NCBI RefSeq assembly: GCF_001418565.1
Contig: NZ_LIQQ01000066.1
Coordinates: 1 to 40,044, forward strand
Direction: 5' to 3'
Source: Streptomyces graminilatus
GTDB lineage: Bacteria > Actinomycetota > Actinomycetes > Streptomycetales > Streptomycetaceae
DNA: 40,044 nucleotides
Positions 1-40,044 of this stretch are shown piece by piece. The notes beneath the pieces were generated by a model, which saw only the letters and a program-made list of their open reading frames with translations, was not told the origin of the DNA and did not search any database. Within the stretch, counting starts at the first letter, position 1, and each line of letters begins with the position of its first letter. Both the position numbers and the translations under genes were made by a program.

Positions 1-1051
1 GGGCTTCCTCGTCGGAGCCGTGGCCCGCGCCAGGGGTACGGAGGGTGTCGGGGCTCGGGGCCGATTCGGGGTCCCACGGGACGGCGAGGGCGGCGAGTTC
101 GGCGCCGGGGGCGACGGTGAGGCCGTGCATGCCGTAGAAGATCCGTCCGCCAGCCGGCGCGTGGACCGTGTGCTCCGTGCCGTCGGCGGGGTCGATGATG
201 TGGCCCAGCACGTCGCCCTCGGCCACTTCTCCGATGACGTCGGTGTCGAAGGCGAACTCCGGGTACCACAGGCCGGTGGCCTCGGCGGTGACGCCGGCGG
301 ACCAGACCCACTCGCGAATCGCGGCCGGGGCTGAACCGCCCTGGTCGAGGACGCCCAAGTGGCGCAGCGCCCTGAGAAGTCCGTCGACGCGTCGGAGGGC
401 CGTTGGCTCGTCGCGCTGTCCGAGCGAGCCCACCTCGACGAGGACCGCCGAGATACCGCGGCGGGCGGCGGCCGCGTGGCTGTTGCCGCCGTCGGCCTTC
501 AGTCCGAGGATGACGTCCTCGATGCCGAAGGAGCCCGCCAGTACGGCCGTGGCCTTGTCGAGGTCCGGGTCGCCGGTGAGGCGATAGCCGACGAAGTCCC
601 GCAGGACCTGGTCGATGCCGCCGCAGTGCAGGTCGACGTAGACGTCGGCGCCGTCGAGGAGGTGGGTGAAGAGCCAGGCGGCCAGCCGCTCGGTGGGGCC
701 GCCGGACGGGTCGCCGGGGAAGACCCGGTTGAGGTTCACGCCGTCGACCGGGGAGATGTTGAGCCGGCCCTGGTACACGGCGGGCGGGTTGGCGACGGGG
801 CAGATGATCACCTGGCCGTGCACCTCGCGGGGGTCCAGCCGCTCCGCCAGTCGTACGACGGCGTCGATGGGCGTGAACTCGCCTCCGTGCACACCCGCGG
901 TGATGACGACCCGGGGGCCGGGGCGGGAGCCGTTGACCAGGGTCAGCGGGATGCCGACGGTGAGGGTGCCGAGATCCGCCTGGACGGTGCCGCGAGCCTT
1001 GGTGCCGGGCCCGGCGCGCAGGGCGCCGACGGAGAGGGTGGCGTCGTTCAT
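1..1051 (-). CDS. Succinylglutamate desuccinylase/aspartoacylase-family deacylase (partial, C-terminus off the edge)
   Basis: The reading frame runs from an ATG at 1051 off the left edge, giving at least 350 codons without a stop. It has the zinc signature of the M14-like AstE/aspartoacylase family: GVHGGE (His55, Glu58) and DLHCGG (His142), with the family's PVDGVNLNRVFPG stretch between them. Such enzymes hydrolyse N-acyl amino acids; close relatives include the N-acetyl-diaminobutyrate deacetylases of ectoine breakdown (DoeB/EutE), but the substrate cannot be read from sequence. The start lies two bases after the stop codon of the flavin oxidase, so the two are probably co-transcribed and act on one substrate path. 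Family members usually have about 330 residues, so only a short tail should be missing. Confidence 0.85.
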   Translation of the reverse strand, partial: MNDATLSVGALRAGPGTKARGTVQADLGTLTVGIPLTLVNGSRPGPRVVITAGVHGGEFTPIDAVVRLAERLDPREVHGQVIICPVANPPAVYQGRLNISPVDGVNLNRVFPGDPSGGPTERLAAWLFTHLLDGADVYVDLHCGGIDQVLRDFVGYRLTGDPDLDKATAVLAGSFGIEDVILGLKADGGNSHAAAARRGISAVLVEVGSLGQRDEPTALRRVDGLLRALRHLGVLDQGGSAPAAIREWVWSAGVTAEATGLWYPEFAFDTDVIGEVAEGDVLGHIIDPADGTEHTVHAPAGGRIFYGMHGLTVAPGAELAALAVPWDPESAPSPDTLRTPGAGHGSDEEA

Positions 1052-1053
1052 GG

Positions 1054-2193
1054 TCAGGCCTCCGTACGGCCGACGGTGGAGATGAAGCCGATGGGCTGGG
1101 GCGAGGTGCCGTCCAGCGCCAGGTCGGCGGCGATGTCGCCGAAGGCGGGCGCGAGCTTGAAGCCGTGGCCGGAGAAACCGGCGAGCAGGATCACGTTCTC
1201 GGCGCCGGGCAGAGGGCCGACCAGGGGGCGGCTGCTCTCGGTGTAGCCCTCCATATAGACGGAGAGCCGGGTCGGGTCGGGGTGCAGGTCCGGCATGTGA
1301 CGCCCGATCAGCTCGGAGAAGATCTCCAGCTCTTCCGGACGTACCGTGCGGTCCAGCTGGTTCGGGTCGCCCGCCGGCTGGTGCAGGGCGCGGGAGAGGC
1401 CGAGCTTGACGGAGATGCCGTCCGGGGAGGGCAGGCCGTAGCAGTGGGTGGGCGCGGTCCTGATGAACGCCGGGCGCTCCTCGCCGAACCAGGCTTCGGG
1501 GCTGGTGGGCACGTACCAGGCGCTGACGAGGCGGCGGACGTCCACCTCCCACGGCAGGTCGGGCAGCAGATCGTTGACCCATGGTCCGGGGGTGACGACG
1601 GCGGTGTCGAAGCGCTCACTGCCGGAGTCGGTGCGGATCTCGACGCCGCCCGCGACGGGGACGATCTCGCGGACCGTGCTGTAGCGGTGGATCACCGCGC
1701 CCAGCTGCTCGGCGCGGCGGGCGGCGGTCTGGATGGTCAGCTCCGGGCGGATGAAACCGGCGCGGCGGTCGAGCACGGCCGCGTCGCCGTCCTCGATGCG
1801 GTACTGGGGGAATCGTTTCGCCAGAAGCCCGGCGTCCAGCACCTCGTGGTCGAGGTCGTGCTCCGCGATGGACTGCAGGACGGTGGCCATCTGCTGGTGT
1901 CCGGTCGGTCCCATCAGCAGGCATCCGGTCAGCCGGCGCAGCTCGCGGCCGGTCTCCTGCTGGAGCTGCTCCCACAGGGAGTCGGCGTGCTTGAGGAGCG
2001 GGACGTAGCGGGAGTCCTCGAAGTGCGCGCTGCGGAAGATCCGGGTCTCACCGCCTGCGGCACTGCGGTCGTGGCCGGGTGCGAACCGGTCGTATCCGAC
2101 GACCTCGGCGCCACGGGCCGCCAGCCGCCAGGCGGCCTGGCTGCCCATCGTTCCGACGCCGACGACGGCGACGCGCTTCCTGGCAGCAGACAC
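1054..2193 (-). CDS. FAD-dependent amine oxidase, sarcosine oxidase/N-methyltryptophan oxidase (SolA) family
   Basis: This 379-residue protein begins at a GTG preceded by an AGGAAAG ribosome-binding site; longer upstream starts lack one. The N-terminus carries the dinucleotide-binding GVGTMG Rossmann motif, and the C-terminus has the AGFSGHGFK signature of monomeric sarcosine oxidases. The family oxidises secondary or N-methyl amino acids to imines with release of H2O2. From memory of the sarcosine oxidase sequence, the Cys that tethers FAD appears to be replaced by Tyr (VYMEGY), which suggests non-covalent flavin or a different substrate. It is the first gene of a minus-strand pair with the deacylase and faces the IclR genes across a 278-bp divergent region. 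Confidence 0.85.
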   Translation of the reverse strand: MSAARKRVAVVGVGTMGSQAAWRLAARGAEVVGYDRFAPGHDRSAAGGETRIFRSAHFEDSRYVPLLKHADSLWEQLQQETGRELRRLTGCLLMGPTGHQQMATVLQSIAEHDLDHEVLDAGLLAKRFPQYRIEDGDAAVLDRRAGFIRPELTIQTAARRAEQLGAVIHRYSTVREIVPVAGGVEIRTDSGSERFDTAVVTPGPWVNDLLPDLPWEVDVRRLVSAWYVPTSPEAWFGEERPAFIRTAPTHCYGLPSPDGISVKLGLSRALHQPAGDPNQLDRTVRPEELEIFSELIGRHMPDLHPDPTRLSVYMEGYTESSRPLVGPLPGAENVILLAGFSGHGFKLAPAFGDIAADLALDGTSPQPIGFISTVGRTEA

Positions 2194-2358
2194 AGACTTT
2201 CCTTTCGTATCGCCGAGGCGCATGCTGGGCGCCCGACGTGAGGTTGGTCGATTCGAGGCGATTTGGACGGGGGTCGGGCCCTTTTCCTCGGGTCCTCGGC
2301 TCACAGCCGCCGCATCTCGCGGTGCCGGCCCACTTCTTCGGAATCTCTCCCGATAGAC

Positions 2359-2397
2359 CGTGCCACATTGTGGAACGCTGTGCTAGAATCTGGCACG
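2359..2397. promoter_or_regulatory. 39-bp palindromic operator/promoter upstream of IclR copy A
   Basis: The perfect outer arms CGTGCCA and TGGCACG flank a quasi-palindromic core (TTGTGGAAC and GTGCTAGAAT halves) centred on 2378. TAGAAT inside it resembles a -10 box. The same element, with compensated arm changes, lies upstream of IclR copy B. TGGAAC-type half-sites are typical of IclR-family operators, so autoregulation is the simplest reading. The site also lies between divergent genes and could control the flavin oxidase/deacylase pair. Confidence 0.7.
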
Positions 2398-2471
2398 AGA
2401 ATGGCAGTGGCGCGATGTGGAGTCAATAGGGTGTTCATCAGAAGTTCCGAGGATTAACGGGGGGAAATCGG

Positions 2472-3224
2472 ATGGAAATGAAGAGTGTGACCAGGTCTTT
2501 GCGCGTCCTGGAGGCGGTCGCCCAGCATCAGCCGGTCACCGTCGGGGAGTTGACGAAGCTTTTCGGCCTGCCGAAGTCGACGGTGCAGCGCACCCTGGTC
2601 ACCCTGGCCGAGGCGGGCTGGCTGCGCGCGAACCGCAAAGACACCACGCGTTGGGAGATCGGTGCCCGGGTTCTGGCCGTACGACCCGCCGCCCTACAGG
2701 GCTCCAGCCTGTTCGCCGCCGCCCGCGAACCCATGATCCGGCTTCGCGACACGGTCAACGAGACCATTCACCTCTCGGTGCCCGACGCACTGCAGTGCAT
2801 GGTCGTCGTCGACCGCGTCGACTGCGACCACCCGGTACGCACCTTCCACAACATCGGCGACACCTCCCCACTGCACGCCACCGCCGTGGGGCGCGCGATC
2901 CTTGCCCGGCTTCCGAAGGCAGACGTCGAGGAGCTCATCACCCAGGGCCTGGAGCGCTTCAGCGACACGACCCCCGCCGACCCCGACGAACTGCGCGCCG
3001 AGCTGGACCGGATCCGCACCGACGGGTACGCGGTCAACCGGAACCAGTACCGACCGGGCGTCTGTGCCCTCGCCGCGCCCGTGCTCGACGAGAACGGCAC
3101 CCCGCTGGCCGCCGTGGGGGTCTCGATGCCCGACTCCCGATACGACGTGGACCGGGAGTCCGAGTGGGGCGGCCTCGTCGTCGACGCGGCACAGGAGATC
3201 AGCGGACGCCTACTGGGCGGCTAA
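2472..3224 (+). CDS. IclR-family transcriptional regulator, copy A
   Basis: This 250-residue protein has an N-terminal winged helix (about residues 1-70, with GELTKLFGLPKSTVQRTL as the recognition region) and a C-terminal IclR effector domain, the normal size for the family. ATG 2472 follows a purine-rich GGGGGAAA element. The downstream gene is a close paralogue at a constant 1006-bp offset, so promoter and gene were duplicated together. The divergent neighbour is the oxidase/deacylase pair, the likely target. The effector is unknown, though most IclR regulators sense small acids or amino-acid catabolites. The two copies differ mostly in the C-terminal third, the ligand-binding side. Confidence 0.93.
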   Translation: MEMKSVTRSLRVLEAVAQHQPVTVGELTKLFGLPKSTVQRTLVTLAEAGWLRANRKDTTRWEIGARVLAVRPAALQGSSLFAAAREPMIRLRDTVNETIHLSVPDALQCMVVVDRVDCDHPVRTFHNIGDTSPLHATAVGRAILARLPKADVEELITQGLERFSDTTPADPDELRAELDRIRTDGYAVNRNQYRPGVCALAAPVLDENGTPLAAVGVSMPDSRYDVDRESEWGGLVVDAAQEISGRLLGG

Positions 3225-3365
3225 GGGAAGGCGGCGGCCCAGGAGGGCCCGGGACCGGCGAGGGCCGGCTTGCACGTGTCGGGGCGTGCGGGTCGGCCCT
3301 CGCCGTACGTCGGGGCGCTCCTGCCTCTCATCGCCGTGAAGACTGTCGGGCCCCACTTCAACCTC

Positions 3366-3404
3366 CATGCCGTATTGTGGAACGCCGTGCTAGAATCCGG
3401 CATG
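3366..3404. promoter_or_regulatory. 39-bp palindromic operator/promoter upstream of IclR copy B
   Basis: This is the second copy of the element at 2359-2397, with arms CATGCCG and CGGCATG around the same core, including TAGAAT. Of the six differences from the first copy, four form two mirror-image pairs that keep the dyad intact (positions 2/38 and 7/33 of 39). That argues for selection on symmetry, as expected for a dimeric or tetrameric regulator site. The leader after it (GAGTCAA, then AGGTG) is also recognisably duplicated. Confidence 0.7.
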
Positions 3405-3477
3405 GATCATGCCCACGGCTCCGGAGGGGAGTCAAGAGGTGAGCACGACGAAGCCACGCGACTGACGGGGGTCCCGG

Positions 3478-4227
3478 ATGGAAATGAAGAGCGTCACCAG
3501 GTCACTGCGCATCCTGGAGGCGGTCGCCCGGCATCAGCCCGTGACCCTGGGGGAGCTGACGAAGCTCTTCGGCCTGCCGAAGTCGACGGTGCAGCGCACC
3601 CTGGTCACCCTCAACGAGGCCGGCTGGCTCCGGGCCAACCGCAGGGACACCACGCGCTGGGAGATCGGTGCCCGGGTTCTGGCCGTACGACCCGCCGCCC
3701 TACAGGGCTCCAGCCTGTTCGCCGCCGCCCGCGAACCCATGATCCGGCTCCGGGACACGGTCAACGAGACCATTCATCTCTCGGTGCCCGACGCACTGCA
3801 GTGCATGGTCGTCGTCGACCGCGTCGACTGCGACCACGCCGTACGCACCTTCCACGCCATCGGCGACACCTCGCCTCTGCACGCCACGGCCGCCGGGCAC
3901 GCGATCCTCGCGCATCTCCCGAATCCCGAGGTCGAGGAGTTCGCGACGGGCACATTCGAGGGGTACGGCGAGGAGACCATCACCGACCCCGAGGAACTGC
4001 GTACGGAACTCCAGCGGGTCCGGGATCGTGGCTACGCCGTCAACCACAACCAGTACTTGCAGGGGGTCTGCGCCATCGCGGCGCCCGTCCTGGACGGTGA
4101 GGGCACTCCGCTGGCCGCCGTGGCCGTCTCCCTGCCCGGCTCCCGCTTCGAGCCCGGCCGATTGCCCGAACTGGGGCGGCTGGTCGCCGAGACGGCGGCG
4201 GAGATCACCGCCCGGCACCTGGCCTGA
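3478..4227 (+). CDS. IclR-family transcriptional regulator, copy B
   Basis: This 249-residue paralogue of the preceding gene has the same winged-helix and IclR effector domains. Residues 1-145 are almost identical to copy A, and the last 100 diverge strongly. The ATG follows a GGGGG stretch at the same offset as in copy A. Its stop is convergent with the cupin gene, 117 bp away. The very similar DNA-binding domains predict that both proteins read the same operator, while the diverged ligand domains suggest different signals. The stretch 3658-3837 is nearly identical at DNA level to 2652-2831, silent sites included. Confidence 0.93.
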   Translation: MEMKSVTRSLRILEAVARHQPVTLGELTKLFGLPKSTVQRTLVTLNEAGWLRANRRDTTRWEIGARVLAVRPAALQGSSLFAAAREPMIRLRDTVNETIHLSVPDALQCMVVVDRVDCDHAVRTFHAIGDTSPLHATAAGHAILAHLPNPEVEEFATGTFEGYGEETITDPEELRTELQRVRDRGYAVNHNQYLQGVCAIAAPVLDGEGTPLAAVAVSLPGSRFEPGRLPELGRLVAETAAEITARHLA

Positions 4228-4344
4228 CGACGGTCCGGCTCCGGGTCCTCGCCCCGGCTGACGGCCGCGCTCCCGACCCGGACCGGTCCGGCCCCCTGCG
4301 GGAGGCGACCAGGCGCACCCCTGCGAGGAGCCGACTTCACGGCA

Positions 4345-4698
4345 TCACTTCACGATCACGTAGATCTTGCGCACGGTTTCGATGGTCTTCCAGACACCGA
4401 CGAAGCCCGGCTTCATGACAAAGCTGTCGCCTGCCTTGTAGACCACCGGCTCACCACCTTCCGGCGTGAGCTCGACGATGCCGGCGAGGATGTGGCAGAA
4501 CTCGAAGGTCTCGCCCTTGATCGAGCGCGTCTCGCCGGGCGTAGCTTCCCAGACCCCCGTATGGATCGTCTCCCCGCGGGCGACGTCCTGGGGCCAGGTC
4601 ATGAACGCGGGGTCGCCGGAAACCAGACGTTCCGGGAGCGGTCCGGACTCGTGCGGCGCGAAGGAGGGATTGGTGTCGATGGTCTTCAGGAACGACAT
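4345..4698 (-). CDS. Small cupin-domain protein (DUF861/EutQ-like)
   Basis: This 117-residue protein is one cupin barrel. The segment from GVWEATPGETRSI to the histidine in FEFCHILAGIVELTPEGGEP supplies most of the first cupin motif, and KAGDSFVMKPGFVGVWKT the second. A GGAAAGGAAGAAC leader precedes the ATG. It is the last gene of the aminotransferase operon, 30 bp after the aldehyde dehydrogenase stop. Cupins of this kind are often found with amine or amino-acid catabolic genes, where they may bind or isomerise an intermediate, but no reaction can be assigned here. Confidence 0.85.
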   Translation of the reverse strand: MSFLKTIDTNPSFAPHESGPLPERLVSGDPAFMTWPQDVARGETIHTGVWEATPGETRSIKGETFEFCHILAGIVELTPEGGEPVVYKAGDSFVMKPGFVGVWKTIETVRKIYVIVK

Positions 4699-4728
4699 GT
4701 TCTTCCTTTCCTGGGCTCAAGAACTTGG

Positions 4729-6168
4729 TCACCGCATGGGCACGGCGACGTACTGGTACTCAAGGAACTCCTCGATCCCGACCCGGCCGCCCTCGCGGCC
4801 CAGCCCGGACTGCTTGACGCCGCCGAAGGGGGCGGCCGGGTTGGAGACGAGGCCGGTGTTGAGGCCGACCATGCCGACCTCCAAACGCTCGCTGACCCGA
4901 AGGGCGCGGTCCAGGCCCTCGGTGAAGACGTAGCCGACGAGGCCCCAGGGCGTGTCGTTGGCCCGGCGGACCACCTCGTCCTCGTCCTCGAAGGTGAGGA
5001 TCGCCGCGACCGGGCCGAAGATCTCCGTGTCCATCAGGCGGCTGTCGGGGGCCACGTCCGCGAGCACGGTCGGCGGGTAGAAGCAGCCCGGCCCCTCGGG
5101 CGTACGGCCGCCGACGAGCACCCGGGCGCCGCGCTCCACCGCGTCGGCCACCAGTTCCTCGACCTTGCCCCGGCCGACCCTGTCGATCAGCGGGCCGACG
5201 TCGACGCCGTCCCGGGTGCCAGGGCCCACGACCAGCGCGCCCATGCGCTCGGCCAGGCGACGCCCGAACTCCTCCACCACGGAGCTGTGGACGAAGAAGC
5301 GGTTGGCGGCGGTGCAGGCCTCGCCCATGTTGCGCATCTTGGCGACCATCGCGCCGTCGACCGCCTTGTCCAGGTCGGCGTCCTCGAAGACGATGAACGG
5401 CGCGTTCCCGCCCAGCTCCATCGAGGTCCGCACGACCGCCTCCGCGCTCTGGGCGAGCAGCAGGCGTCCGACGTTGGTGGAGCCGGTGAAGGACAGCTTG
5501 CGAACCCGCCCGCCGCGCAGGAGCGGTTCGCACACCTCCCCGGCACGGGAGGTGGTGACGACGTTGAGCACGCCGTCCGGCAGCCCGGCCTCCTTGAGGA
5601 TCGCGGCGAGAGCCAGGCTGGAAAGGGGGGTCTGCGGGGCAGGCTTGAGGATCATCGTGCAGCCGGCGGCGATCGCCGGGCCGATCTTGCGGGTGCCCAT
5701 GGCCAGCGGGAAGTTCCACGGGGTGATCAGCAGACAGGGGCCGACGGGTCGGCGGGAGAGCAGCATGCGGTTGCGGCCGTCGGGCAGGACGCCGTGGCCG
5801 CCCTCAATACGTACGGCCTCCTCGGAGAACCAGCGGAAGAACTCGGCCGCGTACGCCACCTCTCCTCTGGCCTCGGCCAGGGGCTTGCCCATCTCGGCCG
5901 TCATCAGGTGGGCCAGCTCGTCGGTGCGCGCGACGATGATCTCGTACGCCCGGCGCAGGATCTCGCTGCGGGCCTGGGGCGCCGTACGGGCCCACGCCTC
6001 CTGCGCCTGGACGGCCGCCTCCTCGGCGCGCTGGGCGTCCTTGGCGCCCGCGTCGGCGACGTGGCAGAGGATCTCACCGGTCGCGGGGTCGTCGACGGGC
6101 ATGGTGGCGCCGTCCGCGGCGTCCGCCCAGGCGCCACCGATGAACAACTGCGTGGGTGTGTCGGTCAT
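4729..6168 (-). CDS. gabD: NAD(P)+-dependent aldehyde dehydrogenase, succinate-semialdehyde dehydrogenase type
   Basis: This 479-residue protein is full length for the ALDH superfamily. It shows the NAD-binding ITPWNFPLAM segment, the general-base glutamate in MELGGNAPFIVF and the catalytic cysteine in GEACTAANRF. Its closest resemblance is to GabD, which oxidises succinate semialdehyde to succinate. The ATG overlaps the stop of the upstream FAD/Fe-S gene in an ATGA junction, implying translational coupling. Together with the aminotransferase it can convert GABA or a related omega-amino acid to a dicarboxylate. Aspartate semialdehyde or another semialdehyde is an alternative substrate. Confidence 0.88.
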   Translation of the reverse strand: MTDTPTQLFIGGAWADAADGATMPVDDPATGEILCHVADAGAKDAQRAEEAAVQAQEAWARTAPQARSEILRRAYEIIVARTDELAHLMTAEMGKPLAEARGEVAYAAEFFRWFSEEAVRIEGGHGVLPDGRNRMLLSRRPVGPCLLITPWNFPLAMGTRKIGPAIAAGCTMILKPAPQTPLSSLALAAILKEAGLPDGVLNVVTTSRAGEVCEPLLRGGRVRKLSFTGSTNVGRLLLAQSAEAVVRTSMELGGNAPFIVFEDADLDKAVDGAMVAKMRNMGEACTAANRFFVHSSVVEEFGRRLAERMGALVVGPGTRDGVDVGPLIDRVGRGKVEELVADAVERGARVLVGGRTPEGPGCFYPPTVLADVAPDSRLMDTEIFGPVAAILTFEDEDEVVRRANDTPWGLVGYVFTEGLDRALRVSERLEVGMVGLNTGLVSNPAAPFGGVKQSGLGREGGRVGIEEFLEYQYVAVPMR

Positions 6169-9068
6169 GAGTTCTCTCCTGGTTGTCCGGGTCGGTCGGC
6201 GGTGGGGTCGAGCAGTTCCGCGAGGTGCAGGGCGCGGATGCCCCGGTCACCGGCGAGGTGGTCGATCTGGGTGACACAGCTGAAACCGTCGGCCACGACG
6301 ACTGTCGGCGTGTCCTGGTCGATGTCGTCCAGGCGTGGCTTCAGGGCCAGGTCGGCGACGGCCATCGAGGTGTCGTAGTGCTGTGCCTCGAAGCCGAAGT
6401 TCCCGGCGAGTCCGCAGCAGCCCTCGGCCTCGTCGACGTTGTGTACGCCGAGGCGGCCGAGCAGGTCGCGGGGGTGGCTGCCCTTGAAGGTGGCGTACTC
6501 GTGGCAGTGGGTCTGCAGGACGACCCGGTCCGGGAGCGCCGGCGGGGTCCAGTCCGGCGCGGCCAGGTCGGTCAGGGCGCCGGTGAGGGTGTGGACGCGG
6601 GCCGCGACACGCCGGGCGGCCCCGGTGCCGAGCAGTTCGGGCACGTCCCGCTTGAGGGCGGCGGCGCAGCTGGGTTCGGCCACGACGATGGGCCGGTCGT
6701 CGCCGTTGTCGAGGTGGGCGACCGTACGGGCCATGATGCGGCGGGCGGTGGACAGTTGGCCGGTGCTGACCCAGGTCAGGCCGCAGCACAGGCCGTCCTC
6801 GGCCGTGCAGGGGATGCCCGCGTCGGCGAGTACGCGGCTCGCGGCGCCCGCCACCTCGGGGCGGAAGGCGCGGGTGAAGCTGTCGACGAAGAGCAGGGCC
6901 TTCGCCGGTTCGCCGGTCCTCGCCCTGCGCAGGGCATCGCGAAGCGCGTGCCGGGAGGCGAAGGCCGGGATGCGGCGCTTCGTGGTCACACCGCCGAGCC
7001 GGGCGAGCAGTTTGCCGACCGGGCCGCGCAGCAGCGCGTTGACCGGGCGGGCGGCGTATCCGGCCAGGGCCGAGGTCAGCGGCAGCCAGCCCAGCGAGTA
7101 GTGGGAGCGGGGCCGGATCCTGCCCTTGTAGTGCTGGTGCAGGAACTCCGCCTTGTACGTGGCCATGTCGACGCCGACCGGGCAGTCGCTGGAGCACGCC
7201 TTGCAGGACAGACACAGGTCGAGGGCGTCACGCACCTCCGTCGAGCGCCAGCCGTTCTGGACGAGGTCGCCCCGCACCATCTCCTGGAGCAGCCGGGCCC
7301 GGCCCCGGGTGGAGTCGCTCTCCTCCCCGGTGGCCCGGTAGCTGGGACACATCACTCCGCCCGCGTCGCTGCGGCAGCGGCCGACGCCGACACAGCGGCC
7401 CACCGCTCCGGCGAAGCCGTTCTCGTCGTGCGGGAAGGAGAAGAGGGACTCGACGGGCAGTACGTCGGAGGGCGTGTGCAGCGCGAGGTCGGCGTCGAGG
7501 CGGGCCGGGGCCACGATGACGCCGGGGTTGAGCAGCCCCTCGGGGTCGAAGATCTCCTTGAAGGCGGCGAACGCCCGGATCATCCGGTGGCTGTACATGA
7601 CCTCCAGCAGCTCACCGCGCGCCCGCCCGTCCCCGTGCTCGCCCGACAGCGAGCCGCCGTGGGAGACCACGAGCGTGGCCGCCTCGCCGAGAAAGCGTCG
7701 GGTCGCGGCCCGGCCGGTGTCCGTGGCGAGGTCGAAGTCGATGCGCACATGGACACACCCCGCGCCGAAGTGGCCGTACAGCACCCCGGTCAGCCCGTGG
7801 GAGGCCAGCAGCTTGCGGAAGTCCCGCAGGTAGGCGGCCAGGTCCTCGGGCGCGACCGCCGCGTCCTCCCAGCCCGGCCACGACTCCCCGCCGTCCACCA
7901 GGCGGGCGGCGAGCCCGGCGCCGTCCTCGCGGACCCGCCACAGCGAGCGCCCTTCGGCAGGGCTCCGCACGACCCGTCCGCCGGTCGTCCGGCCCTGGGC
8001 CCTGAGCACATCGAGGAGTTCGGCGGCACGGGCGTCGACCGCCGCCTGGTCGTCACCGTCGAGTTCGACGTACAGCCAGGCCCGCCCCTCGGGCAGTCCG
8101 GTCACGGAGTCCGGGCCGCGGCGGGCGCGCATGGTGGCGACGATCGCCTCGTCCATGCCTTCCACGGCGGTGGGGTTCCAGCGCAGGATCTCGGGGACAT
8201 CCTCGGCGGCGTCGACCACGTCGTCGTAGCCGAGCGCCAGCAGCGTGGAAGCCTGTGCGGTCGCCACCAGGCGGACCGTCGCCGCGGTGACGACCGCACA
8301 GGAGCCTTCGGTGCCCACCAGAGCACGGGCCATGTCGAAGCCGTGTTCGGGCAGCAGGTGGTGCAACTGGTAGCCCGAGACCTGACGGGGAACGCGGCCC
8401 AGCTCGGTGCGGATCGGCGCCAGGTTGGCGTCGATCAGACCTCGGACGTCCGCGGCGAGGCGGGCGACACGACGGACCGCGTCCGTGTCGTCCGGGTCGG
8501 CCGCGCGCAGGCCGCTGCCGTCGGCGACGGCTCGCACGCCGTCGGCCGTCACGATCTCCAGCGCCTCGATGTGCGTACTGGTACGCCCGTGCCGCACCGA
8601 CCGGTTTCCGCAGGCGTCGTTGCCGATCATGCCGCCGAGGGTGCAGCGGCTGTGCGAGGAGGGGTCGGGGCCGAAGGTGAGCCCGTGCGGGGCGGTCGCG
8701 CCGCGCAGCACGTCCAGGATCACCCCGGCCTCGACGCGCGCGGTGCGCGCCACCGGGTCGATGTCCAGAATCCGGTTCATGTACCGGGAGAAGTCCAGGA
8801 CGACGCCCGGTCCGACCGCGTTGCCGGCCATGCTGGTGCCGCCGCCGCGCGCGGTGACGGGAACGCCCGTCTCCCGGCAGGCCCGCACCACCGCGACCAC
8901 GTCGTCGGCGCTGCGGGGGAACACCACGGCCCGCGGCGGGACCCGGTAGTTGGAGGCGTCGTAGGCGTAGGGGCCGGTGGAGCCCGGGCCGGTCTCCACC
9001 CGCAGGCCGGGAGCGGTCTCGGCGAGCCGCGCGACCAGCGGCTCCAGGGCCGTGGTGGTGTCCGTCAT
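6165..9068 (-). CDS. FAD-linked / [4Fe-4S] two-domain dehydrogenase (GlcD-GlpC fusion, YdiJ-like)
   Basis: This 967-residue fusion has an N-terminal PCMH-type FAD-binding domain (VTARGGGTSMAGN and GGMIGNDACGNRS motifs), an FAD-oxidase C domain (HFGAGCVHVRIDFD, SGEHGDGRARGE), ferredoxin-like cysteines (CLSCKACSSDCP near residue 625) and CCG-type cysteine motifs near the C-terminus (LCCGLTWVSTG, GCCGLAGNFGFE). It resembles E. coli YdiJ and the D-lactate/D-2-hydroxyglutarate dehydrogenases, which pass electrons from a 2-hydroxyacid to the respiratory chain. The ATG overlaps the aminotransferase stop by four bases, so it belongs to the same catabolic operon. A 2-hydroxyacid made alongside semialdehyde metabolism is the likely substrate; this is inference. 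Confidence 0.87.
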   Translation of the reverse strand: MTDTTTALEPLVARLAETAPGLRVETGPGSTGPYAYDASNYRVPPRAVVFPRSADDVVAVVRACRETGVPVTARGGGTSMAGNAVGPGVVLDFSRYMNRILDIDPVARTARVEAGVILDVLRGATAPHGLTFGPDPSSHSRCTLGGMIGNDACGNRSVRHGRTSTHIEALEIVTADGVRAVADGSGLRAADPDDTDAVRRVARLAADVRGLIDANLAPIRTELGRVPRQVSGYQLHHLLPEHGFDMARALVGTEGSCAVVTAATVRLVATAQASTLLALGYDDVVDAAEDVPEILRWNPTAVEGMDEAIVATMRARRGPDSVTGLPEGRAWLYVELDGDDQAAVDARAAELLDVLRAQGRTTGGRVVRSPAEGRSLWRVREDGAGLAARLVDGGESWPGWEDAAVAPEDLAAYLRDFRKLLASHGLTGVLYGHFGAGCVHVRIDFDLATDTGRAATRRFLGEAATLVVSHGGSLSGEHGDGRARGELLEVMYSHRMIRAFAAFKEIFDPEGLLNPGVIVAPARLDADLALHTPSDVLPVESLFSFPHDENGFAGAVGRCVGVGRCRSDAGGVMCPSYRATGEESDSTRGRARLLQEMVRGDLVQNGWRSTEVRDALDLCLSCKACSSDCPVGVDMATYKAEFLHQHYKGRIRPRSHYSLGWLPLTSALAGYAARPVNALLRGPVGKLLARLGGVTTKRRIPAFASRHALRDALRRARTGEPAKALLFVDSFTRAFRPEVAGAASRVLADAGIPCTAEDGLCCGLTWVSTGQLSTARRIMARTVAHLDNGDDRPIVVAEPSCAAALKRDVPELLGTGAARRVAARVHTLTGALTDLAAPDWTPPALPDRVVLQTHCHEYATFKGSHPRDLLGRLGVHNVDEAEGCCGLAGNFGFEAQHYDTSMAVADLALKPRLDDIDQDTPTVVVADGFSCVTQIDHLAGDRGIRALHLAELLDPTADRPGQPGENS

Positions 9069-10333
9069 CGCCCTGCCGCTCCGGATGTGCCGGCCTCCAC
9101 CGCGGTCGCCCACGCCTGGAGGCCCTCGTCGACCGCCGTCTCGTCGATGACGAGCGCCGGGATCATCCGTACGACCTGGTTCCAGGCGCCGCACAGCAGC
9201 AGGAGCAGGCCCTCGTCGATCGCGGCGCGCTGCACGCGGGCGGCGGTGTCGGGGTCGGGGCTGCCGTCCTCGGTGACGAACTCGGTGGCCAGCATCAGCC
9301 CCAGGCCGCGTACGTCGCCGATGCCCGGCGTACGGTCGGCCACCGCCTCCAGACCGTGCCGCAGCCGCTTGCCCATCGCGTCGGCGTTCTCGACGAGCCG
9401 CTCGTCACGTACGACGTCCAGGGTGGCGACGGCCGCCGCGCAGGCCACGGCGTTGGCGCCGTACGTACCGCCCTGCGAGCCCGGCCACGCCTTGGCCATC
9501 AGCTCTTCGGACGCGGCGATGCCGGACAGCGGGAAGCCGCTGGCCAGGCCCTTGGCGGTGACGAGGATGTCCGGGGTGACGCCGAAGTGGTCGTGGCCCC
9601 AGAAGCGGCCGGTGCGGCCGACGCCGGTCTGCACCTCGTCGAGGATGAGGAGGAAGCCGTGTCGGTCGGCACGCTCCCGCAGGCCTTCCATGAACGCGCG
9701 GGTGGCGGGCACGTAGCCGCCCTCACCGAGCACCGGCTCGACGATGATCGCGGCCGTGTCGGCGGGCGAGGAGATCGTCTGGAGGGTGTAGTCCAGCTCC
9801 TGGAGAGCGAAGCGGGTGGCGGTCTCCGCGTCCCAGCCGTAGCGGTAGGCCGACGGGAACGGGGTGACGACCACACCGCTCATCAGCGGGGAGAAACCGG
9901 ACCGGAAGCGGGTGCCGGACGTCGTCATGGAGGCGGCGGCCACCGTACGGCCGTGGAAGCCGCCGTGACAGACGATGACGTTGGGGCGGCCGGTGGCCTG
10001 GCGGGCCAGCCGCAGCGCGGACTCGACGGCCTCGCTGCCGGAGTTGGTGAAGAACAGGCTGTCCAGTCCGGCCGGCAGCACTTCGCCCAGCTTCTCGACG
10101 AGCTGCCGCAGCGGCTGGTGCATGACGGTCGTGTACTGGCCGTGCACCAGCGTGCCCACCTGCTCCTGCGCCGCCGCCACGACCTTCGGGTGGCAGTGCC
10201 CGGTGCTGGTGACGCCGATACCGGCGGTGAAGTCGAGGTAGCGCCGGCCGTCCTCCCCGTAGAGGTGGACTCCCTCGCCCCGGACCGCCACCACGGGCGT
10301 GGCCTGGCGAAGGTGCGGCGACAGTGCGGTCAT
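9065..10333 (-). CDS. gabT: Class III PLP-dependent aminotransferase (4-aminobutyrate aminotransferase type)
   Basis: This 422-residue protein carries the class III signature LILDEVQTGVGRTG, with the PLP lysine in TAKGLASGFPLS and the GSEAVESALRLAR cofactor segment. The start at 10333 is chosen because GGGAG lies just upstream and the homologous N-terminus begins there. GABA transaminases move the amino group to 2-oxoglutarate and give succinate semialdehyde, the substrate expected for the third gene of this operon. Ornithine, diaminobutyrate or other omega-amino acids cannot be excluded. The gene leads the operon and is divergent from the PucR regulator. Confidence 0.87.
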   Translation of the reverse strand: MTALSPHLRQATPVVAVRGEGVHLYGEDGRRYLDFTAGIGVTSTGHCHPKVVAAAQEQVGTLVHGQYTTVMHQPLRQLVEKLGEVLPAGLDSLFFTNSGSEAVESALRLARQATGRPNVIVCHGGFHGRTVAAASMTTSGTRFRSGFSPLMSGVVVTPFPSAYRYGWDAETATRFALQELDYTLQTISSPADTAAIIVEPVLGEGGYVPATRAFMEGLRERADRHGFLLILDEVQTGVGRTGRFWGHDHFGVTPDILVTAKGLASGFPLSGIAASEELMAKAWPGSQGGTYGANAVACAAAVATLDVVRDERLVENADAMGKRLRHGLEAVADRTPGIGDVRGLGLMLATEFVTEDGSPDPDTAARVQRAAIDEGLLLLLCGAWNQVVRMIPALVIDETAVDEGLQAWATAVEAGTSGAAGR

Positions 10334-10580
10334 GTTCGTCTCCCGGCCTGGGTGTTCGGCTGCTGCGGTGTCCCGAAGCATCTCCTCGGACCGCGGGTGC
10401 GCCAACGTGCGATCTGTCCGGCCGGGCAGTGACATCCGGACGTTGTGTCAGCCGCATCGGGGCAGGCCTGGTGCCGCTCCGCTCACGGACGGCTCTTGCG
10501 CAGGTCAGCGACGCTTGTCACAGTGGCCGGGCACTCCCGGGCGCGGAGCCGTGCCCACGCAAGGGACCCATGGAGACACC

Positions 10581-12215
10581 GTGAACGACAACCGCCCGGC
10601 CGGCCATGGACCCACCCGCGAGGTCAGCGTCGCCGACGTCCTGGCGCTTCCGGTCCTGGCCTCCGGACAACCCCAGGTCGTCACCGGTGTGCCCCACCTG
10701 GACCGGCCGGTCAGGTGGGTCCACATCACCGAACTGACCGACCCCGCGTCCTTCCTCAAGGGCGGCGAACTCGTCCTGACCACCGGCATGCCGCTCCCGG
10801 ACGACGCGGCCGGCGTGCGCCGGTACGTCGACGAACTCGCCGACGTCGGGGCCGCGGCGCTGGTCATCGAACTCGTACGCCGCTATCACCGCCCGCCGGA
10901 CGCGCTCGTCGAGGCCTGCCGCCTGCGTGGCCTTCCCCTCGTCACACTCGCCAAGGACGTCAACTTCCTGGAGGTCACCCAGGTCGTCCACGCCCTCCTG
11001 CTCGGAAACCAGGCGGACGCGATGCGTCGCACCCAGCGCATCCACGAGGTCTTCACCGCCCTGACCCTGCGCGGTGCCGGCCCGGAGGACGTGGTGCGCG
11101 CGGCGTCGGAGATGTGCGGTCGCACGGTCGTCCTGGAGAACCTGGTGCACCAGGCACTGATCTGCGAACCGTCCGGAGACACGGTGGAGGAGTCGCTCAC
11201 CGGTTGGGAACGGCGTTCCAGAGCCACCAGGGCGACCGGGGCCGACGACCGCACGGCGACATCCGGCCCGGCGGGCTGGCTCACCGCACCCGTCGAGTAC
11301 CAGGGCGAGCGCTGGGGCCGGGTGGTCATGCTCCCGGCCCGCGCCGACGGCCCTGCCTTCGGACCGGAGGACATCACCGTGTTGGAGAGGACCGCGATGG
11401 CACTGACCGTCGCCCGCCTCATCCACCCCACCCCCTGGGAACGCACCGCGCACCGAAACGCCCTGCGCGACCTGGTCGACCAGCGCCACCGCTCCACCGA
11501 GGACGCCCACGCCCGCTGCGCCGCGCTGGGCCTGCCGACCGACCGAAGCCGGTTCGTCGCGATCCAGGTGGACCTCCGCGCGGTCAGTGGGGGAACCGAG
11601 GCGGAGACCCACCTGTTCGAGGAACTCCGTACGGCGGGCATCCCGGCCCTCGTCGGCGAGCTGGCCCCGGACCGCCTCGGTATCCTGCTGGCTCTGCGCC
11701 CCTCCCAGCCCTGGCACCCCATTGTCGAACGGCTGTGCGGCACCGCGCTGAGTCTGGCCCCGCGCGCCGTGGTGAGCGTCGGCTCGGAGGTCACCGACCT
11801 CTCCGACGCGGCCCGTTCGTTCCGCGAGGCGGCCCGCGTCGCCGAGGCCACCCCACCCGACCAGTCCCTCCCTCCGGACCGGTCCTTCCACGAGCTGTCC
11901 GACATCGGCCTGCGCCGCCTGCTGTACGCACTCCGCGAGGACACCCGGATTCAGGAGTACGCCGAACGGCAACTCGGGCGGCTCATCGACCACGACTCCC
12001 AGCACGGCACCGACCTGCTGACGGCCCTGCGCCACTACCTCGACGCGGCCGGCAACAAGACCACCGCCGCACGCCGGGGCGGCCTCTCCCGCGAAACCAT
12101 GTACCAACGCCTGCGCACCATCGAACGTCTCCTCGACCGCGACCTGGAGTCGGGCGAACAGCGCACCGAACTCCACGCGGCTCTCACGGCATTCGATGTA
12201 CTGCGGGTCGACTGA
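10581..12215 (+). CDS. PucR-family transcriptional activator (CdaR/PucR type)
   Basis: This 544-residue protein begins at a GTG preceded by GGAGA. An N-terminal PucR sensor domain (about 15-130, starting VSVADVLALPVL) is followed by a central GGDEF-like CdaR segment and a C-terminal helix-turn-helix (about residues 480-540, YLDAAGNKTTAARRGGLSRETMYQRL). PucR relatives activate purine, GABA or amine catabolic operons in response to the substrate. The 247-bp intergenic region shared with the divergent aminotransferase operon makes that operon the likely target. Confidence 0.9.
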   Translation: MNDNRPAGHGPTREVSVADVLALPVLASGQPQVVTGVPHLDRPVRWVHITELTDPASFLKGGELVLTTGMPLPDDAAGVRRYVDELADVGAAALVIELVRRYHRPPDALVEACRLRGLPLVTLAKDVNFLEVTQVVHALLLGNQADAMRRTQRIHEVFTALTLRGAGPEDVVRAASEMCGRTVVLENLVHQALICEPSGDTVEESLTGWERRSRATRATGADDRTATSGPAGWLTAPVEYQGERWGRVVMLPARADGPAFGPEDITVLERTAMALTVARLIHPTPWERTAHRNALRDLVDQRHRSTEDAHARCAALGLPTDRSRFVAIQVDLRAVSGGTEAETHLFEELRTAGIPALVGELAPDRLGILLALRPSQPWHPIVERLCGTALSLAPRAVVSVGSEVTDLSDAARSFREAARVAEATPPDQSLPPDRSFHELSDIGLRRLLYALREDTRIQEYAERQLGRLIDHDSQHGTDLLTALRHYLDAAGNKTTAARRGGLSRETMYQRLRTIERLLDRDLESGEQRTELHAALTAFDVLRVD

Positions 12216-12288
12216 CGGGGAACGGGCAGCGTCCCTCGGCAGCCGACCCTCATCTGCTGGTACACCCTTGATTCGGGGGTGGGCCGAC

Positions 12289-12311
12289 GAGGTGAGGCCG
12301 GCCTCCACCTC
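12289..12311. terminator. Imperfect inverted repeat after the PucR gene
   Basis: GAGGTG-AGGCC is followed directly by GGCCT-CCACCTC with a single bulged base. It lies 75 bp after the PucR stop and faces the decayed TetR gene from the other side. It could serve as a hairpin terminator, but it has almost no loop and no U-tract, so the call is weak. Confidence 0.3.
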
Positions 12312-12392
12312 AGGCGTGCGAGTCGCCGTCGATATGGGCCACGTACGGTAGGCCTCGAAGGCAAGCTCGTGTTCGCGCGAGCGCGGTCGGGC

Positions 12393-12412
12393 GGTGCAGC
12401 GAACGCTGCACC
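12393..12412. repeat. 20-bp inverted repeat (9-bp perfect arms)
   Basis: GGTGCAGCG and CGCTGCACC are perfect inverse complements separated by AA. The dyad sits just beside the 10-bp tandem repeats inside the decayed TetR tail. It has the form of an operator for a dimeric regulator, but no promoter or live gene adjoins it. Confidence 0.6.
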
Positions 12413-12420
12413 ACTCTCGA

Positions 12421-12460
12421 TCGAGCAGGATCGAGCAGGATTGAGCAGGACTCAGCAGGA
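12421..12460. repeat. 10-bp tandem repeat, four units
   Basis: Four head-to-tail units are variants of TCGAGCAGGA: the first two are identical, the third is TTGAGCAGGA and the fourth CTCAGCAGGA. A partial fifth begins TCGAATCGGG. The 10-bp period puts each unit on the same helix face and is not a multiple of three, so it is not coding. It lies inside the broken TetR reading frame. Confidence 0.8.
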
Positions 12461-13146
12461 TCGAATCGGGGTGTAAAGCGGGCGCTTTGGTAAAGCCGCA
12501 GGTGAGAAGCATCAACCGGATAGGTTCGAGGCAGGCCGATGGCCACGTGGATGGAGAAGCCGTCCAGGAGGGCGTGCGGCCGGGCGGCGAAGCGGTCGGG
12601 TCGACGGGGCGGAACTCGCCGTGCGAGATGCCCTCGGCGAGCAGCGCGACGAGGTCGCGGTGCCAGGCGCCCTCGATGGCGGCCTGTCGCTCGCGGGCGT
12701 CCGCGTCGGCGGCGGCGCTCTTCGAGCGGTTCCAGACCTCCAGCCAGAGAGTCCAGTACGGGTCGCGATGGCCGTCGGGGACGTACAGGCCGACGTACGC
12801 GTCGAGCCGTTCGCGCGCCGGTGCCGCCCGTACGAGCAGCCGCCCGTGCTCGGTGCCGAGCCGCCCCTCACTCCACTCCAGGGTGCGCAGCAGCAACTCG
12901 TCCTTGGAGTGGAAGTAGTAGAGGAGGTGGCCGCTGCTCATGCCGACGTCGAGACCGAGTGCCGCCACGGTGAGCTTCTCCAGACCACGCTCGGCGATCA
13001 TTTCCATGGCCGTGGCGAGTACGTCCTCGCGAGGCGGGTGCGCTGTTGCGCCGATGAGTGGTCACGGGGCGGACTCCACGCGGACTGCTTGCGGGACGAG
13101 CCGGGTCTCGTAGCCGCCCGAGCAGTCGGAGGCATCGATGGCGACC

Positions 13147-13350
13147 TCGGCTCCGCACGCGCTCGAAGCGCGGTCTGCGGACCTGGCCGAGCCGGTTCAG
13201 TGCCTCGGTGACCCGGCGGCGGGTCCCGGGGGCCACGTCCTCCCGGCCGTTGACCACCTTGGAGGCGGTCGGCACGGACACCCCGGCCTCGCGGGCCACG
13301 ACCGCGAGGGTGGCTCCGGCGGCCATGCTCGCACCGCCCGTACGGACCAT
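13147..13350 (-). pseudogene. LacI-family regulator remnant (DNA-binding domain only)
   Basis: About 55 codons form a textbook LacI headpiece: ATLAVVAREAGVSVPTASKVVNG (shown in two parts: ATLAVVAREAG and VSVPTASKVVNG), then DVAPGTRRRVTEALNRLG. Homology stops after RRPRFERVR, where a 330-residue ligand domain should begin. In another frame an unrelated-looking tail ending AVRVESAP runs to a stop at 13062, immediately before the TetR remnant. This looks like an internal deletion that joined a LacI start to the end of another gene. A LacI-type operator lies just upstream at 13409-13420. Confidence 0.7.
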
Positions 13351-13408
13351 CGGAACCGCCTCTCCGGCCCGTCCGAGGGCCATGAAAGTTTCGGCCAGCG
13401 CGGAAACG

Positions 13409-13420
13409 GTAAGCGCTTCC
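13409..13420. promoter_or_regulatory. LacI-type operator-like site C
   Basis: GTAAGCGCTTCC lies upstream of the LacI remnant and matches the motif found before the ABC transporter (18414 and 18631) and before the lyase operon (21098). The shared core is GTAAnCGnTT around a central CG, the usual LacI-family form. It may be the old autoregulatory site of the lost LacI gene. Confidence 0.5.
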
Positions 13421-13511
13421 TACCCTCGGTTCGCCGCGCTGAGTCCGGAAGAGCCCGGAGTTCGCGGGAGTCCACGGGGCGCGACTTTCGAGACTTCGAA
13501 CAGGCTCTGGG

Positions 13512-15101
13512 CTACGGGCAAGTGAGGCGGAACCCCGTGAAGTCGGCGGTGAACGACGCGTCGACGAGGTCCACGGCGTGGATGCCGGCCATCGACCCGG
13601 TGAACCGCAGCCTGGAGCCGTGGTCGTCGGACAGTTGGGTGAAGTCCAGCGCCGGCCCGACCGGTGTCCGCTCGCCTTCGTGGACGTACCAGAACCGCGC
13701 CCGCCCCTCCTCGACGGTCACTCCCAGGGTCAGCGGCGCGCTCGCGTCCACCTCCACCATGGCCGCTTCCCGGGTGCCGGACTCCTCCCGCTCCACGAGC
13801 CGGAGAACTGTACGGCCGCCGCCGGCCCACTGCTGCCCGTGCTGCCCCTCGCCCGCGGGCTCGGCCCAGGTGAGGTCCAGGCTCAGATACGCCTGCGAGT
13901 CGTACCGCAGGACCAGCCCGGCGGCCTGCGTGAAGGTGCGCGGACGGGCCTGGACGGTGACCTCGGCCTCCGCGCGGTGCTCGGTGATCCGCCGGGCGAG
14001 CAGACTGTGCGCCCACCGCGACTCGGGGCCGTGCCGGCCGTGCAGCCGGATCCAGCCCGGCCGGGTGGTGGTGTCGGCCCAGCTCGCATCGGGGTATCCG
14101 CGCAGGGTGCTCCAGGGCCAGCCCAGCGCGTCGTCCGGCGCGCCGAGCCGGGGCTCGGGTGCGAGGGCCGGCGTCGCCACCTCCACCTCGACCGCGGGAT
14201 GCGTACCCCCGTGGCGCAGCCTCGGCCACCCCTGCGCGTCCCATGTCACGGCCTGGACGGCCGTCTCGCGCCCGAGTGTGCAGCGCGGCCCGTCCGGCGT
14301 ACGCAGCGGCCGGGCCGCGAGGTGACTCAACACCCAATCCCCGTCCGGCATTTGGGCCAACTCGCCGTGGCCTGCCTTCTGCAACGGCAGCGACGGGTCG
14401 TCGCGCGACGTCAGCAAGGGGCGGTCGTCGAGTTCGTACGGCCCGGTGAGGGCACGGCTGCGCGCCATGCGCACCCCGTGCTCGAACCCCGTGCCGCCCT
14501 CCGCCAGGACCAGGTGGTACCAGCCGTCCCGGCGCACCAACTTCGGCCCCTCGATGAGCCGTTCGTGCTGGAGCAGCAGATGCGTGCCGCCGGTCGGGCT
14601 CAGCGTCTGCCGGTCCAGCTCCGTCAGCACGATCCCGGCGAACCGCCGGCCGCCGGGACGGTGGTCGTTCTGGAGGTTGAGCAGCCACAGCCGCCCTTCG
14701 TCATGGACGAGCGCGGGGTCGAAGCCGTGGCTCGGCAGCCTGCGCGGCGGCGCCCACTTGCCGCCGATCTCCGCGGCCGTGGTGACGTAGGTGTCCGTGT
14801 CGAAGTACGGCGTGCCCACCGAGCGCACCACCGAGTAGACCATCCAGAACCGCTCACCGTCCCAGCTCAGCGACGGCGCCCAGATGCCGCCGGAGTCGGG
14901 GACCCCGGCCAGGGAGTCGCCGGGGACAGCGCCTTGGACATGGCCGGCGTACTCCCAGTGGGCCAGGTCCCGGGAGCGGTGGATGGGGATCGTCGGGAAC
15001 CACTCGAACGAACTCGTCGCCACGTAGTACCAGTCGCCGGCCCGCACCAGGGAGGGGTCCGGGGCGAAACCGCGGATGACGGGGTTGTGCAGCAAGGTCA
15101 C
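13512..15101 (-). CDS. Glycoside hydrolase family 43 enzyme (beta-xylosidase/alpha-arabinofuranosidase type)
   Basis: This 529-residue protein starts at a GTG after GGGAG. The N-terminal five-bladed propeller (1-310) carries the GH43 residues: Asp15 in GFAPDPS as general base, Asp128 in GFDPALV, and Glu184 in EGPKLV as general acid. The C-terminal 200 residues form the beta-sandwich (GH43_C2/DUF1349-like) seen in XynB-type xylosidases. There is no signal peptide, so it probably trims imported oligosaccharides in the cytoplasm. It is the last gene of the ABC operon, 22 bp after the MalG-type permease. Xylose or arabinose side groups are likely substrates. Confidence 0.88.
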   Translation of the reverse strand: MTLLHNPVIRGFAPDPSLVRAGDWYYVATSSFEWFPTIPIHRSRDLAHWEYAGHVQGAVPGDSLAGVPDSGGIWAPSLSWDGERFWMVYSVVRSVGTPYFDTDTYVTTAAEIGGKWAPPRRLPSHGFDPALVHDEGRLWLLNLQNDHRPGGRRFAGIVLTELDRQTLSPTGGTHLLLQHERLIEGPKLVRRDGWYHLVLAEGGTGFEHGVRMARSRALTGPYELDDRPLLTSRDDPSLPLQKAGHGELAQMPDGDWVLSHLAARPLRTPDGPRCTLGRETAVQAVTWDAQGWPRLRHGGTHPAVEVEVATPALAPEPRLGAPDDALGWPWSTLRGYPDASWADTTTRPGWIRLHGRHGPESRWAHSLLARRITEHRAEAEVTVQARPRTFTQAAGLVLRYDSQAYLSLDLTWAEPAGEGQHGQQWAGGGRTVLRLVEREESGTREAAMVEVDASAPLTLGVTVEEGRARFWYVHEGERTPVGPALDFTQLSDDHGSRLRFTGSMAGIHAVDLVDASFTADFTGFRLTCP

Positions 15102-15123
15102 GTGAGGGCTCCCGGGGCGGCGG

Positions 15124-16044
15124 TCACTTCAGGGCCCCCAGCGTCACGCCGGTCCGCCAGAAGCGCCGCATCGCGACCATCATGATCGCCATCGGCACGA
15201 TGGACAGCAGCGCGCCCGTCAGGACGAGACTGGTCACGTCGACGCCCGACTCCAGGCGTTTGCCGGTCCAGTTGTACAGGCCCAGATTGAGGGTCCAGTT
15301 CTCCTCGCCGCGCAGCACGGTCAGCGGGAGGAAGAAGGCGTTCCAGGTGTTGACGAAGGCGAGCAGGAACACCGTGGCGCCGCCCGTGGTCATCATCCGC
15401 AGCACGATGCTGAAGAAGATCCGCACCTCGCCGGCGCCGTCGATCCGCGCCGCCTCCAGCAGCTCGAAGGGGATCGTGGCCTCCGTGTACACCTTGGCCA
15501 GATACACACTGAACGGGTTGATCAGGCAGGGGATCAGCATCGCCCAGGGCGTGTCGACCAGCCCGATCGCCGAGAACAGCAGATACAGCGGCAGGGTGAG
15601 CAGCGCGATCGGGATCAGGAACGACCCCACCACGCACGCGAAGACGACACCCCGGCCGGGAAAGTCGAACCGGGCGAGCCCGTACCCCGTCGCCAGCGCG
15701 ATCAGCGTGCCGCCGAGGGAACCGACACCGGCGTACAGGAACGAGTTGGCGGTCCAGCGCAGGAAGATGCCGTCCTCGTAGGTGAACACCTGCTGGAGGT
15801 TGTCCCACAGATGCCAGCCGGAGAACCACAGCCCGTTGCTCTGGTACATCCCCACCCGGTCCTTGGTGGCGGCGATCATCAGCCAGTACACCGGGAACAG
15901 GCTGTAGGCGCTCGCCAGAACCAGCCCGACCAGCACGAACCGCTGCCCGCCGCGGGAGCGGGCCACCGGATCCGGGCGGCCGATCCGCCGCACGCCGGTC
16001 ACGGTCTGCGGCGCCTTCTCCTTGCGATGCTCGGTCAGCGCCAT
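15124..16044 (-). CDS. Carbohydrate ABC transporter permease, MalG type
   Basis: This 306-residue protein has about six membrane segments and the cytoplasmic EAA loop ELLEAARIDGAGEVRIFFSI, which docks with the ATPase. Its start overlaps the MalF-type permease stop by one base. No ATP-binding subunit is encoded here, as is usual for Streptomyces sugar transporters, which share the MsiK ATPase. It probably imports oligosaccharides released by the secreted enzymes of the divergent arm. Confidence 0.92.
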   Translation of the reverse strand: MALTEHRKEKAPQTVTGVRRIGRPDPVARSRGGQRFVLVGLVLASAYSLFPVYWLMIAATKDRVGMYQSNGLWFSGWHLWDNLQQVFTYEDGIFLRWTANSFLYAGVGSLGGTLIALATGYGLARFDFPGRGVVFACVVGSFLIPIALLTLPLYLLFSAIGLVDTPWAMLIPCLINPFSVYLAKVYTEATIPFELLEAARIDGAGEVRIFFSIVLRMMTTGGATVFLLAFVNTWNAFFLPLTVLRGEENWTLNLGLYNWTGKRLESGVDVTSLVLTGALLSIVPMAIMMVAMRRFWRTGVTLGALK

Positions 16045-16928
16045 CAGTTGGCCTCCCTTGAGGTCAGCCGATAGAAGAGGAAGGACGCCACCCCGAGGAT
16101 CAGGGCGAGCAGCACCGAAAGAGTCGCGGCGTAGTGGTAGTTGCCGGCGTTGAACGCCTGGTTGTAGATGATCATGATCGGGGTGAAGCTGTCGCTGACG
16201 GTCTGCGGTGTCACGTTCCTGAACAGCGCCGGTTCATTGAAGATCTGGAGCATCTGGATGATCGACAGCAGGGCGGTCAGGACGAGCGCCCCGCGCACGA
16301 ACGGGATCTTGATGCTCAGCGCGATCCGAGACTCGGAGGCACCGTCCAGCCGCGCGGCCTCGAACAGCTCGCGCGGCACGCCCTGGAGCGCCGCGTAGAT
16401 GATCACCATGTTGTAGCCGATGCCGTGCCAGGTCAGCAGATTGCCGATGGCCGGCCACACCATGGAGGGCGAGAAGAAGTTCCAGTCGAGTCCGAACAGT
16501 CCGGCGAGCGGCGTGAGCGGTCCCACCTCGGGGCTGTACAGATTGATCCACACGATCGCGGCGACGACACCGGGGATCATGTACGGCACCAGCAGCAGAA
16601 TCCGGAACCGTCCGGCCGCCCTGGCGCCGACCGCGTCCAGGAACAGCGCCAGGGCCAGGCTGACGACCAGCATGAACGGGATCTGCACACAGGCGAACAG
16701 CACCACCCGCAGGACGGAGCCGATGAACGCCGAGTCGGTGAGACCGTCGCGGTAGTTGTCCAGGCCCGCGAACTCGGTGGTCGAGCCGCCGAGGCCCAGC
16801 CCGGACTGCTTCTGGAGAAACAGCGACTGGTAGACCGCGTAGCCGATCGGGAGCAGGTACAGGAAGGCGAAGCCGAGCTGGAAGGGCACCGTGAAGGCGG
16901 CACCCTTCCAGCGCTGGGAGCGAATCAT
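16044..16928 (-). CDS. Carbohydrate ABC transporter permease, MalF type
   Basis: This 294-residue integral membrane protein has its first helix near residues 12-32 and the EAA loop ELFEAARLDGASESRIALSI near residue 190. It forms the heterodimeric channel with the following MalG-type permease. It lies 10 bp after the binding-protein gene in the same operon. Confidence 0.92.
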   Translation of the reverse strand: MIRSQRWKGAAFTVPFQLGFAFLYLLPIGYAVYQSLFLQKQSGLGLGGSTTEFAGLDNYRDGLTDSAFIGSVLRVVLFACVQIPFMLVVSLALALFLDAVGARAAGRFRILLLVPYMIPGVVAAIVWINLYSPEVGPLTPLAGLFGLDWNFFSPSMVWPAIGNLLTWHGIGYNMVIIYAALQGVPRELFEAARLDGASESRIALSIKIPFVRGALVLTALLSIIQMLQIFNEPALFRNVTPQTVSDSFTPIMIIYNQAFNAGNYHYAATLSVLLALILGVASFLFYRLTSREAN

Positions 16929-16938
16929 CGAGTCCGCC

Positions 16939-18282
16939 TCAGCCCTTGACGCTGATGCCGCGCTGCTTCAGGTCGTCGACCGTCCACTTCTGCATGTGCG
17001 CCAGCAGATCGGTGACCTTCTGCTGCTTGCTGACGACCTTCGCCCACTCGTCCTGCAACTGCGTGAACATCGCCGTCCAGTTCGGCCCGAAGGTCCAGTC
17101 GGTGGTGACGGTGTCCAGGCTGTCCGTCACGACCTTCTTCGCGGGCTCGTAGTTCTTCCCGAGCAGCTTCTCGGAGATCGCCTCCGACACATACGCGTCG
17201 CTGTCGGCCAGCGCCGGCATCACACCGCTGCCGGTCTCCGGGCTCGCCATGGTCTTCACGGCCCCGGCGTCGGTCGACATCCACAGCGCGGCCTCGGCGG
17301 CCTGCTCCTTGGCCTCGCAGTCCTCGGTCACCAGCGTCAGATTGCCGCTCTGGTTGGTCCCGGCCGGTGTCCTGGCCGCCTCCCCCTGGAACGCCGGCCA
17401 GGGCGACAGCGCCCACTTGCCGAAGGACTTGGTGAAGTTCTGCACCATGCCGGACATCTGCCAGGTGGAGATCTGCCGGGTCGCGGTGCCGCCGTTGTCG
17501 TAGTTGCGCTGCACGGCCGCGTAGTCCGCGAAGGAGAGCTTGGAGTTGAGGTCGTTGTCGACGATCTCCTGGATCACCTTCGCGGCCTTGAGCGTGCCCT
17601 CGTCCTGGAAGTTCACCACCCATGAGTCGCCGTCGATGGCGTACCAGTGCGCCCCGGCCTGCATCGCCAGCACCTCAAGCGTGCTGGGGTCCTCACCGGC
17701 GTAGTTGGTGATCTTGACGCCGTGCTTCTTCAGCTCCTTGCCGGCGGTGATGAAGTCGTCCCAGGTCGCCGGTGCCTTGAGTCCGTACTTCTGGAAGAGG
17801 TCGGTGCGGTAGATGGTGAAGGCGGGCGCCGAGGCGGTCGGCACCCCGTACACCTTCCCCTGCACCTGACCGGTCGCCCACGAGCCGGCGTTGAACTTGT
17901 TCTTGTCGGCCTCGACGTACCGGGTGATGTCGGAGAGCGCACCCTGCGAGACCCAACTGGTCACGTACTCACCGGTGTTCTGGAGCAAGCAGGGCGCGTT
18001 GCCCGCCTTGACCGCGTTGGTGAGCTGCTTCTGCATGGTCAACTGGTCGGTGACCTTCGTGTACTTGAGCCGCACGTCCTTGTGCGAGGCGTTGAACGCC
18101 TCGACGACCGCCTGCTGCCCGTTGGCCCAGCCCCAGAAGTCCAGGGTGACCGGGCCGGAGCCCTTGGACCCCGAGCCGGAGTCCTGCGAGTCGTTTCCGC
18201 CGCAGGCGGCGAGCAGACCTGTCAGTGCGATTCCCGCGACGGCGGCGGAGGCGAACCTTCTCCGGGGGCTGGTGAAGTTCAT
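16939..18282 (-). CDS. Sugar-binding lipoprotein of an ABC transporter (extracellular solute-binding protein family 1)
   Basis: This 447-residue protein starts at ATG 18282 after a GAAGGA site. Residues 1-27 form a lipoprotein signal ending LLAAC, with Cys27 as the lipidated residue. A Gly/Ser-rich linker and the family 1 binding fold follow (LDFWGWANGQQAVVEAFNAS onward). It captures a mono- or oligosaccharide outside the membrane and delivers it to the two permeases downstream. The 459-bp leader holds two LacI-type operator-like sites, so sugar-relieved repression by the upstream LacI protein is expected. Confidence 0.92.
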   Translation of the reverse strand: MNFTSPRRRFASAAVAGIALTGLLAACGGNDSQDSGSGSKGSGPVTLDFWGWANGQQAVVEAFNASHKDVRLKYTKVTDQLTMQKQLTNAVKAGNAPCLLQNTGEYVTSWVSQGALSDITRYVEADKNKFNAGSWATGQVQGKVYGVPTASAPAFTIYRTDLFQKYGLKAPATWDDFITAGKELKKHGVKITNYAGEDPSTLEVLAMQAGAHWYAIDGDSWVVNFQDEGTLKAAKVIQEIVDNDLNSKLSFADYAAVQRNYDNGGTATRQISTWQMSGMVQNFTKSFGKWALSPWPAFQGEAARTPAGTNQSGNLTLVTEDCEAKEQAAEAALWMSTDAGAVKTMASPETGSGVMPALADSDAYVSEAISEKLLGKNYEPAKKVVTDSLDTVTTDWTFGPNWTAMFTQLQDEWAKVVSKQQKVTDLLAHMQKWTVDDLKQRGISVKG

Positions 18283-18413
18283 CAGACCGTGATCCTTCGG
18301 AATGGGAGAGAGCGTGCTTGCTTCGAGGCGGCTGCGACAAGGAGGCGCCGGCCGGGAACGGCGGCGGGAATCCATCGGCTCGCGGTTGCGGAGCCGGCCA
18401 AGCGGAAGCGGTA

Positions 18414-18425
18414 GTAAGCGGTTGC
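18414..18425. promoter_or_regulatory. LacI-type operator-like site A
   Basis: GTAAGCGGTTGC lies 132 bp upstream of the binding-protein start, in the leader of the transporter operon. On the minus strand the extended site fits the LacI/CcpA-like consensus TGNAANCGNTNNCA except at its last base. It shares AACCGCTTAC with site B. Confidence 0.6.
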
Positions 18426-18630
18426 AGGGAAGGTAGGCCGGGAGCTGAGCGCATGGCAAGAGGTGGGCGGATATTTGTTACGGCGGGTTGTCGCGGGGAT
18501 TAGCGCGGGAGGCGCTGCGGCTCTGCCCGCACAGGAAGCCATAACTCCAGGTCAGAGCCAATGACATGACGTCGGCAGGCGGACGGGACGACCCTCGGCC
18601 GGACCGCTCGCCCACCTGCGAGGAACCCGG

Positions 18631-18642
18631 GAAACCGCTTAC
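18631..18642. promoter_or_regulatory. LacI-type operator-like site B
   Basis: GAAACCGCTTAC (GTAAGCGGTTTC on the minus strand) lies in an unusually A+T-rich patch between the LacI stop and the transporter operon. Two spaced sites before one operon would allow looping or cooperative repression. Confidence 0.6.
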
Positions 18643-18683
18643 GAAACAAATACTTCCAGCGACTCCCGCGTCATCACCAATGC

Positions 18684-18745
18684 CTGAGCTTGTTCTTTAT
18701 GGTCTGAGGCCCGATTCGACCTCAGACCATAAAGAACAAGCTCAG
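18684..18745. terminator. Perfect 26-bp inverted repeat with 10-base loop at the LacI stop codon
   Basis: The arm 18684-18709 (beginning CTGAGCTTGTTC) is the exact reverse complement of 18720-18745, with a 10-base spacer. The LacI stop codon (18742-18744) lies inside the second arm, so the hairpin begins exactly where translation ends. The position fits a terminator separating LacI from the transporter operon. However, 26 perfect pairs at about 46% GC, without a U-tract, is unusual for this genome. Confidence 0.7.
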
Positions 18746-19833
18746 CCGCGCCGGGTGGCGGGCGGCCGCACGGAGTTGCGTACGACGACATGGGTGCCCA
18801 GCACCAGATGGTCCCCGTCCCGGCCCTTGCGGCGCCCGGAGACGCCCTCCCGCCGGTCGGCGACGGCGCGCAGCGCCACCCGCCCCATCTCCTCGTACGG
18901 CACGTGCACGGTGGTGAGTTGAGGGGTGAGCTGGGAGGCGAGCGGGATGTCGTCGTACCCCACGATCGACACGTCCTCCGGCACCCGCAGCCCCGCCGCC
19001 CGCAAGGCCTGCATGGCGCCGGCCGCGACGACGTCGGTCCCGGCGAGAACGGCGGTGAAGCCCGGGGTCTCCTCCAGCGCGGCCTCGACGGCCTCGTACC
19101 CGTGCTCGTAGTCGTAGGGCCCGCGCCGCACCAGAGCCGGGGCGAACGGCACGCCGTAGGCCTCGAAGGCCCGCTGTGCGCCCCTCAACCGCCCCTGGGC
19201 GGTGGTGAGTTCGGAGTGGCCCGGCAGGACGAGCACCTCGCGATGCCCGGCGGACAGCAGATGGCTGGCCATGGCGTAGGCGCCGCCCTCGTTGTCGTAG
19301 TCCACGGTCGTCGCCGGCACGTCGCCCTCCAGCGGCGGCCTGCCCACCAGGACCAGGTGCGACCCCGCGGCGTCCAGCGAGCGCGCGAACCGGGCCATGC
19401 GCAGCTGGTACTCGTCGTAGTCGTAGGCGCCGCCCAGCAGCACCACCGCCGCGACACCCTGCTGGCGCATGAGGTTGACCAGCGCGAGCTCCCGCTCGGG
19501 ATCGTCCCCGGTGGTCCCCACCAGCGAAAGCCAGCCCCGCAGCGTGGCCGCGCCCTCGACGCCCTTGGCCACGTGGGCGAACGCGGCGCCGGTGATGTTG
19601 TTGATCAGGATGGCCACGGTGGGCGTACCGCCGCCGGCCAGGGAGCGGGCGTGGGCGTTGGTGACGTAGTCCAGGTCCCGGACGACCTTCATCACCCGGC
19701 GGCGCAGGTCCTCCGACACCGGGTAGTTGCCGGACAGCACACGCGACACGCTGGCGACGGAGACGCCGGCGCGTTCCGCCACGTCCCGGATGGTGGCCCG
19801 GCCGGCGTCGCCGGCCGTCTTGCGTTGACTCAC
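18742..19833 (-). CDS. LacI-family transcriptional regulator of the polysaccharide locus
   Basis: This 363-residue protein starts at a GTG after GAAGGAG. The headpiece TIRDVAERAGVSVASVSRVL and hinge residues (DYVTNAHARSLAGG) are followed by a periplasmic-binding-protein-like ligand domain (PTVAILINNITGAAFAHV, SIVGYDDIPLASQLTPQLTT). All domains are complete. It lies between the hydroxyacid dehydrogenase and the transporter operon, and the surrounding promoters carry LacI-type sites, so it is the probable local repressor responding to an imported sugar. Confidence 0.93.
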   Translation of the reverse strand: MSQRKTAGDAGRATIRDVAERAGVSVASVSRVLSGNYPVSEDLRRRVMKVVRDLDYVTNAHARSLAGGGTPTVAILINNITGAAFAHVAKGVEGAATLRGWLSLVGTTGDDPERELALVNLMRQQGVAAVVLLGGAYDYDEYQLRMARFARSLDAAGSHLVLVGRPPLEGDVPATTVDYDNEGGAYAMASHLLSAGHREVLVLPGHSELTTAQGRLRGAQRAFEAYGVPFAPALVRRGPYDYEHGYEAVEAALEETPGFTAVLAGTDVVAAGAMQALRAAGLRVPEDVSIVGYDDIPLASQLTPQLTTVHVPYEEMGRVALRAVADRREGVSGRRKGRDGDHLVLGTHVVVRNSVRPPATRRG

Positions 19834-19924
19834 CCTCGAGGCTCCTTCACCGTTGCGCCCACCCGGCCCTGAGCCCGGGAAACGCGCCCCCCACAGACGC
19901 GGAAACCGTATCCCACTCCCACCC

Positions 19925-20932
19925 TCAGGCCACCCGCACCAAATCGATCTCCCGCACCTCATGCGCCAACCCCACTCCGCCCACCACCCGCTCCAGCTCC
20001 TCCACCACGATCCACCCCAGCCGCTCCAGCTCATTGCCGAGCGACCCGGCGATATGGGGCGTCAGGAACACATTGGGCAGGTGATACAGCGGCGACCCCG
20101 CGGGCAGCGGCTCCGGCTCGGTCACGTCGAGCACCGCGTGCAGCCGCCCGGAGACAAGCTCATCCGTCAGCGCCTCGGGATCGATCAATGCCCCCCGTGA
20201 CGTGTTGATCAGCACTCCGCCATCCCGGATCAGCGCGAGCCGGTCCCCGTCGAGCATCCGGTACGTCTCGGGGATGTCCGGCGCGTGCAGGCTGACGATG
20301 TCGCTTTGCCGCAGCAGGTCCTCCAGCGACAGCAACTCCGCCCCGAACTCGGCGGCTTCGGCGGCGCTGACGTACGGATCGTGCAGCAGCACCGTGAAGT
20401 CGAACGGCCGCAGCAGCTCCAGCAGCCGGCGGCCGACCCGCGACGCGCCGATGACGCCGACGCGGCGGCCGACGTTCCCGGTGTCGGCGGTCTCGGCGGT
20501 GGACGGGTAGGTGTGCGAGGCGCGGAAGCGCTCCCGGTGGGCGAAGGTGTCCTTGCCGGCGAGCAGGATCATGGCGAGCGTGTACTCGGCGACGGGCAGC
20601 GCGTTGCCCGTCACGGCGCTGGAGACGGCGACGCCCGCTTTCCACAGCGCGTCGCCGACCAGCGAGCGGACCGAGCCGGCCGCGTGCAGGACGGCGCGCA
20701 GCGCGGGTGCGACGGCGAGGGCGTCGCTGTCGAGGCGGGGGCAGCCCCAGCCGGTGATGAGCACCTCGGCCCGGGCGAGGGCCTCGGCGGTCGCCGGGTC
20801 GGCGAAGTCGCGTACGACGAGCGCGGGGTCGATGACGGCCGTCTGCCTGAGCCGGGCCATCAGCGGTGGCGGGAAGAGCAGGGGGAGGTGCACCGGATCC
20901 ATCGCGAACACGGCCCTCGGCAGGCTGGGCAT
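19925..20932 (-). CDS. D-isomer-specific 2-hydroxyacid dehydrogenase
   Basis: This 335-residue NAD(P)-dependent enzyme has the Rossmann motif GVIGASRVGRR near residue 160. It carries the catalytic Arg in NTSRGALID, Glu in DVTEPEPLP and His in LTPHIAGS. AGGAGAG precedes the ATG. The family reduces 2-oxoacids or oxidises D-2-hydroxyacids; within this locus it may handle a keto acid from uronate or pentose breakdown, which is inference. It lies upstream of LacI (91 bp) on the same strand, and its promoter region carries operator-like site D. Confidence 0.9.
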   Translation of the reverse strand: MPSLPRAVFAMDPVHLPLLFPPPLMARLRQTAVIDPALVVRDFADPATAEALARAEVLITGWGCPRLDSDALAVAPALRAVLHAAGSVRSLVGDALWKAGVAVSSAVTGNALPVAEYTLAMILLAGKDTFAHRERFRASHTYPSTAETADTGNVGRRVGVIGASRVGRRLLELLRPFDFTVLLHDPYVSAAEAAEFGAELLSLEDLLRQSDIVSLHAPDIPETYRMLDGDRLALIRDGGVLINTSRGALIDPEALTDELVSGRLHAVLDVTEPEPLPAGSPLYHLPNVFLTPHIAGSLGNELERLGWIVVEELERVVGGVGLAHEVREIDLVRVA

Positions 20933-20966
20933 GGCTCTCCTGAGACAGTCATCGGAAACATTTTCA

Positions 20967-20978
20967 GAAAGCGTCTTC
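20967..20978. promoter_or_regulatory. LacI-type operator-like site D
   Basis: GAAAGCGTCTTC lies 35 bp upstream of the hydroxyacid dehydrogenase start. A second small dyad, GAAACATTTTC, is next to it at 20955-20965. It is a weaker match to the GTAAnCGnTT family than sites A, B, C and E, but it is in the right place for control of this gene. Confidence 0.4.
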
Positions 20979-21097
20979 TACCGTAGATCTGCCAAGTGGG
21001 CCGGTCAATCGGTGCGGTGAGAAGCCGGTTCCCTGACCTCGGCGAGACGGACGGTGGGCGGTGCTCATCATGTACTCACCCCTTGGGAACAGATCCA

Positions 21098-21109
21098 GAA
21101 ACCGGTTAC
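21098..21109. promoter_or_regulatory. LacI-type operator-like site E
   Basis: GAAACCGGTTAC reads GTAACCGGTTTC on the other strand and differs from site B by one base. It lies about 200 bp before the plus-strand pseudogene/GH28/lyase operon and would place the secreted enzymes under the same LacI repressor as the transporter. Confidence 0.6.
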
Positions 21110-21302
21110 TGACTCTTTTCGAAAGTTCGCCGGGACTCTTGACGCCGTATGCAATCCCGCAAGAAGCTCTGGCCCAGCACCTTCGGCAACCGGTTGCTAC
21201 GGGAGTCCCCACGTCACCACTTCATCGCCCACCGGCCGGATCTGGCCGCCCGCGCGATCGGTGGTCGATATTTCGCACAAGCTGAGCAGGAGGTGGTGTG
21301 CC

Positions 21303-22036
21303 ATGCGCCCACATGCCGGTGGTGCCCCTACCGGCGCCTCATCGAGCCGCCGCCGATTCCTCGCCCTTTCCGTGGGCGCGGTCGGTGCGACCGCGGTGAG
21401 CGGCTGCGCGTTGCAGGTGTCGAACGGCGTCGGCGGTTCGGGCGAGACCGTCACCGTGATGGTGAACTCCGGCGACATCCTCCCGGAGCAGGTCCGGCAG
21501 GCTAAGGAGGACCTCGCCATCAAGATCGTCCTAGTGAAGTACGACATCACCAAGCTGATCGCGATGCTCACCAGCGGCAGCCCGCCCGACCTGGTACGCG
21601 GCGTCGGCGCCGTCGACCTGCCGTACTTCGCGGCTCGCGACGTGGCCGAGGAACTGGACCCCTGCTTCGCCCGGAGCGACGTCCTCGCGCTCGACTGCCG
21701 CGCGAGCTGGAGGAGGCCGCGATCGTCGACGGCTGCCGATACCCGTCGATCTTCTGACGGATCTTCCTGCCGCAGTCCTGGCCGGTGCTGTCCGCGAGCT
21801 TCATCATCGCCTTCACCTGGACCTGGGGCGACTGCATCGCGCCGCAGCTCCTGCTGTCCACCGACCGCACCACCCTCACCGTCGCCGTGATGACCGCCTA
21901 CGTCAACGAGGCCGGCACGCCCGTCCCGGAACTCCAGGCCGCCGCCTCCGTGATGTACGTCGTCCCGATCCTGCTGATCTTCCTCATCGCCCAGCGCGGT
22001 TTCGTCGCCGGGATGTCCACGTCCGGGCTCAAGTAG
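21303..22036 (+). pseudogene. Internally deleted transporter operon: sugar-binding lipoprotein start joined to MalG-type permease end
   Basis: Codons 1 to about 128 from ATG 21303 are the start of a binding lipoprotein (RRRFLAL export motif, lipobox AVSGC, then VTVMVNSGDILPEQV). Near 21690 homology jumps, in another frame, to a MalG-type permease EAA loop (LPRELEEAAIVDGC). That permease continues through SASFIIAFTWTWGDC to its natural end VAGMSTSGLK at 22036. The permease frame also carries TGA at 21755-21757, where relatives have Trp. The rest of the binding protein, the first permease and most of the second are missing. It occupies the first position of the operon leading to the GH28-like enzyme. 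Confidence 0.85.
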
Positions 22037-22071
22037 CCCCTCTTGCCGACCTGTTGACCAAGGAGTCCCGC

Positions 22072-23601
22072 ATGAACACGCCCCTGTCCCGCCGCACCGC
22101 CCTGCAGTCCGCGGGCGCCACCGTCCTCGCCGCCGGCCTCACCTCGATGACCGCCACGGCGGCCGGGGCCGCGGACGGCGCCGACGCGGCGCCGAAGCTG
22201 GTGACCTACCCCCGGCCGTCCGCCATGCCGACCAACACCAGCTTCAAGGTGCGGGTCCGCAGCGCCCCGGACGGCGAGTGGCAGACCCTGGACATCTGGC
22301 GCCCCCAGCTGTCGGAGATCAACGCGGCCACCGGGTCGAGCAAGGTGTACAACTCGTCGCTGGCGTACTTCGACTTCCAGGGCTCCGTCGAGATCGAGGT
22401 CACCTACCTCAAGGGCGGCACCACCAAGGCCCGGGTCCGACCGGACTCCTACGGCATCAAGCCCGAGGTCCTCGGTGACACCCTGCGCCTCACCCTCGAC
22501 CAGCCGCGCAACATCGTCGTCCAGATCAACGACGACATCTTCGACTGCCTCCACCTGTTCGCCCGCGCCATCGAGAAGAAGCGACCGGCGCCGGACGACC
22601 CGAACGTCCTCTACTACGGCCCCGGCGTCCACACCACCGCCGACGGCTACCTCACCGTCCCCTCCGGCAAGACCGTCTACCTCGACGGCGGCGCCGTCCT
22701 CAAGGCCACCGTCCTCTTCCGGAACGTCGAGCACTCCGGACTCGCCGGCCGCGGTGTGCTCGCCGGGACGGTGGACGGCGGCGTCCTCGTCGAGAACTCC
22801 AGAAACATCGCCGTCGGCGCCGTCACGGTCCTCAACCCGAACGGCTACGCGGTCAAGCTCGGCGAGGCCACCGGCGTCACCATCAAGGGCCTCGGCTCCT
22901 TCAGCTCCAAGGGCTGGGGCGACGGAATCGACGTCTTCTGCAGCAGCGATGTCGTCGTCGACGGCGTCTTCATGCGCAACTCCGACGACTGCATAGCCCT
23001 CTACACCCACCGATGGGAGTACTACGGCGACACCACGCACGTCACGGTCCGCAACTCCACCCTCTGGGCGGACGTGGCCCACCCCATCAACATCGGCACG
23101 CACGGCAACACCGACAACCCCGAGGTCCTGAAGAACCTCACCTTCAAGAACCTCGACATCTGCGATCACCGCGAGCCGCAGCTCAACTACCAGGGCTGCA
23201 TCGCCCTCAACCCCGGCGACCGCAACCTGATCAAGAACGTGCGGATCGAGAACGTACGCGTCGAGGACTTCCGCTGGGGCCAGCTCGTCCACATGCGGAT
23301 CGCGTACAACACGAAGTGGAGCACCGCGGTCGGCCGCGGCATCCAGAACGTCTACATCAAGGACCTCACCTACACCGGCAAGCCGCTCGCCACCTGCCTG
23401 CTGCTCGGGTACGACGCCAAGCACGCCATCAAGGACGTCACCTTCGAGAACCTCGTGGTCAACGGCAAGGTGATCGCCGACTCGATGAAGAAGCCGGGCT
23501 GGTACCTCACCACCGACACCATCCCGATGCACGCCAACGAGCACGTGCTGAACCTGAAGTTCCTCACCACCGCCGAGGCCGAGGAGGCCGCCGCGTCATG
23601 A
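22072..23601 (+). CDS. Secreted GH28-like (polygalacturonase-type) beta-helix glycosidase
   Basis: This 509-residue protein follows AAGGAG. A Tat-type signal (SRRTALQSAGATVLAAGL, residues 6-23) ends at AAGAAD. A right-handed beta-helix follows, with GH28-like acidic pairs: Asp284/Asp287 in WGDGID and Asp305-Asp306 in NSDDCIALY. The usual GHG element is instead NIGTHGNTD. GH28 enzymes cleave galacturonan or rhamnogalacturonan linkages, though the N-terminal 150 residues and altered motifs make the exact substrate uncertain. Its stop overlaps the next start (ATGA), so it is coupled to the large lyase. Confidence 0.8.
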   Translation: MNTPLSRRTALQSAGATVLAAGLTSMTATAAGAADGADAAPKLVTYPRPSAMPTNTSFKVRVRSAPDGEWQTLDIWRPQLSEINAATGSSKVYNSSLAYFDFQGSVEIEVTYLKGGTTKARVRPDSYGIKPEVLGDTLRLTLDQPRNIVVQINDDIFDCLHLFARAIEKKRPAPDDPNVLYYGPGVHTTADGYLTVPSGKTVYLDGGAVLKATVLFRNVEHSGLAGRGVLAGTVDGGVLVENSRNIAVGAVTVLNPNGYAVKLGEATGVTIKGLGSFSSKGWGDGIDVFCSSDVVVDGVFMRNSDDCIALYTHRWEYYGDTTHVTVRNSTLWADVAHPINIGTHGNTDNPEVLKNLTFKNLDICDHREPQLNYQGCIALNPGDRNLIKNVRIENVRVEDFRWGQLVHMRIAYNTKWSTAVGRGIQNVYIKDLTYTGKPLATCLLLGYDAKHAIKDVTFENLVVNGKVIADSMKKPGWYLTTDTIPMHANEHVLNLKFLTTAEAEEAAAS

Positions 23602-26600
23602 GCACCCTGAGAGACCTCCCCGCACCGAGCCGCCGGGGCTTTCTCGGCGGTACGGCCGCCCTGCTGCTGGTCGCGGGTACGAGCGGACTGCTCGCGCCCG
23701 GCACCGCACGGGCGGTCGGCGACAGGACGGACCGCGGACGTTTCACCCATCCCGGCCTCCTCCACACGGCCGACGACATCGCGCGGATGAAGGCCGCGGT
23801 CGCCGCTCACGAAGCGCCGATCCATGACGGCTACCTCGCGTTCGCGGCCCATGCCCGCTCGAAGTCGACGTACGCCGTCCAGAACACGGGCCAGATCACC
23901 TCCTGGGGCCGTGGCCCCACCAACTTCCAGAACCAGGCCGTCGCCGACTCGGCCGCCGCCTACCAGAACGCCCTCATGTGGTGTGTCACCGGCGAGCGCG
24001 CCCATGCCGACAAGGCACGGGACATCCTCAACGCCTGGTCGGCATCGCTGACCACGGTCACGGGTGCCGACGGTCCGCTGGGCGCCGGCCTCCAGGTCTT
24101 CAAGTTCGTCAACGCGGCCGAGCTGCTGCGCCACAGCGACTACGACGGGTGGACGGACGCGCACATCGCGCGCTGCGAGCGGTCCTTCCTCGACGTCTGG
24201 TATCCGGCGATCTCCGGCTACATGCTCTACGCCAACGGCAACTGGGACCTGACGGCAATTCAGTCCATCCTGGCCATCGGCGTGTTCTGCGAGGAACGCA
24301 CCCTCTTCGAGGACGCCCTGCGCTTCGCCGCGGCCGGCAGCGGCAACGGCAGTGTGCGGGGCCGCGTGGTCACCGACGCCGGCCAGGGGCAGGAGAGCGG
24401 CCGCGACCAAGGACACGAGCAGCTCGCCGTCGGCCTGATGGGCGACGTCGCCCAGGTCGCCTGGAACCAGGGCATCGACCTGTGGGGCTTCGACGACCAT
24501 CGCATCCTCGCCAACGCGGAGTACGCGGCGCGCTACAACCTCGGCGGCGACGTGCCCTTCACCCCCGACCTCGACCGCACCGGCAAATACATCAAGACGA
24601 CCGTCTCCGACAAGGTCCGCGGCAGCCTGCCACCGGCATACGAGATGTACTACGCCCACTACGCCGGCGTCCGCGGCCTCGACACCCCCTACACCAGAGC
24701 GGCCGTCTTCCGCGGCACCGGCGGCGCCCGCTTCGTCGAGGGCGGCAACGACGACCTGCCGAGCTTCGGCACCTTCACCTACGCCGGGACCAAGGCCCCC
24801 GCACCGACCGCGCCGACGACCCCGGCGGGCGTCACCGCCCTCGGCGACTCCGACGCCGTGACCGTGTCCTGGCTGCCCTGCGCGTGGGCGACGACGTACA
24901 CCGTCAGCCGGGCCGGCCGCCCCGAAGGGCCGTACACGAAGATCGCCGCCGGGAAGGCCGAGCCGGAGTACACCGACACCGACGTACACGCGGGACGGAC
25001 GTACTACTACACCGTCACCGCCGCCAACTCGCAAGGAAGCAGCGCCGGTTCGGGTGCGGTGGCCGTCACCGCCGGTCTTCCCCGCCCCTGGTCCACCCGG
25101 GACGTGGGCGAGGTGCGGATCCCCGGGTCCGCCGCCTTCGACGGCGAGCGGTTCCTGCTGGAGGCGTCCGGCACCGCCCACACCTACCGCTGCGTCCATC
25201 TCCCGTTGCGTGGCGACGGCACGATCACCGCGCGGGTCGTGTTCCCGCTCAGCTCGCAGTACGCCAAGATCGGCGTCACCCTGCGCGACTCCCTCGACGC
25301 GGACGCCGCCCACGCCTCGATGCTGATCCAGGGGCTGCCGCTGCACACCTGGAGCGGCGTGTGGACCGTACGGCCCGAGGCGGGCGCGAGCGTCTCCGCC
25401 ACCGGCAGTACGCCCGTCCCGCCCACCCAGCGGCAGGCCATCACCGCGTCGGCCGCCTTCCCGATCTCCGACCTCGGCGAGCTGCCCGAGTCGGCGACCC
25501 CGCTGCGGGCGCCGTACGTCGAGGGCGCGGGCGACGGCTACCGGCTGCGGGCGCCCTACTGGGTGCGGGTGACCCGCAGGGGCCGCCGCTGCACGGGCGC
25601 GATCTCCCCGGATGGCATCCGCTGGACCCAAGTCGGCGCCAGCGACGTCGAGTTGGGTGCTACGGCGTACGCGGGTCTCGTCCTCACCTCCTGCCTGGGT
25701 GTCGACGCGGACTACGCCGAGACCGGAACGGGCGCCTTCGACAACGTCAGCGTGACCTCCGCGAACTCCGGCGAGGTCTGGTCCCCGCCCCGCCCCACCC
25801 GCACCGCCACCGGACTGAAAGCGTCACCCGGCGCCGATGCCGTGGAGCTGACCTGGACCGACCAGGATCTCTCCGCCCGCTACAAGGTGCTGCGCTCCAC
25901 GACCGCCGACGGCCGCTACGAGACGATCGCGACCGGCATAGGCCCGGTCGGTTTCGGCACCCGGATCCGGTACGCGGACGCCACGGGGACCCCCGGCGGG
26001 ACGTACCACTACGTCGTGGCGAAGACGAGCCACGGCGGGCGCGGTCCGCTCTCCACGCCTGTGTCCGCCCGGATGCCGGCCCCGGGCCCGCCCCGACTCA
26101 CCTCCGCCACCCAGGCGTTCGCGAACAAGGGCGTTCCCTTCTGCCATCTCCTGCGTGCCTCGCACGAGCCCGTACGGTTCGGCGCGGCCGGGCTGCCCGA
26201 CGGTCTCCGCCTCGACAGGCGCACCGGCCTGGTATCCGGAACGCCCACCGAGAGCGGGGTGTTCACGGTCACCACGACTGCGGGCAACGCCTCCGGCGAC
26301 GGCACCGACACGCTCACCCTCATGGTCGGCACACCCCCGCCGGCCCCTTGGACGTACGGCGACCTCGGTGACCCGGTGCTCGACGAGCGCGCCTTCGGCA
26401 CGCTCGGCGTGGTCGCGATCCGCACCCCGGGCAGCACGTCGTACGACGACGGGACCTTCACCGTGCGCGGAGCCGGCGTCGACCTGAACGTCAACAACCA
26501 GGCGATGACGGGCCAGTTCGTACGACGCACCGTCACCGGCGACTGCGAGATCACCGCCAGGCTCGGCTCCCGCACGGGCGCGAGTGCCGACCAGGTGGGA

Positions 26601-26945
26601 CTGCTGATGGCCAAGTCGCTGTCGCCGTTCGACCAGGCCGCCGGGGCCGTCGTCACCGGCGGGACCACCGCGCAGCTCATGCTGCGCACGACCGTCGCCG
26701 GAAAGTCGGCGTTCACCGGGAACGCCACCGCCGGCCTTCCCTGTCTGCTGCGGCTGAAGCGCGTCGGGACCGCCTTCACCGCAACCCTGTCCACCGATGA
26801 CGGTGCCACCTGGACCACCCTCGCCACCGGCGAGATCCCCGGATTCGGTGACGCCCCCTACCACGTGGGCCTGGTGGTCTGCTCGCGCGACCAACTGGCC
26901 CGCTGCACCACCGAGTTCAACGAGGTGAGCATCACCACCGACTGA
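23598..26945 (+). CDS. Large secreted multidomain polysaccharide lyase (alginate-lyase-like domain plus accessory domains)
   Basis: This 1115-residue protein starts with a Tat-like signal (SRRGFLGGTAALLLVAG, about residues 11-27). Residues 45-400 are an alginate-lyase-like alpha/alpha-toroid with NWDL and ESGRDQGHEQ motifs shared with the following gene. After it come a fibronectin III module (about 400-490), a concanavalin-like DUF1349-type module (490-710), a second FN3 (about 720-810), a putative Ig/cadherin-like module (LPDGLRLDRRTGLVSGTPTE) and a final DUF1349-type module. The appendages probably bind the insoluble substrate. The family removes uronic-acid residues by beta-elimination; the substrate here is not known. 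Confidence 0.8.
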   Translation: MSTLRDLPAPSRRGFLGGTAALLLVAGTSGLLAPGTARAVGDRTDRGRFTHPGLLHTADDIARMKAAVAAHEAPIHDGYLAFAAHARSKSTYAVQNTGQITSWGRGPTNFQNQAVADSAAAYQNALMWCVTGERAHADKARDILNAWSASLTTVTGADGPLGAGLQVFKFVNAAELLRHSDYDGWTDAHIARCERSFLDVWYPAISGYMLYANGNWDLTAIQSILAIGVFCEERTLFEDALRFAAAGSGNGSVRGRVVTDAGQGQESGRDQGHEQLAVGLMGDVAQVAWNQGIDLWGFDDHRILANAEYAARYNLGGDVPFTPDLDRTGKYIKTTVSDKVRGSLPPAYEMYYAHYAGVRGLDTPYTRAAVFRGTGGARFVEGGNDDLPSFGTFTYAGTKAPAPTAPTTPAGVTALGDSDAVTVSWLPCAWATTYTVSRAGRPEGPYTKIAAGKAEPEYTDTDVHAGRTYYYTVTAANSQGSSAGSGAVAVTAGLPRPWSTRDVGEVRIPGSAAFDGERFLLEASGTAHTYRCVHLPLRGDGTITARVVFPLSSQYAKIGVTLRDSLDADAAHASMLIQGLPLHTWSGVWTVRPEAGASVSATGSTPVPPTQRQAITASAAFPISDLGELPESATPLRAPYVEGAGDGYRLRAPYWVRVTRRGRRCTGAISPDGIRWTQVGASDVELGATAYAGLVLTSCLGVDADYAETGTGAFDNVSVTSANSGEVWSPPRPTRTATGLKASPGADAVELTWTDQDLSARYKVLRSTTADGRYETIATGIGPVGFGTRIRYADATGTPGGTYHYVVAKTSHGGRGPLSTPVSARMPAPGPPRLTSATQAFANKGVPFCHLLRASHEPVRFGAAGLPDGLRLDRRTGLVSGTPTESGVFTVTTTAGNASGDGTDTLTLMVGTPPPAPWTYGDLGDPVLDERAFGTLGVVAIRTPGSTSYDDGTFTVRGAGVDLNVNNQAMTGQFVRRTVTGDCEITARLGSRTGASADQVGLLMAKSLSPFDQAAGAVVTGGTTAQLMLRTTVAGKSAFTGNATAGLPCLLRLKRVGTAFTATLSTDDGATWTTLATGEIPGFGDAPYHVGLVVCSRDQLARCTTEFNEVSITTD

Positions 26946-26971
26946 TGCCCCCACGGATTGGAGTCGTACCA

Positions 26972-28240
26972 ATGAGCCGCACTTCCCCCCACCAGCACCT
27001 CCCCACAGGTCAGTTGAGCCGTCGCGGTCTGCTCAGGACCACGGGCGGTCTCACCGCGGCCGTCGCTCTCGGCGCTGCGTCTGCCGCAACCACGGCGGTC
27101 GTCGCCGCCCCATCGGCGGACGCGGCGCCCGCGACCTTCACGCACCCCGGCATGCTGCACAACGCCGGTGACATCAACCGGGCCAAGGTCAGGGTCGCCG
27201 CGGGCAACGACCCCTGGCTGTCCGGCTGGAAGCGCCTGACCGCCAACTCCCACTCCCAGTCCACCTGGACCAACCGGGCCACCGCCACGATCGTCCGCGG
27301 AGGCGACGGACAGAACTACCCCGTGCTCTACAACGACATCGCCGCCGCCTACCAGAACGCCCTGCGCTGGCGCATCGGCGGCACGGAGGACAACGCCCGA
27401 TGCGCGGCCACCATCCTCAACGCGTGGTCGAGGACCCTGAGAACCGTCACCGGCAACGCGGACCGGTTCCTCGCCGCCGGTATCTACGGCTGGCAGTTCG
27501 CCAACGCCTGCGAACTCATGCGCGGCTACAGCGGGTTCGACCTCGCCGCCGCCCGGGAGATGCTGGTCAGGGTCTTCTACCCGCTCAACAACCAGTTCCT
27601 CAACGACCACAACGGCGCCTGCATCACCAACTACTGGTCCAACTGGGACCTGTGCAACATGGCCTCGGTGATGGCCATCGGGATCCTCACCGACAACGCC
27701 GCCAAGTACGACCAGGCCGTGAACTACTTCAAGAACGGCGCCGGAAACGGCGCCATCCGCAGGGCGGTGCCCTTCCTGTACTCCGGCGTCGAGGGATACG
27801 ACCTCGGCCAGTGGCAGGAGTCCGGCCGCGACCAGGGCCACACCATGATGGCCATCGGCCAGATGGGCGCCCTCTGTGAGATGGCCTGGAACCAGGGCGA
27901 CGACCTCTACTCCTACGACGGCCGCCGCTTCATGAAGGCCGCCCAGTACGTGGCCAAGTACAACCTCGGCAACAACGTCCCGTACACCACCTACAACTGG
28001 GGGAGCGGCCAGAACTGCGCCCCGCAGTCACAGACCGTGATCAGCGCAGCCAGCCGCGGCCAGGTCCGCCCGGTCTGGGCCATGCTCCACTACCACTACA
28101 ACCGGCGCGTGAACCTCGACGACAAGTACATCAGCCAGATGTGCTTCTCGGTCGCCCCCGAGGGCGGCGGCGGTGACTACGGCACGACCAGCGGTGGCTT
28201 CGACCAGCTCGGCTTCGGCACGCTGATGTACGCCAAGTAA
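26972..28240 (+). CDS. Secreted single-domain alginate-lyase-family protein
   Basis: This 422-residue protein starts after GGAG and has a Tat signal (SRRGLLRTTGG, about residues 16-26, with cleavage probably after ADA). The rest aligns along its full length with the catalytic domain of the preceding protein: FTHPGMLHNAGDI, NWDL, ESGRDQGHTM, MAWNQGDDLYSYD and YNLGNNVPYTT are shared. It lacks accessory modules and may act on soluble chains released by the larger enzyme. It lies 26 bp downstream in the same operon. Confidence 0.82.
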   Translation: MSRTSPHQHLPTGQLSRRGLLRTTGGLTAAVALGAASAATTAVVAAPSADAAPATFTHPGMLHNAGDINRAKVRVAAGNDPWLSGWKRLTANSHSQSTWTNRATATIVRGGDGQNYPVLYNDIAAAYQNALRWRIGGTEDNARCAATILNAWSRTLRTVTGNADRFLAAGIYGWQFANACELMRGYSGFDLAAAREMLVRVFYPLNNQFLNDHNGACITNYWSNWDLCNMASVMAIGILTDNAAKYDQAVNYFKNGAGNGAIRRAVPFLYSGVEGYDLGQWQESGRDQGHTMMAIGQMGALCEMAWNQGDDLYSYDGRRFMKAAQYVAKYNLGNNVPYTTYNWGSGQNCAPQSQTVISAASRGQVRPVWAMLHYHYNRRVNLDDKYISQMCFSVAPEGGGGDYGTTSGGFDQLGFGTLMYAK

Positions 28241-28349
28241 CCGGGTACGCCGAACAGCCCTCTCATCCGCTCGTGCGCCGGAATACCGGGCCACATGAGT
28301 TGCTCCGATCTTCATGGTGCACGAGCGCGGTGAGGAGGCTGGTGGACGA

Positions 28350-28464
28350 ATGACGGCAGTCCAGGCAGACCCCGTGGTGAGCACGCCCTACGGTTCGGTA
28401 CGGCCGGTACGTGAACGGCGTCGCCGTGTTCCGGGGCTCTGCCTTGGTAGGCAGCCGGCTGTAG
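28350..28464 (+). pseudogene. Type-B carboxylesterase N-terminal remnant
   Basis: From ATG 28350 the frame reads VVSTPYGSVR, the usual opening of type-B carboxylesterases. After a frame change near 28405 the next frame continues RYVNGVAVFRG, the following conserved strand, then ends at TAG 28462-28464. Only about 35 of roughly 500 codons remain. The rest of the 28241-28544 gap shows nothing else recognisable. Confidence 0.5.
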
Positions 28465-28544
28465 CGTGAAGCCCGGTGAAGCGAATCTTTGTACGCCCCG
28501 ACACATCAGGATGAATCGCCCCGCTCGGGTCCGCGGTCTCCGCC

Positions 28545-29387
28545 TCACCGGCGGCGCAGGCCGACGCTGATCACCTGGCCGGTCTGACGGGCGGCTTCCC
28601 CCAGCCGCTCCAAGTGGTGCGTGGGATCGGTCAGGACGCAGAGGGCCGCCACCGGTGCGCCGTCCGCGCCGAGCAGCGGTACCGCCGCGCAGCACACCCC
28701 GCTCACCACTTCCTCCCGATCGAACGCGACACCCCGGTCCCGGATCGCGGCGGCCTCCTGCGGCCAGGACGCGGGGAACGGCCCCAGAAGGGGATTCGGG
28801 CCGGCCCCGGCCACCAGAGCCTTGCCCGCCGCGGTGAACCATGGCCAGGTCGTACCGGTCCGCGGCAGTACTGGCCGCTCGGCCTCGCCGGGACTCCACT
28901 CCACCATCAGGGTCTCGCCCCTCCACAGCACGGCGATCCCCACCGTCATACCGGTTGTCTCCACCAGACGCCGCACCGGCTCCCTCGCGACGGACCGCAA
29001 CCGGGGATGCGGCTGCCACTCGCGCCCGAGGCTGAAGATCCGCAGTCCCACCCGGTAACTCCCGCGGCACCGCTCCACCGCGCCCAGGTCCGCCAGCTGT
29101 TCCAGCAGCCGGTAGGCGGTCGTCTTGGGCAGCCCGCACTCGGATGCCAGCCTTGTGGGTCCGGCCTCCACGGCCCGTTCCACCGCTTCCAGCAACGCGA
29201 AGGCACCCTCCAGCACGCTCCGTCCGCCGACGCCCGCCGCGGAGGCCGCAGCCGGGACAGTCGCACCGGCCGTACCCGCGGCCGTCCCCGCAGACCCGGG
29301 TGGCGGCGATGGAAGGCCCCCCGGCATGGCCTCCGACCGCTGCCCCGCCCCCTGTGTCCCCGGTGCGATCACTCCACGTCCGGTCAA
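28545..29387 (-). CDS. IclR-family transcriptional regulator
   Basis: This 280-residue protein has an Ala/Gly/Pro-rich N-terminal tail (residues 1-50), a winged helix (about 55-115, ASECGLPKTTAYRLLEQLADLG) and an IclR effector domain to the end. The best start is a TTG at 29387 because GGGAGG lies seven bases upstream; an internal GTG six codons later is possible. It is unrelated in detail to the 2.5-4.2 kb pair. It is divergent from the AfsR-like gene but may equally belong to the polysaccharide locus, whose last gene ends 304 bp away on the opposite strand. Confidence 0.85.
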   Translation of the reverse strand: MTGRGVIAPGTQGAGQRSEAMPGGLPSPPPGSAGTAAGTAGATVPAAASAAGVGGRSVLEGAFALLEAVERAVEAGPTRLASECGLPKTTAYRLLEQLADLGAVERCRGSYRVGLRIFSLGREWQPHPRLRSVAREPVRRLVETTGMTVGIAVLWRGETLMVEWSPGEAERPVLPRTGTTWPWFTAAGKALVAGAGPNPLLGPFPASWPQEAAAIRDRGVAFDREEVVSGVCCAAVPLLGADGAPVAALCVLTDPTHHLERLGEAARQTGQVISVGLRRR

Positions 29388-29594
29388 CTCGTCGCCTCCC
29401 CGCTTGCCTCTTGTGCGGACGGCGGGCGAAGGCCTCCGCCGCCGAGCCTGGACGCGATGCGGTCGTCGCCCGTCTGTTCGACCGCCTCAGCAGACTGGCA
29501 CCGGTGTGTGGGTTGAAACCTTGCCGAAGGCTTGTCGCTTCGCACGCACGTCCGCGAAAAAGGGAGAACACTCTTCCGAGAGGGGGCGGGTGAC

Positions 29595-32468
29595 ATGGTG
29601 GACGTGCAGTTGCTCGGGCCTGTGGAGCTGTCGGTGGGGGGCCGCGTGGTGGAGGTGGGGCCGCCACAACGCCGTACGGTGATGGCCGCCCTGGCGGTGG
29701 ACGTCGGCCGGCCCGTCGCCGTCGACGTGGTCATCGAACGGGTCTGGGGCACACGTGCGCCGGACGGGGCGCGGACCGCGGTGCACGCCCATGTCGCCCG
29801 GATCCGGCGGGTGTGTGAACAGGCCGCGCAAACGGCGAGAGAGCCCTTACGTCTTGTGCGGCGCTCGGGCGGGTACTTGCTGGAAGCCCGCCCGGGCCAG
29901 GTGGACTTGTACCGGTTCCAACAACTGATCGACCAGGCACGGTTGCTGGAGCGGACCGACCCGGCGCGGGCGCGGCTGCTGGGCGACGCGCTCGGCCTGT
30001 GGCGCGGAGAACCCCTGTCCGGTCTGCAGGGGCAGTGGGCAGCGCGGATGCGCGAGGCCTGGCGGCGACAGCGCCAGGACGCCGCCGTGGGATGGGCTCG
30101 CGCGGAGCTGCGCCTCGGTGATCCCGCGTCCGTCATCGGCCCGCTGACCGGTCTGCTCGGGGAGTATCCGTTGGCGGAACCCCTGGCCGAAGCGCTGATG
30201 CGGGCGCTGCACGACACCGGGCGCAGCGCGGAGGCACTGGACTGGTACGCCGCTGTCCGCGAACGGCTGGCGGAGGAGCTGGGTACGGATCCGGGGCCGG
30301 CGCTGCGACAACTGCACCAGACGATCCTGCGGGGCCACGGGTCCACGTCCGCCGCACGGCCCACGCCCCCGCCACAGTGGCTGTCGGCGGTGGTGCGGTC
30401 GGCCGAGCCTCCCGCCCAACTGCCCATGGCCGTACGCGGATTCACCGGCCGTGACGAGGCGCTGGGCCGCCTCGCAGCGATCCTCGCCTCGGCGGAGAAC
30501 GAGTCCGCGGCGGTGGTGATCTCGGCGGTGTCGGGCATGGCGGGGGTCGGGAAGACGGCGCTGGCGATGCACTGGGCGCGCCAGGTGCGGAGCGCGTTCC
30601 CCGACGGGCAGCTGTATGTGAACCTGCGGGGGTTTGATCCGCGGGGGGCGGTGGTGCCTGCGACGGAGGCGGTACGGGGTTTTCTGAACGCCCTCGGGGT
30701 GCAGCCGGAGCGGGTGCCGCCGGGCCTGGAGGCCCAAGCGGGGCTGTACCGGAGTCTGTTGGCGGGGCGGCGGATGATCGTGGTGCTGGACAACGCCCGG
30801 GACGAGGAACAGGTCCGTCCGTTGTTGCCGGGGTCGGTCGGTTGCATGGCGCTGGTGACGAGCCGGAACCGTCTGACCGGGTTGGCGGTGACGGAGGGCG
30901 CCCATCTGCTGGCGGTGGAGTCGCTGAGTCCGGACGCGGCGCGGGACATGCTGGCGGAGCGGCTCGGGGCGGGACGGGCGGCGGCCGAGCCGGAGGCCGT
31001 GGCGGACATCGTCGCCTCGTGCGGGGGACTGCCGCTGGCGTTGGCGGTGGTGGCGGCCCGTGCGGCCATAGAGCCCCGCAGGCCGTTGGGGGCGCTGGCG
31101 GAGGAACTGAGGGAGGCGGGCGGCCGGCTGGACGCACTGGACGTGGGGGAGGAGGCCAGCCGGGTGCGGGCGGCGTTCTCGTGGTCCTACAGCGTGCTCA
31201 GCGCCGGTGCGGCCCGGATGTTCCGGCTGCTGGCCCTGCACCCGGGGCCGGACGTGGGTCACGCGGCGGCGGCCGCGCTGGCGGGGGTGCCGCCGGAACG
31301 GGCCCGGGGACTGCTGAGCGAACTGACCGGCGGGCACCTGCTGGTGGAGCAGGTACCGGGACGGTACGCGTTCCACGACCTCCTGCGGGTGTACGCCGGG
31401 GAGTTGGTGGCCGCGTGCGACGGTGAGCGGGTGCGGCGGGAGGCGTTGCACCGGATGATGGATCACTACCTGCACACCGCGAGGGCGGCCGATGTACTGG
31501 TGACTCCGCAGCCCAATCCGGTGGCCACGCCTCCGGCCGCGCCCGGTTCCAACGTGGGTGAGCCCGCCGACTACGAGCAGGCGCGGGCCTGGCTCGTCGC
31601 CGAGCACGCGGTGCTGCTGGAGATCGTGCGGCAGCCGCCGCCGGACTTCGACGGCCATGTGTGGCGGCTGGTCGCGGTGTTGACCACCTTTCTGGACCGG
31701 GACGGGTACTGGCAGGTGCTGCTGGCGGCCGGGCACACAGCGCTGGCCGCGGCCCGGCGTGAGGGTGCCCTGGCCGGTGAGGCGGCTTCCTACCGCAGTC
31801 TGGGGCTGGCGCTGGACCGGTTGAAGCGCACGGGACCGGCCCGGGAGCACTACCTGCGAGCACTGGAGCTGTTCGGCATGCTGGGCAGTGATGCGGGCCA
31901 GGCCCGTACGCATCAGCATCTCGCGCGGATGTCGGGGGCACTGGGGCGTCCCCGACAGGCGCTGGAGCACGCGCTCCGGAGCTTGGAGCACTACCGGAGG
32001 GCGGGCGACCGGGCGGGGCAGTCCGCGGCGCTGAACCACATCGGCTGGCGGCAGGCGAACCTCGGCGACCACCTCGGCGCGTTGGTCCACTGCGAGCAGG
32101 CTCTGGAGCTCGCCCGCGCCACCGGGGACGTGGACGGGCAGGCCCACATCTCGGACAGTCTGGGCTACATCCATCATCACCTGGGCCGGTATCAGGAGGC
32201 GGTCGACTGCTACCGTCAGGCGGCGCAGCTGCACCGCGCCACCGGCGAGCGCCACAGCGAGGCCGCCTGTCTGCTCTGCCTCGGCGACAGCCACCTCAGC
32301 GTCCAGCAGCCCGGCGCGGCCCGCGAGGCATGGACGCGGGCCCTGGCCCTCACCGACGAACTCGGCCTCCCCGACGACGACCCCCTGCGCGCCGGAATCC
32401 GCGACCGCCTGGGCTTCGCGGCCACCTCGGACAGTCCTTCCGACCCCGTCCCGGTCCAGCCCCAGTAG
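29595..32468 (+). CDS. AfsR-like pathway regulator (SARP domain + NB-ARC ATPase + TPR)
   Basis: This 957-residue protein has a SARP winged helix (1-95, VQLLGPVELSVGG and AVHAHVARIRR) and a BTAD domain (100-250, EPLAEALMRALHDTGRSAEAL). An NB-ARC ATPase follows, with P-loop GMAGVGKTA (Lys320) and VVLDNARDEEQV as Walker B. TPR repeats span about 690-930. Leu85 is encoded by TTA (29847-29849), so translation should depend on the bldA tRNA and be late in development. It lies directly upstream of the RiPP genes on the same strand and is probably their activator. Short leader: GAGAGGGGGCGGG precedes the ATG. Confidence 0.93.
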   Translation: MVDVQLLGPVELSVGGRVVEVGPPQRRTVMAALAVDVGRPVAVDVVIERVWGTRAPDGARTAVHAHVARIRRVCEQAAQTAREPLRLVRRSGGYLLEARPGQVDLYRFQQLIDQARLLERTDPARARLLGDALGLWRGEPLSGLQGQWAARMREAWRRQRQDAAVGWARAELRLGDPASVIGPLTGLLGEYPLAEPLAEALMRALHDTGRSAEALDWYAAVRERLAEELGTDPGPALRQLHQTILRGHGSTSAARPTPPPQWLSAVVRSAEPPAQLPMAVRGFTGRDEALGRLAAILASAENESAAVVISAVSGMAGVGKTALAMHWARQVRSAFPDGQLYVNLRGFDPRGAVVPATEAVRGFLNALGVQPERVPPGLEAQAGLYRSLLAGRRMIVVLDNARDEEQVRPLLPGSVGCMALVTSRNRLTGLAVTEGAHLLAVESLSPDAARDMLAERLGAGRAAAEPEAVADIVASCGGLPLALAVVAARAAIEPRRPLGALAEELREAGGRLDALDVGEEASRVRAAFSWSYSVLSAGAARMFRLLALHPGPDVGHAAAAALAGVPPERARGLLSELTGGHLLVEQVPGRYAFHDLLRVYAGELVAACDGERVRREALHRMMDHYLHTARAADVLVTPQPNPVATPPAAPGSNVGEPADYEQARAWLVAEHAVLLEIVRQPPPDFDGHVWRLVAVLTTFLDRDGYWQVLLAAGHTALAAARREGALAGEAASYRSLGLALDRLKRTGPAREHYLRALELFGMLGSDAGQARTHQHLARMSGALGRPRQALEHALRSLEHYRRAGDRAGQSAALNHIGWRQANLGDHLGALVHCEQALELARATGDVDGQAHISDSLGYIHHHLGRYQEAVDCYRQAAQLHRATGERHSEAACLLCLGDSHLSVQQPGAAREAWTRALALTDELGLPDDDPLRAGIRDRLGFAATSDSPSDPVPVQPQ

Positions 32469-32633
32469 GCCGGGGCACCAGGCCGGTCGTTCCAGATCTT
32501 CGGTCCGCTGAGCGGAACAGAGCTCGACAGGGCGTTCCACGCCGACCACACTTTCGGAGCGTTATGACGCACCGGCGCCCTTTTGCTCCTTTCGCGCGCC
32601 GGTTCCTTCGAGCGGTGGAGGGGAGGGAACCTC

Positions 32634-32720
32634 ATGGAGAAGACCATCGTGGAGAACGACCCGCAGATCGACGATCAGGATTCGGCCCTGATCTCGGTGT
32701 CGGTCAGCGTCAGTTTCTGA
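32634..32720 (+). CDS. RiPP precursor peptide 1 (28 aa)
   Basis: The strong GGAGGGGAGGGA site precedes ATG 32634. The peptide has the leader MEKTIVENDPQIDDQDSA and the C-terminal core LISVSVSVSF, a strict Ser/Val alternation closed by Phe. It shares the MEKT-x-V-x-NDPQ leader with the next small gene and lies upstream of a radical SAM RiPP enzyme. No GG-type cleavage site is present. The alternating pattern predicts an extended beta-strand with Val side chains on one face. It was too short for a routine ORF list but has a good ribosome-binding site, a paralogue and the right context. Confidence 0.88.
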   Translation: MEKTIVENDPQIDDQDSALISVSVSVSF

Positions 32721-32735
32721 CGCTGTCACAACGGG

Positions 32736-32758
32736 TCCCCACCGTTATTCCGTGGGGA
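32736..32758 (+). terminator. Small hairpin after precursor 1
   Basis: TCCCCAC and GTGGGGA pair across a nine-base loop and are followed by TTT. It lies 15 bases after the precursor 1 stop and may stabilise or partly terminate the precursor transcript. Confidence 0.5.
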
Positions 32759-32765
32759 TTTCAGG

Positions 32766-32806
32766 CGCTTCCGGTGCGACCGGATGCTCCGGTCGCACCG
32801 GAAGCG
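32766..32806 (+). terminator. Perfect 19-bp hairpin between the two precursor genes
   Basis: The arm CGCTTCCGGTGCGACCGGA (32766-32784) pairs perfectly with 32788-32806 over a three-base loop, extendable by two G-U pairs. No U-tract follows. Its place between the two precursors suggests an attenuator or RNA-stability element that raises precursor 1 over the enzymes. Confidence 0.7.
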
Positions 32807-32838
32807 TTCAACTTCGAGCGACCGGGGGGAGGAGTGTC

Positions 32839-32934
32839 ATGGAGAAGACCGTTGTGCGCAACGACCCGCAGATGGAAAACCGTGAGGACGTCAATTCGAT
32901 TTCGGTTTCGGTGATGGTGTACGTCACCTTCTGA
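32839..32934 (+). CDS. RiPP precursor peptide 2 (31 aa)
   Basis: ATG 32839 follows GGGGGGAGGA. The leader is MEKTVVRNDPQMENREDV and the core NSISVSVMVYVTF. It aligns with precursor 1 at the leader and at ISVSV, then replaces the Ser positions with Met, Tyr and Thr while keeping Val at every second position and Phe at the end. The constant Val ladder and variable partners suggest that the modification falls on the Val positions. It is 75 bp upstream of the radical SAM gene. Confidence 0.9.
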   Translation: MEKTVVRNDPQMENREDVNSISVSVMVYVTF

Positions 32935-33009
32935 CCAGCGCGGCCTCGCTTCCAAGTATCGCTCCGTGCTTCCGGCGCCCGGGAGACACGGGCTCACGCC
33001 GGAGGGCAT

Positions 33010-34935
33010 ATGAAGATCACGCTGGTCTGCATGCCGTGGGCCACGACAGCAACTCCGTCACTCGCGCTCGGGATTCTTTCGCGAAGGATCGCGGATACAT
33101 TTCCAGAGATCGAGACGAAGACCCTCTACGCCAACATAGAGTTCGCCGACTGGATGGACCAGCAAGGAGGACTCGGCTCCCCCGAATTCAGTTTCTTCTC
33201 CTTGCACAGCTATTTCCTGGGATGCGGCGACTGGGTGTTCTCCTCCGCCCTCTACGACGACCCTTCGTGGCGGGTGGACGAGTTCACCGCCGGGTTGAAG
33301 GGAAAGATCACGGACAATCAGATGGAGACATGTCTGCGGCTGCACCGGATCGTTCCCGACTTCATCGAAGCCACCGCGCGGCAGATAGTCGCCGACGGTC
33401 CCGATCTCGTGGGCGCGACCTCGACGTTCCAGCAGAACGTGGCGTCACTCGCGCTGTTGCGCCGGATCAAGGAGCTGGCGCCCGGCATCACGACCGTCAT
33501 GGGCGGGGCCAACTGCGACGGTCCGCAAGGGGAGGCGCTGCACCGCAACTTCGGCTTCCTCGACTACGTCGTACGCGGCGAGGCGGAGCGGGCGTTCCCC
33601 CAACTCGTCGAGGCCCTTCGTGGGGGTGGCGAGCCGGACACATCGCACATACCCGGCCTGTGCCGGCGTGACGGCGACACCAGTGTCAGCAATCCGGCGG
33701 CGGACCGGCTCCTGGCGCCGTCCGAGATCCCGGCGCCCGACTTCGACCCCTACTTCGAGCGTCTCAGGCGCTCCCGAGTGCAGTCCTGGTACGAGCCGGT
33801 GCTCGTGGTCGAGGGCGCGCGCGGCTGCTGGTGGGGCGAGAAGCACCACTGCACGTTCTGTGGACTCAACGGTTCGGCGATGACCTTCCGCAGCAAGAGC
33901 CCGCACACCTATCTGGACGAGATCCTCACGCTCGCCGAGCGCCACCGCGTGCTGGACTTCTACGCCGTGGACAACATCCTGGAGATGTCCTTCCTCGACT
34001 CCGTCCTGGACAAGCTCGCCGAGGCACCCTTCGACCTGCGCATCCAGTACGAGGTCAAGTCGAACATGAAGCTGTCGCAGATCGCCCAGATGCGTGCGGC
34101 CGGGGTGGTCAGCGTCCAGCCGGGCATCGAGAGCCTCAGCAGCCGCGTACTGAAGATCATGGACAAGGGCGTGAGCGGCACCCACAACGTCCGCTTCCTC
34201 CGGGACGCCGAGACCCACGGGCTGTCGGTGGCGTGGAACTACCTGTACGGGTTCCCGGGGGAGACCCAGGACGACTACCTGCCCCTCATCGAGCAGTTTC
34301 CGGCCCTGCACCACCTCCACCCCAGCACCGGGGCGAACAGGATCGCGCTGGAGCGTTTCAGCCCCTACTTCGACCGCCCCGAACTGGGCTTCACCGACCG
34401 GCGGCCGAACCCGCAGTACGCGATCACCTATGACCTGCCGGAGGCCGAACTGACCGACCTCGCCTACCTTTTCGAAACCCCCGCCCAGGGCATCGACCGC
34501 AAGATCGGCGAACGGCTCGCCGATGCTCTTCAGGAGTGGTCCGACAACTACATCCGCAGCAGCCTGTCCTACGTCGACCTCGGTGACCGCATCGCGCTCA
34601 CCAACTCCCGGCCGGGCTTCTCCTGGCGGTCCATGACCCTGGAAGACCCGGTCGAGGCCGAGCTGTTCCGCGCCCTGCACGACCCCAGGTCGGTCGACCA
34701 ACTGGTACGCCGCGCGGGCCAGGGCGGTCACGCCTGGGACGAGAACCGCGTCGAGGCCCTGCTGACCGACTGGCGACGACGGGGACTGATCTTCGTCGAG
34801 GGCGACCGTGCCGTCCACCTCGCCACCGAGGACGAGAACCAGTTGCTGTGCCGCATCCGGCGCGACTCGCAGACCGGCGGACCCGAGCTGGCCCTGCAAC
34901 TGGCCGAGGAGCCCACATGCGTGACGATCTGCTGA
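33010..34935 (+). CDS. B12-binding-domain radical SAM RiPP maturase (C-methyltransferase type, rSAM_ocin_1-like)
   Basis: This 641-residue enzyme starts at an ATG after GGAGG. Residues 1-210 form the cobalamin-binding-type Rossmann domain (MGGANCDGPQGEAL, YVVRGEAERAFPQLVEAL). The radical SAM domain carries Cys273, Cys281 and Cys284 (GCWWGEKHHCTFCG), a CX7CX2C spacing rather than CX3CX2C. A C-terminal extension of about 150 residues follows. This fits the RiPP maturation radical SAM protein 1 family, whose B12 relatives methylate unactivated carbons, for example Val to tert-Leu in polytheonamide- or bottromycin-type peptides. The substrate is inferred to be the two upstream precursors. It overlaps the next gene by 19 bp. 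Confidence 0.9.
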   Translation: MKITLVCMPWATTATPSLALGILSRRIADTFPEIETKTLYANIEFADWMDQQGGLGSPEFSFFSLHSYFLGCGDWVFSSALYDDPSWRVDEFTAGLKGKITDNQMETCLRLHRIVPDFIEATARQIVADGPDLVGATSTFQQNVASLALLRRIKELAPGITTVMGGANCDGPQGEALHRNFGFLDYVVRGEAERAFPQLVEALRGGGEPDTSHIPGLCRRDGDTSVSNPAADRLLAPSEIPAPDFDPYFERLRRSRVQSWYEPVLVVEGARGCWWGEKHHCTFCGLNGSAMTFRSKSPHTYLDEILTLAERHRVLDFYAVDNILEMSFLDSVLDKLAEAPFDLRIQYEVKSNMKLSQIAQMRAAGVVSVQPGIESLSSRVLKIMDKGVSGTHNVRFLRDAETHGLSVAWNYLYGFPGETQDDYLPLIEQFPALHHLHPSTGANRIALERFSPYFDRPELGFTDRRPNPQYAITYDLPEAELTDLAYLFETPAQGIDRKIGERLADALQEWSDNYIRSSLSYVDLGDRIALTNSRPGFSWRSMTLEDPVEAELFRALHDPRSVDQLVRRAGQGGHAWDENRVEALLTDWRRRGLIFVEGDRAVHLATEDENQLLCRIRRDSQTGGPELALQLAEEPTCVTIC

Positions 34936-35507
34936 CCCCACCGTCCACCACCTCGGAGGGCTCGCTCGCCAGCCGTCACGTGCACGACCTGTACGGGCGA
35001 GGAGTGCGGTACGCCGAACTCGACGAGCCCGTCAACCTGAGCTCGCCCACACCCCGTGATCTGCGCGCACTCGACTTCCTCCGGGTCGCCACCGCCCGGG
35101 GCCTGCTGGTGCGCTGGCAACTGAGAGCAGGCCGGCGGGCCGATCCGGCCCTGACGGCACGCGACCTGACGCACCTTCAGCCACCGGCCTCCCTCGACGG
35201 CGCCCGGTCGGCCGAGCGTCTCACCGAGTGGCGGAACCGGTTCTACATCGGCCGCTGTGTCTGGCGCCGAGGCCCCGGTTTCGTACAGATCCGCGACCGG
35301 CGGGCCGGCGTGCTGCAACGATTCGACCTGGTCCAGCCCGCATACGTACAAGCCGTGGCCCAACTGGAGCGACAACAGGTGGGCGACGTCGATCCCGACG
35401 TCCTCTCCGCGCTGCGCGCCGAGCACCTCGTGCTGAACTTCGGCGGCCTCGACTGGTGGGCTCCCTGCCTCATCGACCGGTGGCCCGTCCCGTCCATGGT
35501 CCTGTGA
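34917..35507 (+). CDS. DUF5825-like RiPP-cluster protein
   Basis: This 196-residue soluble protein starts at ATG 34917, after GAGGAG, inside the end of the radical SAM gene, so the two are coupled. It contains conserved-looking Trp/Arg-rich segments (RWQLRAGRRAD, WRNRFYIGRCVWRRGPGF, NFGGLDWWAPCLID) but no catalytic motif I recognise. From memory it resembles DUF5825, found beside RiPP radical SAM methyltransferases; this could not be checked. A role as partner or recognition subunit for the maturase is a reasonable guess. Confidence 0.75.
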   Translation: MRDDLLTPPSTTSEGSLASRHVHDLYGRGVRYAELDEPVNLSSPTPRDLRALDFLRVATARGLLVRWQLRAGRRADPALTARDLTHLQPPASLDGARSAERLTEWRNRFYIGRCVWRRGPGFVQIRDRRAGVLQRFDLVQPAYVQAVAQLERQQVGDVDPDVLSALRAEHLVLNFGGLDWWAPCLIDRWPVPSMVL

Positions 35508-35565
35508 CCGATGCCGCAGCCTCCCTGACCGAACCTTCCTGACCGAACCTCCCGAAGGAGCCGGC

Positions 35566-35907
35566 ATGGTCAATGACGTCGCGGCCGCGGTCCTCGCCTG
35601 TGGGGCCGTGGCCTGGCTGGTGTGGCGCGGGTTCTTCACCCCACCGGGGTCCTTCGGGTCCTGGGCGATGTTCTCCCATATCGGCGGCTACCGCGCCCGG
35701 CTGCACGACGTACGCGACGGGCAGCCCGTCTGCCCCTGGGAGTACGAACTGCGCCAGGACCACTTCGGCTCTCCTGAGGCGCTGGCCTCGCTGGTGTGCT
35801 ACCTCGACGAGGAACACGGCCTGCGCGTGGTCGGGGAGGGCGTGCTCCTGGTGCCTTTCGGCCACATCAGGATCGCGGTCAGAAACGGCAGGATCGTGCG
35901 TGCGTGA
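35566..35907 (+). CDS. Small membrane-anchored protein of the RiPP operon
   Basis: This 113-residue protein follows GAAGGAG. One N-terminal membrane helix (residues 4-20, AAAVLACGAVAWLVW) is followed by a soluble domain (GSFGSWAMFSHIGGYRARLHDV, PWEYELRQDHFG). I do not recognise the family. Its end overlaps the HTTM gene by eight bases, so the two probably work together at the membrane. Confidence 0.75.
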   Translation: MVNDVAAAVLACGAVAWLVWRGFFTPPGSFGSWAMFSHIGGYRARLHDVRDGQPVCPWEYELRQDHFGSPEALASLVCYLDEEHGLRVVGEGVLLVPFGHIRIAVRNGRIVRA

Positions 35908-36847
35908 TCTGCTGCCGACCGCGTTCCCGGTGCACGGCACGGCGGCCGGACCGGCGCTGTGCTTCTTCCGCCTGATCCTGGCGGCCGCCCTGCTGTGGAA
36001 GATCACCGCCGACCATGTCTACGGCATGGCGCGTTTCTTCGACCTTCACCCCAAGTCGTTGGTGCGATGGCGGTACGAGCGCGACGACATGGCCGTCAAG
36101 GTGTTGCTGAGCCCACTCGCGTTCAAGGTCTTCTACGCTGCCCGGGCCATGGCGGTGCTGTGCCTGCTGGCAGGAGTGCTCACCCCGCTCGCCGCAGGAG
36201 TCGTGGCCGCCTGGTGCATGTTCGAGTTCACCTTCGACCGCAAGTTCAACATCCTGTTCCTGGGCATGATGTGCGTCCCGTTCGTCTTCGCCTCCGGAGC
36301 CGATGCCTATCTCAGCCTGCAGTCGCTGCTGGACGCCCCGTCCCCGGCCGCGTTCCTCGATCCCGCGCGGGCGCCGGGGCCAGGAGGGCCCTCCTGGCCG
36401 CAGGCCGCCGCGGTCGTGCTGATGTTCCAGGTGTACTGGAGCAGCGCCTGGTTCAAGGCCGCCTCCCGCCAGTTCACCAGCGGGGACACTCTGCAGAAGA
36501 TGTTCGAGCAACTCGCCTCCCTGCGTGACGAACTGCCCCCGGGCCGGCGCGAATACTATTTCCCCGACTGGTTCACGCGCCGTTTCGCCACCGCTGACCC
36601 GTCGCTGGCCGCCCGCCGTTGGCGCCTGCCCTCACTGGCGACGATCGTCGTGGAGGCCGCGCTCCCTCTCCTGCTGATCTTCCCGGCCACCTGGCCGGCG
36701 GGCACAGTCCTGGGCCTGCTCATGCACGCCGTCTTCACCGCGCTGCTGCCCAAACGCCTCGTCCCCTTCGGACTCGCCTCGGTGGGCACCTATGTGCTCT
36801 TCCTTCCGCAGCACACGTTTGTGACCCTGATCGGAGGACTGATGTGA
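35900..36847 (+). CDS. HTTM-type polytopic membrane protein (gamma-carboxylase-like domain)
   Basis: The 315-residue frame most plausibly begins at GTG 35900, overlapping the previous gene. It has several membrane helices (CFFRLILAAALLWKITADHV, AVLCLLAGVLTPLAAGVVAAW, NILFLGMMCVPFVFA, AAAVVLMFQVYWSSAWFKAA, and more). The FFDLHPKSLVRWRY and VYWSSAWFK pattern is that of bacterial HTTM proteins, relatives of vitamin K-dependent carboxylase. Such proteins are found in RiPP and thiol-redox operons with mostly unknown roles. Here it could modify or help export the peptide. Confidence 0.8.
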   Translation: MRDLLPTAFPVHGTAAGPALCFFRLILAAALLWKITADHVYGMARFFDLHPKSLVRWRYERDDMAVKVLLSPLAFKVFYAARAMAVLCLLAGVLTPLAAGVVAAWCMFEFTFDRKFNILFLGMMCVPFVFASGADAYLSLQSLLDAPSPAAFLDPARAPGPGGPSWPQAAAVVLMFQVYWSSAWFKAASRQFTSGDTLQKMFEQLASLRDELPPGRREYYFPDWFTRRFATADPSLAARRWRLPSLATIVVEAALPLLLIFPATWPAGTVLGLLMHAVFTALLPKRLVPFGLASVGTYVLFLPQHTFVTLIGGLM

Positions 36848-37626
36848 CGGACCAAACGGTGTGGGCGCCCACCAGTTTCGGCGCCCGTGCGCACGACTAC
36901 GACCGGCTGCGCCCCGGCTACCCCCTCGAAGCCCTCACCGAGGCCCTGTCCGCCCTGGGCGTCGGCCCGCCGGGCACCGCGCTCGACATCGGATGCGGGA
37001 CCGGCAAGCTCGCGGCCGCGCTGGCGAAGCTCGGCCACGAGGTCACCGGGGTCGAGCCGGACGCGCGGATGGCTGAGGTCGCCTCGGCCAACGGGCTCGC
37101 CGTCGAGGTCGGTACCTTCGAGTCGTGGGAGCCGGGCGGCAGGCGGTTCGACGTGGTGGCGTGCGGCCAGGCCTGGCACTGGCTGCGGCCCGGGGAACGG
37201 ACCCGGAAGGCGGCGCGGTGTCTCGGCACGGCCGGCCGGATCCTGCTCGCCTGGAACTTCGGCTCTTACGCGCCGTGCGACGCGGCCCGGCTCAACGCGG
37301 TCTACGCGTCCGTCCTCCCGGACGGCCTGCCGGCCGGATCGGGCGGCCGGGTCTCACTGTCCGAGTCCGACCTCGACGGATACGCCGAGGAACTGCGATT
37401 CCACGGATTCCAGCACGTGACGAGGATCGCCGTGCCCTGGCAGACCCGTCTCACCTCCCGGCAATTCTGTGAACTGCTGGCCACCGAGAGCCGCCACCTC
37501 GCTTTGCCCGAGGAGGTGCGGCGGCGGCTGTTGGGCGAGGTGGCCGCCTTTCTCGACGCGGAGAACGGCGGCGAGATCGGCGTGGACTACCGGTGCCTGG
37601 TGGTGGGAGGGTCTGCCGCCGGGTGA
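36844..37626 (+). CDS. Class I SAM-dependent methyltransferase
   Basis: This 260-residue protein starts at GTG 36844, overlapping the HTTM stop in a GTGA junction. Motif I is DIGCGTGKLAAALA (about residues 45-58), and an acidic motif II follows at TGVEPDARM. The fold is UbiE/COQ5-like. As last gene of the RiPP operon it may N- or O-methylate the peptide, in addition to carbon methylation by the radical SAM enzyme. The substrate is not visible from sequence. Confidence 0.88.
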   Translation: MTDQTVWAPTSFGARAHDYDRLRPGYPLEALTEALSALGVGPPGTALDIGCGTGKLAAALAKLGHEVTGVEPDARMAEVASANGLAVEVGTFESWEPGGRRFDVVACGQAWHWLRPGERTRKAARCLGTAGRILLAWNFGSYAPCDAARLNAVYASVLPDGLPAGSGGRVSLSESDLDGYAEELRFHGFQHVTRIAVPWQTRLTSRQFCELLATESRHLALPEEVRRRLLGEVAAFLDAENGGEIGVDYRCLVVGGSAAG

Positions 37627-37654
37627 CATCGCCGTGCCCCGGGCCGGCCGCAGC

Positions 37655-38968
37655 TCACAGGACGGTCTGTCCGTCCGGGTCGGTGCGGGGCTCCGACTCC
37701 CTGTTGCCTTCCGGCGGTCTGCCCAACTGGCGGACGACCGGTACGACATGATTGGCGGCCGCCAGAAGGGCCAGGCCGACGGTGATGGCGATCAGGGGGG
37801 CATCGACTCCGAGACCGTCCGCCAGCGCGCCGCACACCACCGGGGCGAGCCAACCGCAGGACTGCGAGGCCATGTTCGCCGACGTCATGACACGTGCGGT
37901 GATGGCGTCCGGAACCATCGCCACCATGCCGCTGGCGAACACGACGTTCAGCGGAGTCACAAAGAAGATGCTCGCGCCCAGGCACAGGGCCGCCAGCCAT
38001 GGCCAGGCCGCAAGCAGCACGATTCCGCCGACGCCCGCGGTGACCATCCAGGAGACGATCAGGATGATCCGGTAGCCGGACATGTGTTGTACGACCCATC
38101 CGGCGGCGAGTGCGCCGCCGAGACCGCACGCCGTGGCGATCGATTCGGCCGCGCCGATCTGCGAGGGCGACGCGCCGTGGTACCGCAACGTCACGATGAA
38201 CATGAAGCCGATTCCGGTGAAGAACAGGTTCATCAGCGCCATCCACAGCAGTGCGTACCGCAGGAACGCGCTGCCCCGGATGAAGGCCAGCCCCGCGCCC
38301 AGGTCGCGGCGCAGCGGAGGGCGGTCGGCGGACCGGTCCGCGGCGTCGGGTCCCAGCGGGGTGCGCAGGAACAGGCAGGCGATGGCGACGGCCCCGAAAG
38401 AGAGGGCGTCCACGAGGAACGGTGCCCAGCGCGCCCACGAGAACAGGGCCCCGCCGAGCGGCGCTCCGGCCAACTGGGCACCGTAGTCTCGTGCCTCGAC
38501 CCGGGCGAAGGCGGTCCTGACCTGCGACTCGGGGACGACGCGTTTGACCAGGGGTGCCGCCGCGCCGGCGAACGCCGCCGACGCCAGGCCCTGCACCAAC
38601 GCCAGAACCGCGATCAGCGGCAGCCATAAGCGCCCGGCGGCCACGATCCAGAAGACGACGCCCATCGCGGCCAGTTGGACCAGTGAGGACCCGACCAGCA
38701 GAGCACGTCTCGGATAGCGGTCGGCGGCCACCCCCGCGGGCAGGAGACCGACCACCAGACCGGCACTCCCGCAGGTACCGACGACCCCGGCAGCGGTGGC
38801 GGACCCGGTGGCAGCCAGGACCAGCAACGGGAACGCCAGGGTGGAAACACTGGTGCCCAGCCTGGACACCCCCACCCCGGACCACCAGATGTTGTAGTCC
38901 CGGTTTCGCCACAGCGGGGTGGGCTCCGGCCCTTGTGGATCGGCTTTCCGTCCGTTGTTTTGGGCCAC
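37655..38968 (-). CDS. MFS efflux transporter (MFS_3/EntS-like)
   Basis: This 437-residue protein has about twelve membrane helices and the MFS loop motif GVAADRYPRRALL near residue 80. It converges with the RiPP operon, 28 bp apart. The start is GTG 38968 with no ribosome-binding site. A well-placed promoter puts transcription start on or next to the GTG, so the mRNA is probably leaderless. It is the best candidate exporter or immunity pump for the RiPP product. Confidence 0.88.
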   Translation of the reverse strand: MAQNNGRKADPQGPEPTPLWRNRDYNIWWSGVGVSRLGTSVSTLAFPLLVLAATGSATAAGVVGTCGSAGLVVGLLPAGVAADRYPRRALLVGSSLVQLAAMGVVFWIVAAGRLWLPLIAVLALVQGLASAAFAGAAAPLVKRVVPESQVRTAFARVEARDYGAQLAGAPLGGALFSWARWAPFLVDALSFGAVAIACLFLRTPLGPDAADRSADRPPLRRDLGAGLAFIRGSAFLRYALLWMALMNLFFTGIGFMFIVTLRYHGASPSQIGAAESIATACGLGGALAAGWVVQHMSGYRIILIVSWMVTAGVGGIVLLAAWPWLAALCLGASIFFVTPLNVVFASGMVAMVPDAITARVMTSANMASQSCGWLAPVVCGALADGLGVDAPLIAITVGLALLAAANHVVPVVRQLGRPPEGNRESEPRTDPDGQTVL

Positions 38969-38973
38969 GGTTC

Positions 38974-39003
38974 AACGTATCGCCGCCCACCGAAGCGTGT
39001 CGA
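38974..39003 (-). promoter_or_regulatory. Promoter of the leaderless MFS gene
   Basis: On the minus strand TCGACA (38998-39003) and TACGTT (38974-38979) are separated by 18 bp, a good sigma-HrdB-type pair. Only five bases separate the -10 box from the GTG start. Confidence 0.6.
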
Positions 39004-39395
39004 CCCCGCGAGCAGACGGGAATGCATCAACTGGCCTAGCAGGAAGGGCAGTTGAGTAACGGAGCGCGCATGTTCCGGGCTGTCGCGGGGATCCTGGGGC
39101 CTCCCCTTCCCGCTCATGCGGACAGACCCCAGTGACACTTGGAGCACGGTGGGTGTCGTGGCAGTTGGCTCAACGGAGTTCGGCGGACACGAACGCCGGC
39201 AACCCGAACCGTCAGGTACGGCTCTCGTTTCTGGGTGCCGCGTATGAAGCCTGACCACAGGAGTGCGTTGTCGGGGAGTTTGTCCGGATCCGAACGCTTG
39301 CCACCTCCGGAAGCGGGGCAGTGATCACAGCCATGTGCCGCCCCTGGACGGATGGCCGGATGACGGACTGCCGGAGCGGCCGGGAGGAAGGACAC
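39004..39395. other. Divergent non-coding region
   Basis: This stretch separates the MFS promoter from the dehydrogenase operon. Short open frames on both strands have no ribosome-binding site or recognisable family. I see no repeat, tRNA or convincing insertion-sequence end in it. Confidence 0.5.
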
Positions 39396-39830
39396 ATGGC
39401 GGACGTGGACAGGGAATTATCGGACCGATTCGGTGAGTTCGTCGCCGTGTCCGCCTCGTTGACCGGGTTCAGCGTTGCCGAGCTGGAGGCTGTGGGGCTG
39501 GCGGAGGACTACGCGGCCGTCGTGGCGGGGCGGACCGAGGCCGGAAGTCTGGCACTGCTCGCCGGTGCGCTGGAGCAGGTCGGCGGTCTGCGCGGCGTGC
39601 GGGACGAGGGGCTGCTGGAGACGGCCAGAGCGGTCACGCACCTTTGGTACACCGGCTGTTGGCCGGGAATAAGAGGCGAGAGTCCGTTCGTGGTCTCACC
39701 GCGGGCGTACGCCGGGGGCCTGGTGTGGCGAACGTTCGGCGGGAGCGCGCCCGGTACCGCGCAGCCGGGTTTCGGGTCGTGGGCCGAGCCGCCCGCCGCG
39801 CCCACCCGGAAGGCGGAGACAGGCCGGTGA
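39396..39830 (+). CDS. Small subunit of a GMC-type sugar/alcohol dehydrogenase complex
   Basis: This 144-residue protein follows GGGAGGAAGGA. Its features (FVAVSASLTGFSVAELEAVGLA, ALLETARAVTHLWYTGCWPG-like LLETARAVTHLWYTGCW, GGLVWRTFGGSAPGTAQPGFGSWAEPP) match the small subunit of fructose/sorbitol dehydrogenase complexes, which pairs with the GMC flavoprotein encoded next. Codon 8 is TTA (39417-39419), so translation should require the bldA tRNA. No signal peptide is visible. The next gene starts inside its stop codon (GTGA). Confidence 0.75.
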   Translation: MADVDRELSDRFGEFVAVSASLTGFSVAELEAVGLAEDYAAVVAGRTEAGSLALLAGALEQVGGLRGVRDEGLLETARAVTHLWYTGCWPGIRGESPFVVSPRAYAGGLVWRTFGGSAPGTAQPGFGSWAEPPAAPTRKAETGR

Positions 39831-40044
39831 CGGTGAACGGACGTCCGGCCGGGCCGCGTTACGACGTGATCGTGGTGGGGGCGGGGATCGCCGGATCGCT
39901 GGTGGCGAGAGCGCTGGGCGAGCGGGGGCGGCGGGTACTGGTGCTGGAGGCCGGAGTGCGTGCGGCCGACCCGGCGCGAGGCCACCTCGAGGCACTGGAG
40001 ACGTACCGATCGGCGGCGGCCAAGGTACCCGGCTCCCCCTATCG
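39827..40044 (+). CDS. GMC-family FAD oxidoreductase (partial, C-terminus off the edge)
   Basis: About 72 codons are visible from the GTG at 39827. YDVIVVGAGIAGSLVARALGERG is a typical FAD-binding Rossmann start (shown as YDVIVVGAGIAGSL then VARALGERG). With the preceding small subunit it should form a sugar or polyol dehydrogenase. The rest lies beyond the window. Confidence 0.8.
   Translation, partial: MTVNGRPAGPRYDVIVVGAGIAGSLVARALGERGRRVLVLEAGVRAADPARGHLEALETYRSAAAKVPGSPY

Follow-up and report, generated by a model that had tools for sequence, protein, structure and literature searches.

A 2025 study in Nat Chem Biol reportedly presents clavusporins as surfactant peptides in development. 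The operon on plasmid pSCL4 of S. clavuligerus (locus L097) comprises genes for an MFS protein, a Peptidase_S9 protein, the precursor, a radical SAM enzyme and a DUF5825 protein. According to the available text of the respective papers, the B12-dependent radical SAM (B12-rSAM)/DUF5825 pair of clavusporin biosynthesis, homologous to the pair studied here, C-methylates amino acids (PMC12257519), and MpcP, a prolyl oligopeptidase (POP), takes part in removing the leader of clavusporin (PMC12951456). Here we examine a locus of Streptomyces graminilatus lying in a window, that is, the whole stretch of 40,044 nt analysed, of contig NZ_LIQQ01000066.1 (GCF_001418565.1). It is probably a RiPP operon with two precursors from a clade of its own, next to the clavusporin-type operons; the radical SAM enzyme and DUF5825 protein it encodes are predicted to C-methylate the Val and Ile residues of ladder-like peptides.

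Gene content and kinship to clavusporin-type operons

Ahead of the precursor genes lies a gene for an AfsR/SARP-family regulator with BTAD, NB-ARC and TPR domains (29595..32468, + strand; TTG at 29532 is an alternative start), which carries a TTA at codon 85 and has a homologue directly upstream in loci L003, L004 (from S. olivochromogenes), L008 and L098. The two precursor genes encode P1 (28 aa, 32634..32720, + strand; MEKTIVENDPQIDDQDSALISVSVSVSF) and P2 (31 aa, 32839..32934, + strand; MEKTVVRNDPQMENREDVNSISVSVMVYVTF); a purine-rich sequence resembling a Shine-Dalgarno site precedes both genes. The calculated [M+H]+ of the full-length peptides without modification is 3066.482 for P1 and 3616.744 for P2. 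The putative B12-dependent radical SAM RiPP C-methyltransferase (33010..34935, + strand) is assigned to TIGR03975 with 610.6 bits for a cut-off of 281.85, and shows a B12-binding domain (34.9 bits, cut-off 32.1) and the cluster motif CWWGEKHHCTFC at residues 273-284. Its DUF5825 partner (34917..35507, + strand; 179.1 bits, cut-off 25) is the single DUF5825 match genome-wide. The membrane pair is composed of a one-TM protein (1TM; 113 aa, 35566..35907, + strand) as its first half and a multi-pass membrane protein of HTTM fold (315 aa, GTG start, 35900..36847, + strand) as its second, followed by a class I SAM-dependent methyltransferase (MT; 260 aa, GTG start, 36844..37626, + strand) and a convergent MFS exporter (37655..38968, - strand). 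The radical SAM, DUF5825, one-TM, methyltransferase, convergent exporter and AfsR-like regulator genes listed by the first-pass annotation are all borne out. Neither TfuA nor YcaO had a match among the nine locus proteins scanned.

Comparison with the mpc-type copy on pSCL4 revealed 55% identity for the radical SAM enzyme, 41% for DUF5825 and 29% for the MFS protein, and the S. clavuligerus precursor aligns with the window precursors in leader and ladder. The locus shares TIGR03975, DUF5825 and a homologous precursor with clavusporin-type operons, but the in-operon prolyl oligopeptidase is missing. The claim of the first-pass annotation that this precursor type had no characterised product is contradicted by the published clavusporin B12-rSAM/DUF5825 pair together with the precursor alignment, and a wholly new precursor class was rejected after alignment with the canonical operons. 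That the genome might hold another clavusporin operon was rejected, with DUF5825 occurring once and the other radical SAM match being 25% identical. The available text of PMC12257519, PMC12951456, PMC9927463 and PMC10373908 contains no description of the window variant.

Ladder precursors and their Val/Ile register

The genes of 28 and 31 codons, with their common leader and ladder ends, were located just as the first-pass annotation had described them. P1 ends in the ladder ISVSVSVSF (32691..32717, + strand), in which Val/Ile at -3, -5, -7 and -9 are the predicted C-methylation sites, and P2 ends in VSVMVYVTF (32905..32931, + strand); neither precursor matched any NCBIfam or Pfam family. The expected conservation of the small genes in homologous clusters is indeed observed, a P1-type gene preceding the radical SAM gene in all 11 clade loci, with start, leader, frame and stop kept in each of them. 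The suggested leader search also proved specific: when 392 genomes of the genus were searched with a degenerate leader pattern, which overlooks the GTG-started precursor of genome G068, 3 of them gave 5 sites, every site lying at such a locus, and the reversed control pattern gave 0 matches. Every P1 keeps N/S-D-P in its leader, and in an alignment of 21 precursors, including clavusporin-type ones, the leader M, K and P are invariant.

A Val/Ile register runs through these peptides. Val or Ile occupies -3, -5, -7 and -9 in 10 of 11 P1s, in 5 of 6 P2s, in all five MRK-type peptides counted (L038 of the MRK clade, which also has Val/Ile between the register positions, was left out) and in 56/56 canonical cores counted, namely those with a P[FIL]R end. 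Among the 78 precursors that entered the count, many near-identical to one another, 76 follow the register; it is broken by the P1 of L143 and the P2 of L007. For 9 P1s and 5 MRK-type peptides, all 14 in register, only 2 of 56 intervening cells contain Val/Ile. Since the register is conserved, it points to methylation sites, and as such it offers a direct prediction for an enzyme family attacking unactivated carbons. The radical SAM enzyme would recognise the leader through K-x-[VI]2-x-[NS]-[DN]-P, with DUF5825 assisting, and may methylate beta-branched side chains, the conversion of Val into tert-Leu being the simplest case.

It is hardly credible that the small ORFs are untranslated and that the cluster acts on another substrate. 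Such an idea could draw on the codon pattern of P1, where differences are spread over third (291), second (223) and first (195) positions and 134 changed codons are silent against 339 that are not: since the positions differ almost evenly, there is no signal of purifying selection, and the pattern looks neutral. The list of annotated genes for the S. clavuligerus plasmid, itself incomplete, also lacks the precursor. On the other hand, the features of P1 kept in 11/11 loci, the register of the canonical cores and the empty reversed control all argue against it. Chance small ORFs were rejected on the basis of this conservation and the reversed control, and the view of the locus as a conserved RiPP-type one, with the ladder peptides as likely precursors, is supported.

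A peptidase gene exchanged for a membrane pair and a methyltransferase

The window's loci form one clade (SH-aLRT 100, branch 1.63), in which 1TM, HTTM and MT genes are present in 11/11 loci and POP in 0/11, whereas among 73 other loci 1TM and HTTM occur in 0, MT in 4 and POP in 68. The operon's POP gene has been exchanged for genes of 1TM, the HTTM-fold protein and MT. Since the clade's rows trace to one change in the tree, these gene counts are not independent events. No POP was hidden nearby in the available stretches of the 11 loci, of which L006 covers just 2.1 kb upstream of the radical SAM gene. Besides the three added genes, the clade differs from clavusporin-type operons by carrying two precursors, P2 being present in 6 of 11 loci. 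The peptides differ as well: canonical clavusporin-type cores have Pro on both sides in 53 of 56 cases, whereas the window core has no flanking Pro, and the C-terminal follower found after the core in clavusporin-type operons is missing from the window type.

These differences bear on a more conservative explanation, which we consider unlikely: an ordinary clavusporin operon whose leader is cut in trans by a genus-wide S9 peptidase, with 1TM, HTTM and MT as tailoring or transport extras that bring no new core chemistry. The radical SAM enzyme, DUF5825, precursor and MFS protein are all homologous to those of clavusporin operons, and a POP homologue is found elsewhere in 10/10 clade genomes searched, being 38-42% identical to the C-terminal half of S. 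clavuligerus POP; the copy of the window genome has orthologues in 59 of 61 genus genomes, its own included, so that a leader protease acting in trans is conceivable. In addition, the N/S-D-P of every P1 leader could provide a site for such a protease. However, the genus-wide S9 gene also occurs in genomes without the locus. Moreover, an ordinary clavusporin operon does not account for the loss of the in-operon POP and the gain of three genes in 11/11 loci, nor for the absence of Pro around the core. If the exchange has the meaning given to it here, clavusporin-type chemistry would be a platform able to lose its protease gene and gain a membrane module.

Present where the POP gene is missing, the membrane pair likely finishes the peptides. 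1TM and the HTTM-fold protein may act as a single membrane enzyme on the methylated peptide, MT would cap a terminus, and the MFS protein may export an amphiphilic peptide that could serve as a surfactant in development, as is said of clavusporins.

The membrane pair and its possible counterparts in other RiPP classes

The HTTM label given by the first-pass annotation stands by fold and fails by family profiles. Neither Pfam HTTM (PF05090) nor NCBIfam HTTM matched any of the 17 members of the HTTM protein family at E up to 10, and a genome-wide search with the Pfam HTTM profile did not retrieve the window's protein. A homologue in L088 gave E 0.029 with Pfam HTTM, below the cut-off, and a profile of both HTTM groups scored weakly on the ORFs of 30 Pfam-HTTM-derived loci (best E 0.021). 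The predicted structure is of low confidence (pLDDT 58, pTM 0.55); with this model, the top 15 Foldseek and the top 16 VIA-align matches are all vitamin-K-dependent gamma-carboxylase (GGCX), at 10-14% identity, the HTTM protein being half the length and corresponding to the transmembrane part only. A GGCX-like fold, as modelled, would not in itself reveal a function. When PDB sequences were searched with this protein's profile, there were 0 matches up to E 1. Among 394 genomes of the window's class, the HTTM clade is represented just by the window's own protein, but a relative from Actinoplanes teichomyceticus turned up in a protein search. Sdp-type models exist in NCBIfam, and none of them is among the matches up to E 10 of the 17 and 16 pair members; none of the SdpA/SdpB papers searched uses the word HTTM.

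It is possible, though rather unlikely, that the pair is a leader-removal or export device in place of POP and no modifying enzyme. The pair does occur where POP was lost, and the available text on corynaridin states that this locus, like other linaridin loci, lacks a leader protease and yet has an HTTM protein (PMC9927463). Fold comparison of the 1TM model gave no match with E < 0.001; chains of the 20S proteasome came out best (E 0.30 and above; 45 columns at E 0.30), a likeness that is not significant and is taken as chance. Against such a device stand the MFS homologue kept in the available stretch of 10/11 clade loci, the weak family matches of the pair, which include no protease family, and the carboxylase fold match of the HTTM protein.

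Streptomyces TfuA-YcaO loci (L137-L140, L181 and L182) also carry 1TM and HTTM genes with a methyltransferase gene. The two membrane proteins are related to those of the window (profile-profile E 2e-9 for 1TM and 1.8e-22 for HTTM), whereas the methyltransferase shows no detectable kinship to the window's MT (E 0.053). These loci have TfuA and YcaO in place of the radical SAM enzyme and DUF5825, together with a GpsA-like or P450 gene and other short precursors, which end in VVIAVDVEDEE-like stretches devoid of Ser/Thr. From the available text of PMC6511847, the presence of TfuA-YcaO suggests a thioamide product.

A further likeness, taken solely from the available literature, is with linaridins (cypemycin, grisemycin and corynaridin), which combine an HTTM protein with the absence of a leader protease and usually have a methyltransferase. 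In the accessible text, the linaridin HTTM protein is assumed to join in maturation, and crdG, crdE and crdL are listed as homologous to genes with a suspected role in Thr dehydration (PMC9927463); grmL is a potential peptide epimerase, and linaridins are alpha-N-dimethylated (PMC10373908). Unlike the window locus, no B12-rSAM or DUF5825 appears in the available text of either paper. With 1TM and HTTM beside TfuA-YcaO and HTTM reported in linaridin clusters, the pair seems to be a portable membrane module of RiPP clusters and, if so, connects RiPP classes otherwise sharing little.

By analogy with the suspected linaridin proteins, the pair might dehydrate Ser/Thr of the polar face of the ladder. 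The window P1 does carry Ser at -2, -4, -6 and -8, and the crd homologies fit; however, Gly, Glu, Lys, Arg, Ile, Val, Leu, Met and Tyr all occur on this face across the clade, which is thus not conserved as Ser/Thr, and the precursor ends of the TfuA loci offer no such residue, so dehydration seems quite improbable. For the reaction of the membrane pair, epimerisation would be our favoured guess, Ser/Thr dehydration or leader release being less likely. Since the pair is small and its gene order fixed, two short substrates that report clearly by mass would allow a test of how HTTM proteins act on peptides.

A bolder reading, which is speculative and unlikely to hold, takes 1TM/HTTM as a portable peptide editor with a gamma-carboxylase fold, used by three RiPP classes, namely C-methylated peptides, thioamide-type peptides and linaridins, and here inverting alternate residues of a tert-leucine ladder to give a two-component product of short D/L peptides, methylated on one face. 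Their resemblance to a miniature polytheonamide, made with neither proteusin leaders nor a radical SAM epimerase, is part of the same reading and would be just as doubtful. In the polytheonamide pathway, B12-rSAM methylation turns Val into tert-Leu. According to the available text of PMC10373908, the D-residues of this proteusin are made by the epimerase PoyD; the window operon differs in having a single radical SAM gene, which belongs to TIGR03975, and precursors that match no NCBIfam or Pfam family. Relative to clavusporin-type operons, the locus exchanges POP for a membrane pair and MT, and its core methylation chemistry is predicted to be the one already known from clavusporin.

Conservation and layout of the window locus

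The first-pass annotation had proposed two small genes ahead of a compact RiPP operon, and both the genes and their order were borne out: the predicted precursors P1 (28 aa) and P2 (31 aa) lie at 32634-32720 and 32839-32934, and the locus is real, conserved and of RiPP type. Gaps of 165, 118 and 75 bases separate regulator from P1, P1 from P2, and P2 from the gene of the B12 radical SAM protein (rSAM, TIGR03975). Three gene pairs overlap, namely rSAM/DUF5825, one-TM/HTTM and HTTM/methyltransferase. The genome itself is assembled in 859 contigs (9.6 Mb). A TTA codon occurs at position 85 of the regulator in the window and in loci L003 and L004 but is absent from L008, and among eight MFS genes examined it is found in the window (at 114), L006 (at 307) and L008 (at 15), with none in the other five. 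Since these codons are so patchy across loci, the link to a putative bldA control is weak. Elsewhere, the window carries tandem IclR-family regulators (2472-3224 and 3478-4227; 77.5% identity over 249 residues) and, at 13512-18375, genes for a GH43 glycosidase and a solute-binding protein, between which two genes resemble sugar ABC transporter permeases.

Two kinds of operon around the radical SAM enzyme

Relatives were collected by a contig scan of genomes with the rSAM protein as query; the best 80 of 519 were kept, and L097 (S. clavuligerus plasmid pSCL4), L098 (plasmid of Streptomyces sp. NBC_01450) and the genome locus L143 were added. L142 and L144, with rSAM rows identical to those of L007 (S. 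humi) and L003 (Streptomyces sp. NBC_01549), were left out of the counts; as both come from genomes labelled as congeneric with the window's, these identities point to Streptomyces as its genus. In this set, drawn from the best 80 of 519 plus additions, 11 loci are of the window's kind (window, L003-L010, L098, L143) and 73 are others. The one-TM, HTTM and methyltransferase genes are each present in 11/11 loci of the window's kind, whereas the first two occur in 0/73 of the others and the methyltransferase in 4/73, as partial matches of 29-37% identity. Conversely, an S. clavuligerus-type prolyl oligopeptidase (POP) was found in none of the 11 stretches examined but in 68/73 other loci. An MFS gene accompanies 10/11 and 65/73 loci, respectively, and a SARP homologue 7/11 (anywhere in the stretch examined) and 8/73. 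In a draw from the genus, DUF5825 occurs in 91/392 genomes and a close HTTM protein in 4/392, the window's own among the four.

Among the same relatives (best 80 of 519 plus additions), five of the 73 others are POP-less: the contigs of L023 and L043 start at the rSAM gene, no precursor was found in L068, and L048 and L067 have odd precursors. The latter two, a further branch, carry rSAM/DUF5825 and precursors with the leader MEKD-[IV]-I-x-NDPL and a different core (MRLIDIPIPAVRE, MIWINIPIGNTGD).

In an rSAM tree of 86 rows (quick method, midpoint root, long branches flagged by the program at L038 and others), the 13 rows that belong to the window's kind all lie beyond one branch (SH-aLRT 100, length 1.63). 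Because they share one side of one branch, the exchange between POP and the one-TM/HTTM/methyltransferase set is most readily explained by a single event; what the counts gauge is its fixation, not repeated gains.

An S9 peptidase encoded elsewhere in the window's genome (G000:C545:18488-20332) has orthologues in 59/61 genus genomes, its own counted, and shares 42% identity with the POP of S. clavuligerus across the C-terminal half. It is a possible candidate for a leader protease acting in trans.

A Val/Ile register in the precursors

In an alignment of 21 precursors the leader residues M, K and P never vary, and D, two V columns and F are near-invariant. When residues are numbered backwards from the final F, positions -3, -5, -7 and -9 are Val/Ile in 9/9 P1 examined and in 5/5 MRK-type peptides (from Micromonospora, Actinokineospora and Saccharothrix), and only 2/56 intervening cells of these peptides hold either residue. 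Two of the seven MRK-clade peptides stand outside this count: L015, which equals L011, and L038, which ends VIVVIIVSS and has Val/Ile between register positions as well. Since the P1 of L098 is identical to that of L004, which fits, the P1 total in the window's kind is 10/11, L143 being the exception; for P2 it is 5/6, with L007 one position off.

In canonical, clavusporin-type operons (best 80 of 519 plus additions), the register holds for all 56 cores that have P[FIL]R at the end, with Val/Ile in 2/168 cells between, and Pro stands directly ahead of the core in 53/56. This count omits L025, L038, L048 and L067, which lack such an end, and L070 (masked letters); 11 loci within L013-L082 have no listed precursor, four of which (L014, L015, L018, L024) are MRK-type and were deliberately omitted. 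Constant Val/Ile with looser residues between would be expected if the enzyme requires beta-branched side chains; the same pattern would also fit a beta strand of which one face is buried.

P2 is present in 6/11 loci of the window's kind (window, L003, L004, L006, L007, L098). At L005:7680-8000, P1 is intact and P2 is cut to its last residues ahead of unchanged downstream sequence, likely a deletion. The codon-position pattern of the predicted precursors is near neutral.

The membrane pair and the clavusporin link

The one-TM/HTTM pair also occurs in TfuA-YcaO RiPP loci (L137-L140, L181, L182), several on Streptomyces plasmids, together with a methyltransferase and a GpsA-like or P450 gene; their precursors have VVxAVDVEDEE-like ends in L137-L139 and L181 and a VVVAEDVENDDPFVPA end in L140. 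On a Kitasatospora plasmid (L183:7682-10115), where TfuA, YcaO and rSAM are not annotated, the pair is followed by an MFS gene; this may be a third context for it. A linaridin locus described as lacking a leader protease has the HTTM protein crdG, and crdG, crdE and crdL are presented there as homologous to genes suspected in Thr dehydration (PMC9927463). A review names grmL of grisemycin as a potential peptide epimerase gene and ascribes N-terminal dimethylation to characterised linaridins (PMC10373908). For the pair, we would favour epimerisation of the peptide over a dehydratase role, because the sites that separate the Val/Ile positions are variable and the TfuA-locus precursors end without Ser/Thr.

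The pSCL4 operon of S. clavuligerus comprises MFS, Peptidase_S9 (121.2 bits), precursor, rSAM and DUF5825, the precursor (MQKDVIHNDPLAGDEENRKPSVGITITVPFRNAEDADED) being absent from the plasmid's gene table. From this gene content and the compound's name, we infer that it is the clavusporin operon itself. Zhang, Li, Overton and Seyedsayamdost (Nat Chem Biol 2025) reportedly describe clavusporins as surfactants aiding Streptomyces development, which the title of their paper supports. The prolyl oligopeptidase MpcP is described as taking part in clavusporin leader removal (PMC12951456). The initial view that no characterised product has this precursor type loses ground to the known clavusporins; the novelty of the locus is raised again by a membrane module shared across RiPP classes, which lay beyond that first reading.
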